From Verrucomicrobiota bacterium (GTDB lineage: Bacteria > Verrucomicrobiota > Verrucomicrobiia > Verrucomicrobiales > DEV007): DNA of 62,770 bases. Positions 1-62,770 of this stretch are shown piece by piece (position 1 is the stretch's first letter; each line of letters begins with the position of its first letter). A program made the translations under genes and the position numbers. The DNA lies in contig JAHDID010000016.1 in the NCBI GenBank assembly GCA_020630975.1, positions 54,720 through 117,489 on the forward strand, given 5' to 3'. The notes under the pieces were generated by a model that was given only the letters and a program-made list of their open reading frames with translations, did no database searches and was not told the origin of the DNA.

Positions 1-15
1 TCGCTATCACCCCAC

Positions 16-83
16 GTAGCGGAAGACCCCAGTCTTCCGCACTCTCAGCACGATGCATACGGAACTTTCAGAAGTTCCGCTAC
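16..83. repeat. REP-like inverted twin (GTAG hairpins)
   Basis: Two hairpins face each other. On the plus strand GTAG at 16-19 runs into stem GCGGAAGAC (19-27), loop CCCA, and GTCTTCCGC (32-40). On the minus strand CTAC at 80-83 is the foot of stem GGAACTT (61-67), loop TCAG, AAGTTCC (72-78). A GTAG tetranucleotide at the foot of a short palindrome is the published hallmark of RAYT-associated REP elements. No RAYT gene is visible in the window. The pair sits 22 bases before the first gene and may also end transcripts arriving from the left. Confidence 0.65.
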
Positions 84-105
84 ACAACCGCTCACGATTT
101 AAACT

Positions 106-804
106 ATGGCCATAGACGACGACGGAAGGACTGAAATCGCAGCCATCCTGAGCCTAGCAGCTCAGCACGATGGCCCGATCCGGGTGCTGCGCCCTCGCGG
201 TGGCTACCCAAAGGGGCTTTTCCCCTCTTCCAAAGGCAAGCACGGTGAGCTGATCGCCGATCTCGTGGGCACCATGCTGGAAGAAGTCAGCCGACTGCCA
301 CGCACAGTGCGTCTCACTCCGCTAGGCATCCACCGGCTTATCAAAAACACGCCTCAGGCCGAGCGAGCAAATCTCGTACAAAGCGCCTCGCCCCTCTACC
401 GCGAGGCGATGCTACTCGCCTGGGAGAGTACCATCACACGTGGCGAGCAGGACGACTACGACACCACTGCAGCACAGCTCTATGGCCATTGGTTTCCCGA
501 TGCCAAAGCCAAAGACGAGATGGCAGACTACCGCGAGTACCTGGCTCAAGAGATCGCCGACTCCTGGAGCCAGGCGACCACTGATGAGACGCGCAATCGT
601 CTCGCCCATCTGCTGAAGCTACTGGGCTCGAAACCACTCGGTCAGCCCAATGAAAAGGTCCCCTACACCTGCCAAGAGCACGCCACCACCGAGTCTATCT
701 TTCCCGGGGAGGATGTCATCATCACGCGTCCGGGCTGGCTTTTTCCAAAAAACCCGACACCATTATTGTTAGCAAAAGCAGAAGTCACTCCCGCATCGGC
801 CTAA
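106..804 (+). CDS. Unknown protein, 232 aa, in operon with Hsp70-like ATPase
   Basis: I do not recognise this family. The protein is soluble by eye, with no signal peptide or membrane segment. It is rich in charged helices in the middle (roughly residues 50-165) and ends in a hydrophobic/Pro-rich tail. A basic stretch near residues 28-45 (RPRGGYPKG, then SKGKHGE) could contact nucleic acid or nucleotide, but that is only a guess. The ATG at 106 follows the REP-like pair and has no clear Shine-Dalgarno. Only 9 bases separate its stop from the next start, so the two genes are very probably co-transcribed and may work together, the second supplying an ATPase. Confidence 0.7.
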   Translation: MAIDDDGRTEIAAILSLAAQHDGPIRVLRPRGGYPKGLFPSSKGKHGELIADLVGTMLEEVSRLPRTVRLTPLGIHRLIKNTPQAERANLVQSASPLYREAMLLAWESTITRGEQDDYDTTAAQLYGHWFPDAKAKDEMADYREYLAQEIADSWSQATTDETRNRLAHLLKLLGSKPLGQPNEKVPYTCQEHATTESIFPGEDVIITRPGWLFPKNPTPLLLAKAEVTPASA

Positions 805-813
805 TCACGAAAT

Positions 814-2181
814 ATGTCATCCCAACTTTCATTGTGTATCGATATCGGCGCGTCTTTCACCAAAGTCGCCGTGAAGCTAGACACCAACGAGTCATCCTGG
901 CTACTGCGCGATAAGACCAGGCAGACACGCTCGGGAGAGGAGAGCCAGCAGTTCTGCTTTCCCTCTATCGTAGCCTACAGCCTACGAGCGAAACGCTGGG
1001 CTTTCAGCTGGGATGCATCGGAGCTCAATGCCTCGGCCGATCTACTGGTGCTGCAGGATTGGAAGTCCGTGCTTTTCCACGAGCGCTACCTCGACGAGGA
1101 GTACGATCCCGCCCTGGACGGCGATGTCGACCCGATTCAGATATTCCTAGAGAAACAGGATCCTTACTTCATCGCCTACGCCTGTGCTGAGCAGTTTCTC
1201 CACTGGCTATATGATGTACACATTCCCAGACTCTTTGCCCAGTATGATGAGCTAAAAGATCTCTCGCCCGGTGACTTCGATACCCGGATCTGTGTACCCG
1301 ACTTTGTCATCGGCAGAAATGCCGGAAAAACGATCGAACGCCTCGCCTACGATGCAGGCTTTTTCAGTAGCGAATTTTTCAATATCTCTGAACCCAAATC
1401 CAGCCTGATCGGTATCCTCACCGAAGGTAGAAACCAGCAGCTAGCCGGCGGAGCCATCAACCAATCGGCGGTCTTTGGCGATCGCAAGCTGTTCGATCAG
1501 TTATCGAACTCTGAAGATGCCATCTTCTTCCTCGATATCGGCTCTTTCACTACCGATGTGGCCCTAGCCAATTTCAAACGCTTCCGGTCGAATCAGCTCG
1601 CCAAATCTCCTGCGGGTTCACTACCGCTAGGTATCTACAAGCTCGATCACACCATCCAGCAGGCACTTCCCGAAGATGTCGCCACCCGGATTGATCTGAA
1701 TAATTTGCCAGCCACCGAGAAATTTCACCGCACCGCCTACAACGAAAATCGCTTCGACCACAGCGATAGCGATGTGATCCTACTCGATGATGGCACAGAG
1801 ATCCCACTAGAGATCATCGATAGCTGTATCGATGACTTCGTCGACGCCATCATCGAGTACTGCAGCTTCTTCCTAAAGCGCTACCAGCGAGGAAAAACTC
1901 GAGCTATCGTGCTGACCGGTGGCGGCAGTATCCCGACTCGCATCTCTCAAAAACTGGTAAACGGGCTAGAAGTATTCAAATTCCCTCTGCTACGCGCCCA
2001 TCCCAATATCGGTCAGACCAAGCTCAATGTCGATCCGATCAGCGAAGAGCTGGTGCGTGGAGCCAGCGCCATCGGTGGCAACTCCGTGCTGCTAGCCCTG
2101 GAGGATACCGATGCGCTATTCGAGAATGACAAAGCCACTTCCTCGGAAGTGGTAGATAATCTCTTCAAGGCACTGGGCTAG
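814..2181 (+). CDS. Hsp70/actin-fold ATPase-like protein, 455 aa
   Basis: The ASKHA (actin/Hsp70/sugar-kinase) signatures are visible. A phosphate-1 loop lies at the N-terminus (CIDIGASFTKVAVKL, about residues 8-22). A second phosphate loop lies mid-protein (FFLDIGSFTTDVAL, about 238-251). An adenosine motif follows (VLTGGGSIP, about 368-376). At 455 residues it covers a nucleotide-binding domain only; the Hsp70 substrate-binding and lid domains are absent. The same fold could serve a chaperone-like, cytoskeletal or segregation ATPase, so the role is open. It directly follows the unknown 232-residue gene and is convergent with the zincin gene, 42 bases away. Confidence 0.75.
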   Translation: MSSQLSLCIDIGASFTKVAVKLDTNESSWLLRDKTRQTRSGEESQQFCFPSIVAYSLRAKRWAFSWDASELNASADLLVLQDWKSVLFHERYLDEEYDPALDGDVDPIQIFLEKQDPYFIAYACAEQFLHWLYDVHIPRLFAQYDELKDLSPGDFDTRICVPDFVIGRNAGKTIERLAYDAGFFSSEFFNISEPKSSLIGILTEGRNQQLAGGAINQSAVFGDRKLFDQLSNSEDAIFFLDIGSFTTDVALANFKRFRSNQLAKSPAGSLPLGIYKLDHTIQQALPEDVATRIDLNNLPATEKFHRTAYNENRFDHSDSDVILLDDGTEIPLEIIDSCIDDFVDAIIEYCSFFLKRYQRGKTRAIVLTGGGSIPTRISQKLVNGLEVFKFPLLRAHPNIGQTKLNVDPISEELVRGASAIGGNSVLLALEDTDALFENDKATSSEVVDNLFKALG

Positions 2182-2191
2182 GTAAAATTAC

Positions 2192-2227
2192 CACGGGGCT
2201 AACGCCCACACTCCAGCTTCATCCTAC
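2192..2227 (-). repeat. Hairpin with GTAG/GGAG head, convergent gap
   Basis: On the minus strand GTAG (2227-2224) begins a head containing GGAG, followed by stem GGGC, loop GTTA, GCCC. It fits the looser 'head plus variable hairpin' family seen at 11180, 17283 and 27811. It lies between two convergent stops and may act as a transcription terminator in both directions. The stem is short, so this is the weakest member. Confidence 0.35.
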
Positions 2228-4407
2228 TGGTAAATAATTCTCAAAAAAAGCTTATCATTGCTTAATAGAGAATTCGAAAACGCCACCTGAATGGTTTCGT
2301 TATCCCCACTCGTGCTCTGCACCGTCTGCACGGCACCAGTATCCGTTGTCCACACCGAAAGATCGGTCGACCACTGCACGGAGAAAGTCAGCCCTGTCTT
2401 GCTGACCACACGCCGAGTGTAGGTCAACTGACCATTAGTGATTTCAGAATGGACGATCTGTGGAAATGAAGCGCTGGATGTCGGGTTGGTATTCCAGGCC
2501 CACTCCACGGCATTCAGCACACCATCGCTGTCATTATCGGCAGAGGCATTCGATAAGTCGGCGGCAGGATAAGCGGATGCCCAGTCTGTGTAGTCGCCAC
2601 TTGCCTCCCCCACATCACCTGACAACTCAAGTCCATAACTGCCAGAGACATTGCTATCATAACCTGTTATCCTCACGTAATAGACACCGGGCTGCAAAGT
2701 GCTTGAAACGATGCGAAAATTAGTCCCTGCACCTCCGTCATCATTCGAAGCAAGAGTAGTCCCGTTGGAAGCCAACAAATCAGCCTTGGTATCGGTGCTA
2801 CCTGTCGAATTTATCGTAACAACCCCTGCGCTAAACACAGTGAACTGGATAAAATCGACATCATCTGAATATTGAATCCCATAGCTGCCAGAACTTGGCA
2901 CAAGCACTGATGTCGCACTGCTCTGCAAATTCCCAAGCGGGTCAGTACTACGATAGTTCTCCAGCCACGATTTGTTTTCCGTTATGACACGAGCATTATC
3001 CTCTAAATTCACTCTCCCGGTAGCGACTCCCAGATGGTTCACACTAGGGTTCGAATAATGACCAAGATTCGTCCCCGGATCATAGGCCATCAGAGTCTTA
3101 TATTGTGTACCGTTACTAGGGTTCGTCCAACGCCATCCAAAGCTGTAACTGGTGTACCCTTGAGATCGCTGTAACGCACTGCCCGACACATCACCCACAG
3201 CATGGTCACACCCCCAATTATGCCCCAACTCATGCGCCACAGTCCAATCCCCAGTCGCAAGGGTATCAGTAAGCCCGTAAGCATAGATCGCATTCTGAGC
3301 AGGTGTGTTTGATGCGACGGGACCATACGCCAAACCTCCGGTATCTGTTCCCTTGATAATCAAGTGCACAAAGTCGGCTCCATACTCATTGCGAAGAGTG
3401 GGCAGATTATCCATATGACCATCACTCGCATTCACCATACGATCCAGCACGACGCCACTATCGTAATCCCCAAAGCCATCTTTTGGCCCGCTGTAAGCCA
3501 CCTCCACCGTATGCACCAGCTCCACCTGTGCATCGATATTACTCGCCGCTAGTGCAGAGTTGGTATCGCTAAACTCAATATTGATGATGCCCTGCATCGC
3601 GTTCACACTACCAGCCTCTTCCCTCGCCTCAGTCGTGTAGGCACAGAGCACTCGAAACGTAGTGCTGGCGGTCATAGGCGGTGCCACAGCGCCATTACTG
3701 CTACTCGCAGCCACCTGCTCTTTGCCTCTGGCCTGAGGCGTCTCATCTACAGTCGGCACAGCTACCACTGGCTGCCCACCAGCTGCAGCAGCTACAGGCG
3801 GGGTCACCGAGCCTTTACAGCCAGGCATCAAGGCCTTGTTGATGGTTTGAATCTCGGAAACACCATCGCCAGCGTAGCGGAGGTTCTTCAGGCCGATATC
3901 TTTTCCAGTAAAAGAGCCCACCGCGACATCCTCGACAAAGGCCAAGCGAAAACTACTCAGCGGGTCGTCGCCGAGATGCCCTCGAATCACGAAATTTGTC
4001 TCACTCTGCGAAAACACCTGATCGACATGCCCCATCACTGGCCCCGACTCCAGCCCTAGATCAAACTCGATGCTGTCTCGCTCCCCTGCTGCCGCTGCGA
4101 GGATCGGCTCAAAGTCCACCTCCACGGGCTGGACTTTGGTGATGAAAGGTTTGCGCTCTTTCTGCAGCAGATCGCCCAGTCCCCGCCGATCCAGATCCTC
4201 CTGAGTTAGCAGACTCGTAGCCAGCTCGGGGGTGACTACTGCTACTTCGGCGATTTCTGGCTCCGCCGTCTGGCTTGTCGTCGCATTTGGCTCGGCCGCA
4301 GGCTCCGCCTCCGCTGAAGTTTGAGGGGCTTTAGACCTTTGGGAGACCAACAGCACGCACAGCCCGACCAAAGCTAGGCCAGACAGTATCAACGGTAATT
4401 TTTTCAT
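2224..4407 (-). CDS. Secreted metzincin-like zinc metalloprotease with PPC domain
   Basis: An N-terminal hydrophobic segment (about residues 4-22) acts as signal or anchor, followed by an Ala/Glu/Pro/Thr-rich linker. A pro-region follows, then a catalytic domain with HELGHNWGCDH (about 392-402), the HExxHxxGxxH zinc signature of reprolysin-like (M12B-type) metzincins. Downstream is a pre-peptidase C-terminal (PPC) beta-sandwich (about 505-600). Then comes an Asp/Asn-rich calcium-type repeat (DNDSDGVLNAVEW, about 620-635) and a tail ending in LFLRI, common on exported verrucomicrobial proteins. It probably degrades external protein. It is monocistronic by context, convergent with the Hsp70-like gene. 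Confidence 0.85.
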   Translation of the reverse strand: MKKLPLILSGLALVGLCVLLVSQRSKAPQTSAEAEPAAEPNATTSQTAEPEIAEVAVVTPELATSLLTQEDLDRRGLGDLLQKERKPFITKVQPVEVDFEPILAAAAGERDSIEFDLGLESGPVMGHVDQVFSQSETNFVIRGHLGDDPLSSFRLAFVEDVAVGSFTGKDIGLKNLRYAGDGVSEIQTINKALMPGCKGSVTPPVAAAAGGQPVVAVPTVDETPQARGKEQVAASSSNGAVAPPMTASTTFRVLCAYTTEAREEAGSVNAMQGIINIEFSDTNSALAASNIDAQVELVHTVEVAYSGPKDGFGDYDSGVVLDRMVNASDGHMDNLPTLRNEYGADFVHLIIKGTDTGGLAYGPVASNTPAQNAIYAYGLTDTLATGDWTVAHELGHNWGCDHAVGDVSGSALQRSQGYTSYSFGWRWTNPSNGTQYKTLMAYDPGTNLGHYSNPSVNHLGVATGRVNLEDNARVITENKSWLENYRSTDPLGNLQSSATSVLVPSSGSYGIQYSDDVDFIQFTVFSAGVVTINSTGSTDTKADLLASNGTTLASNDDGGAGTNFRIVSSTLQPGVYYVRITGYDSNVSGSYGLELSGDVGEASGDYTDWASAYPAADLSNASADNDSDGVLNAVEWAWNTNPTSSASFPQIVHSEITNGQLTYTRRVVSKTGLTFSVQWSTDLSVWTTDTGAVQTVQSTSGDNETIQVAFSNSLLSNDKLFLRIIYQ

Positions 4408-4521
4408 ATAGAAGACGATCCCTTTCTACTAGGATCATAGAACATGCTCAAGCCCAATTAGTTCAGCCTTATTGAGAGTATAACCACTATAATATTATCA
4501 CCACTTTGGCGAGTGTGACAC

Positions 4522-5115
4522 CTATTCTCGCACCGACTGCAGCCGATCGAGATGCTTGGCTAGCAGATCAAACTCGAGATTGATCTTATCCCCAACCGTC
4601 AATCCCTTCAGATTGGTCACCTCATAGGTGTGTGGGATGATCCAAATGGTGAAACTATCGTCTGCCAGCTCAGCGATGGTCAGGCTGATGCCGTTCACAC
4701 AGATCGAGCCTTTGTGCACCACCAGATGGCGATACGCCTCGGGCAGTGCGATCTGCAGCCGGAAATCCTGCCCGACTGGCTCGAGAGCCAACAGCTCGGC
4801 ACGTTCGTCGACATGCCCCTGCACGAAGTGGCCACTGAGCCGATCTCCCACCCGCAGCGAACGCTCAAGATTCGCCTGTCGTCCTGGCTGGAGGTCGCTG
4901 AGATTAGTCAGACGCATGGTCTCGTGCAGCAGGTCAAAAGCCATAGCCCCAGTCTCGTCCACAGAGGTCACCGTGAGGCAGGCACCATTCACCGCGACAC
5001 TCTCGCCTATCTCCACTTCGCTGGAAAAACTCGAGCGCACCATGAGGCGAGCCCCCTTTTCGATAGGCTCCAGACTGACGACTTCGCCGCATTCTTCGAT
5101 GATTCCGGTAAACAT
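4522..5115 (-). CDS. ribE: Riboflavin synthase, alpha subunit
   Basis: It catalyses dismutation of two 6,7-dimethyl-8-ribityllumazines to riboflavin in the cytosol. The start MFTGIIEE is nearly invariant in the family. The 197-residue length is normal, and the two lumazine-binding barrels are both present: residues 1-90 with NGACLTV, and 98-190 with KGSICVNGISLT. The last rib genes are not adjacent, and no FMN riboswitch can be seen in the 116 bases upstream. The gene is divergent from the AmiE/NamZ fusion at 5232. Confidence 0.95.
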   Translation of the reverse strand: MFTGIIEECGEVVSLEPIEKGARLMVRSSFSSEVEIGESVAVNGACLTVTSVDETGAMAFDLLHETMRLTNLSDLQPGRQANLERSLRVGDRLSGHFVQGHVDERAELLALEPVGQDFRLQIALPEAYRHLVVHKGSICVNGISLTIAELADDSFTIWIIPHTYEVTNLKGLTVGDKINLEFDLLAKHLDRLQSVRE

Positions 5116-5231
5116 GATTATAAAATGGTTACGTTTATAGCCTCAGCTTTCGGAGTGACAAACGTGATAATTAATGGAAGGCTCGCAAAAAGCCCAATTC
5201 TACCTTCAATCCACCACAAAATTCCACTGTC

Positions 5232-7658
5232 GTGATTTTTCGTTCACAGGTATTCTGGCAGTTCTGCTCTTTAGCAGTCTTTCTTTGGTTATCCACCGCC
5301 ATGGCACTCCCATCGGGTATGGACAGCGCTAAACTCTCTGAAATCGATGCGAAGATCCACGAGTCCATCGCCGCAGGCGAGCTGCCTGGAGCGGTGCTAT
5401 GGGTCGAGTCTCAGGGCGAGATCTACCACCGTGCCTATGGTGCTAGGTCTCTCCACCCAGAGCGAGAGGAAATGACGCGAGACACGATATTCGACGTGGC
5501 CTCGCTGACCAAAGTCATGGCCACGGCGCCTGCTATCCTGCACCTGCACGAGCGTGGTCTGCTGAGCATCGACGATCCAGTGGCAGCTCATATACCAGAG
5601 ATACTCGAGGCGGGCATCAATCCGAGAGCCGAGCCTGTCGATATCGAGCCGACTGCTCTACAGACACTATCGATACGCCAGCTCCTCAGCCACCAGAGTG
5701 GCCTCCCGCCATCGATCTCGATGATGACTCGGGAATTTCTCGGCTACGACGAAGGCGTGCGCCGAGCCGCCAGCATCGGCCTGATCGAGCAGCCTGGCAC
5801 ACGATTTCGCTACAGCGATGTGAACTACATCCTCCTCGGCGAGATCATCCGCCGCGTGTCTGGGCAGCCTCTCGATGTCTACACTCAGGAGCATATCTTC
5901 GGGCCCCTAGGCATGACTTTTTCCACCTACCAGCCGCCTGAGAGTCTGCAGGCAGATATCGCCCCCACCGAGATCATCGATGGCTACGGCCCGATCCGAG
6001 GCGAGGTGCACGATCCCACCTGCCGCCGGATGCGTGGTGTCGCAGGCCATGCCGGAGTCTTCTCTACGGCAAAGGATGTGGCCAAGTTCTGCCGATTTTT
6101 CCTAAATAAAGGTGTAGCTGCCAATGGAACTCGGCTACTAGACGCTGCCACTATCGATCTAGCCACCCGCACGCATACTGCAGACGAGCTACGGGCCCCA
6201 CGGGGACTGGGATGGGATATTGGCTCGCCCTTTGCCTACCAGCGGGGTGAAAACTTTCCCCACGCAGGGTATGGCCATACCGGCTGGACCGGCACCTCCA
6301 TCTGGATCGATCCCGCATCGGAAACTTTCGTCATCCTACTGGCCAACCGCAATCACCCAGCCGAGGGACGCTCCATAAAAAGCCTGCGCCGCGATATCGG
6401 CACCCTAGCCGCTGAGGCTGTCGGCTATCGGGACAAAGCTCCCACCCCAGAGCCCACTACCACGACACAGTCCGACGCCCTCGACCGCCAGCAGACTGCA
6501 GGTGGCGACCCCGGCAAAGTACAGAATGGTATCGACTTTCTCGCCGACCGCCGGTTCGACCTGCTCAGAGGACTACGCGTCGGTCTGGTCACCAATCATA
6601 CCGGCATCGGCCGCGAGCGGCGCCGCACCACTATCGATCTGCTCCACGAGTCAAAAGAGGTGCAGCTAGTCCGGCTTTTCTCACCCGAGCACGGCATACG
6701 TGGCACGGCCGACCCCGGCGAGATGGTCCAGGACGGTCGCGATCCGCTGACTGGGCTGGAAGTGATCAGCCTCTACAAAATCGACGACCGCAAGCCCACC
6801 GCCGAGCAGCTCGCAGACATCGATGCCCTGGTATTCGACATCCAGGATATCGGCTGCCGCTACTACACCTACGTCTCCACCATGGGTCTGGCGATGGAGG
6901 CGGCTCATCAGCATGGCAAAACTTTCATCGTGCTCGACCGTGTGAACCCCATCGGCGGAGAGACTGTCGATGGCCCAGTACGCACCGGTCAGGGCAATGA
7001 CTTCGTCGCCTACCACGACATCCCCATCATCCACGGTATGACCGTGGGCGAGCTGGCACGTATGTTTCGCGCCGAGCGTGGGCTAGATGGTCTAGATCTG
7101 AAGATCGTCCCCCTCCGCGGCTGGACGCGGGACATGAGATTCGATGCGACTGGGCTGCCCTGGATCAATCCCTCGCCCAATATCCGCTCGCTCACCGAGG
7201 CGCTGCTCTACCCAGGGGTAGCCCTGCTCGAGTTCACCAATCTATCGGTCGGTCGCGGCACACCCACACCATTCGAGGTCGTCGGTGCTCCATGGATCAC
7301 CGAGGGGCGACTGGCCGAGCGGCTGCTGAAAGAAAAACTACCCGGCGTCTACTTCATCCCGATCCGCTTCACACCGACTGCCAGTGCCTATAAAAATGAA
7401 GACTGCGGCGGCGTGCGCATCGTCATCACCGATCGCGACCGGATGAATGCGGTCGATGTCGGCCTCGCTCTAGGCCGTGCGATCCAGACAGACTACCCCG
7501 AGACTTTCACTCTGGACGAAAAGGGCAATACTCTGCTGCGCCAGCCAGATACCCACGCCAAATGGCTCCAGCTCAAATCCAATCGAGCCCTCCGCCGTGA
7601 CTGGGACAAAGAGCTACGCCACTTTAAGAAGCGCCGTCAGGAGTATCTGTTGTATTGA
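5232..7658 (+). CDS. AmiE-like serine hydrolase fused to NamZ (DUF1343) exo-muramidase
   Basis: This is a two-enzyme fusion of 808 residues with a signal peptide (hydrophobic 8-24, cleavage near AMA). Residues about 35-400 are a class C beta-lactamase/PBP-like serine hydrolase with SLTK (S91, K94), YSDVNY near 194-199 and HTGWTG near 350. Residues about 430-805 are DUF1343 (RVGLVTNHTGIGRER, then HGIRGTADPGE and FDIQDIGCRYYTY), the family of NamZ exo-beta-N-acetylmuramidase. In Bacillus subtilis, separate genes ybbE/amiE and ybbC/namZ sit together with nagZ for murein recycling. Here two of those activities are joined, presumably in the periplasm. Start is GTG; the codon after it begins the signal sequence. 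Confidence 0.88.
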   Translation: MIFRSQVFWQFCSLAVFLWLSTAMALPSGMDSAKLSEIDAKIHESIAAGELPGAVLWVESQGEIYHRAYGARSLHPEREEMTRDTIFDVASLTKVMATAPAILHLHERGLLSIDDPVAAHIPEILEAGINPRAEPVDIEPTALQTLSIRQLLSHQSGLPPSISMMTREFLGYDEGVRRAASIGLIEQPGTRFRYSDVNYILLGEIIRRVSGQPLDVYTQEHIFGPLGMTFSTYQPPESLQADIAPTEIIDGYGPIRGEVHDPTCRRMRGVAGHAGVFSTAKDVAKFCRFFLNKGVAANGTRLLDAATIDLATRTHTADELRAPRGLGWDIGSPFAYQRGENFPHAGYGHTGWTGTSIWIDPASETFVILLANRNHPAEGRSIKSLRRDIGTLAAEAVGYRDKAPTPEPTTTTQSDALDRQQTAGGDPGKVQNGIDFLADRRFDLLRGLRVGLVTNHTGIGRERRRTTIDLLHESKEVQLVRLFSPEHGIRGTADPGEMVQDGRDPLTGLEVISLYKIDDRKPTAEQLADIDALVFDIQDIGCRYYTYVSTMGLAMEAAHQHGKTFIVLDRVNPIGGETVDGPVRTGQGNDFVAYHDIPIIHGMTVGELARMFRAERGLDGLDLKIVPLRGWTRDMRFDATGLPWINPSPNIRSLTEALLYPGVALLEFTNLSVGRGTPTPFEVVGAPWITEGRLAERLLKEKLPGVYFIPIRFTPTASAYKNEDCGGVRIVITDRDRMNAVDVGLALGRAIQTDYPETFTLDEKGNTLLRQPDTHAKWLQLKSNRALRRDWDKELRHFKKRRQEYLLY

Positions 7659-7661
7659 TTC

Positions 7662-7691
7662 GGCCGTGTCGAAAGGCGTGTTTTGACGGCC
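7662..7691. terminator. Imperfect hairpin after the AmiE/NamZ gene
   Basis: GGCCGT at 7662-7667 pairs with ACGGCC at 7686-7691, with further weak pairing inside. No T-run follows the right arm, so a rho-independent terminator is only a possibility. It lies between the fusion gene and the likely Uma2 start at 7718. Confidence 0.3.
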
Positions 7692-7717
7692 TACCACTTT
7701 GCCCCTACCGTGATGGT

Positions 7718-8284
7718 ATGATGCCAGTGCTCGACGAACAAAGAGTAGTGCTCAGCGATGTCAGCTGGGAGGGCTACCTGCAGATCGAACAAATCCTCGG
7801 GGAAGGTCGGACTGTGCGGCTGAAATATTGCGACAACGAACTCGAAATCATGTCCCCGTCCAGACGCCACGAGCACCTCAAAAGTAACATCGGCTGCATG
7901 ATCGAACTCTACTGCCGCCGGGAAAAGATTTTCTTCCAGACTGAGGGCTCGGCTACACTCCGACGCGAGGGCAAGCGTGGTGGCGAGCCTGACGAGTCTT
8001 ATATTTTCACCAAGGGCAGCACTGAGGCCGAGCTCGTCATCGAGGCGGCACTCACCAGCGGTGGCATCGACAAACTCGCTTTTTATCGCCCTCTAGCCGT
8101 CCCAGAAGTCTGGATCTGGCAGGAAGACTCTCTCAGCGTCTGGATCTACGAAAATGGCGACTACGATCTCGCCAAGTCTAGTCAGCTCCTACCGGGCCTA
8201 GATCTAAGATTAGTAGAGAAATACGCCGACCATCCTTATACCTCAGAGGCATTGGATCGATTTGAGGCTGAAATAGAGGGATAA
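7718..8284 (+). CDS. Uma2-family (DUF820) putative restriction-endonuclease-fold protein
   Basis: The 188-residue protein from ATG 7718 matches the Uma2/DUF820 pattern. It has an N-terminal segment (VSWEGYLQIEQIL), the loop LEIMSPSRRHEHLKSNIG, then the PD-(D/E)XK-like core with EPDESYIF (about 92-99) and ELVIEAAL (about 106-113), ending with the PEVWIW strand. The family is widespread and expanded in cyanobacteria and PVC bacteria; its biological role is not established. An in-frame ATG at 7655 would overlap the previous gene and add a Cys-rich leader unlike the family, so I prefer the ATG ATG at 7718/7721. Confidence 0.8.
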   Translation: MMPVLDEQRVVLSDVSWEGYLQIEQILGEGRTVRLKYCDNELEIMSPSRRHEHLKSNIGCMIELYCRREKIFFQTEGSATLRREGKRGGEPDESYIFTKGSTEAELVIEAALTSGGIDKLAFYRPLAVPEVWIWQEDSLSVWIYENGDYDLAKSSQLLPGLDLRLVEKYADHPYTSEALDRFEAEIEG

Positions 8285-8358
8285 TATCTCGCTCGATTTC
8301 TTTAACCTCACTTAAACACCACCCAGCCAGCCCCGCACATGCCCTCAAATCATGACTG

Positions 8359-8411
8359 AATAGGGTACAATTTTCATTCAATAGGGTACAATTTTGACTG
8401 AATAGGGTACA
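8359..8411 (+). repeat. 21-bp tandem array, 3 copies of AATAGGGTACA
   Basis: AATAGGGTACA occurs at 8359-8369, 8380-8390 and 8401-8411, a spacing of exactly 21 bp (two DNA turns). The spacer is ATTTTCATTC and then ATTTTGACTG. The array lies 90 bases upstream of the LysR gene. Bases 8376-8411 are identical to 41332-41367 in front of the antitoxin gene, and a divergent two-copy version is at 24249-24280. Helically phased repeats in one orientation before genes suggest a regulator-binding array; the protein is unknown. Confidence 0.75.
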
Positions 8412-8500
8412 GTATGAGGTAGATAGCTTTCGACCTATCACCAAACCGTCCGTTTCCTTCTCATCTTCACCACCACTACACACAGACTGTCTTTCTGGGT

Positions 8501-9394
8501 ATGAATCCTCATCACCTCGAGTTGTTCTATTTCGTCGCCAAATATCAAGGCATCACCGAAGCCGTGCGCAAGATGCCGTACGGCATCCAGCAGCCAGCTG
8601 TCAGCGGCCAGATCCTGCAGCTCGAGGAGAGCCTGGGCGTAAAGCTATTTCGTAGGCGTCCCTTCTCGCTGACACCGGCCGGAGCCGATCTATACGCCTA
8701 CATCGAGCCATTTTTCTCCAAGATGGACGAGGTAGCCGAGCGTCTCAGCGGGCAGGAGAGCCAGCACTTGCGTCTCGCTGCCAATGCCTCGGCCCTCACA
8801 CATCACCTGCCAGCTGTGCTCCAGCGCCTGCGCGATACCAGCCCCGAGGGCCTGCGCCTGACACTGAAGGAACTCACCGCCACCGCAGTGGAAAGCGCCC
8901 TACTCAAGCATGAGGCCGATGTGGCGATAGCAGTGCTGCATCGCAAACCCGCAGCCGGTATCCGCACCATCAAGCTACTCGAGCTGCCTCTCGTGATTCT
9001 CGCCCCTGCTGCCTGCCCCTACGAAAAATTTCGCGACATCGCCAAAGCCGCTATCGGCGGGCGCATCCAAGAGGCCCTGATTTCTCTGCCCCCGCAGGAA
9101 GCCGTCAGCGAGACCTTTCAGCGAGGTCTCGCAAAACTCGACCTGAGCTGGGAGCCGACTATGGAGGTCAGTGAGATCAGTGTGATCGAGAGCTATGTGG
9201 AGAAAGGCTTCGGCCTGGGGCTAGGCGTCGACATCCCCGGCGTAGAACTGCCCGCCGATCTAAAGGCCATCCCTTTCCCAAAAACCTATCCCACCGTATC
9301 GCTCGGTGCTCTACACAGCGGCGATCTCAAACCCATCGCCGCGAGATTTGTGGAGCTGGTGCAACAGTACGCGGATAGTCTGAAGGGCGAGTAA
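8501..9394 (+). CDS. LysR-type transcriptional regulator
   Basis: The 297-residue protein has an N-terminal winged helix-turn-helix (about residues 3-62, with the recognition helix near QQPAVSGQILQLEESLG and the wing FRRRPFSLTPAG). A periplasmic-binding-like effector domain follows from about 90. The N-terminus MNPHHLELFYFVAKY is typical of LysR proteins. It probably binds DNA as a tetramer; targets and ligand cannot be read from context. A sulfatase follows on the same strand after a 163-base gap, and the 21-bp array precedes it. Confidence 0.9.
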   Translation: MNPHHLELFYFVAKYQGITEAVRKMPYGIQQPAVSGQILQLEESLGVKLFRRRPFSLTPAGADLYAYIEPFFSKMDEVAERLSGQESQHLRLAANASALTHHLPAVLQRLRDTSPEGLRLTLKELTATAVESALLKHEADVAIAVLHRKPAAGIRTIKLLELPLVILAPAACPYEKFRDIAKAAIGGRIQEALISLPPQEAVSETFQRGLAKLDLSWEPTMEVSEISVIESYVEKGFGLGLGVDIPGVELPADLKAIPFPKTYPTVSLGALHSGDLKPIAARFVELVQQYADSLKGE

Positions 9395-9435
9395 CAGCGG
9401 GCGTAGGCTGTAGGCTCAAGAAGTGCTGAATGGCA

Positions 9436-9536
9436 ATTGTCGAACAGGCTAGTGTTGATTGTTGAGGTCTTCTCGAAGGGCGAAACAGCAATGCATACTT
9501 CAACAATAGACAATCGACAATAGACTGTTCGACAAT
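9436..9536. repeat. Compound inverted repeat before the sulfatase
   Basis: Outer arms ATTGTCGAACAG (9436-9447) and CTGTTCGACAAT (9525-9536) are perfect complements. Inner arms ATTGTTGA (9458-9465) and TCAACAAT (9500-9507) also pair. The intervening DNA has repeated ACAAT words. The structure spans about 100 bases, is non-coding, and ends 21 bases before the sulfatase start. It may be a small palindromic mobile element or a strong mRNA structure. Confidence 0.55.
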
Positions 9537-9557
9537 CATCAATCCCCTCATCCCAAA

Positions 9558-11108
9558 ATGCACCGCCTCTACCTACTCACTCTCACCCTAGTCCTGACTA
9601 GCCTGCTACCCATAGCAAGAGCAGCAGAGTCGCCGCGCCCGAATGTCCTCCTGATCACAGCAGACGACTTGGGTTGGGATTCGCTAGGCTGCACTGGCAA
9701 TCCCCTGCCGGGTATCACTCCACACCTCGACCAGCTCGCAGACGAAGGGCTCCTCATCCATCAGGGTCACATCGTCACGCCCATCTGCGGGCCTTCGCGA
9801 GAGGCGATCTATACAGAACTCTATCCGCAGAGCTCTGGCTACATGGGCCACGGCACGCAGCCACCTAGCTGGTGGCTGGCTAGAGAGGGCAATCACAAAC
9901 CACAAACCTCGATCACTACCGAGCTCCAAAAAGCTGGCTACTTCACCGGGCTCGTCGGCAAACACGGCTCCACGGCCTGTCAGTTTAGCAGCCCACCGAT
10001 CGGCGATAATGCCAGCACTGGCATGGGCCGATCGCCGGCGAGATACTACGAGCACATCGACAGCCTCATTCAGAAAGCCAAAGCCGCTGGCAAACCATTC
10101 TTCATCTCTGCCAATACTCACGATCCACACCGCTACTGGGCCCAGCATCCATCCGAGACCCCTCAGTGGATCGCACAATCCATGGGCTCGTCCAGCCGCT
10201 GGCAGCCACTGACCAATGGCAAACCCTACCCCGATCCCGCCAAGACATTCGATCCGGCCGACTGCCCGCTCCCAGCCTCCTACCCACAGGACTCCCGCCT
10301 ACGTGAGCCTCTATCCTACTACTATGGCTCGGTCCACCGCATGGACCAGGTGGTCGGCGAGATCCTCCGCGCCCTAGATGAACATGGGCTGGCAGACGAC
10401 ACTCTCACCATCTTTCTCTCCGATCATGGCCTCGCCTGGGAGCTGAGCAAATGGTCTCTCTACCCAGCTGGTACTCGCACGCCGATCATCCTCAAATGGC
10501 CTGCTCACATCACGCCTGCCACAGTCGACGATCGCTCCATCGTCTCGGCCGCCGACCTAGCACCGACCATCGCCGAAGCCTGCGGCCTAGCCCCTCTGCC
10601 GGATATCGATGGCCTCTCCTTTTGGCCCCGCGTGATCGGCAAAACACCCGTCGGCCCACGCGCAGCGGCCTTCTCCTGCTTCAACTACATGAACAATCGC
10701 GACGAGCAGTCTCCCGACTACCTCGCCGACGAGCAATACCGCCCCTCTCGCGCCCTGAGCACCGCCCGATATACCTACGTCTGGAATGGCTGGTCCGATG
10801 GCCAAACCACTACCCCACCATCCATGGGCACAGAGCTAATCAACCTACTACTCGACGCAAATAAAAACGCCGAAGACACCATCTACCCAAGCTACAAAGC
10901 TCGAGCCCTATTCATCAAACAAAAAACCAAAGAAGAACTCTACGATACCCTGACCGATCCCGGCTGCCTAAAGAACCTAGTCAATGGCAGCGGGTATCAG
11001 AAACAGTTACAGAGTTTCAGGGCGCAAATGGTAGAGATTCTAGAAAAAACAGGTGATCACGAACTGCAGAATTACCAAGCATTCCTAGACAACCCTCCCC
11101 CTATGTAG
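9558..11108 (+). CDS. Secreted sulfatase (type I, formylglycine-dependent)
   Basis: This is a 516-residue arylsulfatase-family (S1) protein with a signal peptide (about 1-23, ending RAAES). Metal-binding Asp residues are at ADD (36-37). The C-x-P-S-R site is CGPSR (C77 to R81), where Cys77 would become formylglycine. Later motifs are GLVGKHG and LSDHG. It is expected to remove sulfate esters from a polysaccharide or other substrate outside the cytoplasm; the substrate cannot be read. An FGly-generating enzyme is not in the window. The stop codon overlaps the GTAG foot of a REP-like hairpin. Confidence 0.92.
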   Translation: MHRLYLLTLTLVLTSLLPIARAAESPRPNVLLITADDLGWDSLGCTGNPLPGITPHLDQLADEGLLIHQGHIVTPICGPSREAIYTELYPQSSGYMGHGTQPPSWWLAREGNHKPQTSITTELQKAGYFTGLVGKHGSTACQFSSPPIGDNASTGMGRSPARYYEHIDSLIQKAKAAGKPFFISANTHDPHRYWAQHPSETPQWIAQSMGSSSRWQPLTNGKPYPDPAKTFDPADCPLPASYPQDSRLREPLSYYYGSVHRMDQVVGEILRALDEHGLADDTLTIFLSDHGLAWELSKWSLYPAGTRTPIILKWPAHITPATVDDRSIVSAADLAPTIAEACGLAPLPDIDGLSFWPRVIGKTPVGPRAAAFSCFNYMNNRDEQSPDYLADEQYRPSRALSTARYTYVWNGWSDGQTTTPPSMGTELINLLLDANKNAEDTIYPSYKARALFIKQKTKEELYDTLTDPGCLKNLVNGSGYQKQLQSFRAQMVEILEKTGDHELQNYQAFLDNPPPM

Positions 11109-11201
11109 GGTCAGCCTTTAGCTGACCGGCTTCCCACAGCCTACAGTCCCATAATTTCACCCAATGGCTCAAGCAGTCCGGCGGTTACAAACCGCCGCTC
11201 C
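11105..11201. repeat. REP-like inverted twin
   Basis: GTAG (11105-11108, sharing the sulfatase stop) is followed by stem GGTCAGC, loop CTTTA, GCTGACC (11121-11127). A second hairpin, GGCGGTT (11180-11186), ACA, AACCGCC (11190-11196), has CTCC at 11198-11201, that is GGAG on the minus strand. GTAG and GGAG are the two foot sequences described for REP elements. The pair occupies the gap between convergent genes and may terminate both. Confidence 0.6.
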
Positions 11202-11227
11202 CAGTAGCACAATTTGTAAATCTCAAT

Positions 11228-12391
11228 TTACTCGCCGATCAATCTAGCAACTGGAGCATTAATAGGCAACCCTGCGGGATCTTGCAGCAAAGGACGCACC
11301 CCTATCGCCACGTGTTTACCTCCAACCAATTGCCCTCCTATCACAACCGTGTGACCATCCCAAACGGTTGTCCTTTCACTAGCCAAAACAGGTCCTTCAA
11401 AATCTCTGGGAAGCAGCTGCATATCGACCGCTCGATCGTCAGGCCCTAACACCGCTTCCACACCCAAAGCAATGCCATCTGCCGAAAAAATCGCCGACTC
11501 ACCAGATCGCACGATGATCGGATTGGGCTTGGTGAATTGAAACCCATACAAATCAGCAAGACTGTCCTCCCACTCCGAATAAACCCTTTCGTTCATACAG
11601 ATCGCCATCATATTCTGCTCGATTTTCGCTTTCACATCGCCCGCCAAGAAATCCTCCACATCTTCCCATCTCTCGAATCTTTCTGAAAAAGCACTCACCC
11701 CTCCATTTGTGGAGGGTGCTCCGATCAGCGACTCATCTGCAGTAAAAATCCGCACGGTTAGATAGATTTGCACTTTCACTTCTTCACTTAGGCTTGTGAC
11801 ATATGCCTCCACGAGCTGCATCTGACCTGCAAAATTCTTCACTATTAATGTAGAAGTTACAGGATTGTAGATCGCAGTTGATCCTGGAGGAAATGTAACA
11901 CCGGCAGCTTCTAAAACCATTTTTGCGGTTCTTTTAAGATGTATCCGTCCTAGCGATTCGGCGTCCTCAGTCTCGATTAGAAAAGTAGGAGGCACGGTAT
12001 ACTGATTCGTGAACATCATTTCTTTATTAACACTTTGGCCCACTACGACGGCATGATCATCAACCTCATAATAAAGCTGCGCCAAATTGATCGTATAGCG
12101 CAACACTTCTCGCAGAGTAACATTCGACAGCTTTAAAGAGATAGGCACCTGCTTAGCCTCATCATCAACTCGCAACACAATATTGATCCCTTCATCCTTA
12201 GGGTCTAGCTGAACCGAATGCCATTGGATCCGTTTAATCACATCCCTCAAAGGCATTTCCGAAACTTCAAACGACGGGATGACGATATTCTCCAACAAAC
12301 CATCTATTTCTCGAAGCTCTTTCTCATCCTCCGAAAAACCAAACGACAGCCCAATCAAAAACACACAAAGCGCGAGGGATAAACGATACAT
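11228..12391 (-). CDS. Exported protein with STN/secretin N-domains but no secretin pore
   Basis: From ATG 12391 the protein is about 387 residues with a signal peptide (MYRLSLALCVFLIGLSFGFS). Residues about 40-110 resemble the STN/secretin short domain (VPISLKLSNVTLREVLRYTI). About 150-210 resembles a secretin N domain (TSTLIVKNFAGQMQLVEAYV). The C-terminal third includes a VIGGQ-like segment reminiscent of the start of a secretin domain, but the full pore is missing. Such orphan N-domain proteins are common in Verrucomicrobiota and Planctomycetota with no defined role. An upstream in-frame ATG at 12427 would precede the signal peptide with a basic leader; I prefer 12391. It lies 38 bases after the AraC gene on the same strand. 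Confidence 0.7.
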   Translation of the reverse strand: MYRLSLALCVFLIGLSFGFSEDEKELREIDGLLENIVIPSFEVSEMPLRDVIKRIQWHSVQLDPKDEGINIVLRVDDEAKQVPISLKLSNVTLREVLRYTINLAQLYYEVDDHAVVVGQSVNKEMMFTNQYTVPPTFLIETEDAESLGRIHLKRTAKMVLEAAGVTFPPGSTAIYNPVTSTLIVKNFAGQMQLVEAYVTSLSEEVKVQIYLTVRIFTADESLIGAPSTNGGVSAFSERFERWEDVEDFLAGDVKAKIEQNMMAICMNERVYSEWEDSLADLYGFQFTKPNPIIVRSGESAIFSADGIALGVEAVLGPDDRAVDMQLLPRDFEGPVLASERTTVWDGHTVVIGGQLVGGKHVAIGVRPLLQDPAGLPINAPVARLIGE

Positions 12392-12429
12392 AGCTCGACT
12401 ATAGAATCTCGACCTCGCCGCAGGCAAGC

Positions 12430-13320
12430 TTATTCCCGCTGCTTCGCCTCATCTCGAGGGCTCTGGCCGGTCACTCTCTTAAACACCGTCGCGAAATACT
12501 GACTCGACGAAAATCCCAAAGCCATCGCCACTTCAGTGATACTCTTTCCGCCGCTAGCTAGCAGCGCCTGAGCCGCCTGTACCCGACGGCGAGTGATGTA
12601 GTCGTGAGGCGCACAACCAACCACTTCTCGAAACTGCTTGCGAAAGGCCGACTCACTGAGCCCAGCCACTCGAGCCAGATGCTGAATACTCGGCGGCTCT
12701 TCGAGGGACTGGTGTATGGCCTTGATACTCCGGTCGATGCCAATAGGGGCACTCACCACCGGTTTCAGAGCCTGATAGTCGCGGAGGATAGCGATCAACA
12801 AACCATGTAGTGCCGCTCGGCAAGCTACCCGCGCGTAGTCACCCCGCTGATGATGCTCGGCCAACATCTGCGCAAATCCCTCGCGAACGGCTGGCGATAC
12901 AGCAAAGGCGCGGTGCTCCAATGCGGCGAAGGCTTCGCCTAATTGAGCGATATCACTCGGTCCTCCAGCCTCATCTGGAAACGTCAGCCTCATCCAGTAG
13001 TGCTCACAGGGCTCCAGCACCCCAGTCGTACTGCCATGCGTCTCTCCCGGAGCGATGATCAAAATCATCCCCGAACGCAGATCATACGTCCGATCCTCCA
13101 CCCACCAGCTCAGCTCACCACTCACGATGTAATGGATCTCATACTCACCAGGGTGTGAGTCGGCCAAAAGTGCCCCCTCAAACGCACTGCTAAACCGCAG
13201 CCACCCGATGATACTCAGCTCCGGCAGCAAGCAATCGGCCCCCTCGTGGCTCTCGTGATGCCGCCCTGGTCCGACAGCAAAGTCCTCCCACACATCGGAT
13301 ACTGGACCTGATAGTTTCAC
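12430..13320 (-). CDS. AraC-family transcriptional regulator
   Basis: The 296-residue protein has an N-terminal cupin-like sensor (about residues 40-110, with EIHYIVSGELSWWVEDRTY and APGETHGS) typical of sugar-responsive AraC proteins. The C-terminal double helix-turn-helix (about 190-290) contains HLARVAGLSESAFRKQF and EVAMALGFSSSQYFATVFKR. It is divergent from the 1273-residue ThuA/cytochrome gene across a 126-base gap. That position suggests it controls that gene and perhaps the GH130 locus beyond, as well as itself. Confidence 0.92.
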   Translation of the reverse strand: MKLSGPVSDVWEDFAVGPGRHHESHEGADCLLPELSIIGWLRFSSAFEGALLADSHPGEYEIHYIVSGELSWWVEDRTYDLRSGMILIIAPGETHGSTTGVLEPCEHYWMRLTFPDEAGGPSDIAQLGEAFAALEHRAFAVSPAVREGFAQMLAEHHQRGDYARVACRAALHGLLIAILRDYQALKPVVSAPIGIDRSIKAIHQSLEEPPSIQHLARVAGLSESAFRKQFREVVGCAPHDYITRRRVQAAQALLASGGKSITEVAMALGFSSSQYFATVFKRVTGQSPRDEAKQRE

Positions 13321-13446
13321 GGATTATGTATGACTTTCGATTCCATTTCAGAGCTAAATTCGTTCATTTTTTTGATTATGTTTGAAAATCGATTTTAACG
13401 CAAATCGAAAGATCTTCCCTCAATAGTCTGGCAGGATAGAGACGTT
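13321..13446. promoter_or_regulatory. Divergent intergenic region, araC / ThuA-cytochrome gene
   Basis: The 126-base gap is AT-rich and contains GAAAATCGATTTT-like symmetry near 13383-13396 and a second AAATCGAAAGATC near 13402-13414. These could be half-sites for the divergent AraC regulator. No promoter can be assigned with confidence. Confidence 0.35.
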
Positions 13447-16400
13447 GTGAAATTGATGCCCTTTTTTCGTCTCGCTCTTCTACTCTGCCTGCCATGCCTG
13501 TCGCTCGCAGAGCCTGCCTCGGATCCAGAGATCGATCTGATCCGACAGGCCATGCCCGGCGCGGTCCCCGCACCACAGCAGCCGCACAAAGTACTGGTCT
13601 ACTCCAAGCCTTGGGGATTTCCCCATGCCTCCATCAAGATCGGCAAAAAGATGATGCAGGTGATGGCCGACGAGTCGGGGCTGTTCGAAGTGACCATCAG
13701 CGACGATCTCGCCCACTTCGCTCCCGAGCGCTTGGCGGAGTATGATGCTGTGTGCCTAAACAATACCACTCACCTGCAAAAGGGATTCGTAAAACCCGCC
13801 ATCCGCCAAAGCCTACTCGATTTCGTCAAAAACGGTGGTGGGCTAGTCGCTATCCACTCAGCCACCGATGGCGGCTGGCCCGAGTACACCGACATGATCG
13901 GCGGTAATTTCGATGGCCACCCCTGGGGCGCAGGCGGCACCTGGTCGATCGCCAATGAAGATCCAGATCACCCCATCGTGCGCGATGTCTATGGCGGCAA
14001 GCCTTTCCTACTAAAGGACGAACTCTATCAGTACAAAGCCTTCGACCGCAGCAAGGTGCGCGTGCTGCTATCGGTAGACATGACCGCCTTTCAAAACCTC
14101 GGTCGCGGCGAAAAGCGTGCCGATGGCGACTACGCGCTGGCCTGGGTGCGAGACTATGGTCAGGGGCGCGTGTTCGTCTCCTCTCTCGGTCACAACAAGG
14201 AAATCTTCTACCACCCCGAAATCCTCAAAATGTGGGTCGAGGGCTTTCGTTTCGTTCTGGGTGAAACCGATGTCGACACCACACCCCTCGCCAAACCTGA
14301 ACTCAGTCAGACCGACTCATCCAGCCAGCGGCACGAAGCCCGAGTGCGCACACCAGAGGAGAGTCTGGCAGAATTCGAAATCCAAGACGATGGCTACTAC
14401 ATCGAAGTCGTGGCCGCCGAGCCTCTCGTCGACCAGCCTGTACTCTGCACCTGGGATGGCGATGGCAATCTATACGTAGCCGAGATGGCCACCTACATGA
14501 ATGACATCGCCGGTAGCGATACCCTCACCCAGCGCAGCCAGGTGGTCCGCCTGGAGGATACCGATGGCGATTGCCGCATGGATAAGCGCATCATATTCGC
14601 CAAAGACCTCAAGCTACCCCGCGTCATCCTACCACTAGACGATCGCATCCTCATCGGCGAGACCGATACCAACGATCTCTATGCCTACCGCGATACCGAT
14701 GGCGATGGCGTGGCCGACGAGCGCGAACTCTGGTGGCAGGGCGGCAACCGCGGCGGCAATCTCGAGCACCAGCACAGCGGTCTGATCTGGGCCATGGACA
14801 ACTGGATCTACTCCACCAAAAGCAACTACCGTCTACGCTACCAAAATGGTAAAGTGATCAAGCAAACGATCAATAATGACCAAGGTCAATGGGGACTGAC
14901 GCAGGATAATGTGGGCAAAGTCGTCTACGTCGATGCCGGCTCGGGTAGAGGGCCAGTGCATCACCTATTCCCGAGTATCTACACCACCTGGGAGCCCGAA
15001 TGGGCAGAGGAAGAGAGCTTTCGACAGACCTATGCGATCGATAATATCTTCGATTCCCACTCCGGCTTTTCTGCCATGACTGACACCGGCGGCAACAAAG
15101 GCTTCACTTCTGCCTGCGGACAATCTGTATTTCGTGGCGACCGCCTCCCCGCCGACATGCAGGGCGATCTATTCTTTGGCGAACCTGTCGGCAGACTGCT
15201 CCGCCGCTCCAGATGGGTAAAGGACGATATGGGCCGCCGGGTGCTAAAGAATATCTACCCAGGCAAAGAATTCATCCGCAGCACCGATGCCAATTTCCGC
15301 CCTGTCAATTCCGCCACCGGGCCAGATGGCACTCTATACATGGTCGACATGCAGCAGGGCATCATCCAGGAGTCTGCCTGGGTTCCCGAGGGGTCTTTCA
15401 TCCACCGAGCGATCAAATGGTATGGCCTCGACCAAAACATCCACAACGGTAGGATCTACCGCATCCGCCACAAAGACTACGAACTAGGCGAGCGCCCTCA
15501 GTTGCTTTCCAAGACCCCAGCACAGCTGATCGAATACCTCAGCCACCCCAACGGCTGGTGGCGCGACGAGGCCCAGAAGCTCATCGTGCTAAAAGGCGAC
15601 ACCTCCATCGTCCCACAGCTACAGCAGATCGTAGCCAGCGACAGCTCGGACTACGGCCGCCTGCATGCGCTATGGACCCTAGAAGGACTCGATGCGATCA
15701 ACATGAACTATCTACAGACCGCATTCGACAATACGGATGCCAACGTCAGAGCTGCCGCTGTGCGCATGAGCGAGCGCTATTTCCACAAGGACATCTCTCT
15801 ATTATCAAAGCTAGAGCCTCTCGCCGACGATCCGCACCACGATGTAGTGATCCAGCTACTGCTCTCGATGAGCACTCTAGTGACGCCGGAGACTCGAGCC
15901 CTAGCCGAAAAAGTCCTAACCGCGCACCCTACGAATACCTACTTAACCGAGATCGATCAGGAACTAAACAAAACGTGGTTCGCCGAGCAGGCAGAGAAAG
16001 CCGCTATGGCAGCCATGGCGGCAGAGGAGCGCGAGCTAATGACCGCCGGCAAGGCACACTACGCAGCCCTATGCCTATCCTGCCACGGGCCAGATGGCCA
16101 GGGCTCGCCCAATCCTGCGCTGAAAGATGGCACCATGGCTCCCTCTTTCGTCGGTAGCCCACGAGTCCTCGGAGCTAAGAGCACCCTCGCGCGTATCGCT
16201 CTCGATGGACTGAGCGGACCTATCGATGGCAAAACCTACCCAGGCGGCATCATGGTGCCTCTAAAAGCGAATGACGACCACTATATCGCCTCAGTGCTGA
16301 CCTACATCCGCAATAGCTTCGGCAATGAAGCTGAAATGATCACCGAAGCCGAAGTAGCCGCCGTGCGCAATGACACCAAGGATAGAAACGCACCCTATAC

Positions 16401-17268
16401 CCAAGAGGAACTCGAGCGCATCATGCTAAATGCCGAGTGCCCTCCCAGCCTCTGGACCATCACCACCACTCACCGCCAAGAAGACGCCCACTACCTAGCC
16501 GATGGCGATGATGAAACCCACTGGTGGTCGAAGCATGAGCAGAATAAAGATATGGCCATCGAGGTGGAATTCCCCCACCCGAGAAATCTCGACCACATTC
16601 TAGTCGAAGCTCGTCACGGCACCGATTTCCCTACCAAGATGGCTATCGAATTCTCTACCGATGGCCAAACCTGGGATCACAAAATCGTCGCTGATGGAGC
16701 CAACGAATTCTCACTGGACTTTGATCAACTGGTAGCTCGCAAAGTAAAGCTATCCATCACCGAACCGAAACCAAAGTGGTGGCAGATCGCCAACCTAGAG
16801 ATAACAGGCCCCACCGAGTCCGATATCGAAAAATACCCAGAGGAAAAACGCGTTTACCTGACGATAGAAGATGCCACTAGCCTCAAACAAGGCTGGAGCG
16901 CTCCTAAGCAAAACAAATCGGTACTTGGCCAGACCCTCAATGTCGCAGGCCTCGAGTATCAGCACGGTATCGGTACCCACTCGGTAGGCGAGATCATATA
17001 TGATGTGGCCAACAAAGGTTATCAGCGGTTTTTCACCAAATGCGGCCCACAAGGCAATCGCGGTAAAGAAGTGATGACCTTCGAAGTCTATCTAGACGAC
17101 CGACAGGTACTCGACACTGGAGATATGCAAGCTGGCGATCCCGCCGAATACATCGATGTGAATCTGGATGGTGTGAAACAGCTCAAACTCATCGTAACCG
17201 CAGGCTCAGACAACGAGACCGCTCACGATCATGCCAACTGGGTAGACGCGTGTTTCATCACAGAATAG
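13447..17268 (+). CDS. ThuA / PQQ-like dehydrogenase / cytochrome c / F5-8C / NPCBM giant
   Basis: This 1273-residue exported protein has a signal peptide of about 20 residues (ending SLAEP). Domains in order are as follows. A ThuA-like domain lies at about 45-275 (KVLVYSKPWGFPH, then GGGLVAIHSATDGG). The verrucomicrobial/planctomycete membrane-bound dehydrogenase beta-propeller (Piru_Ver type) lies at about 300-680 (DGDGNLYVAEMATYMND). HEAT-like repeats follow at about 680-830. Next is cytochrome c with CLSCHG near 877-882. An F5/8-type sugar-binding domain lies at about 1000-1120, and an NPCBM carbohydrate-binding domain at 1130-1273 (YQHGIGTHSVGEI). It probably oxidises a sugar or polyol in the periplasm. 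Start GTG 13447; ATG 13456 is an alternative. Confidence 0.85.
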   Translation: MKLMPFFRLALLLCLPCLSLAEPASDPEIDLIRQAMPGAVPAPQQPHKVLVYSKPWGFPHASIKIGKKMMQVMADESGLFEVTISDDLAHFAPERLAEYDAVCLNNTTHLQKGFVKPAIRQSLLDFVKNGGGLVAIHSATDGGWPEYTDMIGGNFDGHPWGAGGTWSIANEDPDHPIVRDVYGGKPFLLKDELYQYKAFDRSKVRVLLSVDMTAFQNLGRGEKRADGDYALAWVRDYGQGRVFVSSLGHNKEIFYHPEILKMWVEGFRFVLGETDVDTTPLAKPELSQTDSSSQRHEARVRTPEESLAEFEIQDDGYYIEVVAAEPLVDQPVLCTWDGDGNLYVAEMATYMNDIAGSDTLTQRSQVVRLEDTDGDCRMDKRIIFAKDLKLPRVILPLDDRILIGETDTNDLYAYRDTDGDGVADERELWWQGGNRGGNLEHQHSGLIWAMDNWIYSTKSNYRLRYQNGKVIKQTINNDQGQWGLTQDNVGKVVYVDAGSGRGPVHHLFPSIYTTWEPEWAEEESFRQTYAIDNIFDSHSGFSAMTDTGGNKGFTSACGQSVFRGDRLPADMQGDLFFGEPVGRLLRRSRWVKDDMGRRVLKNIYPGKEFIRSTDANFRPVNSATGPDGTLYMVDMQQGIIQESAWVPEGSFIHRAIKWYGLDQNIHNGRIYRIRHKDYELGERPQLLSKTPAQLIEYLSHPNGWWRDEAQKLIVLKGDTSIVPQLQQIVASDSSDYGRLHALWTLEGLDAINMNYLQTAFDNTDANVRAAAVRMSERYFHKDISLLSKLEPLADDPHHDVVIQLLLSMSTLVTPETRALAEKVLTAHPTNTYLTEIDQELNKTWFAEQAEKAAMAAMAAEERELMTAGKAHYAALCLSCHGPDGQGSPNPALKDGTMAPSFVGSPRVLGAKSTLARIALDGLSGPIDGKTYPGGIMVPLKANDDHYIASVLTYIRNSFGNEAEMITEAEVAAVRNDTKDRNAPYTQEELERIMLNAECPPSLWTITTTHRQEDAHYLADGDDETHWWSKHEQNKDMAIEVEFPHPRNLDHILVEARHGTDFPTKMAIEFSTDGQTWDHKIVADGANEFSLDFDQLVARKVKLSITEPKPKWWQIANLEITGPTESDIEKYPEEKRVYLTIEDATSLKQGWSAPKQNKSVLGQTLNVAGLEYQHGIGTHSVGEIIYDVANKGYQRFFTKCGPQGNRGKEVMTFEVYLDDRQVLDTGDMQAGDPAEYIDVNLDGVKQLKLIVTAGSDNETAHDHANWVDACFITE

Positions 17269-17282
17269 ACCGAAGTCAGACG

Positions 17283-17315
17283 GATCAGCTTTTAGCTGAT
17301 CGACTTCCCTCCTAC
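17283..17315 (-). repeat. REP-like single hairpin before the GH130 gene
   Basis: GATCAGCT (17283-17290), TTT, AGCTGATC (17294-17301) is followed by GACTTCCCTCCTAC. On the minus strand this reads as a GTAGGAGGGAAGTC head followed by the hairpin. The hairpin core TCAGC-TTTA-GCTGA and the CTTCCC flank match the element at 11109-11135, so they are dispersed relatives. It lies 16 bases before the GH130 ATG. Confidence 0.6.
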
Positions 17316-17330
17316 CGGAAAAAAACAACC

Positions 17331-18374
17331 ATGGCAGATCTAACAACACGCTTCCCAAGCAATCCACTCCTATCCCCATCAGAGGTCGCACCTTCCACAC
17401 CCGAAGTATCCGTCGAGTGCCTGCTCAATCCCGGCGTTTTCCGCTACGACGGCGCGACCTACCTAATCGTCCGCGTAGCCGAACGCCCCGTTCAGGAGCC
17501 AGGAAAACTGAGCTTCCCCATCATGAACGATGGGCAGATGCAGATACTCTCATTCGATCTCGACGATCCTCTGCTAAACAACGACGACCCTAGAGAGCCC
17601 AGCTACGATGGCGAGGTCTATCTATCCACCCTCTCTCACCTGCGCTTATTCAAAAGCGTCGACGGAAGAAAGTTTGAGGACTTGGGACATTCAATTTTCG
17701 GAGAAGGCGAGCTCGAAAACTATGGCATCGAAGATTGTCGTGTCGCCAGCATGCCTGACGGGGAGTACATTCTCTCTTACACTGCGACATCAAAGTACGG
17801 ATACGGCGTAGGCTGTAAGGCAACATTTGATTGGCTAACATTCGACGATTATGGAATGATCCTCCCACCCGCAAACAAGGACTGCGCCATATTTGAAGAT
17901 GCTATCGACGGTAGCTATGTATGCCTCCATCGCCCGAGTGGAGTTGGTCTAGGTGGGCACTACATCTGGCTGGCATGGTCAGATAATTTGTATGATTGGG
18001 GTAGACACACCTGTATCGCAAAATCCCGCCCCGGTATGTGGGATAGCCAACGTATCGGTGCCGGTGCCGCGCCTATCCGCACCGATCGCGGCTGGCTCGC
18101 CATCTACCATGGCGCAGACCACGACTATCGCTACTGCCTAGGAGCGCTACTCCTCGATCTCGATGATCCGAGCCAAGTCCTCGCCCGCAGCGAAGAACCC
18201 ATCATGGAGCCAATTGAAACCTATGAAAAAGAAGGTTTCTTCGGTAATGTCGTATTTACCAATGGACACACGGTAGATGGAGATACCATCACACTATACT
18301 ACGGAGCCTCCGATACCGTGATCTGCGGTGCCACGCTTTCCATCTCTGAAATCCTAGACTCTTTAAATCTATAG
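17331..18374 (+). CDS. GH130-family glycosidase / mannoside phosphorylase-like
   Basis: The 347-residue protein has GH130 five-bladed-propeller features: NPGVFRYDGATYLIVRV near the start, GIEDCRV mid-protein, an AIYHGADHDYRYCLGA strand and a final GASDTVICGA. Characterised GH130 members phosphorolyse or hydrolyse beta-mannosides. The usual GIEDPR core reads GIEDCR here, keeping the Glu-Asp pair but replacing Pro with Cys. No signal peptide is seen from ATG 17331, so it should act in the cytosol. An in-frame upstream ATG at 17250 would overlap the previous gene and read through a hairpin. It is followed by DUF1861, an unknown toroid protein and a symporter. Confidence 0.85.
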   Translation: MADLTTRFPSNPLLSPSEVAPSTPEVSVECLLNPGVFRYDGATYLIVRVAERPVQEPGKLSFPIMNDGQMQILSFDLDDPLLNNDDPREPSYDGEVYLSTLSHLRLFKSVDGRKFEDLGHSIFGEGELENYGIEDCRVASMPDGEYILSYTATSKYGYGVGCKATFDWLTFDDYGMILPPANKDCAIFEDAIDGSYVCLHRPSGVGLGGHYIWLAWSDNLYDWGRHTCIAKSRPGMWDSQRIGAGAAPIRTDRGWLAIYHGADHDYRYCLGALLLDLDDPSQVLARSEEPIMEPIETYEKEGFFGNVVFTNGHTVDGDTITLYYGASDTVICGATLSISEILDSLNL

Positions 18375-18400
18375 TGAAGCGCAGCCTCCAATTATCTATG

Positions 18401-18523
18401 TTCATCTGTGTTCATCTGTGTAAAAACCAACAAACCAATAGATACCTGTAACTGGTAGTCGATTCCTCAGTTATATATTTTTAACACGAATTTACACAAA
18501 TGAACACAGATGAACACGAATCC
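18401..18523. repeat. Dispersed 'TTCATCTGTG' type inverted repeat
   Basis: TTCATCTGTG is repeated in tandem at 18401-18420. Its complement (AACACAGATGAACACGAATC) lies at 18503-18522, preceded by ACACGAATTTACACAAATG. The arms pair over about 20 bases with mismatches. Repeats of this wording occur in many bacterial intergenic regions. It fills most of the 206-base gap between the GH130 and DUF1861 genes. Confidence 0.5.
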
Positions 18524-18580
18524 GATAGGCTTTGTAAATTTATTGGGTGAGTCGAATCTTTGAAAACTTAAATCTATAAC

Positions 18581-19444
18581 ATGCAGCCATCCGCAAAAAC
18601 ACCCTTCTCCGGAGTCGGCGAAAAAGATGTCTATAACATCGCCGCCCCTTTTATCTACCAGGGCCAACCTACTATTGCAGGCCGAGTCGAGTCTCGCGAT
18701 GAGGAGTTGGCCGAGATCGTACTCTTCAGCGAAGCAGAGGACGGAGCGTGGCACCCCATCGATGGCGCGCCCACTTTCCCTGGTCTGCAAGATCCGGCAA
18801 TCACTCAAATCGATGGGAGAAATCTACTCGGTGGCGTGCGCTTCCCTGTCGCGATCGGCGATGATACTCACGCTTGGCAAATGGAGTTCTACCTCGAGCA
18901 AAAAGACGGGAGCTTCGAAAAGGCCTTCTCTGGCCCACCGAAAATGAAAGACATCCGTCTCGCTCAACTACCCAGTGGCGACATAGTCGTGATGACTCGT
19001 CCGCAAGGTGAGCGCGGCGGTCGGGGAAAAATAGGCTACCTCATCGTCGATAGCTTGGCCGCTATCACCGACGAGGCTATCAAAAACGCCCCGCTATTCG
19101 ATCAATGCCCGGCCGAAGAATGGGTAGGTGCCAACGAAGTGCATATACTAGACACTGGCCAACTCGGTGTGCTAGGCCATATCGCCCATTTCGATGGCCA
19201 AGGCAATCGCCACTACTACGCCATGGCCTTTTCCTTCGATCCCTCCACGGGGGAGTGCAGCCCCCACCAGATCATCGCCAAGCGAGAAGACTTCCCACCG
19301 GGAGATAGCAAACGCCCCGACCTAGTCGATGTGATCTTCTCCGGCGGCCTGATTCGCCATGATGATGGACGAGCCACTCTATATGCTGGGCTCAGCGATG
19401 CCGAAGCTGGCTGGGTAGAAATATCGGATCCATTCGTGTCGTGA
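18581..19444 (+). CDS. DUF1861-family protein
   Basis: The 287-residue cytosolic protein has FPGLQDPAITQIDGRNLLGG at about 66-85 and later repeated short beta strands, as in the DUF1861 propeller-like family. That family commonly sits next to GH130 mannoside genes in other bacteria. No activity is established that I can name with certainty. It may bind or process the same oligosaccharide as the GH130 protein. Its stop overlaps the next gene's GTG by 4 bases, indicating translational coupling. Confidence 0.75.
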   Translation: MQPSAKTPFSGVGEKDVYNIAAPFIYQGQPTIAGRVESRDEELAEIVLFSEAEDGAWHPIDGAPTFPGLQDPAITQIDGRNLLGGVRFPVAIGDDTHAWQMEFYLEQKDGSFEKAFSGPPKMKDIRLAQLPSGDIVVMTRPQGERGGRGKIGYLIVDSLAAITDEAIKNAPLFDQCPAEEWVGANEVHILDTGQLGVLGHIAHFDGQGNRHYYAMAFSFDPSTGECSPHQIIAKREDFPPGDSKRPDLVDVIFSGGLIRHDDGRATLYAGLSDAEAGWVEISDPFVS

Positions 19445-21486
19445 AAGACCTTCTACCATCACTAGGCCACGACATCGCTCGATTTATCGCGATTGCAGTG
19501 ATATCCCCATCGCTAACACTCGCAGCAGACGAGCTCCCATCCATCGCCAAGATGCCCGATCTCCCGCAGCCATTTGTGCTGCGGGACTGGCACCGGGTCG
19601 CTACCGACTACGATCGCTTCGTGTTTGATCGCGAGAAAAAAGGCGATCACCTACCTCTCTACTGGGAGGAATCGACACGCGTGGCCAACGATGTCGATGG
19701 CTTTGGCATACCCGCCTACGTCGGCGACTTTCGCCAAACCCCAGCGAGCAATGCTCACGAAGCCATCAACACCATGTCCGTAGTGCTAGGCGGCACCCTA
19801 GTCGGCCTGGACAAGGAGGCATACGCCGCCAAGCTCCGCTCCAAGTTCCACAAAAAAGATGGTATCGGCCTCTACCTAAACCACTACACCACTACCGGTA
19901 GCAGCTACTGGTACGATACCTTTCCCAGTCTTCTGTTCCTTCACCTCTACTCTCATTACCCAGATATACCAGGCTATCGAGAGCAGCTAGTCTCTACAGC
20001 AGAGGTCTGGCGCAAGATCGCTCAGGAGCTCGATGGCGATTTCGAGCACACCGGTTATGACTTCATCAAGAAACAACCTGTCGACCACGGCTGGAAAGAA
20101 CCCGACGTCGTAGCGGGTATCGCATGCATCCAATACCTGTGCCACCTAGTAACCGAAGATAAACAATACCTAGAGACTGCCAGCAAGGCTCTCAAATGGA
20201 TGGATCGCCGAACCGAAAATCCATTCTACGAAAACCTAGCTCCCTACGGAGCCTATATCTCGGCCCGGTCGAATGCCGAACAGGGTACCCAGCACGACAC
20301 TGCCAAATTCATCGAATGGGTACTCAATGGCAAAAATCCGCGTAAGTGGGGAGCTGTATTGGAAAGCTGGCACGGCACCGGTGTCCATGGGCTGATAGGC
20401 TCGGTCTACCCTGAGTATGAATATGCCTTCGCGATGAATTCATTCCAATCCGTAGGTATCATGGCACCGATCGCCCGCTATGAGGATCGCTATGCCCGAG
20501 ACATAGCCAAATGGATACTCAATGTCGCCGTAAACGCACGCTACTTTTACCCCAACGCATGGCCCGCTGACAATCAATCTAGCTGGCAATGGGCCGCTAC
20601 TTACGATCCTGACTTTTGCATACCGTACGAAGGCCTCCGAAAGCAAGGCACCACTCGCGACTACCCGGAGGGAGACGAACTAATCGCCGGTACCTTTACC
20701 GAGCAGGACGATCCGAAAAGCCCGGAAAAAGACATGATACTCACCGCAGATAGCGAAGGCGGCATCCACTACCGAGGCAAGTTGTCCGTGCCGCCAGGGA
20801 CGAAGCAGGAACTCATCGCTCTAGTATCGCATCGTACCTACTGGAATAAGCAGCCAGTAAAGATCCAACTCTCCCAAACAGCCGATGGCCCTGCCATAGC
20901 GGAACTCACCTACCGAGCCGACGGCACTACGAATCTCCGCTCCACTCCCTGCGCAGTTGAGGGCGACTGCTGGATCACCATCGCAGCCTCTGGACTGGTG
21001 CCAGAGAAAGGCCGTGTGGTAGTGGATGATCTACTGGTCGAAACTCGCTTTGCCAATCCTCCTCACGTCGGCGGCGATCCTACTGTGCACGGCTGGGGCG
21101 CGACCGATCTGGGACTATACGGCGGAGCCCACGCCGCCTTTCTCGGAGCCATGGTGAAGCCTAGCAGTGTCGAGGGCATCATCCTCATCGATCCGATCGC
21201 TACCGATATGATGGCTCCCCCGTCCTACCCGACCCGATTGATATACAATCCCCACCCTACGGAAAAGACCATCACACTAGAGATAGGCGATCAGCCAAAA
21301 CTCATCTACGACGCCATCGGCAACCATACACTAAGCCAACAGGAATCAGGGAATATGGCCCTATCGATACCAGCCAAGTCGGCTAGAATGATCGTGATGC
21401 CACCGCCTGGCGAACTCAGCGCCAAAGAAGCCCGCCTCTACTCAGGCGCTATCGTCGTCGATTACAGTTACCCGCCGACTCAATAG
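19441..21486 (+). CDS. Exported protein of unknown family, predicted alpha/alpha toroid, 681 aa
   Basis: I cannot assign a known CAZy family. The N-terminus contains a hydrophobic stretch (about 12-28, ending TLAAD) consistent with a signal peptide. Residues about 80-430 are helix-rich with aromatic motifs such as SYWYDTFPSLLFLHLYSHY and AYISARSNAEQG, resembling six-hairpin glycosidases or lyase toroids. About 430-560 looks like a beta-sandwich domain, and the C-terminus looks like a small beta domain. Given the GH130 and DUF1861 neighbours, it probably releases or trims the sugar they use. It starts at GTG 19441, overlapping the DUF1861 stop. Confidence 0.65.
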   Translation: MKDLLPSLGHDIARFIAIAVISPSLTLAADELPSIAKMPDLPQPFVLRDWHRVATDYDRFVFDREKKGDHLPLYWEESTRVANDVDGFGIPAYVGDFRQTPASNAHEAINTMSVVLGGTLVGLDKEAYAAKLRSKFHKKDGIGLYLNHYTTTGSSYWYDTFPSLLFLHLYSHYPDIPGYREQLVSTAEVWRKIAQELDGDFEHTGYDFIKKQPVDHGWKEPDVVAGIACIQYLCHLVTEDKQYLETASKALKWMDRRTENPFYENLAPYGAYISARSNAEQGTQHDTAKFIEWVLNGKNPRKWGAVLESWHGTGVHGLIGSVYPEYEYAFAMNSFQSVGIMAPIARYEDRYARDIAKWILNVAVNARYFYPNAWPADNQSSWQWAATYDPDFCIPYEGLRKQGTTRDYPEGDELIAGTFTEQDDPKSPEKDMILTADSEGGIHYRGKLSVPPGTKQELIALVSHRTYWNKQPVKIQLSQTADGPAIAELTYRADGTTNLRSTPCAVEGDCWITIAASGLVPEKGRVVVDDLLVETRFANPPHVGGDPTVHGWGATDLGLYGGAHAAFLGAMVKPSSVEGIILIDPIATDMMAPPSYPTRLIYNPHPTEKTITLEIGDQPKLIYDAIGNHTLSQQESGNMALSIPAKSARMIVMPPPGELSAKEARLYSGAIVVDYSYPPTQ

Positions 21487-21502
21487 CCACACCATCTCGA
21501 TC

Positions 21503-23251
21503 ATGCACCCCATCGATATCACCATCATCTGCTGTTATCTGATCTTTGCGATCGGGGTGGGATTGTTCTTTTTCACCAAAGCTAGCCAAAGCTCGGAGTC
21601 CTTTTTCCTGGGCGGACGCTCGATGCCCTGGTGGGCGATCTGCCTATCGATGATCGCTACCAGCTTCGCGTCCGATACCCCGATCTGGGTAACCGAGGTC
21701 ACTCGAAAGGATGGCCTAGAGCGCATGTGGTGGATCATCATATCGGTAGCGCCACTCATCATCGGTATCTTTCTGTTTTCGCGATTGTGGCGCCGTGCCG
21801 GTATCATCACCGATGCCGAGATCTACGAAATGCGCTACGATGGCAAGCCAGCCATTTTCCTGCGCGGATTCCGCGCTTTCAGCAGCGGCGTTATCCAAAA
21901 TTTACTCACCATCGGCTGGGTCACCTTTGGCATGGCCACTGTTGTAGAGGTGTTGACACCTTTTGATAAAACTCAAGCCGTCGCCGTGCTGATGGTCGTA
22001 GCGCTGATCTATGCGATTTTTTCAGGCTTCTACGGAGTCGTCGCTACCGATGTGGTGCAGTTTTTCATTACCATGGGTAGTATGGCGGCCCTAGCTTGGA
22101 TAGCCGTAGTGAAAGCTGGTGGTATGGAAACCGTACTCGCACAGATAGCTACCACCCCAGGTTTTGGCGAAAAGTCCACCTCCCTATTTCCCGATTTCTC
22201 TACTTTCAATCGCGATGTGGTAAAACTGCTGGTCATCTTCACCCTCATCTGGTGGAGCGATGCCAGTGGCTACAATATGCAGCGCATGGCTGCCTGCCGA
22301 AATGAGAAAGACGCGATACGAGCGACACTTTTCTACGCCTTATTCCAGTCGTGCCGGGTCTGGCTTTGGGTCATCGTTGGGCTGGTATCGATCGTGCTAT
22401 TCCCAGCGCTGACCGAGCACTCGCAGGCCTACCCAAAAGTCATCGACCAGTATCTCGGTGTCGGACTCAGAGGCCTACTGATCACGGCATTCCTCGCAGC
22501 CTTTATGTCGACTATCGATACCCACCTCAACTGGGGGGCCTCCTACCTGACGATCGACTGGTACCAGCGCTTTATCAAAAAAGACGCCTCGCCAAAACAC
22601 TATGTCATGATGTCGCGTGTCTTTATGGTCGTGCTCATGCTCGGCGGCTGCCTAGTCATGCTCCAGCTGAAATCGGTCAGCGCTGCCATGGAGTCAATCG
22701 GCTACATGCTGGCCTGTGGTGGTATCGTCAGTGTACTGCGTTGGTTTTGGTGGCGCGTTAATGCCTGGACCGAGATCACCTCGGTAGTCGGCGGTCTGAT
22801 CGGCTGGCTCGTCTATACCCTGATCCCCGATCAGGCAGTGATCTTCGGTATGGCGTGGCAAGATGAGTTCCCTTGGGAATTCAAAATGGGCATCCTGATG
22901 GCGATCATCCTACCCCTCAGCCTCATCGTCACCTTTCTCACCGCACCGGTCAGTGAGGAAAAGCTAAAAGCCTTTTACCAAAAGATCCGCCCTGGGGGGG
23001 CCTGGGGGCGGGTCCGCTTGCTATGCGGTGCCAGTGAAATCAGAGATGCTCTAGGTCGCTCTACCCTACTCGATGTCATCGGCGGCTTCATGCTATGCTA
23101 CGGTGCCTCGCTGACCATCGCCTACAGCATTCTGCTGCAGTATAGAAGTGCGGCTATCTGCCTACTCGTATCCCTAGCTGGTGCAGTCCTAGTCTGGCGC
23201 TGGTACCGTGCCGAGGTGGTACGCTTGAGCGATGCGCGTGCAGCCGAGTGA
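21503..23251 (+). CDS. Sodium:solute symporter (SSS family)
   Basis: The 582-residue integral membrane protein has more than ten hydrophobic helices and SSS signatures: LGGRSMPWWAICLSMIATSF near residues 36-55 and the helix TAFLAAFMSTIDTHLNWGASY near 330-350. It imports a sugar or small organic solute driven by sodium. It starts 16 bases after the unknown toroid gene, so it probably carries the product of the GH130/DUF1861/toroid set into the cytosol. The substrate is inferred from context only. Confidence 0.92.
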   Translation: MHPIDITIICCYLIFAIGVGLFFFTKASQSSESFFLGGRSMPWWAICLSMIATSFASDTPIWVTEVTRKDGLERMWWIIISVAPLIIGIFLFSRLWRRAGIITDAEIYEMRYDGKPAIFLRGFRAFSSGVIQNLLTIGWVTFGMATVVEVLTPFDKTQAVAVLMVVALIYAIFSGFYGVVATDVVQFFITMGSMAALAWIAVVKAGGMETVLAQIATTPGFGEKSTSLFPDFSTFNRDVVKLLVIFTLIWWSDASGYNMQRMAACRNEKDAIRATLFYALFQSCRVWLWVIVGLVSIVLFPALTEHSQAYPKVIDQYLGVGLRGLLITAFLAAFMSTIDTHLNWGASYLTIDWYQRFIKKDASPKHYVMMSRVFMVVLMLGGCLVMLQLKSVSAAMESIGYMLACGGIVSVLRWFWWRVNAWTEITSVVGGLIGWLVYTLIPDQAVIFGMAWQDEFPWEFKMGILMAIILPLSLIVTFLTAPVSEEKLKAFYQKIRPGGAWGRVRLLCGASEIRDALGRSTLLDVIGGFMLCYGASLTIAYSILLQYRSAAICLLVSLAGAVLVWRWYRAEVVRLSDARAAE

Positions 23252-23283
23252 TTTCACTTTTCGCTACAGCTGTGGAGATTCAC

Positions 23284-23363
23284 GTAGCGGCATTTCTAAA
23301 AATGCCGAGTTCCAGAATTACCAGTCGATAGGCTGGGGACGGAAGGTTCAGATCTTCCGCTAC
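23284..23363. repeat. REP-like inverted twin
   Basis: GTAG (23284-23287) precedes stem CGGCATTT (23288-23295), loop CTAA, AAATGCCG (23300-23307). Facing it, GGAAG (23341-23345) pairs with CTTCC (23354-23358), followed by CTAC (23360-23363), a minus-strand GTAG foot. An extra CGCTAC at 23262-23267 can pair with GTAGCG at 23284-23289. The pair fills the gap between the convergent symporter and comF-like genes. Confidence 0.65.
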
Positions 23364-23400
23364 GGTTGTCGGACACTGGGCCTTGGTGTTAGTTTAGTCC

Positions 23401-24153
23401 TCAGCCTCGCAGCACCGTCACAGCCACGATCTGCTTGGGCTCTAGCTTACGCAGCTCGATAGCGCATTCCGACATCGTCGCCCCAGTGGTCAGCACATCA
23501 TCGATGAGCATGATGTTGGCCCCTTTTTCGATCTTCTGGGCAGTTCGCTTTCGCAGGCTGAAGCTACCAGTCAAATTCGACAGGCGTTCTTTTCTAGAAA
23601 GTGTGGCCTGTCGAGTCGTGTACCGATCGCGGCGCAGGGCATTCACGATCTGGAGCTCTAGGTCCTCGGGCGCATGCTTTTTCCACTCTATCGCCATCTC
23701 CAGCGCTTGATTATAGCCACGCTCACGCAGCCTTCGCCGATGTAGCGGTACAGGGACCACCACCCACTCAGAGCTTCCCGAAAGGCGATCATCCTGCCAG
23801 ATCCGATCCATCAGTCTGCCAAACAATCGGGCCAAATGGATCTCGCCCGCATATTTATACCGGTGCATCCAGTCCACAGCCTGCCCCTCAGCCAGATAGG
23901 CTCCTACTGCGAAATCGAAGCCCATATCTCGGTCCGCACAGTTGCTACAAGACCGCCTAGTGGAAATCTCGCCGGTGTAACTCTGCCCACACACCACACA
24001 GCGTGGAGGCTCCAGCGGCAATAGCACCTCATCCTGACAGCCATCGCACAGGTACGGCACGCTGCCCTTAGGATAAGCCTCCCCACATGCCGCACAATCG
24101 GGCGGGTAAATCACATCGAGGAGCCTACGAAACATGCCCCAATGCAGGCCCAT
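23401..24153 (-). CDS. comF: ComF-family phosphoribosyltransferase-like protein
   Basis: The 250-residue protein has an N-terminal zinc-finger-like pair of CxxC motifs (CAACGEAYP, CDGC and CVVCGQSY, CSNC, residues about 18-72). A PRTase domain follows with the PRPP-binding loop MLIDDVLTTGATM near 213-225. ComF proteins support DNA uptake in competent bacteria and are otherwise widespread with unclear metabolic roles. No other competence gene is adjacent. It is divergent from the UDP-glucuronate decarboxylase gene. Confidence 0.9.
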   Translation of the reverse strand: MGLHWGMFRRLLDVIYPPDCAACGEAYPKGSVPYLCDGCQDEVLLPLEPPRCVVCGQSYTGEISTRRSCSNCADRDMGFDFAVGAYLAEGQAVDWMHRYKYAGEIHLARLFGRLMDRIWQDDRLSGSSEWVVVPVPLHRRRLRERGYNQALEMAIEWKKHAPEDLELQIVNALRRDRYTTRQATLSRKERLSNLTGSFSLRKRTAQKIEKGANIMLIDDVLTTGATMSECAIELRKLEPKQIVAVTVLRG

Positions 24154-24248
24154 AGCATCACTGGAAGCAAGATTATTCGTTGATAGTTAACTTTAGCCAA
24201 ACAAAAAGCCCTGTCTGAGTGCAAATCTCCTGTGGAGAACTGTAACTC

Positions 24249-24280
24249 AATAGGGTACAGTTCCTGCTCAATAGGGTCTA
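24249..24280 (+). repeat. 21-bp tandem array, 2 copies
   Basis: AATAGGGTACA (24249-24259) and AATAGGGTCTA (24270-24280) start exactly 21 bp apart, 20 bases before the ATG of the UDP-glucuronate decarboxylase gene. The intervening sequence (GTTCCTGCTC) differs from that in the other arrays, so the AATAGGGT core and the spacing are what is conserved. This argues for protein recognition rather than a recent copy. Confidence 0.7.
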
Positions 24281-24299
24281 CGACCTCAACCTCAAATAA

Positions 24300-25250
24300 A
24301 TGAAACGCATATTAGTCACAGGTGGAGCTGGTTTCCTCGGATCCCATCTCTGCGACGTTCTCGTCGAGCAAGGGCACGATGTCATCTGCCTCGATAACTA
24401 CTTCACAGGCGCCAAGTCGAATGTGACCCACCTGATGGATCACGACAATTTCGAACTAATGCGCTGGGACGTGATCGATCCCATGAAGGTAGAGGTGGAT
24501 GAGATCTACAATCTCGCCTGCCCAGCGTCTCCTGTGCACTATCAGCACAACCCGATCAAAACCATCAAGACCTCAGTCATGGGCGCGATCAATGTGCTAG
24601 GTCTGGCCAAGCGTATCAATGCACGCGTCTTTCAGGCATCGACCTCTGAGGTCTATGGCGATCCCGCTGTTCATCCACAGAGCGAGGACTACTGGGGAAA
24701 TGTGAACCCAGTCGGTATCCGCTCCTGCTACGATGAAGGCAAGCGCTGTGCAGAGACCTTATTTTTCGATTACCACCGCCAAAACGGCGTCGACATCCGC
24801 GTGGTGAGAATTTTCAACACCTATGGCCCCAGAATGAATCCAGACGATGGCCGTGTGGTGTCCAACTTTATCGTCCAGGCACTCCGAGGCGAGCCGATCA
24901 CGATCTATGGCGACGGTACTCAGACTCGCTCATTCTGCTACGCAGACGATCTGGTCAGAGGCTTCGTGAAGTTCATGGAGCAGGAAGAAATCATCGGGCC
25001 TATGAATCTAGGGAATCCCGGCGAGTTCACCATGCTAGAGCTGGCCGAGCACGTCCTCGATCTGGTCGGAGTGAAAACTGAGATCGCTTTCAAACCGCTG
25101 CCATCCGATGATCCAAAGCAGCGCCGCCCAGACATCACCCTAGCCCAGAAGCATCTCGGCTGGAAGCCGACTGTGCCGCTACGTGAAGGCCTCGAAAGAA
25201 CGATCCGCTACTTTGAAAAGCACATCAAAGAGCTGAATCCTGCTTTCTAG
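24300..25250 (+). CDS. UDP-glucuronate decarboxylase (UDP-xylose synthase)
   Basis: It converts UDP-glucuronate to UDP-xylose with NAD in the cytosol, for polysaccharide synthesis. It is a 316-residue short-chain dehydrogenase with the Rossmann [10 protein letters not shown] at 7-16, the catalytic Tyr-Lys as SCYDEGKR (about 143-150), and family landmarks [19 protein letters not shown] and FNTYGPRM. The YDEGKR form is characteristic of UXS proteins. It is preceded by the 21-bp array. Its stop interlocks with the DinG stop on the other strand (shared CTAG). Confidence 0.93.
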
Positions 25251-27235
25251 CCCTTCAGTACCTCTACCGGAGCATCGGGCAAAGCCCGCAAAAAGGCCGA
25301 GCCGTAGCGCTTGGTCAGCACGCGGTTGTCGAGTATCACCACCATGCCACGATCATCTTCGTGGCGGATGAGTCGACCGACTCCTTGGCGCAGCTTCAAA
25401 ATCGCCTCCGGCACGGAGAATTCCATAAACGGATTGCCACCTCGCTCCTCGATCGCCTCGATACGAGACTGAGTGAGCGGGTGGTCTGGCACTGCGAATG
25501 GTAGTCGAGTGATGATGACATTGCTCAGCGCACTACCGGGCACATCCACACCAGTCCAGAAGCTATCCGTGCCAAATAGGACACTGCTTTCCTCCTCCTT
25601 AAATCTCTCGATGAGCTGTGCTCTCGGCAGCCCCTGCCCCTGCACCAGTAGCGGCCAACCCTGCTTTTTGAAGAAAGTTTCCATCTCGCCGGCTACTTTC
25701 TGCAGCAGCTTGTAGCTAGTGAAGAGCACAAAGGCGCGCCCTTTCGATTCGGTGGTGAAATGCTCGATCCACTTGATCAGAGCCTTCTCATATTCCTCAC
25801 CCCCTGGATTGGGCATCTGCTCGACCAGATAGACCGTCATCTGCCGCTGGTAATCGAACGGACTCCCGATCTGAATCCCCTCCGCCCCCTCTGCCCCGAC
25901 CCGTGAGCGAAAGTATGTCATATCTCGATCGCCCACACCCAGCGTCGCACTGGTAAAGACACCTGGCCGACCCGAGCTAAAAAAGATCGACCGCAGTGTC
26001 GGCGAGACATCGATCGGCACCGCGTTCAGAGACAGACTGTCGCGATCGTCTTTCTCCACCCAGTAGACACTCTCCTCATCGCTCTGATCGAGAAAAGTCG
26101 CTAGGGCTACCCGCGCCTCACCCAGACGGCGGGCGAGATCTTGTAGCTCTGCCTTCACTCCCTCATTCGCCATATCGGCCACCTCGCGAGCTCTACGGCT
26201 CACCTCGATCAAGCCGCTACCGAGCGTGTCCTCGACGAACTCCGGCCTCCGCACGCGGAACTCTTTGCCATACTCACCCCACTTGCAGTTGCCCTCCACC
26301 GCCTCGAAAAAGTAATCCAGCTCCTGTAGCAGGCGCATCGTCGCTTGGCGTCCCTCCATATCGCCAACCACTTGGAATAGCCCACGACTCGACTTGGGAT
26401 TAAAAAGTCGGTTCAGCTCGAAGCGCAGACTGTTTTTAGACACATTCATCCCCAGGATGCGTGCCGCTACAGCCTCCATGGTGTGTGCCTCGTCAAAGAT
26501 CACAAAATCATTGGGAAACAAAAAACCATCCTCCGCATCCTCAAACTCCTGTAGCCCACCTAGCAGAGTGAAAAACAGGGTATGATTGACCACGATCAGA
26601 TTGGCGGAATTCATCCGCTTTCGGGCCTCTTGGTAGTGGCACTTATTGGTGGGACCACACTTCTTCTGCGTGCACATGTGCTGCTCGCTGCACACCGCGC
26701 CCCACACCTTGGGACTAGGATTAAATCCTAGATCAGCCAACGTGCCATCTTGCGTGATCGGCGCCCACTCAAAGATCGCTTTCAGCTCCTCCTCCTCCGA
26801 TGGGGTGAACATCTCACCTCCACCAGCCATAGCTGCCTCTAGCCTAGCAGGGCAAAGGTAATTTCTCCGCCCTTTGAGCAGCATCGCTTTAAAGGGCTTA
26901 TCCACGACTTTCTGCAGCAGAGGCAGATCTTTCTGCACCAGTTGCTCCTGCAGATTGATGGTATGAGTGGATACGATCGCCTTGCGATGGTCTTTCAACG
27001 CCATCTCCACCGCTGGAGCCAGATAGGCCAGCGACTTGCCGACACCTGTGCCAGCCTCTACCAGAACCGCCCTCGACTCAGCCAGAGCCCGCGCTGAGGC
27101 GACCGCCATCTGCTGCTGCTGCGGCCGGTACTCAAAGTGCTCCAGCGACGACAAAGCCCCCGCCTCGCTGAAAAAGCGAGAGGCATGCTGAGCCAGACTC
27201 GGCTCGCCTGGAGCGTGATCGGAGATGGATATCAT
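25247..27235 (-). CDS. dinG: DinG/XPD-like ATP-dependent DNA helicase
   Basis: The 662-residue superfamily 2 helicase has Walker A (EAGTGVGKS, about 59-67), a four-Cys cluster for 4Fe-4S (C in YLCPARL, then CSEQHMC, KKC and NKC, about 117-200), DEAH (VIFDEAH) and the C-terminal [14 protein letters not shown]. DinG helicases unwind R-loops, D-loops and forked DNA. No exonuclease domain is fused. It is convergent and end-overlapping with the UDP-glucuronate decarboxylase gene. Confidence 0.92.
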
Positions 27236-27403
27236 GTTTTTTCCAAAACCTCACCTGATCTTTCTTCGGAATATTTGCAAGATCCTTCTCTACCGACTTT
27301 CAAATCTCGATCTTACACCTCTCCATCCAAAACTTTGCTAAGCCACCCAACAACTGCACAAAAAAACACTTGAAATAAAATCCTATAGGACTGATCATTT
27401 TCT

Positions 27404-27793
27404 ATGGGCAGGATCACAACACCAGTCAGTGTTCGAAATGCAGTCGATCAGACAAGAGAACTAAACTTCGATGCATTGGTAGACACTGGCGCCGCCTATT
27501 TATCCCTACCCACAAAATGGATGAAAGATCTAGGTGAGTTCAATCTAGTCTTAGAAGAAGAGCTCTATAACGCTACAGGGCAGATTGTCGAAGGTAAGGT
27601 AGCAGGCCCTGTCGAAATCACTATTGAGGGATTTCGGACCATTTTTTCAGAGGTGCTTTTTGTCGACATGGAAGAAGACGAAAACGGAGAATTTGAACCG
27701 CTTCTAGGTTACATCCCGATGGAGCAGGCAAACATCGCAGTCGATGTAGCAGAGCACAGACTCTTGCCATCGAAGCGAATGGATTTGAAGTGA
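27404..27793 (+). CDS. Clan AA (retropepsin-like) aspartic protease
   Basis: The 129-residue protein has a single catalytic motif ALVDTGAAYLSLP (about residues 24-36, DTGA). A hydrophobic strand follows, and the second half of the fold ends in LLGYIPMEQANIAVD (about 104-118). One DTG per chain means it must act as a dimer, as in retropepsins. Small stand-alone proteases of this kind occur in many bacteria, often near toxin or nuclease genes; their substrates are unknown. It is divergent from DinG and followed by a REP-like pair. Confidence 0.8.
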   Translation: MGRITTPVSVRNAVDQTRELNFDALVDTGAAYLSLPTKWMKDLGEFNLVLEEELYNATGQIVEGKVAGPVEITIEGFRTIFSEVLFVDMEEDENGEFEPLLGYIPMEQANIAVDVAEHRLLPSKRMDLK

Positions 27794-27807
27794 TCCCAGA
27801 TCATCAA

Positions 27808-27889
27808 GTAGATTCGACTTCAGTCGAATCAGCCTCCCTAGCAGCACAACCGCCCTCGTCACATATGATTCGACTGAAGTCGAATCTAC
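27808..27889. repeat. REP-like inverted twin with identical stems
   Basis: GTAG (27808-27811) runs into ATTCGACT-TC-AGTCGAAT (to 27829). The facing copy is GATTCGACT (27867-27875), GA, AGTCGAATC (27878-27886), then CTAC (27886-27889). The two stems are the same sequence in opposite orientation, with 36 bases between. The pair lies between the aspartic protease and PfkB stops. Confidence 0.7.
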
Positions 27890-27900
27890 GACACTTTCAA

Positions 27901-28815
27901 TTACCTCAACAAGCCAGAAACCTCACTCAGGCCTACCAATCTCCCCCGCCCCCCCAGCGCCGTCGCATTTTGCGAGGCTACCGCGCTCGCAAAAGCCGCA
28001 GCCTCGCGCACGCTCCACCCTCGTGTGTGAGCAAAAAGGAAGGCACCGTGAAAGACATCGCCACACCCCGTGGTATCTACGACTGACTCGATTGGGTAGG
28101 CTTTCTGATGAAACACCTCGCCCTCAGCCGTCGCAAACCAGCTGCCATTCGCCCCATCGGTTATTCCTACGATACTGGCACCATAGCCGATCAAATGAGG
28201 CAACTGGTCCACCACATCAGAAGAGCTGCTAGCTTTCTCCGCAAAGTCTCGAGCGACGATCAGGATATCCACCAGCTCTAAAAGCGGCTCAAATTTAGTA
28301 TCGTATCGATTCGCCCCACCATCGAAAGATACCTCTCCTCCCGCTTGCCTCACCCATCGCGCTGCCTCCACACATGCAGGCCAGTGGCGGCCGTTCAGAT
28401 GCAGGACTTTAGCTCCAGAAATAGCTTCTCGAGGCAACTCCTCAACAGTCAGCGCCTGCCAATCTCCCGGCGAAAACACAATATGCCTCTCCCCATCGCC
28501 CTGCCGCACCAGCACACTGCTCATTCCAGTCGTCTGCCCCACACCTAGCTGCAAGAAATCCGTGCTCACCCCATAGCCCTGATACTCATTCTCGACCAGT
28601 CGCCCCCGCCAATCATCGCCCACACGATCCACAATCGCACAGCTAGCACCTAGGCGAGCAGCAGCACAAAGAGCAGTCGGCACAGGCCCACCGCCCATCA
28701 TTCGACTTTCGGCTGCCTCTGTCACGCCACCCTCTTTAGGAAACTCATCGACTTGTAACAACGAGTCGATCAACGACATCCCGAGGCCAATTACATCATA
28801 TGAAGGCGTATTCAT
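27901..28815 (-). CDS. PfkB-family carbohydrate kinase
   Basis: This is a ribokinase-like sugar or nucleoside kinase of 304 residues from ATG 28815. It has an N-terminal GLGMSLIDSLLQVD, a glycine-rich RMMGGGPVPTALCAAARLG near 38-55, and the C-terminal catalytic motif VVDTTGCGDVFHGAFL (about 240-255) with the base Asp. The sugar cannot be told from sequence. A longer reading frame from 28905 adds 30 residues unlike the family, so I use the internal ATG. It is divergent from accB. Confidence 0.88.
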   Translation of the reverse strand: MNTPSYDVIGLGMSLIDSLLQVDEFPKEGGVTEAAESRMMGGGPVPTALCAAARLGASCAIVDRVGDDWRGRLVENEYQGYGVSTDFLQLGVGQTTGMSSVLVRQGDGERHIVFSPGDWQALTVEELPREAISGAKVLHLNGRHWPACVEAARWVRQAGGEVSFDGGANRYDTKFEPLLELVDILIVARDFAEKASSSSDVVDQLPHLIGYGASIVGITDGANGSWFATAEGEVFHQKAYPIESVVDTTGCGDVFHGAFLFAHTRGWSVREAAAFASAVASQNATALGGRGRLVGLSEVSGLLR

Positions 28816-28920
28816 TATTATTTTTACAGAAACGATATTCCTTATTGCGAAGGAAATCACTTTCTGCGACATTTTTGAGTTGGCTACTGTCGCAGTCGCG
28901 TCCAAATTACGGCGCTTTGA

Positions 28921-28938
28921 TGACAGGTCACCCTGTCA
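28921..28938. promoter_or_regulatory. Palindrome upstream of accB, candidate operator
   Basis: TGACAGG (28921-28927), TCAC, CCTGTCA (28932-28938) is a perfect 7-bp inverted repeat 39 bases upstream of the accB start. It may be a repressor site for fatty-acid synthesis genes or an mRNA hairpin. No T-run follows, so a terminator is unlikely. Confidence 0.45.
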
Positions 28939-28977
28939 CTTATATTTAACTTACCTTAAACCACGGAGGAATTTGTC

Positions 28978-29466
28978 GTGAACCTAGAAGAGATTGAAAC
29001 AATCGTGAAGATGATGGATGAGCATGGCTTGTCCCAGTTCAAGTTGGAGACCGATGAGTCCAAGCTAGAGCTTAAAAAAGGTGGCAACATCGATATCGAC
29101 GCAGTGCAGAAGCTGATGGCAGCCGCACCTGCTCCGATGATGGCTGCTCCAGCCGCAGCCCCAGCTCCTGCCGCCGCAGCTCCGGCTGCAGCACCAGCAG
29201 CAGACGCAGGTGGGCTACCTGCTGGAGTCGAGGAGATCACTTCACCTCTCGTTGGCACCTTCTACACTTCTGAGAAGCCAGAGGCTCCAGCTTTCGTAAA
29301 GGTCGGCGACAAAGTCTCTGCAGACACCACCGTGTGTATCGTCGAGGCGATGAAAGTCTTTAACCCCATCACCGCTGAGATCTCTGGAGAAATCACTGAG
29401 ATTTTGGTCGAGAATGGCACACCAGTTCAGTATGGCGAGCCTCTCTTCCGCGTGAAGACTGCGTAA
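28978..29466 (+). CDS. accB: Acetyl-CoA carboxylase biotin carboxyl carrier protein
   Basis: It carries the biotin that accepts carboxylate from AccC and passes it to the carboxyltransferase, the first step of fatty-acid synthesis. The 162-residue protein has an N-terminal alpha-helical part, an Ala/Pro-rich hinge (about 44-80) and a C-terminal biotinyl domain, with the biotin lysine in VEAMKVFN (K126). The start is GTG 28978, supported by a strong ribosome site GGAGGA at 28965-28970 with a 7-base spacer. It is followed by accC after 49 bases. Confidence 0.97.
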   Translation: MNLEEIETIVKMMDEHGLSQFKLETDESKLELKKGGNIDIDAVQKLMAAAPAPMMAAPAAAPAPAAAAPAAAPAADAGGLPAGVEEITSPLVGTFYTSEKPEAPAFVKVGDKVSADTTVCIVEAMKVFNPITAEISGEITEILVENGTPVQYGEPLFRVKTA

Positions 29467-29515
29467 CCCGCTTTCCCGCTAAAACAGCACTTACACAACA
29501 GACACTGGGTCTAGC

Positions 29516-30904
29516 ATGTTCAAAAATATTCTTGTCGCTAACCGAGGCGAGATCGCACTCCGTGTGATCCGAGCAGCAAAGGAGCTAGGAGTGGCTACTA
29601 CAGCCGTCTACTCCGAGGCAGATGCCGACTCCATGCACGTGCAGCTGGCAGACAATGCCATCTGTATCGGCCCAGCACCGAGTGCTGAGTCTTACCTGAA
29701 GATCGATACCATCATGGCAGCGGCGGAGATCGCCAATGTCGATGCTGTCCACCCAGGCTATGGCTTCCTTTCAGAGAATCCTCACTTCGCAGACATCTGT
29801 GAGCAGGCTAAACTGAAATTCATCGGGCCCTCATCCGCTGTCATCGCACAGATGGGTGATAAAAACGAGGCGCGTGCGACTGCTGTCCGCTGCGGTGTCC
29901 CAGTGACTCCCGGTAGTAAAGGCATCGTCGAGACTGAGGAAGACGCGATCCGCGTGGCCGAAGAGATCGGCTACCCCGTCATGGTCAAAGCCAGTGCTGG
30001 TGGCGGTGGCCGCGGTATGCGCCCAGTCATGAACAAAGGCAGCCTGATCTCCGCATTCAATGCTGCGAGAACAGAGGCCATGGCTTGCTTTGGCTCAGAC
30101 GAAGTTTATTTCGAGAAGCTGGTGGAAAATCCACACCACGTCGAGTTTCAGATCGCTGCTGACTCGCACGGCAATGTCTGTGAGCTAGGCGAGCGCGACT
30201 GCTCCATGCAGCGCCGCAACCAGAAGATCATCGAGGAGACACCATCGCCACTACTCACGCCGAAGCTGCGCGAAGAGATGGCAGAGGCCTCCAGAAATCT
30301 CGTGTCCCAGATAGGGTACGAGAACTGCGGAACCATCGAGTACCTCGTCGACGACAAGGGCAACTTCTACTTCATGGAGATGAACACTCGTATCCAGGTA
30401 GAGCACCCGATCACCGAAGAGGTGCGCGGCTGCGACCTGATCAAAGAGCAGATCCGCATCGCTGCGGGGGCAGAGCTATCCGACCACGTGCTCAAGAGTG
30501 AGAGCCGTGGCCATTCTATCGAGTGCCGTATCAATGCTGAGGATCCATACCGCAACTTTGCACCGAGCCCGGGCAAGATTAATCTCTTCTACGCCCCAGG
30601 TGGCCGTGGAGTGCGTGTCGATACCCACGTCTACAGTGGCTACACCGTGCCGCCAAACTACGACTCGATGATCGCCAAGCTCATCGTGACTGGTGCCAAC
30701 CGCGAGATCGCCATCGCCCGTATGAACCGCGCTCTCAATGAGTTCGTCATCAAAGGTATCAAGACTACGATCCCATTCCAGGCATCCATCCTGAAGCACA
30801 AAGCCTTCCAGGACGGCGACTACAACATCGGCTGGGTCGAGCAGTTCCTCAATTCTCAGCCAGATCCACCCCAGCTCCCTGAGATCGAGCTGGACGGTGA
30901 GTAG
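29516..30904 (+). CDS. accC: Acetyl-CoA carboxylase biotin carboxylase
   Basis: This ATP-grasp enzyme carboxylates biotin on AccB. The length (462) is normal. It has an N-terminal biotin-carboxylase fold starting NILVANRGEIALRVIRAA, the glycine-rich KASAGGGGRGM loop near 160-170, and the catalytic EMNTRIQVEHPITEE near 286-300. It forms a short operon with accB, closed by the terminator at 30936. The carboxyltransferase genes accA and accD are not in the window. Confidence 0.97.
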   Translation: MFKNILVANRGEIALRVIRAAKELGVATTAVYSEADADSMHVQLADNAICIGPAPSAESYLKIDTIMAAAEIANVDAVHPGYGFLSENPHFADICEQAKLKFIGPSSAVIAQMGDKNEARATAVRCGVPVTPGSKGIVETEEDAIRVAEEIGYPVMVKASAGGGGRGMRPVMNKGSLISAFNAARTEAMACFGSDEVYFEKLVENPHHVEFQIAADSHGNVCELGERDCSMQRRNQKIIEETPSPLLTPKLREEMAEASRNLVSQIGYENCGTIEYLVDDKGNFYFMEMNTRIQVEHPITEEVRGCDLIKEQIRIAAGAELSDHVLKSESRGHSIECRINAEDPYRNFAPSPGKINLFYAPGGRGVRVDTHVYSGYTVPPNYDSMIAKLIVTGANREIAIARMNRALNEFVIKGIKTTIPFQASILKHKAFQDGDYNIGWVEQFLNSQPDPPQLPEIELDGE

Positions 30905-30935
30905 TCTCGTAGGATTGTAATATTTTTTTTCGGAT

Positions 30936-30975
30936 AGAGGGTCGATAGTCATACACTGTCGACCCTCTGTTTTTT
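30936..30975 (+). terminator. Rho-independent terminator of accBC
   Basis: AGAGGGTCGATAG (30936-30948) pairs with CTGTCGACCCTCT (30956-30968) through a 7-base loop, with one G-T pair, and is followed by GTTTTTTC. The strong GC stem plus T-run make this the clearest intrinsic terminator in the window. Confidence 0.9.
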
Positions 30976-30999
30976 CTACTAAAAACAAGCAATTCACAG

Positions 31000-31077
31000 C
31001 CGGTTTCTAACCTCTAGAAATAGAAATGTTAACCTTGCTAAAAAACCGGTCGACGAATGTGAGCATTACTTCACATT
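31000..31077. promoter_or_regulatory. Inverted repeats in the purM leader
   Basis: CCGGTTT (31000-31006) pairs with AAACCGG (31043-31049). Then AATGTGA (31056-31062), an 8-base gap and TCACATT (31070-31077 region) form a second palindrome ending 17 bases before the purM ATG. The second resembles a TGTGA/TCACA operator with wider spacing than CRP sites. It may be the site for purine control, but no known PurR box is matched. Confidence 0.4.
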
Positions 31078-31093
31078 AGCGAAACACAGCTAG

Positions 31094-32089
31094 ATGAGCG
31101 ACGAAGAATTCACATACAAAGGAGCCGGGGTAGACATCAAAGAAGCCGCCGCTCTGGTCGGCGATATCAACACCCTGCGCCAGCGCACCGAGGGGACTCG
31201 CAAGCTGATGCAGTCCTTCGGGCTGTTCGCTGCCACCTACGATCTCAGCGACTATGACGAGCCCGTCATCATGACTGGCTGCGACGGTGTCGGCACCAAG
31301 CTGGAGCTCCTACTCGAGCACGACCAGCTGGAGATCGCAGGCAAAGACCTCGTAGCGATGAATGTGAATGACATCCTCACCACCGGTGGAGATCCGCTCA
31401 TGTTTCTCGACTACATCGGAGTCGGCCGTATCGATAAGTCCAAGATCAAACGACTGATCGCAGGTATGTCAGAGCACCTCGATAGCTGCGACTGTATCCT
31501 AGCAGGCGGAGAGACCGCAGAGATGCCCGGTATCGTGCCCGATGGCTTGATCGAGCTGAGTGGATTTGCTGTAGGTGCAGGTGAGAAAAGCGAGCTCATC
31601 GATCCCACCACTATCGAGGTAGGCGACGTCCTAGTCGGCTACCCTTCAGACGGCTTCCATGCCAATGGCTGGAGCCTGATCCGTAAGATTCTAGCAGCCT
31701 TCCCAGACGAGGTGTCCGAGGCCGAGCTAGTCGAGCTACTCGCTCCGACTCGCCTCTACCATGACGTGATAGCCGCCCTACGCGATGCCAAAGTCAACAT
31801 CCGCGCCATGGCCCACATCACTGGCGGTGGACTACCAGAAAACCTCGAGCGCCTGCTCGACGATAAAGGCGCCAAACTCGAGATCCCGCGCTGGGAGCTC
31901 GGAGCTGTGCAAAAGATCCTACAACACGTCGAGGATCAGGAAGCCATCAACACTTTCAACATGGGCTGGGGCTGGGTCGCCATCGTCCCAGCCGATCAGG
32001 CCGACCTCGCTGTAGCCAGCCACCCTGGAGCGCGAGTCCTAGGCGAGATCGATAGCACTGGCGAAGTCAGCGTGACGATCGAAGGCTAG
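31094..32089 (+). CDS. purM: Phosphoribosylformylglycinamidine cyclo-ligase (AIR synthetase)
   Basis: It closes the imidazole ring to form AIR in purine synthesis, using ATP. The 331-residue protein has family landmarks YKGAGVDIKEAAALV near the start, MTGCDGVGTKLELL (about 56-69), DILTTGGDPLMFLDYIG (about 96-112), GGETAEMPG and the glycine-rich HITGGGLPENL. It is followed 53 bases later by purF on the same strand, a two-gene purine unit. Confidence 0.96.
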   Translation: MSDEEFTYKGAGVDIKEAAALVGDINTLRQRTEGTRKLMQSFGLFAATYDLSDYDEPVIMTGCDGVGTKLELLLEHDQLEIAGKDLVAMNVNDILTTGGDPLMFLDYIGVGRIDKSKIKRLIAGMSEHLDSCDCILAGGETAEMPGIVPDGLIELSGFAVGAGEKSELIDPTTIEVGDVLVGYPSDGFHANGWSLIRKILAAFPDEVSEAELVELLAPTRLYHDVIAALRDAKVNIRAMAHITGGGLPENLERLLDDKGAKLEIPRWELGAVQKILQHVEDQEAINTFNMGWGWVAIVPADQADLAVASHPGARVLGEIDSTGEVSVTIEG

Positions 32090-32142
32090 AGAATCCACGA
32101 GCTTTTCCCAACACACACGAAACAAACCTGCCAGACAAGATC

Positions 32143-34092
32143 ATGAGCGATACCCTCACTCACGAATGCGGCCTCGCCTTTGTCCGACTCAAGCACGACA
32201 TCGGCTACTACAGGGAGAAATATGGCACCTGCCTCTGGGGCTACCAGCGCCTCATGCTGCTCATGGAAAAGCAGCACAACCGAGGCCAAGACGGCATCGG
32301 TATCGGCTGCTGCAAGCTCAACATGCCTATCGGCCAGCCCTACATCTTCCGCGATCGCTCAGCCGAGCGCGACTCGCTGGTAAAGATGATGGAGTCTCAG
32401 CTCACTGACTACGCTGAGCTCAAGCAGGCAGGCATCATCGATGAAAATTCGCAAGACTTTGCCGCACAGGTGAAGCGCCACTTTCAGTTCGGCGGAGAGG
32501 TGCTCCTCGGCCATCTGCGCTACGGCACCTCTGGAGAGTTTGGCGAAGGCGGCTGCCACCCCTTCATCCGCCGATCGAATTACCCCACCAAAACTCTGAT
32601 GGTGGCGGGCAACTTCAACATGACCAACGCCCGCGATCTGAATCACCACCTGATCGATCGCGGCCAGCATCCCGTCTTCGCGACCGATACGCAGACCGTG
32701 CTGGAGGAGATCGGCTACCATCTCGACCTCGCTCACGACCACATCTACCGCCGCGAACGCGACAAAGGCACCAATGGCAGAGACATCCCTGCCCACATAT
32801 CCGACGAGCTCGATGTGGCTCGGCTCATCTTTGAGTGTGGCAAAATCTGGGACGGTGGCTACACCATCGGCGGTATTGTCGGCAATGGCGATGCCTTTGT
32901 CCTGCGCGACCCCAATGGCATCCGCCCCTGCCACTACTACGAGGACGATGAGGTGATCGCCTTCGCCAGTGAGCGAGCCCCTCTGATGACAGTATTCGCC
33001 TGCGAAGAAGAGAACGTGAACGAACTACCTGCTGGGCACGTAGCGGTGATCAAGCACAACCAAGACACTCCGCAGTGCGATCTACAGATCTCGCCTTTCA
33101 GCAACCCTCAGCCCTACACACCCTGCTCTTTCGAGCGCATCTACTTCTCTCGCCCCAATGATCCCGATATCTATCAGGAGCGCAAGGCACTCGGTGGCAC
33201 TATGATCCACCAGATCCTCAAAGAGATCGATAACGACCTAGAGAATACCGTCTTCAGCTTCGTGCCAAATACCGCAGAAATCGCCTACCACGGCATGATG
33301 GGGGCCCTGCGCCAACACCGCCGAGGAGAGGTGCGCGACCAACTGGTGGAAGCCCAAAAATCTGGCACCCTCGATCAAGACCTGATCGACGAACTAATCA
33401 TGCGCAACTGGCCCCGAGCCGAAAAGATCGCGCACAAAGATGTGAAGATGCGCACCTTCATCTCCCAGGAGAAAGGCCGCGACCAAATGGTCTCCCACGT
33501 CTACGACATCTCCTACGGTGTCGTCAAAGAGACCGACAATCTGGTGGTCATGGACGACTCCATCGTCCGTGGCACCACCCTGCAGAAGTCCATTCTCAAG
33601 ATCCTCGCCAAGACCAATCCAAAGAAAATCATCATCGCGTCGACTGCCCCACAGATCCGTTATCCGGACTGCTACGGTATCGATATGTCCGAGCTAGGCA
33701 AGTTCATCGCCTTCCGCGCAGCCGAGCGCCTACTCATCCGTAGAGGTCAGCAGTCCCTGCTAGGCGATGTTCACAAGGCCTGTCTCGAAGAGCTGAAAAA
33801 GCCTGACCACGAGATGGTCAACGCCATGCAGCAGCTCTACGCACCACTCACCGACGAGGATATCTCCGCCGAAATCAGCGCCATGGTGAAGCCAGAAGAC
33901 ATCGCCTGGGACGGCGAAGTCTGCGTCGTCTACCAAAGCATCGAGAACCTTCACAAAGCCATACCCGTGCACAACGGAGATTGGTACTTCACCGGCAACT
34001 ACCCGACTCCAGGCGGCAACCGCGTGGCTAACCAATCACTGGTTTCGTACTTTGAGGGTAGCACCGCGCGACCATACGATAGCTTTCTGTAG
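32143..34092 (+). CDS. purF: Amidophosphoribosyltransferase, long form
   Basis: It commits PRPP to purine synthesis using glutamine. The N-terminal Ntn nucleophile would be Cys9 after removal of MSDTLTHE, followed by GLAFVRL and HNRGQDGIGI. The C-terminal PRTase has the PRPP loop VVMDDSIVRGTTL (about 463-475). At 649 residues it is about 150 longer than E. coli PurF, with insertions in both domains, matching the long class I recall from Bacteroidetes and Verrucomicrobiota. No cysteine cluster for an Fe-S site as in Bacillus PurF is evident. Confidence 0.92.
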   Translation: MSDTLTHECGLAFVRLKHDIGYYREKYGTCLWGYQRLMLLMEKQHNRGQDGIGIGCCKLNMPIGQPYIFRDRSAERDSLVKMMESQLTDYAELKQAGIIDENSQDFAAQVKRHFQFGGEVLLGHLRYGTSGEFGEGGCHPFIRRSNYPTKTLMVAGNFNMTNARDLNHHLIDRGQHPVFATDTQTVLEEIGYHLDLAHDHIYRRERDKGTNGRDIPAHISDELDVARLIFECGKIWDGGYTIGGIVGNGDAFVLRDPNGIRPCHYYEDDEVIAFASERAPLMTVFACEEENVNELPAGHVAVIKHNQDTPQCDLQISPFSNPQPYTPCSFERIYFSRPNDPDIYQERKALGGTMIHQILKEIDNDLENTVFSFVPNTAEIAYHGMMGALRQHRRGEVRDQLVEAQKSGTLDQDLIDELIMRNWPRAEKIAHKDVKMRTFISQEKGRDQMVSHVYDISYGVVKETDNLVVMDDSIVRGTTLQKSILKILAKTNPKKIIIASTAPQIRYPDCYGIDMSELGKFIAFRAAERLLIRRGQQSLLGDVHKACLEELKKPDHEMVNAMQQLYAPLTDEDISAEISAMVKPEDIAWDGEVCVVYQSIENLHKAIPVHNGDWYFTGNYPTPGGNRVANQSLVSYFEGSTARPYDSFL

Positions 34093-34137
34093 CTAGTAAG
34101 GAATCTAACTGCTAGCGTGCAACAGCCGAAACACCTC

Positions 34138-34175
34138 TTGCCCAAATTGGCAAAAGTCTGATACAGTGTCAGACA
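34138..34175 (+). promoter_or_regulatory. Antitoxin promoter/operator, predicted leaderless
   Basis: TTGCCC (34138-34143), an 18-base gap and TACAGT (34162-34167) fit a weak sigma-70 promoter. Its start point would fall at 34174-34175, the A of the antitoxin ATG. A 19-bp near-perfect palindrome, GTCTGATAC-A-GTGTCAGAC (34156-34174), covers the -10 element and stops at the ATG. This is the expected layout for autorepression by an antitoxin and for a leaderless mRNA. Confidence 0.55.
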
Positions 34176-34423
34176 TGACTCAGTTCACAGCCCGAGACCT
34201 TGACCGAAAATGCGCCTCAGTATTGCAGGCATGCGACGAAGAGGGTGAGGTTAAAATCACCCACAGGGACGGGCGCACCTATCGCCTCCTCAGAGAACCG
34301 ACTCAAAATGATGAGGTCAAGGTGCCGGACTTTGCAGCCCGCCATACCGCTATGGGATTTGAAGAACCAATCTCAAAAGCAGTGACTGACGCGGTCGACA
34401 AAGCGATGACCGAAAACCGGTAG
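34175..34423 (+). CDS. Putative antitoxin (Phd/VapB-like)
   Basis: The 82-residue protein from ATG 34175 starts with a likely DNA-binding part, MTQFTARDLDRKCASVLQAC, then VKITHRDGRTYRLLRE, as in Phd/YefM-like folds. An acidic/helical tail follows that could wrap a toxin. A GTG at 34166 would add three residues but lies inside the palindrome. It is followed after 16 bases by a PIN-domain gene, so a type II toxin-antitoxin pair is very likely. Confidence 0.75.
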   Translation: MTQFTARDLDRKCASVLQACDEEGEVKITHRDGRTYRLLREPTQNDEVKVPDFAARHTAMGFEEPISKAVTDAVDKAMTENR

Positions 34424-34439
34424 CAGGAAAGGTAAAACG

Positions 34440-34907
34440 GTGAACAAGATGGAAGTTTATGCTGACTCAAATGTCTTCGTTCGACTTTACCTGCCACAAT
34501 TCGAGACTCCAAGAGCAATTCAAATTGTATCCGGACTATCAGGATCTTTCTTACCCATTTCTTGGCTTCACGAAGTAGAGATATGCGCAGCTATCGAACA
34601 AATGCGCTTTCATTCTAAAAACGGAGCGGGCCCCTCGGTAACACCAGAACAGGCCATGGTCGCTCAGGCCCAATTCACCAGTGACATTTATGGTGAGTCC
34701 TTCTGTAGACGCGTCACATTCCAGCCCTCAAAACTCGCAGCTCAGGCGAAAGACTTAGCACTTCGTTACAGTGCAAACACAGGCCAAAAAACTTACGACA
34801 TACTCCATGTTGCTCAGGCTTTAGATTTAGGCTGCAACACTTTCTGGTCATTCGATAAAAAAGCTAATCAACTAGCGAAATCTGAGGGCTTAGATACAAT
34901 CGAATAA
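34440..34907 (+). CDS. PIN-domain toxin (VapC-like ribonuclease)
   Basis: The 155-residue PIN protein has acidic residues expected for a metal-dependent RNase: Asp9 in YADSNVFVRLY, Glu in LHEVEICAAI (about 43), Asp in TYDILHVAQAL (about 118) and Asp in WSFDKKANQLA (about 138). Characterised VapC toxins cut tRNA or rRNA. The GTG at 34440 is preferred over the ATG at 34449 because AGGAAAGG (34425-34432) is 7 bases upstream of it. It is paired with the upstream antitoxin. Confidence 0.85.
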   Translation: MNKMEVYADSNVFVRLYLPQFETPRAIQIVSGLSGSFLPISWLHEVEICAAIEQMRFHSKNGAGPSVTPEQAMVAQAQFTSDIYGESFCRRVTFQPSKLAAQAKDLALRYSANTGQKTYDILHVAQALDLGCNTFWSFDKKANQLAKSEGLDTIE

Positions 34908-34947
34908 GGGATCTAGGCCCCTAAAGCAATCCCTACCCAAGATTAAA

Positions 34948-35709
34948 ATGCGCATCCACCTGCTTAGCGATCTGCACCAGGAATTTGGTAAGACCGAAAT
35001 CCCTCAAGTCGACTGCGATCTCATTGTTTTAGCTGGTGACATCTCTACCAAGACAAACGCTCTAGAGTGGATACGCGAATTAAATAGTGAGACTCCGGTC
35101 GTTTACGTAAGCGGCAATCACGAATGCTACGGCACAAAATGGCCTCGTATCATTGAGAAACTACAAGAGCAGACCCAAAACTCTCATATCCATGTTTTAG
35201 AGAACCAAGCCATATCAATCAACGGCTGGACCATATGGGGTGCTACCCTGTGGACCGATATGTGCCTGATGGGCGATTGGCAGATTGGCTGCTACGTCGC
35301 CAACTCCTCGATGAATGATTACAAGCGGATTCGAAACTCCGCTCAAGGCTACCGAAAGCTAACAGCCAACGACACTCGATTGGCTCACATACAGAGTATT
35401 TCAGCACTTGAGAATTTCCTATCTCAAAACAATTCCCAGAAAAGCATCATCGTCACTCATCATGCCCCATCCATCCTATCCGTCTCCCCAGATCGCAGAA
35501 AGGATACACTTGCAGCAGCCTACGCCTCACATTTAGACAACCTCATTTCAGAGTATCAGCCAGCGCTCTGGCTACACGGCCACACTCATTACAGCTGCGA
35601 CTACTGGTTGGGGGAGACTAGAGTCATTTCAAACCCTCAGGCTTACCCTGGAGATATTAATCCTTATTTCGATCCAGGATTTTCTATCAACCTAGAAGAG
35701 CCCAAGTGA
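34948..35709 (+). CDS. Calcineurin-like metallophosphoesterase
   Basis: The 253-residue protein has the full metal-binding series: SDLHQE (about 7-12), LAGDIS (about 31-36), SGNHECYG (about 55-62), VTHHAPS (about 170-176) and LHGHTHYS (about 210-217). It has no signal peptide, so it acts in the cytosol on an unknown phosphoester. It lies 40 bases after the PIN gene on the same strand, but nothing ties it to the toxin-antitoxin pair. Confidence 0.9.
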   Translation: MRIHLLSDLHQEFGKTEIPQVDCDLIVLAGDISTKTNALEWIRELNSETPVVYVSGNHECYGTKWPRIIEKLQEQTQNSHIHVLENQAISINGWTIWGATLWTDMCLMGDWQIGCYVANSSMNDYKRIRNSAQGYRKLTANDTRLAHIQSISALENFLSQNNSQKSIIVTHHAPSILSVSPDRRKDTLAAAYASHLDNLISEYQPALWLHGHTHYSCDYWLGETRVISNPQAYPGDINPYFDPGFSINLEEPK

Positions 35710-35746
35710 ACCATCTTCATACTTGCCCCCCTTTCAGCGCAACTGG

Positions 35747-36106
35747 TCAATCTCGGCTAGGCAGCAGGGTTGCGACCCACCAAAATATCAAACCTGTGCT
35801 CCACCCAAAAATCAAATTCGCTACATTATCACCTACCCCATCATACATTACCTCATAGGGGATTGAGTTGCCATCATCATAGGCTACCCCATCATTCAAT
35901 AGATACCCTGCGCTTCTCACCATACTAGCTGTCACAAAAGTACCTACCCAACAAGACAGAATCAGGGCAGTAACTCGAAAACCATGGGAAACCCTCTCGA
36001 TCTTTGACGGTGGATTCACAACCCAGCGATAAGCTAGGTATACGCCCACTACTACAAACCCAATCCATGGAGAATAATGAACAACGGCTTTCATAGGCTT
36101 AAACAA
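35747..36106 (-). CDS. Small membrane protein of unknown function
   Basis: I do not recognise this 119-residue protein. It has three hydrophobic segments: about 10-26 (WIGFVVVGVYLAYRWVV), about 46-62 (ALILSCWVGTFVTAS) and about 97-114 (LIFGWSTGLIFWWVATL). An acidic loop lies between the last two. The start is ATG 36106. It is 14 bases downstream of the SNF2 helicase stop on the same strand. Confidence 0.6.
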   Translation of the reverse strand: MFKPMKAVVHYSPWIGFVVVGVYLAYRWVVNPPSKIERVSHGFRVTALILSCWVGTFVTASMVRSAGYLLNDGVAYDDGNSIPYEVMYDGVGDNVANLIFGWSTGLIFWWVATLLPSRD

Positions 36107-36120
36107 ATCCTAAATCGCCA

Positions 36121-39100
36121 TTACACCCCAATCAAATCCATCAACTCATCATCCCCCAGCCCGCTCTCTCCGAGATCGATCTGGCCATCTACGATGGACT
36201 CGATCATTTCGCGTTTCTTATTCTGTAGCGCTAGGATCTTCTCCTCCACAGTATTACGAGTGATCAGCTTGTAGGCGGTCACCACTCGGGTCTGGCCGAT
36301 ACGGTGGGCTCGGTCGGTGGCTTGGGCTTCGACAGCGGGGTTCCACCAGGGGTCTACGTGGATCACGGTGTCGGCGGCGGTCAGGTTTAGACCGACTCCA
36401 CCGGCTTTTAGTGAGATGAGAAAGACGGGGATGTCATCACTCTCTTGGAATTGCTTCACCACGTCGCCGCGGTTTTTGGTAGAACCATCGAGGTAACAAA
36501 ACTTGTGGCCCGCCTCGCCCAGCATCGGCACAAGCACCTGTAGCATCTCCACGAATTGGCTAAAGATCAGTACCCGGTGACTGCCCTCCACTGCCTGGGT
36601 GACGAGCTCGGAGAGGGCCTCCATCTTCACCGAGGCATCGGCATCGTCGACTCCTTCCTGCAGGCCGAGTAGGCGTAGATCGCAGCAGGTCTGGCGTAGA
36701 CGTAGCAGCGCGGTGAGCGCCATCATGCGTTTGCGATTGCCGTCGGCATCTAGGATGGCCTGCTTGCTCTCGCGCAGGATCTGCTCGTAGACGGCCTGTT
36801 GCTTGGGCTTGAGATCGCAGTACACGATCTGCTCGATCTTGTCCGGCAGATCCTTGGCGACCTGTGTCTTTAGACGGCGTAGGATCACCGGTTTTAGGCG
36901 GCGAGATAGGCGTACCTGAGCCGACTTATCGCCTTTTGTGATCGGCTTCTCAAAGCGCTCGCCAAAAAGCACTTTATTGCCGAGATAGTTAGGTAGAGCA
37001 AATTGGGTGATCGACCACAGATCGCGCACCGAGTTCTCCACAGGAGTACCCGTGAGGGCAAATCGGTAGCTACCCTGCAGACGATGCGCCGCCTTGGAAA
37101 CCTTGGCATCGGGATTCTTGATGTGCTGGGCCTCGTCGAGCACGACGATGGTGAACTCGCCTCGCTCTCGCCATTTGTCCTCATCGCGGCGCAGCAGGGC
37201 GTAGCTGGTGACAAAGATATTGGCATCGATATTCGCCTCGTAGACCTCATCTCGCTTCGGCCCCTCGAGAGCGACGGTCTTCAGATCGGGGACAAATTTC
37301 TCAGCCTCGGCCACCCAGTTGGACACTAGCGACGATGGACAGACCACCAGCGCGCTACCGCCTATGGTGTGGATAGCCGTCAGGGTCTGTAGAGTCTTAC
37401 CCAGCCCCATATCATCGGCCAAGATGCCGCCCATACCGCGACCAGCTAGGCCGAGCATCCACTCGACACCCTCGCTCTGGTAGGGGCGCAGGATGTCGGC
37501 CAGACCAGCATCGATCCCCTCAAACTCAAAATCCGGCACCCAGGGTGATGCGCCTTTCACCTGCACACCAGCAGCCTCGGCAGTCTCCAGCAGGTAGCCG
37601 GCCTGCGCGCGATCGATAGTGTAGGTGCCCGGTGTGTCTTGGCGCGGATCGACATCGGCCACGGTCTCCTGGAGACTCTCGATGTAGTCGGTATCGATCA
37701 CCGCGATCTTGCCATTGGCCATGGTCTGGCTCTGCTGGCCCATCTGTAGGATGCGCTGGATCTCGGCCTGCGAGATGGCTTGCCCCGATGTGGTCGAGAA
37801 AGACAGATCCATATCAAACCAATTCTCCCCTGTGCTACGGATGTCGAAAGTGGCCTGCACCGGCTCCACCTGCTCGAGCGCGTGATCAAATCTCTCCCCC
37901 GTCGTAACCAGCCAGTCTTCGGCGATGGCGGTATAGCCATGAGCGAGAAAGCGGAGAATGGCTTTTTTATCCTTCAGCACCCAGTGGCCCTCGCTGCGCT
38001 GGTCGAATCCAAATGCCTCCAGCGTATCGATGGCATCGGCCTCAGCTCGGCTATCGCTGATCGCGCCATCCACATAGACCGGCTCGCGACGCGAGGCTGG
38101 CACAGTGACATCGCCGTAGAGAAAGAATAGCTTCGCATCCTGATGGTTCAGCGAACCCTCTAGCTGCACAGCGATCTGTGGACTGCGCACCTGCGGCAGA
38201 CCTGCGAGCAGAGCCGGATCCATCTCAAACCACTCCGTCAGCTTGTCGGCATGCTGCGCCAGCCAGGCTGCCTCCAGCCGGTAGCCCTGATCAAAGACGC
38301 CATACATCTCCACCGGTAACCCTGGTGCCACTGGCTGCAGGCGAGTGCCCTGCAGCGCCCAGACCCGACCGATAGCGATCAGTGGGTGAGTACCCTCGGC
38401 CCAGGCGACTTTGGCCTTTTCCCCCGCCAGCTGCAGGCTGGGGCGCAATGTCATGTAGGAGACCTCAGCAGCCTCCTTTTTGCCAAACATGATGCGTGGG
38501 TGCCCAGCCAGACTGCCGAGCATACGCAGAAAGTCCTCGCCTGGCATGGTCAGCGAGGCGGGCACCTTGTCTGGCGACAGCTGCTGCAGATAGCGAAATA
38601 CCGCCACATCGCGCGCCTCTAGAAAGAGCGATTTGCCCTTGAAAGCCGAGAGCATCTTGCGCTCGCCATCGGCCTCTACCTCGATACCTAGCAGCAGGCT
38701 GTTTTTCTGCCAGGCCGACGCTAGATCGGGCGAAAAGATCAAGTGAAACTGCGCCGGTACGGAATCACCATCGGCCGCATCCACCAGCTTAGGCCAGTCT
38801 TTGCTGATCGGCGTCGCCGCCTCCTTCTTTTTAGCCGCAGCAGAGCCCGCAGCCCCACCAGCAGTGGGTGTGACCTTGCGCTCGGTCGGCTTCATCACCT
38901 CCAGCCCGAGAGCCAGCGCATGGGCGCAGATGATGCCATCTCGCTTGGCACGAAAGCACGGACAAAAATTGTCCATGTGGATGCGCGACTCGATCTTCAT
39001 GCGCACCTTCAGCTCCTTGCCGCTGTGGCTCACGATGCCCTCGAGCATGCCATCGGTGTAGGAGGCCTCGCGCACCTTGCCAGCCTGGTGGATCTGGCGC

Positions 39101-39162
39101 GCCTGCTTCATCTCCTTCCACCCCCCGGCGTCCATCAGGAGTTGGTCAGTCAGTGCTTTCAT
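36121..39162 (-). CDS. SWIM-SNF2 family helicase
   Basis: The 1013-residue protein has an N-terminal SWIM zinc finger (CPCF, then CAHALAL, about residues 67-84), a long beta-rich middle and a C-terminal SNF2 ATPase. The ATPase shows Walker A DDMGLGKT (about 580), DEAQ (VVLDEAQH), LTGTPVENS and the helicase C motifs AGGVGLNLTAADTV and ATDRAHRIGQT. Bacterial SWIM-SNF2 proteins (HepA/RapA relatives) remodel RNA polymerase or nucleoprotein; a precise role is not known. The small acidic unknown gene at 39188 lies immediately upstream. Confidence 0.9.
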   Translation of the reverse strand: MKALTDQLLMDAGGWKEMKQARQIHQAGKVREASYTDGMLEGIVSHSGKELKVRMKIESRIHMDNFCPCFRAKRDGIICAHALALGLEVMKPTERKVTPTAGGAAGSAAAKKKEAATPISKDWPKLVDAADGDSVPAQFHLIFSPDLASAWQKNSLLLGIEVEADGERKMLSAFKGKSLFLEARDVAVFRYLQQLSPDKVPASLTMPGEDFLRMLGSLAGHPRIMFGKKEAAEVSYMTLRPSLQLAGEKAKVAWAEGTHPLIAIGRVWALQGTRLQPVAPGLPVEMYGVFDQGYRLEAAWLAQHADKLTEWFEMDPALLAGLPQVRSPQIAVQLEGSLNHQDAKLFFLYGDVTVPASRREPVYVDGAISDSRAEADAIDTLEAFGFDQRSEGHWVLKDKKAILRFLAHGYTAIAEDWLVTTGERFDHALEQVEPVQATFDIRSTGENWFDMDLSFSTTSGQAISQAEIQRILQMGQQSQTMANGKIAVIDTDYIESLQETVADVDPRQDTPGTYTIDRAQAGYLLETAEAAGVQVKGASPWVPDFEFEGIDAGLADILRPYQSEGVEWMLGLAGRGMGGILADDMGLGKTLQTLTAIHTIGGSALVVCPSSLVSNWVAEAEKFVPDLKTVALEGPKRDEVYEANIDANIFVTSYALLRRDEDKWRERGEFTIVVLDEAQHIKNPDAKVSKAAHRLQGSYRFALTGTPVENSVRDLWSITQFALPNYLGNKVLFGERFEKPITKGDKSAQVRLSRRLKPVILRRLKTQVAKDLPDKIEQIVYCDLKPKQQAVYEQILRESKQAILDADGNRKRMMALTALLRLRQTCCDLRLLGLQEGVDDADASVKMEALSELVTQAVEGSHRVLIFSQFVEMLQVLVPMLGEAGHKFCYLDGSTKNRGDVVKQFQESDDIPVFLISLKAGGVGLNLTAADTVIHVDPWWNPAVEAQATDRAHRIGQTRVVTAYKLITRNTVEEKILALQNKKREMIESIVDGQIDLGESGLGDDELMDLIGV

Positions 39163-39187
39163 CTGGGGAAAAACTCGCTAGTCTCTG

Positions 39188-39541
39188 CTACCAGTTCTTT
39201 TCGGAAAAGCCGATCCCTGCTACCTCGCGCTCCTCGGCCTCCTCTTCATTCTCCTCCATCGGCGCAAAGCGCTCGGCACGGAAACCCAGCTCCTGCTCGA
39301 TGCTGGAGTGTGGGTCATTGGGGTTCACCAGCTCCTCGAGGAGTAGCAGGATGTCGAACTCGGCGGCATCGATCTTCAGATTGGCATCCTCATCGACCAC
39401 GAAGTTGGGGTTCGACCGGCCAGGACGGACTGCACGCACGGTGTACACCGAGTTTTTCCTCGGTAGAGCTTTGAAAAGATCATACACCCAGGGATCGAAT
39501 TGATCGTCGACACAGACGACGCGTTGGCCATTTTGGTACAT
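39188..39541 (-). CDS. Unknown acidic protein, about 117 aa
   Basis: No family recognised. From the internal ATG 39541 it begins MYQNGQRVVCVDDQFDPWV, like the start of small beta-barrel domains. It then has VRAVRPGRSNPNF and an acidic C-terminal tail (EENEEEAEERE). An alternative start is at 39553. It lies 25 bases upstream of the SNF2 gene on the same strand, so the two may share a transcript. Confidence 0.55.
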   Translation of the reverse strand: MYQNGQRVVCVDDQFDPWVYDLFKALPRKNSVYTVRAVRPGRSNPNFVVDEDANLKIDAAEFDILLLLEELVNPNDPHSSIEQELGFRAERFAPMEENEEEAEEREVAGIGFSEKNW

Positions 39542-39656
39542 AGGCCAGACCAAACTCTACCCGCAGCCACTTTGCAATCGCGATCTAACTGTCCCCCTCG
39601 TAATGCTCTCGACAGGCCGGATATGGCAGATACTTTGTTAGCCGTAAAGGAGCCCA

Positions 39657-41318
39657 ATGTTTGATCCCAAGACCCTGCTAACCGAAGTCGAACTGAACGC
39701 CTATCGCGAGACAGGCGATCTGATGGCCTCGATCAAAAGCGAAGCCACCCGCCAGGCTCTGTGCGAGCGTCTGGGTATCGAGGTGCTGCCGTCGATCACA
39801 AATCTCTCCGATGAGCGCCGCAAGGAGCTGCGCGAGCTAGTGGGACCGAATCTGGGACAAAATCTAGGGATGGTACTGCTCGAGTACGAGCGCGATCCAG
39901 AGGACGACTCGATCTGTATGCTGAAAGTCGCCACCGATCGACCACTGGATAGCATGCCCATCTCCATGCTGACCAAGGAATACCCCGAGGCCGAAGTACA
40001 AGTCGCCTACGCCTCGAAAGAATCGATCACCGAAGGTCTGCGCGAGCTTTACGGTGTGGCAGGTGCCATGGCCAGCACCATGCTCGAGTCCGGCGAGTGG
40101 AATAACAAAGATTTCTCCTACGAAGAGGAGGCCATCGTGATCGATCCGAATGATGAAGAGGCCACCTCGATCAACTTCGTGAACAAGATCTTCGCCGATG
40201 CCGTGCGCCAGCGTGCGACAGATATCCACTTCGAGCCCAAGCCAAACGAACTGCAAGTCCGCTACCGAGTCGACGGCAAGCTGCGCAATGCCAACGTGCT
40301 GCCCGAGATCTCACGCATCAAAACCGCGATCATCGCCCGCCTAAAGATCATGGCCGGTATGGACACCGCCGAGCGCCGCATGCCACAGGATGGTCGTATC
40401 GCCATCGAGCTCGAGCACCTGAAGATGGACACCCGTGTGGTCACCATCCCCAGTATCGAGGGCGAGGCCGTCGTGGTGCGTATCCTCGGGCAGAGAAAGT
40501 TCGATATGAATGCTCTGGACCTCGATGCCGGTATCCGCGCCAAGATCGAGGAGACCGTGGGCTGCCCCAATGGCATCATTCTCGTCACAGGCCCTACCGG
40601 CTGTGGTAAGTCGACCTCGCTGTATAGCTTTCTCTCATCGATCAACAATCCCGACACCAAAATCACCACTATCGAGGAACCGGTGGAGAATAAACTGGAA
40701 GGTGCCGTGCAGATCCCAGTAGAGGCCAATCGCGGCCTGACCTTCGCCGCTATCCTGCGCCACGTGCTGCGCTCCGATCCCAATGTGATCATGGTCGGTG
40801 AGATGCGAGATCCCGAGACGGCCGAGATCGCTGTGCAGGCAGCGCTCACTGGGCACCTAGTATTCTCCACGCTACACACCAATGACTCGATCTCCGGCGT
40901 CACCCGTATGCTCGACCTCGGTATCGATGCCTACCTGGTCGCAGGCGTCGTCCGCGCCATCCTCGCCCAGCGTCTAGTCCGCCGTCTATGCACGCACTGC
41001 CGCCAGCCAGGGCATTTCAAAGAAGAAGACCTCGATCGCATCAAATTCCCCACCGAAGGCCGCGACCAGATCTACATCGCCAGCGAGAATGGCTGCCGCG
41101 AGTGCGACCACACCGGCTACTTTGACCGGATCGGCGTCTACGAGATCTTTATGGTCGACCCTGAGATCGAGCAGATGATCCAAGATGGCGCCCCTAAGCT
41201 GGACCTCAAAAACAAGGCCATCGCACTCGGCTTCGAAACCATGCGCCAGTATGGCTGGAAAAAAGTCATCGAAGGCATCACCACCATCGAAGAAGTCATG
41301 AAAGAGACCGAGGCCTAG
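39657..41318 (+). CDS. gspE: Type II secretion / type IV pilus assembly ATPase (GspE/PilB)
   Basis: This cytoplasmic hexameric ATPase powers pseudopilus or pilus assembly. The 553-residue protein has an N-terminal GspE-N domain and a core with DIHFEPKPNELQVRYRVDG. Walker A GPTGCGKSTSLYS lies near 311, with the Asp box ITTIEEPVE and Walker B NVIMVGEMRDPETA. A zinc tetracysteine follows (CTHC near 446 and CREC near 481). It heads the set gspE-[TA]-gspF-gspG-gspH. Confidence 0.95.
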   Translation: MFDPKTLLTEVELNAYRETGDLMASIKSEATRQALCERLGIEVLPSITNLSDERRKELRELVGPNLGQNLGMVLLEYERDPEDDSICMLKVATDRPLDSMPISMLTKEYPEAEVQVAYASKESITEGLRELYGVAGAMASTMLESGEWNNKDFSYEEEAIVIDPNDEEATSINFVNKIFADAVRQRATDIHFEPKPNELQVRYRVDGKLRNANVLPEISRIKTAIIARLKIMAGMDTAERRMPQDGRIAIELEHLKMDTRVVTIPSIEGEAVVVRILGQRKFDMNALDLDAGIRAKIEETVGCPNGIILVTGPTGCGKSTSLYSFLSSINNPDTKITTIEEPVENKLEGAVQIPVEANRGLTFAAILRHVLRSDPNVIMVGEMRDPETAEIAVQAALTGHLVFSTLHTNDSISGVTRMLDLGIDAYLVAGVVRAILAQRLVRRLCTHCRQPGHFKEEDLDRIKFPTEGRDQIYIASENGCRECDHTGYFDRIGVYEIFMVDPEIEQMIQDGAPKLDLKNKAIALGFETMRQYGWKKVIEGITTIEEVMKETEA

Positions 41319-41335
41319 GTAAAAACGCCAAATTC

Positions 41336-41367
41336 AATAGGGTACAATTTTGACTGAATAGGGTACA
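41336..41367 (+). repeat. 21-bp tandem array, 2 copies, before the antitoxin gene
   Basis: AATAGGGTACA at 41336-41346 and 41357-41367, again exactly 21 bp apart, with spacer ATTTTGACTG. Bases 41332-41367 are identical to 8376-8411. The array ends 11 bases before the antitoxin ATG at 41379 and starts 17 bases after the gspE stop, so it occupies the whole gap. Confidence 0.75.
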
Positions 41368-41378
41368 ATTTAGAAAGA

Positions 41379-41588
41379 ATGATAAGTAGCGCAGAAATCA
41401 CTGAATTGCCGGTTTCAGAAAAACTTCTGATACTGGAAGCCATCTGGCAGGACTTTCAGTCGCGATATGAGGACTCCGAAATCCCCTCTGAACATAAAAA
41501 AGTTTTAGACCAAAGACGGTATCGAGCTGAAACAGGAGAGACCCAAATTCTCGATTGGGATTCGGTAAAAGACTCCATCGGAAAATAA
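41379..41588 (+). CDS. Addiction-module antitoxin (Unstab_antitox / RelB-like)
   Basis: This short 69-residue protein has the pattern ITELPVSEKLLILEAIWQDF (about 5-24) and an acidic, charged tail, as in the putative addiction-module component family (PF09720). Its stop overlaps the toxin start by one base (TAATG). With the toxin it sits between gspE and gspF, and the 21-bp array lies directly upstream. Confidence 0.85.
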   Translation: MISSAEITELPVSEKLLILEAIWQDFQSRYEDSEIPSEHKKVLDQRRYRAETGETQILDWDSVKDSIGK

Positions 41589-41896
41589 TGAAACAGCTTA
41601 GAATCTCGGCTGAAGCCCTTCGAGATCTGGATGAAGGTTATCTCTTCTACGAGACTCAGGAGCCAGGAGTCGGCGACTACTTCGCTGCTTCTTTAAAAGC
41701 CGATATCGAGAAGTTAAAACTGTCCGCTGGCTCTCGTCGCAAGGTATATCGAGACTATCACCATATGGTAGCGAGCCGTTTCCCTTTTGGTATCTACTAC
41801 ACCTTCGATCAATCCACTGACACAGCTACTATCTGGTACATCATCGACTTGCGCCAAGATCCGGAATGGATAGAGACTAGACTCACCAGTTACTAA
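41588..41896 (+). CDS. RelE/ParE-family toxin
   Basis: The 102-residue protein starts MKQLRISAEALRDLDEGYLFYE and contains FPFGIYYTFDQSTDTATIWYIID, the compact RelE/ParE fold. It presumably targets ribosome or gyrase; which one cannot be decided. The ATG at 41588 overlaps the antitoxin stop. Its own stop is 6 bases before gspF, so the pair is embedded in the secretion operon. A reading frame from 41555 is internal to the antitoxin and was not used. Confidence 0.85.
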   Translation: MKQLRISAEALRDLDEGYLFYETQEPGVGDYFAASLKADIEKLKLSAGSRRKVYRDYHHMVASRFPFGIYYTFDQSTDTATIWYIIDLRQDPEWIETRLTSY

Positions 41897-41902
41897 CACC
41901 AC

Positions 41903-43171
41903 ATGCCTCACTACCAATACAATGCTCTAGCGGCCGACGGCACCAATGTCGCTGGCACGCTGGAGGCGGCTTCTCGTCAGGTGGCACTGACTCAGCTGCA
42001 GGGCGAGGGCAAGCAAGTGGTCAGTCTGAAGGAGACGACCGCTGGCAGCAATGGAGGCGGCAAAGGCAAAGCGAAGGGCAAAAAAGCCTCTGCCAGCGAA
42101 AAATCTATCGGCGATGGCCCGGTCGACCTGAGCACGCGCCAGGTCATCCAGTTCACCGAGGAGATCAGCGACATGCTCGACGCCGGTCTCACGCTGAAGC
42201 AAGCGCTCGACGCTACCGGTGAGCGCAGCGATATCCCCAAACTCCGCCATGTGGCTACCCATATCCGCTCTCGCTTCATCGAGGGCGAATCGCTCGCCGA
42301 CGCCCTGTGCAGTGCATCTGGGAGCTTTTCCAATCTGTATTGCAATCTGGCCTTCGCCGCCGAGCAATCAGGCACCCTCGGCGAGACTCTGGCCAAACAG
42401 GTAAAATATCTGACGGCAATCGAAGAGCTCAAAGGCAAGGTGCGTACCACCCTGATCTACCCAGCTTTCCTGATCACGTCAGCTTTTGCGGTGATCGCTA
42501 TGTTCGCCTTTGTGCTCATCCCCAAGCTCGAGGTGCTGATCGAGGCGACCGGTGGCGAGCTGCCCCTCATCGCCAGTCTCATGTCCCAGGGCACTGCCTT
42601 TCTGCAGGAGCGCTGGTGGCAGGTGCTGGCCATCGTCGTAGCCATCACAGCGGTCATCGTGATCTACCTGACCAGCCCAGCTAGCCGCCCCTTCAAACAC
42701 CGCTTCGTCATGACTTTCCCCGGAGTGCGCACGCTGTATCGCGATTACTTCAATCTGCACTTCACCCAGACTCTGGCCAATCTACTGGGCAGCGGTATGC
42801 AGATCAATCAGGCGCTCGGGCTATGCCGTGGCGTCACTACGAATCCTCTCGTCATCCAGCACGTCGATACCGTAGACGAGGCCGTGAAACGTGGCCAACC
42901 GCTGAACTCTGCGCTGGAGGCAGGCGAGATCTTTGACCGCTCGCTCATCGATATGGCGCGAGTCGGCGTAGACACCGGCGAGCTAGAGACCTCCATGGCC
43001 AAAGCTGCCATCCGTATGGATCGAAACTTCACCCGCCGTATCGATAAATTCACCGCCATGATCTCGCCGATCATCACCGTGATCATCGCGGCTATTGTTG
43101 GCGTCATGGCCTACCTCATGATATCCATTATCTACGACACCATCTCGGCCGTGCGCGATCGAGCGCTCTAG
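41903..43171 (+). CDS. gspF: Type II secretion / type IV pilus inner-membrane protein (GspF/PilC)
   Basis: This 422-residue inner-membrane platform protein starts YQYNALAADGTNVAGTL. It has a Gly/Lys-rich linker (about 50-70) and two GspF repeats (about 75-200, 275-400). Three hydrophobic helices sit near 175-200, 225-250 and the C-terminal IIAAIVGVMAYLMISII. It joins GspE to the pseudopilus. The gene starts 6 bases after the toxin stop with no clear ribosome site, so translation may be coupled to the toxin gene. Confidence 0.95.
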   Translation: MPHYQYNALAADGTNVAGTLEAASRQVALTQLQGEGKQVVSLKETTAGSNGGGKGKAKGKKASASEKSIGDGPVDLSTRQVIQFTEEISDMLDAGLTLKQALDATGERSDIPKLRHVATHIRSRFIEGESLADALCSASGSFSNLYCNLAFAAEQSGTLGETLAKQVKYLTAIEELKGKVRTTLIYPAFLITSAFAVIAMFAFVLIPKLEVLIEATGGELPLIASLMSQGTAFLQERWWQVLAIVVAITAVIVIYLTSPASRPFKHRFVMTFPGVRTLYRDYFNLHFTQTLANLLGSGMQINQALGLCRGVTTNPLVIQHVDTVDEAVKRGQPLNSALEAGEIFDRSLIDMARVGVDTGELETSMAKAAIRMDRNFTRRIDKFTAMISPIITVIIAAIVGVMAYLMISIIYDTISAVRDRAL

Positions 43172-43202
43172 AGCCCCATCCCATTTTTACCCAACGACCA
43201 AA

Positions 43203-43646
43203 ATGAAAACCAATACTGATCCCAACAGAAAGTCGAAGTCCGGCTTCACCCTGCTCGAGATCCTCATCGTGCTCGGCATCATCGCACTCATCGCCGGTAT
43301 CGGCGTAGGCATGATGACCGATGTCTTTGGCGATGCTGGAGAGGTGAAAGCCAAGACCGATGTGAATACGCTGCAGTCCGCACTACTGCGCTACAAGATC
43401 AAAGGCGGCCTCTACCCCACCGAGGCGCAGGGCCTACAGGCACTCTACAAGAAGCCGACTACCAAGCCCCAGCCATCGAGCTGGAAGCCCTATGTGAACA
43501 GCGAGAAAAGTCTGATCGACCCGTGGCAACAACCCTACGAATATCGAAATCCTGGCAAGGTCAATACCGATAGCTACGATGTCTTTTCCAAGGGCCCAGA
43601 CATGAAGGCAGGCACCGAAGATGATATCGGCAACTGGCAGAAATAA
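43203..43646 (+). CDS. gspG: Major pseudopilin (GspG)
   Basis: The 147-residue prepilin has a short basic leader, cleavage after Gly14 (SG|FTLLE, Glu at +5), then a hydrophobic helix and the GspG C-terminal fold with YPTEAQGLQALYKKP and SKGPDMKAGTEDDIGNW. The latter is the calcium loop typical of GspG. It assembles into the secretion pseudopilus. It overlaps gspH by 26 bases. Confidence 0.95.
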   Translation: MKTNTDPNRKSKSGFTLLEILIVLGIIALIAGIGVGMMTDVFGDAGEVKAKTDVNTLQSALLRYKIKGGLYPTEAQGLQALYKKPTTKPQPSSWKPYVNSEKSLIDPWQQPYEYRNPGKVNTDSYDVFSKGPDMKAGTEDDIGNWQK

Positions 43647-44115
43647 CACCCGCCAGCGCCATCAGCGCGGCACGACCCTACTCGAGATAATGATCGTCAT
43701 GGCGGTCATTATCATGGTCACCGCCGCGCTCGCTGTGGTCGTCTATGACGATCCTTTTGAGAAGCAATTTATCGCTGCAGCCGACGAGGTAGAGGCCATT
43801 ATCACGGTGGCCAAAGACTACTCCGTAGCCCAGCGGCGCGATGCCATCGCCCTAGTAGACCGAGGGGCGATCCGCGCCATCCCGCTCAACTCGGCCTCGC
43901 CACTTGGAGCGCTCACACTGGCAGAGGGCTTTGAGTTTCGCATCCTCGATATCGAAGACTCTCGGTGGAAAGCCCCAGAGAATTTCGCCATCACCTTTTT
44001 CGGCAGTGGGCTGAATACGCCCACTCAGATGCAGATCATCCACCCACGCGGGGTCTGCGAGATGGAGCTCAATCCGCTCACAGGCGATATCGAGCGGACC
44101 ATCGCATACGAATAG
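43621..44115 (+). CDS. gspH: Minor pseudopilin (GspH-like)
   Basis: The 164-residue protein has a type IV prepilin leader (RG|TTLLEIMIVM, cleavage after Gly17, Glu at +5) and a beta-rich C-terminus. Its position after gspG and overlap of 26 bases fit a minor pseudopilin. The stop at 44113-44115 is 4 bases before the left 461-bp repeat. No outer-membrane secretin gene (gspD) follows, as expected if the operon was cut or ends here. Confidence 0.8.
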   Translation: MISATGRNNTRQRHQRGTTLLEIMIVMAVIIMVTAALAVVVYDDPFEKQFIAAADEVEAIITVAKDYSVAQRRDAIALVDRGAIRAIPLNSASPLGALTLAEGFEFRILDIEDSRWKAPENFAITFFGSGLNTPTQMQIIHPRGVCEMELNPLTGDIERTIAYE

Positions 44116-44119
44116 CCAC

Positions 44120-44580
44120 ACACTAGACCAGCAGCGACTTCACCAGCCCCGTGCTATCCGCAAAGCGCTCACGATCTAGCCCCAGTAGACGTGCTTGGGT
44201 CAGCCACAGATTCGCGAGCGGCGTCCCCTCTGGCAGGTTGATGTGCTGGCCTCGCTTGATCTTGCCTTTGCCACCAGCCACGATGATCGGCAGATCATTA
44301 TACTGGTGAGTCGAGCCATCGCCCAGTCCACTTCCGTAGGTAAACAGCGTATTATCCAGCAGAGAGCTACCATCTGCCTCCTGGATGTCGGCCATCTTCT
44401 CCAGCAGGTAAACGTATTGCTCCATATAGAACTGATCCACCTTCAGCAGATCATCGATCATCTTGGTCTGGTTGTGCGACATCTGGTGGTGACTGCGTGG
44501 CTTACCATCCTCGAACAACCCCTCAAACTTATAGGGCGTATCCCAACGCTCGGGACCGATCATAAAGGTCGCCACATTCG
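44120..44580. repeat. Left 461-bp direct repeat (3' end of DUF1552)
   Basis: This copies 55322-55782 in the same orientation. Bases 44196-44580 (385) are identical by eye. 44120-44195 has five differences at 44129, 44144, 44156, 44186 and 44195, all at third codon positions and all synonymous. Beyond 44580 the two loci are unrelated. It bounds the inserted region on the left. Confidence 0.95.
44124..44580 (-). pseudogene. Truncated DUF1552 remnant (C-terminal about 150 codons)
   Basis: The frame encodes the same C-terminal residues as the intact DUF1552 protein at 55325, ending STGLVKSLLV. It lacks the Tat signal and the first two-thirds of the protein, and no upstream start makes sense. Synonymous-only differences near its end show it was under protein-level constraint until recently. 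It is not expected to be functional. Confidence 0.9.
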
Positions 44581-44629
44581 CTCGATCACCGCTCTAGATG
44601 ATGAGAAGAGGCAGGCTAATACACTAACA

Positions 44630-45280
44630 CTATTCCAAAACTGTCTGAGTTAAGTTAAGCAAATCTAACACTTCCACAGGCGGACCTGCGAAAGCACCAC
44701 TCGGCATATTCCCCACATACCCAACTGCTTGCCAGCCTTCAGGAGTGCTGTAGTAAGCCCCGGTGCAGATCGTCGTAAATCGGTGAAAGAACTGAACAGC
44801 TTGTCTCTGCCCTTTGCTTTGCGCGGCCGAGTCGCAAAGATCGTCACAGATGGCTTGCTTCTGCAAAGGATCAACTAAATCGGAAAATAACGCTCCGAAC
44901 CGTTTCTCTGCCTCTGAATCGATCCAAGCGATCCCAGGTATGATCACTTCCCGATCCTGCTCTTGTCTTGGATAGGGAGCACTTATCCATTCATCAACAA
45001 AGTCGACAACACCAACCGCACTCGCTGCAGGCCCATGATCATCGGCCGGTAAAATTATATCAGCTAAAGCTTCTGTCACCGCCCTCTGCTGCTGAGTCAT
45101 AGTCAGGGACCAATAGTCTCCCCGTTGGTTAAACGTAGCTAAACTCGGATCGGTTCCATATCCATTGACTACGCCTGGAACGACAGCGCGTCCCAAAACA
45201 GGGCCCCCATTAGCATCCACTGCGGCGAAAGCAGCGAACCACTGCAGAACTTTTCGGCGAGCTAAACGGTTTTCTATCAT
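44630..45280 (-). CDS. Gluconate 2-dehydrogenase subunit 3-like protein
   Basis: The 216-residue protein has a hydrophobic or Tat-like N-terminus (LARRKVLQWFAAFAAVDA). It also carries the subunit-3 pattern TMTQQQRAVTEALADIILPADDHGPAASAVGVVDFVDEWI (from about 60). In other bacteria this small subunit partners a GMC-family dehydrogenase and helps its export. Here it directly follows such a GMC gene on the same strand (15-base gap), so the two probably form one periplasmic dehydrogenase. Confidence 0.85.
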   Translation of the reverse strand: MIENRLARRKVLQWFAAFAAVDANGGPVLGRAVVPGVVNGYGTDPSLATFNQRGDYWSLTMTQQQRAVTEALADIILPADDHGPAASAVGVVDFVDEWISAPYPRQEQDREVIIPGIAWIDSEAEKRFGALFSDLVDPLQKQAICDDLCDSAAQSKGQRQAVQFFHRFTTICTGAYYSTPEGWQAVGYVGNMPSGAFAGPPVEVLDLLNLTQTVLE

Positions 45281-45295
45281 AAGTTATGTCTTGGT

Positions 45296-47086
45296 TTATA
45301 GGTTTCCCTTACGAGCCTGGTCGACTAAGTATTCACCACTCCGCCAGGCTAGTGCCATGATCGTTTGAGTTGGATTCTTATCCGCATTCGAAGCAAAGGG
45401 TGCACCGTCGCAGAGAAACAAATTATCAATATCCCACGTCTGATTCCATTGATTACATACGGAGGTAGCCCGGTCTTCACCCATGATAGCACCACCGACT
45501 TCGTGAATCACCTGCCCACCCTGCAAGATAGTGTCCCGCCCGGACTTTTGGGGATTTGTTAGTGCAGTTCCGCCCATTTCCTCTATTATAGCAGTAAATG
45601 TCTTCTGAGCATGTGCCGCCATATTAAGCTCGTGATCGCTCCACTTCCAGTGCCAACGCATGACAGGTATACCCCACTTATCCGTAACATCGGGGTCAAG
45701 ATCTGCATACGAACCCTCGTTTGGAATCATTTCTCCGCGGCAGGATAGACTAATAAAGGACCCGTAGTATCGCCTCGCTTCCTCTTTTAATTTAGTCCCA
45801 TAGAGCCCTTTCAGATAATGGGCGGGTACGGGCAGATTTCCCTCTGGCATCCGCCTCGTCCCTCCGATTTCGATATGATACCCGCGCGCAAAATCTAATC
45901 TTCCAGCCAACTGATCCTTGTATAGCCACCATGGGCTGTAAAAATGGCACCCGCCAGCTCCATCATCATTGTGTGGCGGAAGATTCTCTAACGCGGGGAT
46001 CTGCCCACGTAAGTCAGACCCCACCGTATCCATGATATATTTTCCTACAAGACCACTCGAGTTGGCTATGCCTTCACCCCCATTCGAGTTGAGCATGATG
46101 CGAACCGACTCACCACTACTAGCAGCAAGAACGACCGCTTTTCCTAGCACACGCTCTTCTTTCCCAGTTGTCTTATCGATAAATAAAACCCCTTTGGCCT
46201 TGCCATCTTTACCTATTATCACTTCACGAACATGAGCGTCCGCTATGATGTCTAGGTTACCCGTAGCCAGAGCTGGAGGGAGATGAACCGTGGTACTTTG
46301 ATAATTAGCCCTGATGCTACAGCCACGACCACAATCCGTCGCCCAGAAGCAGGGTGCACGATTAACCATTGACTCGGCGACGATCTTTTGAGTATCCGCG
46401 TCTTCAGGGTGTAACTGAGCGGCTAGTTTTTTCCCGTCCATAGGCCGAGTCAAGACAGCCCTATGAATCGGCACGACCGGCACACCCATTGCCTTACCGG
46501 CTTTTTGTGTCATCAGGTCACCAACACGACCCTTTGGCGGTGGTTGCAATACACCAGCCGGTGAGTCAGGCGTATTCTCAAGCCCCTCGTTAGTCCCGTA
46601 GACACCAATTAGACGCTCTACTTTTGTATAATAAGGTTCGACATCTTCATAACCAATCGGCCAGTCAAAACCAAGACCATCACGGCTAAATGGCTTAAAA
46701 TCATAGGGCCCATTACGAAGAGAGATCCTCCCCCAGTGATTCGTTCGACCGCCTAGCATTCTAGCCCGCCACCACCTAAACTGCTCTTCCGGATTATCGC
46801 TGCCCTGCGTATACGGCTCATTCGGAACCTCCCACCCTCCGTTTACAGTAGCATCATAAAAACCAAAAGGTTTATCAGGCGTACTAGATCCACCAAGTGG
46901 CGCATGATCACCACGCTGCATCATGGGTGTCTCAGTCTCTGGCACGTAGGATCGTCCAGCCTCTAGCATGACACACTTAAGTCCTGCTAGACAAAGAGTA
47001 TAGGCCATCTGGCCACCGCCAGCACCAGAACCGACAATCACGACATCATATTCTTTTTTGCTTCTCGAGATAGGTATGGTAGCCAT
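45296..47086 (-). CDS. GMC-family FAD-dependent oxidoreductase
   Basis: The 596-residue flavoprotein has an FAD-binding DVVIVGSGAGGGQMAYTL at about 14-31. Its C-terminal catalytic segment is HEVGGAIMGEDRATSVCNQWNQTWDIDNLFLCDGAPF with the NPTQTIMALAWRSGEYL tail. It would oxidise a sugar or alcohol. No signal peptide is evident, which fits export by hitchhiking on the Tat-type subunit 3 encoded next. An Fe-S-like pair CFWATDCGRGC near 246-256 is noted but unassigned. Confidence 0.9.
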   Translation of the reverse strand: MATIPISRSKKEYDVVIVGSGAGGGQMAYTLCLAGLKCVMLEAGRSYVPETETPMMQRGDHAPLGGSSTPDKPFGFYDATVNGGWEVPNEPYTQGSDNPEEQFRWWRARMLGGRTNHWGRISLRNGPYDFKPFSRDGLGFDWPIGYEDVEPYYTKVERLIGVYGTNEGLENTPDSPAGVLQPPPKGRVGDLMTQKAGKAMGVPVVPIHRAVLTRPMDGKKLAAQLHPEDADTQKIVAESMVNRAPCFWATDCGRGCSIRANYQSTTVHLPPALATGNLDIIADAHVREVIIGKDGKAKGVLFIDKTTGKEERVLGKAVVLAASSGESVRIMLNSNGGEGIANSSGLVGKYIMDTVGSDLRGQIPALENLPPHNDDGAGGCHFYSPWWLYKDQLAGRLDFARGYHIEIGGTRRMPEGNLPVPAHYLKGLYGTKLKEEARRYYGSFISLSCRGEMIPNEGSYADLDPDVTDKWGIPVMRWHWKWSDHELNMAAHAQKTFTAIIEEMGGTALTNPQKSGRDTILQGGQVIHEVGGAIMGEDRATSVCNQWNQTWDIDNLFLCDGAPFASNADKNPTQTIMALAWRSGEYLVDQARKGNL

Positions 47087-47089
47087 CGT

Positions 47090-48682
47090 TTAATTGGTGA
47101 ATTCGCCAAATGGGCGGTTTTTAAATTGTGTCAACTCCTTAGAGAGTGCCGCAGCCAATCCCTTTACTATATCAGGATTAGACTGATATATATTTTTTGT
47201 TTCTTCAGGATCTACGACAAGATCATATAGTTGATCTGCATCGTAATAACTATTATTAGCTTTGGCTGCATAATGACCTAAATGACTATTTCGAGTGAGA
47301 TATGGACGCGGCAAATACTCGCCAAAAAAACCTTGAAACAGTTCACCTGCATCGATCCGCTTTTGAATCTTAGGTGGATACCGAACGGCGATATATTTCC
47401 AATACTTCGTTTTAATACAACGAGAGTGACCTAGCTCACCAAATAAAGACTCTCGGATAGGGATATCCTCTCCAAAAAGCAAAGCCCGAAAACTCAACCC
47501 ATCAAACTGATAATTAGCAGGAGGATTAACGCCACATAGATCCATCAAAGTCGGTGCCAGATCAATATTAGCCACTAATTGATCACATCTAGTTCCCGGC
47601 TTAATTTTATCAATCCACCTAGCCAGAAGCGGCACCCGCATACCAAAATCATGCAATGTTGCCTTTCCATGCCGCCAAGCACCATGATCTGGCACAAACA
47701 AAATAAGAGTATCTTTCGCTAAGCCCAGCGCTGCAATCTTATCGACGATCGCACCGATCCCATCATCGAGCCAAAGTGCATAAGCGTGCCTATCCTGAAA
47801 CCCAGCTTCACGATTTCGGCGTAGCACATCCTGCCGGCTAGGCATGATATCGGGTCGATCTGCTAGGAACCCCTCTCCCGTCATACGGGGATCTGCATTT
47901 AAAGAAAAATCATTTCTCCAGGGGGCCGGACCATGATGGAGCGTTGTCGAAAAGTAAAGGAAGAAAGGACGATCTGCAGCATCCCGAACATCTAGAAACT
48001 CAAGAGCATGCTCAACAGTCCATTCAAGGTTGTGCACATTTAACTGATTATTATAAAGCTCTTTTAAATTTGCTGCATAAACACCATCGGCATAATCGAA
48101 TCCATAACCTTTGATTTCATCGCACCAACGCCTATGATTCCTTTGCATTTTCTCGTTTACCTTCGGATCCTTAGGGTCAGCTGACTTATCGTAGGTCTCC
48201 AAGGGACTATCTTCAGGATGATCGAACCAATCATGCCTGATAAAGTGACTCTTTCCAACGAATCCGGTGCGATAGCCGTTCTGCTGGAGTATTTTTGCTA
48301 AATTCCATCCACCGGGCTCAAGTTCACCAATGTTTTCAACTTGAGTTTGATCACCAGGCGGATGCTCTTTGAGGAATCGCGGACCTTCACAGCGGCCTGC
48401 ATACCTCCCAGTAAGAAAGCTGTAGCGAGAAGGTGAACAGACTGTTGAAGTCACATTAAAGTCAGTGAAATACATGCCCTCATTGGCCAGCCGATCTATC
48501 CTTGGAGTGTGAACCCCGCCCCCCATAAATCCGAGAGAATCCCAGCTTTGGTCATCAGTGATAATGAACACAATATTAGGTTTATCCTGCTCTGCACTGA
48601 GTCGGTTAGGTATCACAGATACCACGACATAGAGCAGTATCGAAAATATAATACTAAAGTTCATAGATGATTTTTGTAACAC
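47090..48682 (-). CDS. Secreted sulfatase (type I)
   Basis: This 530-residue (GTG start) S1-type sulfatase has a signal peptide (hydrophobic 9-24). Metal ligands are TDDQSWD near 42-48, and the FGly site CSPSR is at Cys82 from this start. Later come GFVGKSHF and LFVPDHGAW. It would desulfate a glycan outside the cytoplasm. Start uncertain: GTG 48682 or ATG 48664, with GGGAG 2 bases before the GTG and too far from the ATG. It lies between the GMC and GH99-like genes. Confidence 0.9.
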   Translation of the reverse strand: MLQKSSMNFSIIFSILLYVVVSVIPNRLSAEQDKPNIVFIITDDQSWDSLGFMGGGVHTPRIDRLANEGMYFTDFNVTSTVCSPSRYSFLTGRYAGRCEGPRFLKEHPPGDQTQVENIGELEPGGWNLAKILQQNGYRTGFVGKSHFIRHDWFDHPEDSPLETYDKSADPKDPKVNEKMQRNHRRWCDEIKGYGFDYADGVYAANLKELYNNQLNVHNLEWTVEHALEFLDVRDAADRPFFLYFSTTLHHGPAPWRNDFSLNADPRMTGEGFLADRPDIMPSRQDVLRRNREAGFQDRHAYALWLDDGIGAIVDKIAALGLAKDTLILFVPDHGAWRHGKATLHDFGMRVPLLARWIDKIKPGTRCDQLVANIDLAPTLMDLCGVNPPANYQFDGLSFRALLFGEDIPIRESLFGELGHSRCIKTKYWKYIAVRYPPKIQKRIDAGELFQGFFGEYLPRPYLTRNSHLGHYAAKANNSYYDADQLYDLVVDPEETKNIYQSNPDIVKGLAAALSKELTQFKNRPFGEFTN

Positions 48683-48721
48683 AGCTCCCTAAGCGGGCTA
48701 AATCGGCCAAAAAATTCCGCG

Positions 48722-49762
48722 TTATCGGCAATTATCTTTGAACTCTCTAATTTTTTGAAGATAAGCCTCGCCGTACTCTTCTGCTGGCTCGACACTTGTC
48801 CCTTCCCACCATTCATTAAACGATGTCACAAATATCATGCTAGGAACGCCTTCGACTTGTTTCCCCGACTTAGCTATCATACCGGCAGCCTCTAACAGAG
48901 TCAGAAAATCGTCCGGTGTCCCAAGCATGCGAGGATGACCTCGAAAATCATGATACCGAGGGATCACTCCTGGAAAAAACACCGTCTCACGAGCCCAGTC
49001 CCTAAAAATCGGAAAAGCTTCCCGCGATTGAAAGCTTAACGCCGAATCACCCTCTATGACCTTCCGAGGCTCAAACATGTTGTAAGCACTGTATGCGTCA
49101 AACACGCCTAGCCCATTATGAGCTGTCCCCGGCTCTGCCTGATCTCCAAAAAATGCCTCATCACCTATCGTGAAAAGCTCTACCCCTATCGCTTGCTCAA
49201 GCAGGTCCAAGTGATGATGTTCAAAATTCCGTAGGACTCGACTCACGTAGAAACCAACCACGGGACGACCACCAATAGAGAAATATTGCTCGTGCCCAAA
49301 ATGATTTGCCTTCAAATCGATAAAGTCGGACACCATTTGCTGCATAGGCCCTGGCTGGCTAAAATCAACTATTCCATCTTTCTTACCGTCAGTCTCATCG
49401 AGAATGCCTAAGGTCTCGTAGTAAAGACCATATCGGATCTTACTCAAATTTTTTGCTTTTAGAAATCCAGACCTGAGATGGCGCGAGGTAAGAGTGTCAC
49501 TACCCCACCATGATACGAAGAGTGCATCGATACCATATTGACTAGCCCAGTCGACGTGCTTCTCAGCAATGCTCGGGTCGTCGGTGCCGTACTCCCCCAA
49601 AATCGGGGACTCCACGTACTCATGCCTCGTCCAGTCGCCTGCATGATACCAAGGGTAATAATAAGCCACTACAGCTGGCTGAGACCCTTCAGCAAAACCA
49701 CTGGTTCTGTAGAACCCAAAAATCGCGATAAAAAAACAACGAAACCAAAATGAAGCCATCAA
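48722..49762 (-). CDS. GH99-like glycoside hydrolase family protein
   Basis: The 346-residue exported protein (signal peptide about 1-25, ending GFAEG) has motifs of GH99/GH71-like barrels: VVAYYYPWYHAGDWT near the mature N-terminus, DALFVSWWG and MIFVTSFNEWWEGTSVEPAEEYGE near the C-terminus. GH99 members act on alpha-mannans. With the neighbouring sulfatase and lyase-like protein, it suggests attack on a sulfated algal or animal glycan. Substrate is inferred only. Confidence 0.8.
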   Translation of the reverse strand: MMASFWFRCFFIAIFGFYRTSGFAEGSQPAVVAYYYPWYHAGDWTRHEYVESPILGEYGTDDPSIAEKHVDWASQYGIDALFVSWWGSDTLTSRHLRSGFLKAKNLSKIRYGLYYETLGILDETDGKKDGIVDFSQPGPMQQMVSDFIDLKANHFGHEQYFSIGGRPVVGFYVSRVLRNFEHHHLDLLEQAIGVELFTIGDEAFFGDQAEPGTAHNGLGVFDAYSAYNMFEPRKVIEGDSALSFQSREAFPIFRDWARETVFFPGVIPRYHDFRGHPRMLGTPDDFLTLLEAAGMIAKSGKQVEGVPSMIFVTSFNEWWEGTSVEPAEEYGEAYLQKIREFKDNCR

Positions 49763-49814
49763 GTATCATCACTCCAGATCAATAACATATCGGCCTACAA
49801 AGACAGATTTTCCT

Positions 49815-52800
49815 TTAATTATTTGAGCTCCGAGTCACCTGCCAACTACGATCATTGAACTCTACCTCCACTTCCTTTCCGCTCAATTGCACCGTTACCG
49901 ATGACGTTTCTCCTTTGGTAACTATCGATACTGTATCGGCCACAGCCTGAGGCGAAACCTCCAGACGGTGCGGCACAAAAACGGTTACAAAAATCGACGT
50001 CCGATCCGATTCCAAAATCTCCGATGCGTGTGCCGTAATAGGCCGATCAAATACACCTCTCGTCTTTGACTTAGCGAATGTCATTCGCCTAGCACTCGTG
50101 AGTCCAATATCGCGACCGTCGCACGCTTCCATAACAATCGTAAGACTGCCTCCTGCACGGTATGGAAACCCAGCGAATGGAGTCGGAAACAACTCAGCCA
50201 AAGGCTCTGTGAACCAGTTTTCTCCACTATCACAACAGCTCAACAACTGCCACAACGGCCCACCTCGTTGCCCCACCAAATCAGCTCCAGCATCCAGTTC
50301 ATCCCTTACCACCAAGAACCCCTCATCGGAGAGAAGTATCCGTCTCCGCAGCTGCGCATCTGCCTTCAGATAGTTTTTCCAGACCACTTCTCCATAGGCA
50401 TCTCCACCACGATTTTCGACACTCGCATGCTTGAGGGAGGCAGGTAAGTAGGTGGTACTACTATCCGCACCAAAGAGATAATCACTAGGCATCCCCTGCC
50501 TTACCGACTCTCGCCATCGCAAAAACCCTGTAAAACTCTTTCCTTTATATTTCATATCGATTAGCAGATCGGTGAACTCTTCCGCTGGCAATTCGAGGCC
50601 GAAATAATCTTGCTTAGGTGCGAAATACTGATATCGCTCCATGGCAGGATCTATCTTTATCGCATACCTGCCTTGGGAACAATCGGAAACCAGCGAGTAT
50701 GGCGAGGCCTGATCTTTGGGCCAATGTGACGGTAGCAAGATCGACTCTAGCGACTCACAATCGAACAGTACCACCTCCTTTTTCGGCCCTTTGAGACGGA
50801 TATTGTCGACCAGTAATTCCGTCTCACCAGCACCAATCAAATCCATATAATGAATCTGATTAAACACTAGATATCCAGCATCTGTCACCATCCGTCGATC
50901 TAGTGGAAATCGATGAGTAAGCCATTTATCTGGTTCCCAGTCGGCTCGACCGAAAGGAAAATCCTGATCATCTGACCCTACCCACACCACATTATTGATG
51001 AGGATGTTTGTATTTTTGTTAGTTCGTAGGAAAGGTATACCCGCTGTCTCGAAATAGGGGATTGCTGGGCGCTTCTCGTAATGCCCATGACCACCGCGCC
51101 CAACATCGAGTAAAACTTGGGACGCTCCTGGATCGTTACTCGTGCGCAGCACGATTTTATCACGGATAGATTCATACCCCTCACCTCGGCGCACCTTTCG
51201 ATCGATCACATGACTTAGAGGTAGATTAGCTTGCTCCGAAGCTGGAAATGAGTCATCAATCGAATCGATTAGATGACAATGGACTAATGCCTCAGTGATA
51301 TCTCCAGTTAGCTCGTAACCAGCATTCTCTCGAGTCGCCCATAGTTTGTCGGCAACGTATGCAAAACTAGAGTCACCTAATAGTTTACCAAAATCTTTTA
51401 ACAAAAGCACCGCCTCCAATTGCCCACCGAGAGCGAAATGCTCGTCACCATAGGTGGGGATATATCCAGACGGAGATACTATATCACGCACCCTTCTGAA
51501 GGACTGAGCAATACCAGGCCGTTGCCCTAAAGTCACATCACTCCCCATGATCTCCGAAATCTGCAACATCCTCCTCAAGGTAATTCTGGAGTAGGAAGGC
51601 GCATTCTCTCCCCAATCCTCATCAGCTAGCCACTGATCCCAGCGCTGCTGAAGTGCCTCTCTAGCGGGAGCAAATTCAGCATCATCTGGAAAAATCTGAA
51701 AGGCAACGGTAGCTGCACCAAACGCAATCGTGCCCCCCCAGTTATCAGCCTCTGAGATAGTCGCCCCCCGAATCCAGTATGGCTGACAGTGAATCGCCAA
51801 CTCACGAAACTTTTCGATCCGCTCACGCGATAGTTTCCCTGCCTTCTGTAGAGCATTGGTACCCCGAGCTAGCGGAGCCATCGAAAATACATTTAGAATC
51901 GACTTCTCTGAACGGTCGTTAGGGTGTGCGTGCTTTTGCGCTACATAACTGTCCAAGACCATATCATACAGCATCTCACCCCACTCGAGCGATTCTGAGT
52001 GATCAAATTTTAATCCGTATAGGATCATGAATGATGCTGTAGCCCCCTGAGTCCGAGCCGCTCTCTGCTGCATGATCGCCTGCGGTGTCGTGGCGAGGTT
52101 GATATCGGCTGCCTTTTTGAGATAAGCATGGTAGGAGGCCGGGACTCGCCTTCCCCGAGTTTCCTGGGCACTTGCAGACTCTTTGGGCATAGTGACTGGA
52201 GGCTGAGTCATCTTCCCAAAGACCTGCGCGCGGTAGAGATGTAAATCACTCCGGCCTTCAGCAGTCCGGCCCAGCTTGATAAAACGCGCCCTGTAGCCAG
52301 AGAGATCGATCACTCTGCTGCCCGCTCCAGACTGAGCAACCCACGCTTTTTCCCAAGTCAACCCATCTAGCGACACCCACACTGTCAAATCCGACTGAAG
52401 CTCCCCTTCATCGTGACGCGGTGCCCGAAAGGCACGAGTCTCGAGACGCTCCAGCTCGGCTACCCCCGGTAGCTCGATAATAATATGCGGCTTGATCCTT
52501 GATAATCCGATCAGCCAGTCGCGGTCGAAATCGTGATCCCAAAACACAAAGTCAGATAACGTGCCAAGGTCGGCATGGTGATGAGATAGACTAAGATTCG
52601 CCCCATCCGAAATACAGCCAGTAATAAGCTCTGCCTCCTGTCTAGACGGTTTTTCTGACAAAAGATGGTCAAACAGTGTGGGCTGGATGGTGTAAGAGGA
52701 CTTCAGCCAGCGAGCCAGCCGCCGATAATAAGCCTCCCGATCAAGAGCCTCCGACTCGAATTGGCTGATCAAAAACGCTTGCATGGGAGGATGCCGACGA

Positions 52801-53249
52801 CTGAAATCGCCCCAATCGAATCGGATAGCTATCGAATTGGGCTCCCCGATTTCCAGCAGCTCACTTAGGTCTATCTGATCGTCTTCCAGCAGTTCTCCAT
52901 TTACCCATAACCGATACGGAGTATGCGCATCCTGCACCGCCCCGTAAATCCGAGAGCCTCGCCATGAAGGGGGGATAATGACGTCACAGACCGCCCAAAG
53001 AAAACTACCATCGGGCTGCGGCGGAAGCTTCTCCAGAGTCTGCGCTAGCTGATGAGATAAAGTACTCTGCCAGCCTACCCGATCAGCTCCAGCTGGTAAC
53101 TGCTCCCCACCCGCGCCAACCGACCAGCCCTCGGCCAAAGGCAACGTCCGATCGAATGGATCGACTCGGTCCAGATTCGCAGCCCGCGCAGCGAAGGTGA
53201 TTAGAGCGATAGCAGCGATCAAGTAAGGAAGTATGATATTAGGCTTCAT
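49815..53249 (-). CDS. Large exported lyase-like protein, heparinase II/III-type C-terminus, 1144 aa
   Basis: A signal peptide (about 1-24, ending RAANL) is followed by a GH2-like beta-sandwich (about 40-145, YRLWVNGELLEDDQ), a discoidin-like domain (about 205-335) and a helical toroid (about 370-660). A beta-sandwich follows from about 700 with GRGGHGHYEKRPAIPYFETAG, resembling the heparinase II/III catalytic-side region. A specific polysaccharide-lyase family cannot be named by eye. It is the largest island gene and is divergent from the sigma/FecR pair. Confidence 0.7.
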   Translation of the reverse strand: MKPNIILPYLIAAIALITFAARAANLDRVDPFDRTLPLAEGWSVGAGGEQLPAGADRVGWQSTLSHQLAQTLEKLPPQPDGSFLWAVCDVIIPPSWRGSRIYGAVQDAHTPYRLWVNGELLEDDQIDLSELLEIGEPNSIAIRFDWGDFSRRHPPMQAFLISQFESEALDREAYYRRLARWLKSSYTIQPTLFDHLLSEKPSRQEAELITGCISDGANLSLSHHHADLGTLSDFVFWDHDFDRDWLIGLSRIKPHIIIELPGVAELERLETRAFRAPRHDEGELQSDLTVWVSLDGLTWEKAWVAQSGAGSRVIDLSGYRARFIKLGRTAEGRSDLHLYRAQVFGKMTQPPVTMPKESASAQETRGRRVPASYHAYLKKAADINLATTPQAIMQQRAARTQGATASFMILYGLKFDHSESLEWGEMLYDMVLDSYVAQKHAHPNDRSEKSILNVFSMAPLARGTNALQKAGKLSRERIEKFRELAIHCQPYWIRGATISEADNWGGTIAFGAATVAFQIFPDDAEFAPAREALQQRWDQWLADEDWGENAPSYSRITLRRMLQISEIMGSDVTLGQRPGIAQSFRRVRDIVSPSGYIPTYGDEHFALGGQLEAVLLLKDFGKLLGDSSFAYVADKLWATRENAGYELTGDITEALVHCHLIDSIDDSFPASEQANLPLSHVIDRKVRRGEGYESIRDKIVLRTSNDPGASQVLLDVGRGGHGHYEKRPAIPYFETAGIPFLRTNKNTNILINNVVWVGSDDQDFPFGRADWEPDKWLTHRFPLDRRMVTDAGYLVFNQIHYMDLIGAGETELLVDNIRLKGPKKEVVLFDCESLESILLPSHWPKDQASPYSLVSDCSQGRYAIKIDPAMERYQYFAPKQDYFGLELPAEEFTDLLIDMKYKGKSFTGFLRWRESVRQGMPSDYLFGADSSTTYLPASLKHASVENRGGDAYGEVVWKNYLKADAQLRRRILLSDEGFLVVRDELDAGADLVGQRGGPLWQLLSCCDSGENWFTEPLAELFPTPFAGFPYRAGGSLTIVMEACDGRDIGLTSARRMTFAKSKTRGVFDRPITAHASEILESDRTSIFVTVFVPHRLEVSPQAVADTVSIVTKGETSSVTVQLSGKEVEVEFNDRSWQVTRSSNN

Positions 53250-53373
53250 AAAACAACAAACAGATTACACATCGCAGTCGGAGATGTATCCCAGTCTGCC
53301 TCACTGATATCCGGTACAAAAATTGGGCCGATATCAAGCTAATCAGGAGTATCACGATGGAAGACTACACATT

Positions 53374-53904
53374 TTGAGCGCTCAAACACCTTCAGAAAAA
53401 GACTTCGACCGATTATTCGAGACTCACGAACTGAGCCTTAGACTCCATGCTCGTGCGCTATTACCGAATTGGGATGCAGTAGATGAGGTGATGCAAATAT
53501 CTAGCGTGGTGATGTGGAAAAAAATCAGCCAACTTGATGAGGAAACTGCCTTTTTACCATGGAGCAAAGTGATCATCCGATTTGAAAGCCACAAATACTT
53601 CCGTAATCGCCATCGAGATCCCCTATTATTCGATGCCGACGTTTTGGATATTCTTTCCTCAACTATCGAAGAACAAAATGAACCTGATCTCGATGCTGAG
53701 CAAGCTGCCCTCGATCAATGCCTGACGGCTTTGTCTCCAACTGACCGCGAGCTCGTACTAGCACCCTACTGCGGCCACGGATATATGACAAAACTTGCGG
53801 AAATAAAGGGCTGCACACGTAACAGTCTCTATAAACAAGTTCGCCGCTTACGCAAAAAGTTGGAAAACTGCGTCTCGCGTCAACTCGACACAACTCAATC
53901 ATAA
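53374..53904 (+). CDS. ECF sigma factor (PVC type)
   Basis: This is an extracytoplasmic-function sigma-70 factor with region 2 (LRLHARALLPNWDAVDEVMQISSVVMWKK) and region 4 (SPTDRELVLAPYCGHGYMTKLAEIKGCTRNSLYKQVRRLRKKL) both present. The start is uncertain: TTG 53374 (preceded by GGAAG) gives a family-like N-terminus, while TTG 53323 adds 17 residues. It is followed by FecR with a one-base overlap (TAATG). It probably controls the island genes. Confidence 0.88.
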   Translation: MSAQTPSEKDFDRLFETHELSLRLHARALLPNWDAVDEVMQISSVVMWKKISQLDEETAFLPWSKVIIRFESHKYFRNRHRDPLLFDADVLDILSSTIEEQNEPDLDAEQAALDQCLTALSPTDRELVLAPYCGHGYMTKLAEIKGCTRNSLYKQVRRLRKKLENCVSRQLDTTQS

Positions 53905-55274
53905 TGAACAACTCAGCCGAAGACCTCATAGGTAGCTACCTCGATGGAACCATCTCTCAAGAAGAGATGGCCGAGCTCCAGGAGCATCTGCGCCATGACT
54001 CTAAGGTGCGAGATCGCTTTTTGAGTATGCTCAGAGTTGATGGCCTATTACGCGAGGTTGCTAGTCGTCCAGACACCGCCATATCTCGCCTTTCCTCATC
54101 ACATAGGAAACCAATCATTTCGCTAACCGCCTGGGCATTGGGTTGCCTTTTAGCCATAATTGGAGTTATCTTGTGGCTACTACCATCATCCCCAACTATC
54201 CCCGTAGCAAATGTCGGTGAAGTGCGATCTGCAAAATGGCTGTCCACTCCGTTGGCGCCTGGCGAAAGACTGACATCAGGACACGAGATCAAATTAGCTT
54301 CAGGCAGCATCGATATACACTTCGATACCGGAGCCTTTGCCAGTATCCATGGGCCAGCCCACTTTGAGATAGGCCCTGCGAATCATGCATTCCTCCACTA
54401 CGGGAAAGCCTATGCAGAAGCTGATACAGAAACCTCTGAAGGTTTTACGATCCAGACCCATGCTGGCGAATTCGTGGATCGTGGCACCAGATTTCTAGCC
54501 ACAGCATCGCCTGATGGTTTTAGCCAAGTGCACGTCACATCTGGGATGGTCGACGTGAAGACTCCAGGGTTTGCCCATCGCAGCGTCACGGACGGTGGAG
54601 GCATCGGTATCGAGTCGGGCCAGATACCTGTAATGATTCAAATTGAACCGGGCTTGTCGACGCCTGATTTCAGCTTTCCTAATCTACCACCTCCAAGCCA
54701 GACAGACTATGCGTCACTTCACTCTGACACCGTCGACATGAGACTAGTGACCAGTGAAAAATCTCGCCGCCCAGGGGGCATCCACCCCAATAGTGGGAAC
54801 ACGGAGGTCCTCTTCGATGGTGATGGTCAAACATCACACGACCGACCTTATGAATCGGTCTTCTTCGACAACTCAATACATGGCCATTTTTTACTCAATT
54901 TAGGGAAAAGTATACCCATATCGCGAATACATACCTACTCTTGGCATCGTAATGCGGATAACCCTCAGGAAACTCTCCGCGCCGTTCAGCGTTACACACT
55001 ATGGGGAAGTAATGCAAAGGCAGCCCCGCAGTTTCCGAGCCCAGAATGGACACGGATCGCCCGAGTCGATACCGATGCCTTCTTCGACGTCAAAGCTGAG
55101 CAGATCCCTGACCGCCCTACTCAGCAAGCCTGCGCCATCTTTTCGAATGGAGGCAGCCTAGGCAACTATCGGCACTTGCTTTTCGAAGTCTTACCTACCT
55201 CAAACTTTGATGGCCATTTGGTCCATCATACTTTCTTTGGTGAAATCGATATTTTTGAAGCTACAAGTGAATGA
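53904..55274 (+). CDS. FecR-like anti-sigma / sensor with glycan-binding C-terminus
   Basis: The 456-residue protein has a short cytoplasmic anti-sigma segment (YLDGTISQEEMAELQEHL), a membrane helix (about 73-92) and a periplasmic FecR domain (about 120-220). A C-terminal F5/8-type domain follows (about 265-450, with a jelly-roll pattern). The layout matches PVC systems that sense a polymer outside and free the sigma factor. It is the partner of the sigma gene just before it. Confidence 0.85.
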   Translation: MNNSAEDLIGSYLDGTISQEEMAELQEHLRHDSKVRDRFLSMLRVDGLLREVASRPDTAISRLSSSHRKPIISLTAWALGCLLAIIGVILWLLPSSPTIPVANVGEVRSAKWLSTPLAPGERLTSGHEIKLASGSIDIHFDTGAFASIHGPAHFEIGPANHAFLHYGKAYAEADTETSEGFTIQTHAGEFVDRGTRFLATASPDGFSQVHVTSGMVDVKTPGFAHRSVTDGGGIGIESGQIPVMIQIEPGLSTPDFSFPNLPPPSQTDYASLHSDTVDMRLVTSEKSRRPGGIHPNSGNTEVLFDGDGQTSHDRPYESVFFDNSIHGHFLLNLGKSIPISRIHTYSWHRNADNPQETLRAVQRYTLWGSNAKAAPQFPSPEWTRIARVDTDAFFDVKAEQIPDRPTQQACAIFSNGGSLGNYRHLLFEVLPTSNFDGHLVHHTFFGEIDIFEATSE

Positions 55275-55321
55275 GACTAAAGCGGTCAGTCAGCTCAAAC
55301 CATGCTGGAATGTAATACCCT

Positions 55322-55782
55322 ACACTAGACAAGCAGCGACTTCACGAGCCCCGTGCTGTCCGCAAAGCGCTCACGATCTAGCCCCAGCAGACGTGCCTGG
55401 GTCAGCCACAGATTCGCGAGCGGCGTCCCCTCTGGCAGGTTGATGTGCTGGCCTCGCTTGATCTTGCCTTTGCCACCAGCCACGATGATCGGCAGATCAT
55501 TATACTGGTGAGTCGAGCCATCGCCCAGTCCACTTCCGTAGGTAAACAGCGTATTATCCAGCAGAGAGCTACCATCTGCCTCCTGGATGTCGGCCATCTT
55601 CTCCAGCAGGTAAACGTATTGCTCCATATAGAACTGATCCACCTTCAGCAGATCATCGATCATCTTGGTCTGGTTGTGCGACATCTGGTGGTGACTGCGT
55701 GGCTTACCATCCTCGAACAACCCCTCAAACTTATAGGGCGTATCCCAACGCTCGGGACCGATCATAAAGGTCGCCACATTCG
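55322..55782. repeat. Right 461-bp direct repeat (inside intact DUF1552)
   Basis: This copy is the natural 3' end of the DUF1552 gene. It matches 44120-44580 at an offset of exactly 11202 bases. It lies 47 bases after the FecR stop and marks the right edge of the putative island. Confidence 0.95.
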
Positions 55783-56689
55783 TCAGTCCCGTCTGCAGGG
55801 CCGTCACCATCAGATCCCCCATCAGGCGGATGTATTCCCCGCGCGGCAGGTAGCTCTCGGGTGGCTCGTCCATGGTCACCTTGGCCAGCTCCGCCCGCAT
55901 CGACTCGAGTCGCTCCATCTGTACCTCGATCGAGCGGATCGAGTCGTAGTATTCCGAAAATTTCTGCTGATCAGCGTAGCCCAGATCACGCTTCACACTG
56001 TGCGCATCGGCCAACACCAGATCGGTGATGTCGCGATACCCCTCGATTTCCTGTGTGGAGAACAGTCGGCGATACATCTTGCGCGGGCTACGGATCGAAG
56101 GCGCCAGATGCCCCGTGCCGTACCAAGAGATATTGTCGAAGTAGATCGACTCTTTGTTATCGCGATGGCTATTGCAGCTAAACTCGAGGGTGGAGAAAGG
56201 CGTCTCCTGACCGATCTCATCGGCCACGATATGGTCTAGCGTGCGGTCCAGCGGCCAGGCCGATTGCTTGATGGTGTAGGGCTCGGCACTGCTCAGATAG
56301 CAGGAAGCACACTGCGCATGCACATCCGTGCCATTCTGAAAAGTACGGTCCATCCCAGTGATCAGCGATAGCTGGTCCTTCATCCCCGCAAGCGGCTGCA
56401 TCGTCGGTGTGAGATGCTCGAGCGGCCTAGTGCTAAAATTGGGGTCCTGCTCGCCCAGCGACTTCATGACGCCACCGAGATTGCCCTTGGGGATGATGTG
56501 ATCGGCCTCGCCCGGGAAAAATCCACGCCGCACCACACCGATCGGCACGTAGTAGTGAGCCATCCGCTGGCGCACGGTAGCCGCAGCACTCAGGCTCTCC
56601 AGCCAGGGTAGTGATAGCGCCGCACCGCCGATGCCTCGGAGAAAATTGCGTCGGCTATGATCTGGGTTCCATCGGCTTCTCTTCATCAA
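55325..56689 (-). CDS. DUF1552 protein, Tat-exported
   Basis: The 454-residue protein begins with a twin-arginine signal (HSRRNFLRGIGGAALSLPW), so it is folded before export. The family is PVC-specific and nearly always paired with a DUF1592-type cytochrome c; the biochemical role is unknown. The C-terminal 150 residues are duplicated at 44124. It starts 6 bases after the DUF1592 stop, in one operon. Confidence 0.88.
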   Translation of the reverse strand: MMKRSRWNPDHSRRNFLRGIGGAALSLPWLESLSAAATVRQRMAHYYVPIGVVRRGFFPGEADHIIPKGNLGGVMKSLGEQDPNFSTRPLEHLTPTMQPLAGMKDQLSLITGMDRTFQNGTDVHAQCASCYLSSAEPYTIKQSAWPLDRTLDHIVADEIGQETPFSTLEFSCNSHRDNKESIYFDNISWYGTGHLAPSIRSPRKMYRRLFSTQEIEGYRDITDLVLADAHSVKRDLGYADQQKFSEYYDSIRSIEVQMERLESMRAELAKVTMDEPPESYLPRGEYIRLMGDLMVTALQTGLTNVATFMIGPERWDTPYKFEGLFEDGKPRSHHQMSHNQTKMIDDLLKVDQFYMEQYVYLLEKMADIQEADGSSLLDNTLFTYGSGLGDGSTHQYNDLPIIVAGGKGKIKRGQHINLPEGTPLANLWLTQARLLGLDRERFADSTGLVKSLLV

Positions 56690-56695
56690 AAAAAA

Positions 56696-58834
56696 TCAGT
56701 GTGGGCTGGCGACATAGTCGCTGTCTTTGGCTAGGTGGGTCTTGCTGAGAAAAGGCTCGCTGATCACGATGGCTCGGATCATCGCCTGAAAGCGATAGTC
56801 GCCAGCCTGCGTGGCATCGACGATCTCATCGAGCGCTGGCTGGTCGGCAGGCCCCAGTCGACGAGCCAAGGCAAAGGAAAGCAAGTGACCTGCCAACCCT
56901 CGAGCGAAGCGGTCTTTCTCGGCTAGGATGGCATCCTTAAACCCGATCACATCGGTGAACTCGTGCTTCCGAAACAAGGTGCCACTCATATCGACTTCGC
57001 GCCCGTTTTCATACTCCTCGCGCCAGCCACCGACAGGATCGTAATTCTCCAACGCGAAACCCAGTGGATCGATCTGCTCATGACAGCCCCGACAATCCGA
57101 CCGCTCACGGTGCATCGATAGCCTCTCGCGCAGGGTCAGGTGCTCCTCGCCCTCCGGCGGTTTCTCACCGAGCGCAGGCACATCGGCAGGCGGCGGCTTT
57201 GGCGGATTGTTAAAGATCACACTCGCCATCCATGCGCCACGAGTGATCGGCTGAGTGCGCTCTGGACCAGATGTCATCGTCATCACCGCCGCATTGGTTA
57301 TTACTCCACCATAGCGACGGTCTTCCAGCGGATAGCGATGAAATGGGATAACAGTAGGCGGCCTCAGATTGGCTTTCTTCATCTTACCGCTTTTCGGATC
57401 CAGCCTAGCCACCTGCTCGTAGCCGAGACTGGTGTGTAGGAGATCTGAGCGGTAAGTAAAGTCGGGATCGATCAGATCCATCACCGGACGATCCTCGATA
57501 AGTACAGTCTCAAAAACCAAGAGAGGCTCCAGCATCATATGCATCGAGGCTTTGTATTTGGAGAAATAAAAATTGGGATAAGCCTCCCGATCTGGCACCG
57601 AGGAAATGATGCGATCGAGCTGCAGCCACTGCGCGGGAAAGCTGTCGCAAAACCGCTTGATACGCCGATCCTCCAGCATCCGGCCGACCTGCCCTGACAA
57701 GACACCACCATCCAACAATTCACCACTCTCAGCCAACTGCAGCAGCTCATCATCCGGCAGCCCTCCCCACAAAAAGAATGACAACCGCGAAGCTAATTCC
57801 CCTGCAGAGACCCGACTCGTGCCCTCATTCCCGTCCTGAGCTCCTTCGTAGAGATAGAGAAACTTTGGTGAAGCGATCGCTGCCGAGGCGACCCGCTTCA
57901 TCACCGCGGCATGATCATCCCCCTCCTCAAGTCCAGCCGAGGCATAGGCGACATAGCGATCCAGCACTTCAGCCTCCGGTTCACCGCGAAAGGCTCGCGT
58001 CAAAAACACAGCTATCCGCTCTCGCACCAGTCCCGCATCTGACTGCTCCGACTCAGGCGGCGAAAAAAACTCATCCCATATCCCGACATTTTTACGCACA
58101 AAATCAGGGCTATCGACGATCGACCGACTCAGCTTCATGAACGACTCCATGAGCAGAGGCGACAGCGATAGGTGGTCGGCCTGAGTATCATAGCCATGCT
58201 CCGCTCGGAGATCCTGCGGAAAAGGCGCGACACCAGCCAGACGCGGCTCGATCATCTGACTCTTTCCCAGCGGTCGCGAGCCGACATGCACCGTCTCGGC
58301 CATCACACCTGTCTCTGGCTGGAAATAGTCCCTGTGCTCGCGCATGATCCGCTCCGGCAGAGAGTAGATCACCCGATCTAGCTGGAACAAATCCTGCACC
58401 GCATTGGCATAGAGAAAGCGGTTCATCCGCCGGATCGGAGTCGGCGGGTAAGTCTTTTCCTCCGACAAAGACTGATCTAGCACCGCCTCTAGAGCCGCCA
58501 ACAACTCCTGCCGCCGCTCCGGATCGATCTGCGGCTCCTCCTCCGGAGGCATTTCCTCAAAGTCGATCACATCGATCAAATCCGCCACCAAGTCGAGATT
58601 GTCGCTGAGATCGCCCAATTTCTCGATCTGCAGGAGATCGACCTTTCCTTTCACCTTGCCAGACTCGCCATGACAGCTCACACAATACTCGGCAAAGACA
58701 GGTTCGATCAGCTCTGAGAAAGAATCACTTGCAGAAGAGTTTAAGATAAGTAAGGAAAAACACCCCACTATGCAGGTAAGTGTTAGGGTTTGCTCCAAGC
58801 GGTCTCTCCTCATCCTCTTGAGCAATCTACCCAT
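56696..58834 (-). CDS. PVC cytochrome c protein (DUF1587/1592/1588/1585)
   Basis: The 712-residue exported protein has two c-type heme sites, CVSCHG (about 52-57) and CRGCHE (about 583-588, followed by QIDPLGFALENYDPVGGWR). Between them is the DUF1587-DUF1592-DUF1588 architecture, with DUF1585 at the end. These are periplasmic redox proteins of planctomycetes and verrucomicrobia with unproven substrates. It is the first gene of the DUF1592-DUF1552 operon. Confidence 0.9.
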   Translation of the reverse strand: MGRLLKRMRRDRLEQTLTLTCIVGCFSLLILNSSASDSFSELIEPVFAEYCVSCHGESGKVKGKVDLLQIEKLGDLSDNLDLVADLIDVIDFEEMPPEEEPQIDPERRQELLAALEAVLDQSLSEEKTYPPTPIRRMNRFLYANAVQDLFQLDRVIYSLPERIMREHRDYFQPETGVMAETVHVGSRPLGKSQMIEPRLAGVAPFPQDLRAEHGYDTQADHLSLSPLLMESFMKLSRSIVDSPDFVRKNVGIWDEFFSPPESEQSDAGLVRERIAVFLTRAFRGEPEAEVLDRYVAYASAGLEEGDDHAAVMKRVASAAIASPKFLYLYEGAQDGNEGTSRVSAGELASRLSFFLWGGLPDDELLQLAESGELLDGGVLSGQVGRMLEDRRIKRFCDSFPAQWLQLDRIISSVPDREAYPNFYFSKYKASMHMMLEPLLVFETVLIEDRPVMDLIDPDFTYRSDLLHTSLGYEQVARLDPKSGKMKKANLRPPTVIPFHRYPLEDRRYGGVITNAAVMTMTSGPERTQPITRGAWMASVIFNNPPKPPPADVPALGEKPPEGEEHLTLRERLSMHRERSDCRGCHEQIDPLGFALENYDPVGGWREEYENGREVDMSGTLFRKHEFTDVIGFKDAILAEKDRFARGLAGHLLSFALARRLGPADQPALDEIVDATQAGDYRFQAMIRAIVISEPFLSKTHLAKDSDYVASPH

Positions 58835-59064
58835 AGAAACGGCCAGATGTAGTGACGTGATGACGCTTTGCGTACCTATGTAAGAAGGAAAATCCAGCCA
58901 TGTAGATAGCCAACACGCCCTAACTTAATCCTTACGAAATCTGCGCGACAAATGGGGTGATAACGACTAACCTGTGACAAATTTAGATCTTTTAAGACTC
59001 AAATTTTCAAAAACCCTCAACCCTTCACGAAGACTCAACAACGACCTGCACAACTGCCTACCAC
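58835..59064. other. Intergenic, divergent promoter region
   Basis: The 230 bases between divergent DUF1592 and deacetylase genes hold no ORF, hairpin or repeat that I can support. Promoters for both genes must lie here. Confidence 0.3.
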
Positions 59065-60747
59065 ATGAAATCTACGACACCCGTATCGCTACTCCTCCTA
59101 ATAGCCTGTCTCATAGCACCTTACACCCTGAAAGCCGACAACAGTATCTATGGCCCACAGGAGCAAAATTGGGACGGTGTCGGACGTGTCGCCTTCACCT
59201 TTGACTGCGCACAGTGGGGCGATAAGGGCCTCGATCACATCCTCCAAACCATGGAGGAAAAGGGTGTCACCGGCTCGTTTTTCTGTACCGGTAAATTTTT
59301 TGAGCGAAACAAAGAAGGCATGATGAAAATCGTCAATGCCGGTCACGAAATCGTGAACCACAGCTACGAGCACGATCGCAAAAACTCTGTCGAAGAGTGC
59401 GAGCGCGTAGCAGACATCTTCCGCAAGCAGAGCGGCGGCCATGAGATGGTAAAGATCTTCCGCGTCCCTTACCTCGACGAAACAGGCGTGAGCTGGCCTT
59501 ACTTCGCCAGCAAAGGATGGCTGAAGGGCTATGTCAGCATCATCACCTGCGATGCTCTGCCTGATTTCAAATACATCACCGATCAGCAGTTCCTAAACAA
59601 CTTCGCCCACTGGGTGAAAAACGGCTCTTACCGACGTCTCGGCATTCAGAGCGTCTACAAACACTCCGGCCCCGGCCACATCAATGGTGCCTCCATCCTC
59701 ATGCATATCGATGGCTACCGCTTTCACCTGATCGGGCCGATGATCGATATCGTAAAGCGCCAGGGCTACCTCTGCACGACTCACTCAGCAGCCTCGGCAG
59801 TGTACACCCTCGGTGCTCCCACCAAGCGCCCGGATGAAAAGACTCTCGACGAGATGCTGCTCTCCAGCCTAAACAAAATGACACCTCGCGTCGCCGAGAT
59901 CCGCAAAGCTAAAGAACTCGAAGAGCAGAAACACAAGGAAGCAATCAAAGCTCATGCCGAGATGGCGCGCCAACAGAGCGCTCGCCCAGACGCAGACAAG
60001 ATGGCTGCCGCACTAGAAGCTTTTGAGAAAGGTCTGAAGAACCAGGAAGTCGGCCTGCGTGGCAATCTCTCGATCACCTTCGACTGTGATGACTACAGCC
60101 CGATCGCTCTACAGAAGATCCTAAACACACTGAAAGAGAATGAAGTCCGCTCGACCTTCTACATCACCGAGCGCTACCTCAATGACAGCCCAGCAGCGGT
60201 CAAAGCCATCCTCGAGCACGGCCACGAAGTCGCCAACCGAGGGCAGAGCTACTTCAACGAAGCTGAGAGCGTCGATACCATCGCCAGCTTTGCCCACCAA
60301 TTCAAAGAGCGCACCGGCGTCGAAATGGTAAAACTATTCCGCGCTCACAAAGGTGCCGAAGAAAACATCGATTGGGAAGGCTTGAGCGAAGAAGGCTGGG
60401 ATAAGGGCTATGTCAGCCTCGATACCAATGACTTCGACGATGAGTACCGCGGCATCAGCGATGGCTACTTCATGGTTCGCTTCAAAATCTACATGACTTA
60501 CGTGCCCCAAAAGCGCGTCGACATCATCAATGTCCCACCTCTCGGCTCAGGTACAGCAGATGGTGCAGTGGTTCAGTTTCATCCTGCCGGCTACCGCTAC
60601 CACAAACTCGACGAGATGATCCGCCATATCCGCAGTCTCAACTACTCCATCATCCCCCAATCAGAGATGATGGCTATCGGCAGTGCATATGCCGACTCCC
60701 TCGAGGAGTCTGAGCAAAAAGCAGGCAGAGAACTCGTAGCGAATTAA
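59065..60747 (+). CDS. Tandem polysaccharide deacetylase-like protein (two NodB domains)
   Basis: The 560-residue exported protein (signal peptide about 1-23) has two NodB homology domains. The first (about 40-240) has TFDCAQWGD and NHSYEH, so it keeps the HxxxH metal site and the first Asp, but has Cys where the second Asp of TFDD should be. A charged helical linker covers about 260-330. The second (about 330-530) has TFDCDDYS but NRGQSYF in place of NHSxxH, so it has probably lost activity. Substrate could be peptidoglycan, chitin-like or host glycan. Confidence 0.85.
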   Translation: MKSTTPVSLLLLIACLIAPYTLKADNSIYGPQEQNWDGVGRVAFTFDCAQWGDKGLDHILQTMEEKGVTGSFFCTGKFFERNKEGMMKIVNAGHEIVNHSYEHDRKNSVEECERVADIFRKQSGGHEMVKIFRVPYLDETGVSWPYFASKGWLKGYVSIITCDALPDFKYITDQQFLNNFAHWVKNGSYRRLGIQSVYKHSGPGHINGASILMHIDGYRFHLIGPMIDIVKRQGYLCTTHSAASAVYTLGAPTKRPDEKTLDEMLLSSLNKMTPRVAEIRKAKELEEQKHKEAIKAHAEMARQQSARPDADKMAAALEAFEKGLKNQEVGLRGNLSITFDCDDYSPIALQKILNTLKENEVRSTFYITERYLNDSPAAVKAILEHGHEVANRGQSYFNEAESVDTIASFAHQFKERTGVEMVKLFRAHKGAEENIDWEGLSEEGWDKGYVSLDTNDFDDEYRGISDGYFMVRFKIYMTYVPQKRVDIINVPPLGSGTADGAVVQFHPAGYRYHKLDEMIRHIRSLNYSIIPQSEMMAIGSAYADSLEESEQKAGRELVAN

Positions 60748-60796
60748 AAGCTGCGCTTGTTCCCCTCTGCGCTAATACCAAGGTTGCAATTGGGTG

Positions 60797-60816
60797 TTAG
60801 AGTTAATAAACTCTAA
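60797..60816. promoter_or_regulatory. Palindrome 6 bases before the phosphohexomutase start
   Basis: TTAGAGTT (60797-60804), AATA, AACTCTAA (60809-60816) is a perfect 8-bp inverted repeat ending 6 bases before the ATG at 60823, where a ribosome site would normally lie. It could be an operator, or a hairpin that limits translation. Confidence 0.45.
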
Positions 60817-60822
60817 ATACCC

Positions 60823-62770
60823 ATGAATACCGACTTGTTAGCTTGCCTAGATACTGCCCTGTCCAGCGGAGACCTCCAACAGAGCGCCTACGACAATATT
60901 CGCGAGCTCATTGAGAGCTCGTCCGAACCTCGCTACGAGGCCGTCATCGCAGAGCTGGCAGAGGCTGGGCACTGGAGCGAGCTAAACGACCGATTTTTCA
61001 AAAAGCTGGCATTCGGCACAGGCGGTCTACGCGGCCGCACCATCGGCGCCATCGTAGCTCCTAGCGAGCAGGGCTCTGCAGCAGAGGGCGAGCGCCCCGA
61101 TCATCCTTGCGTGGGCACCAATGCGCTGAACCACTACAACATCACCCGCGCCACCCTCGGTCTAGTCCGCCACCTGCTGGCCAGCCACTCTGGCGAGGGC
61201 AAACCATCGATCGCTCTAGCACGAGATACCCGCCACTACGGCGAGGAATTCGCCGAATGCGTCTGCCGCGTCGCCACTGAAAATGGCGTGGACGTCCACC
61301 TTTTCACCCTACCTCGCTCCACACCTCATCTGAGCTTCGCTGTGCGCCACCTGAATGCCACCGCAGGCATCGTGCTGACCGCTAGTCACAATCCGCCGCA
61401 CGATAATGGCTACAAAGTCTACGCCGCCGATGGGGCCCAGATCGTCGAGCCCGATGCCAGCCAGATCATCGAGCAGGTCAATGCTATCTCCGGCGAGAGC
61501 TACCCCGCTGTGCCCGAGGCCGAGCAGGGCACCGTGCACCGTATCGGTACCGAGCTAGACGAGCCCTATCTGGCCAGACTCGAGACCCTGCTGCTGAATC
61601 CTGACATGGTCAAAGCTCAGACCGACCTGAAGATCGTCTTCACCAACCTCCACGGCACCGGCGGCACCATCTCGCCATCGCTGCTACGCAGGCTGGGTTT
61701 CCACTGCGATACTGTGGCTGAGCAAGATGTCGAAGACGGCTGGTTCCCCAGCGTGAAGTCGCCCAACCCAGAAAACGCCGAAGCTCTAGAGATGGCTATC
61801 GCCCAGGCCGAAGCATCCGGAGCCGACCTCGTGATCGGTACCGACCCCGACTGCGATCGTATGGCCGTAGCGGTGAAAAATGCCGAGGGCAAAATGACCC
61901 TGCTAACCGGCAACCAAATCGGCTCGCTGATGGGCTACTACCGACTGAAGACTTTCTCAGAGAATGGCGTGCTCAACGATGCTAACAAAAAGAACGCCGT
62001 GCTGGTAAAGACCTTTGTCACCACCGAGCTACAGACTGCTATCGCTCGCGATTATGGCGTAGAGGCGGTGAACACTCTCACCGGATTCAAATACATCGGT
62101 GCCAAGCTGCGCAAATACGAAAACGCTCTACCCGAGGAGGCCCGCGCCAACTACCGCCAGCTCAGCGATGCCGAGACTCGCGACCTACGCCTGCAGCATT
62201 CGCGCTTTTTCGTCTTCGGGGGAGAGGAGAGCTACGGCTACCTCGGCGCCGACTTCCTACGGGATAAAGATGGCAATGGTGCCGTAGCGATGTTTGCCGA
62301 GGTATGCGCCTACGCCGCGTCCCAGGGCATCACCGCTGTCGAGCTACTCGACCAGCTTTTCTGCCAGCACGGCATCTACATGGAGGGCCAGCACGCCGAG
62401 GTACTCGCCGGAGCCGATGGTGCAGCTCAGATCCAGATGCTAGCCAAAGGCTACAGCGCCGAGCCACCTGCCGAGATAGATGGATCTGCGGTGGTAGCCG
62501 TGCGCGACTACCAAAATGACGACCACATCGATGAGGAAGGCGATACCATCCCCAAAGAGAAGATGGTTTTCTTCGACCTGGCCGATGGCCGTGCCTTCGC
62601 CGTGCGCCCATCCGGTACCGAGCCCAAGATCAAATACTACATCTACATCCGCCCCAGCGCCGATGCCGATCCCATCGCTCCAGCCGACCTGGCAGATGCC
62701 AAAGCCGCAGCACAGACCCAGTTTGACTCGCTAAAAGCCGCCATCGTCGCCGACATGCAGCAGCGACTGG
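60823..62770 (+). CDS. Alpha-phosphohexomutase (phosphoglucomutase/phosphomannomutase), 3' truncated by window
   Basis: The open frame runs from ATG 60823 to the window end, 649 codons with no stop. It has the N-terminal FGTGGLRGRTIG, the active-site serine loop TASHNPPHDNGYKVY (phosphoserine), the metal loop GTDPDCDRM and the sugar-binding GGEESYG. The C-terminal phosphate site is RPSGTEPKIKYYIY. This long class interconverts glucose or mannose 1- and 6-phosphates, linking to UDP-sugar and glycan supply. Only the last residues are missing. Confidence 0.93.
   Translation, partial: MNTDLLACLDTALSSGDLQQSAYDNIRELIESSSEPRYEAVIAELAEAGHWSELNDRFFKKLAFGTGGLRGRTIGAIVAPSEQGSAAEGERPDHPCVGTNALNHYNITRATLGLVRHLLASHSGEGKPSIALARDTRHYGEEFAECVCRVATENGVDVHLFTLPRSTPHLSFAVRHLNATAGIVLTASHNPPHDNGYKVYAADGAQIVEPDASQIIEQVNAISGESYPAVPEAEQGTVHRIGTELDEPYLARLETLLLNPDMVKAQTDLKIVFTNLHGTGGTISPSLLRRLGFHCDTVAEQDVEDGWFPSVKSPNPENAEALEMAIAQAEASGADLVIGTDPDCDRMAVAVKNAEGKMTLLTGNQIGSLMGYYRLKTFSENGVLNDANKKNAVLVKTFVTTELQTAIARDYGVEAVNTLTGFKYIGAKLRKYENALPEEARANYRQLSDAETRDLRLQHSRFFVFGGEESYGYLGADFLRDKDGNGAVAMFAEVCAYAASQGITAVELLDQLFCQHGIYMEGQHAEVLAGADGAAQIQMLAKGYSAEPPAEIDGSAVVAVRDYQNDDHIDEEGDTIPKEKMVFFDLADGRAFAVRPSGTEPKIKYYIYIRPSADADPIAPADLADAKAAAQTQFDSLKAAIVADMQQRL

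Follow-up and report, generated by a model that had tools for sequence, protein, structure and literature searches.

A block of foreign-looking DNA is located at the 3' end of a gene for a DUF1552 protein in a member of the Verrucomicrobiota, and we consider this locus, with a probability of roughly 55%, to be the scar of an insertion-duplication caused by a single crossover. One homologous exchange at the DUF1552 3' end would have inserted the block and would have duplicated 461 bp of the gene. The locus resides in the 62,770-nucleotide stretch of contig JAHDID010000016.1 that was analysed here and is referred to as the window.

The repeat pair and the DUF1552 gene

Two direct repeats of 461 bp (44120-44580 and 55322-55782) enclose the block. 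They agree in 456 of 461 bases (98.9%) and have a spacing of 11,202 bp. When the left copy was used as a DNA query against the draft genome (95.8% complete, 158 contigs), exactly these two places were retrieved and there was no third match. The right copy (55322-55782) is the 3' end of an intact DUF1552 (HXXSHH) gene on the minus strand (55325-56689, 454 aa, PF07586). Its upstream partner, also on the minus strand, encodes a planctomycete-type cytochrome with Pfam matches to DUF1592/1588/1585/1587/1595 (56696-58834). A gene of the DUF1592 type adjoins DUF1552 in 15 of the 16 loci from relatives as well, the sixteenth being a short contig. The left copy (44120-44580, DUF1552 coding strand minus) is a truncated 461-bp DUF1552 3' end with its stop codon at 44123-44125. 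It starts 4 bp past the stop codon of gspH and ends abruptly at 44580. The initial annotation, made from the sequence letters and open reading frames, had described a block bracketed by 461-bp repeats, the right one being the end of the intact DUF1552 gene and the left one a remnant at gspH. Both statements are borne out, the former by the two genome matches with their five differences and the latter by PF07586 and the coordinates. It had also stated that loss by recombination would restore gspH next to DUF1552. In agreement with this, joining the flanks at the repeat by script yielded an intact DUF1552 frame of 454 aa, which ends 7 bp from gspH. Two hallmarks of a single crossover are thus present: the insert is enclosed by direct repeats of a single target stretch, and an intact target reappears once the insert and one repeat are taken out.

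For comparison, 1.24 of 7.14 Mb of the genome was sampled on 22 readable contigs, after five small ones consisting entirely of N had been dropped. This sample contains 104 pairs of direct repeats that measure at least 150 bp and lie more than 1 kb apart within one contig, and the 461-bp repeats are the only pair of this length and spacing with at least 90% identity. There is no N inside the window, and a 100-N scaffold gap ends directly left of its first position. Long tandem-repeat arrays with spacings such as 108, 297 and 405 bp were noticed near the contig ends of C3, C5 and C6 of the same genome and hint at repetitive genes of great length at which the assembly breaks off. An exceptionally long 'open frame' in a related genome (G024) was rejected because it reads N over most of its length.

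The distribution of the mismatches between the repeat copies is informative. All five (left-copy positions 44129, 44144, 44156, 44186 and 44195) fall within the terminal 76 bp at the stop-codon end of DUF1552, and the remaining 385 bp are identical. The probability of such clustering at either end is about 2e-4, for an end point that was picked after seeing the data. All five affect third codon positions without changing an amino acid (P about 7e-4 to 2e-3). Given 385 identical bases, divergence in this part is at most 0.8% (95%). At the rate of the terminal 76 bp, about 25 mismatches would be expected there; none was observed. The right copy shares GAC at one mismatch site and CAG at another with most relatives, the other three sites being uninformative, and the right tail looks ancestral at the two polarizable sites. 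It is also more GC-rich than the left tail and in this respect unlike the block, which is low in GC at third codon positions (GC3). A decaying dead copy is not expected to stay synonymous or to diverge at one end only. The two tails thus most likely come from two alleles, both of which were functional, and the mismatches most likely arose before the left copy became non-functional. The identical 385 bp would then have been shared, copied or homogenised recently. This two-allele reading of the mismatch pattern is new compared with the initial annotation.

Composition and gene content of the block

The block (44581-55321) comprises 10,741 bp with a GC content of 49.0% and carries seven genes with GC3 values from 0.38 to 0.50. 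Values for 11 of the 13 flanking genes measured range from 0.64 to 0.74; only the genes for a small ParE-like protein at 41555 (0.50) and for a phosphoesterase at 34948 (0.53) fall below this range. None of the seven block genes exceeds the 10th percentile of the 671 open reading frames sampled, which were called mechanically, have a length of at least 190 aa and include the block genes themselves. With a GC3 limit of 0.505, chosen with the block in view, the seven genes form the longest run in the 1.24 Mb, followed by runs of six, four and four. The AT-richness reported earlier for the DNA between the repeats holds: its GC content places it in the bottom 1.3% of the 2040 overlapping windows of the same size from the sampled part of the genome, some other windows being lower still. 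Since all seven genes are low in GC3, the block looks foreign by composition. None of the three other low-GC3 runs has a flanking repeat within 3 kb on each side, the right flank of one of them extending over only about 0.9 kb. The run of six genes (contig C12, 49055-59125) may be a foreign block in its own right and shows no direct repeat in the flanking sequence available.

Genes on the minus strand of the block encode a gluconate 2-dehydrogenase subunit 3-like protein (44630-45280, PF13618), a GMC oxidoreductase (45296-47086, PF05199/PF00732) with relatives of about 80% identity, which is presumed to be the partner of the adjoining subunit 3-like protein, a sulfatase (47090-48682, PF00884), a GH99/WbsX-type protein (48722-49762, PF14307 and PF16317) and a protein of 1144 aa without family match (49815-53249). 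On the plus strand follow an ECF sigma factor of the Rhodopirellula/Verrucomicrobium family (53323-53904, TIGR02989 above cut-off) and its presumed partner, a FecR-like protein with a putative zinc finger (53904-55274, PF04773 just above cut-off, PF13490). Matches in Pfam and NCBIfam thus uphold the sulfatase, the GH99-like protein, the GMC dehydrogenase and the sigma/FecR pair named in the initial annotation. Its designation of the giant protein as 'lyase-like' is unproven, as the 1144-aa protein matched nothing in Pfam (E<=5), NCBIfam (E<=0.001) or PDB sequences (E<=1). A search of a genome-contig collection returned no confirmed relative of this protein, and nothing was found at genus, family and order level either, where 55 other genomes were searched. 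Weak matches with 23-29% identity occur in 4 of 386 other genomes of the phylum. Structure prediction from the single sequence was unusable (mean pLDDT 35.7). The widest gap between the seven genes is 73 bp; the family scan covered these seven, the remaining listed open reading frames being antisense overlaps. As originally noted, no integrase is encoded within the block, which is filled by six genes assigned to non-integrase families and the gene for the 1144-aa protein. PF00589 gave no match on the contig of the window, and the four tyrosine integrase matches of the genome are all on other contigs. To judge by the protein families only, the gene set of the block probably serves the oxidation of sulfated glycans and sugars under sigma/FecR control.

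Parts of this set recur in the genus. Sigma factor, FecR, GMC, Gluconate_2-dh3 and sulfatase genes are found in locus L207; L208 has the same genes without the sulfatase. L209 carries FecR, GMC, Gluconate_2-dh3 and sulfatase genes, its contig ending beyond FecR, and L211 carries genes for sigma factor, FecR, GH99-type protein and sulfatase. The GH99/WbsX-type copy in L211 is 66% identical and lies between FecR and sulfatase. Sigma factor and FecR genes occur alone in L210, as do GMC and Gluconate_2-dh3 genes in L212 and L213. Of the 72 loci retrieved with the GMC protein, 6 have a sulfatase copy of 64-69% identity close to the GMC gene. As far as gene content indicates, the block genes are, except for that of the 1144-aa protein, of kinds that occur together in the genus. 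The block resembles the sigma/FecR-led sets in L207, L208, L209 and L211, where sigma factor and/or FecR genes lie by GMC/Gluconate_2-dh3, sulfatase or GH99-type genes. It differs from the sets in L207-L211 in that the full combination, the divergent orientation, the 1144-aa gene and the flanking repeats are seen only here.

The initial annotation had proposed a recombination-dependent 'catabolic cassette'. This proposal found no support: direct repeats of at least 100 bp at more than 1 kb spacing were detected in none of the seven cargo-sharing loci L207-L213 (for the short contigs L209 and L211, the search did not cover the ends), and the pair described here is the sole one of at least 150 bp and more than 1 kb spacing with at least 90% identity in the genome sample. 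L212 and L213 have short-spaced repeats, which do not flank cargo genes. Direct repeats of at least 100 bp and more than 1 kb apart are present in only one of the 16 DUF1552 loci from relatives (L067), where they have 70-74% identity and lie at a distance from DUF1552. Repeat-free copies of the island in relatives had been named as evidence against the proposal. In this regard the outcome is divided: seven loci with part of the cargo are free of such repeats, but none has the whole island and two are short contigs. It appears quite improbable to us that the block still cycles, i.e., that recombination between the repeats frees a circle, restores DUF1552 beside gspH and allows the circle to re-enter this or another DUF1552 gene.

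Neighbourhood in relatives and search for a donor

The left neighbour of the remnant is gspH (43621-44115, plus strand, Pfam N_methyl), which encodes a type II secretion pseudopilin and is the last gene of gspEFGH. Homology to gspH of relatives is weak (24-29%), with the same order after gspE, gspF and gspG. In four of the six relatives examined (L074, L076, L078 and L080), gspH is followed by the convergent secretin gene gspD; this is not the case in L075, and L077 is ambiguous. Because gspH faces gspD in these four relatives, its position beside DUF1552 is, on the basis of gene order, a derived arrangement. The gspD block of the genome studied here is found on another contig (C1, 59955-66715), where the genes coming next encode ribosomal protein L19 and argininosuccinate synthase. 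Type II secretion is thus encoded in two places, the window (gspEFGH, 39657-44115) and C1, and in the related genome G025 the two sets are far apart on one contig. The ParE-like protein mentioned above (113 aa, 41555-41896) is encoded between gspE and gspF; its gene is low in GC3 and its Pfam match is below cut-off.

An empty site in related genomes had been suggested as a check, and none of the relatives examined shows one. A gsp match was obtained in none of the 16 DUF1552 loci fetched from relatives, of which 14 have sequence beyond DUF1552 and none belongs to the same species. As gspH is poorly conserved, this search rests on gspE, gspF and gspG. We infer the supposed empty site, which would itself be derived.

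The genome with the most similar DUF1552 (G024) keeps the order deacetylase-DUF1592-DUF1552 and has a FecR-sigma pair convergent at the DUF1552 3' end (L057, 12092-15475). Its FecR and sigma factor are 31% and 30% identical, respectively, to those of the block and belong to a large paralogous family, FecR matches being present in 27 of 33 genomes of the genus. Closer homologs of the block pair exist elsewhere (FecR 48%; sigma factor 56%, in L210). The spacer between FecR and DUF1552 in the window folds no better than shuffled sequences.

In the 72 GMC loci, all DUF1552 matches have at most 37% identity, and the closest DUF1552 among the 55 other genomes is 83% identical. Searches for near-identical plasmid DNA and among viral contigs yielded no match. 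In the plasmid collection, 590 records match the GMC protein, all with less than 60% identity. Neither a donor nor an empty site nor a circle was found in the relatives, plasmid DNA and viral contigs searched. The genome contains a ComEC-like gene, which renders DNA uptake possible without demonstrating it.

Origin of the locus

In the single-crossover reading, the block would have arrived on a molecule in which it adjoined the 3' part of a closely related DUF1552 allele. In the likeliest form, a linear fragment would have closed into a circle and integrated. The resident DUF1552 3' end would have stayed behind at gspH as a non-functional remnant, and the tail of the intact gene would now be the incoming one. 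As a plain crossover between diverged alleles should leave mismatches throughout, either gene conversion or a crossover point within the repeat, just beyond position 76, has to be assumed in addition. The earlier statement that a circle and one crossover give exactly this arrangement thus stands for the anatomy but not for the mismatches at one end, which call for this additional step. We infer the circle, the direction of transfer and its recency. A precedent comes from E. coli, where 56 of 60 Lac- clones obtained with linearised DNA carried a target duplication; the 14 duplications sequenced measured 109-950 bp and were attributed to a single crossover with a circle shortened in homology (PMC3240628). 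As in these clones, a stretch of the target gene is repeated directly on both sides of the insert, and 461 bp lies within their range. The present case differs in being a natural scar with foreign cargo, an intact target, a putative circle and mismatches at one end. Besides the confined mismatches and the fruitless search for a donor, an empty site or a circle, two observations argue against the single crossover: the FecR-sigma pair facing DUF1552 in G024, so that the right junction might be old, and the ancestral-looking right tail, which is not marked as incoming and, being richer in GC, does not resemble the block.

The main rival is homology-facilitated illegitimate recombination, which we regard as possible but clearly less probable. 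Here, a linear fragment would have paired at the right end in DUF1552 and joined non-homologously at 44580, the resident 3' end being displaced, not deleted. The sharp change at position 76 would be explained if the crossover occurred just beyond it, the 385 bp then being resident in both copies, and the ComEC-like gene is in line with such an origin. One-sided homology, a non-homologous other junction and a displaced 3' end would be shared with the process as described in a study that proposes a similar displacement leaving a 3' end for Vibrio effector loci and also puts the frequency of the process several orders of magnitude below that of ordinary recombination (PMC5361080). In the E. coli experiment, it accounted for 4 of 60 clones as against 56 duplications (PMC3240628). 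Whereas it usually results in an insertion-deletion, the target is partly duplicated in the present case, and copying from a sister chromosome would, by our reasoning, be needed to duplicate resident sequence. It is rather unlikely that the side with DUF1552 and FecR is old and the left copy came later, as a DUF1552 3' fragment moved or copied next to the block with or without gspEFGH. The gene order and convergent FecR-sigma pair in G024, the derived gspH junction (gspH faces gspD in four of six relatives, not here) and the right tail with its two ancestral-looking sites point this way. The low identity of the G024 pair within a paralogous family that has closer members elsewhere speaks against it, as does the GC3 of the block sigma factor and FecR genes, which is as low as that of the other block genes.

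An assembly artefact, either from two mixed strains or from a wrongly resolved repeat, is more doubtful still. The draft of 158 contigs contains 100-N gaps, one of them directly left of the window, an exact repeat of 385 bp is hard for short reads, and the same graph can be read as a chromosome and a free circle. However, the window is free of N, and a false join at 44580 requires a chance junction outside the repeat. Site-specific elements can replace the 3' end of a gene, as e14 does in icd, and insertion at a 3' end with restoration of the reading frame would fit such an element whose integrase has since been lost. Usual attachment cores are, however, far shorter than 385 bp, and an integrase is not among the seven genes filling the block; we give this origin hardly any credence.

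The locus reveals no new mobile system. If the block did cycle, strains would exchange glycan cassettes without a recombinase of their own. As the scar of a single crossover, it would be a natural case in which a probable catabolic gene set was gained without an integrase, with the junction sequence supporting an origin from two alleles, and would serve as an example of how to distinguish such scars from mobile elements.
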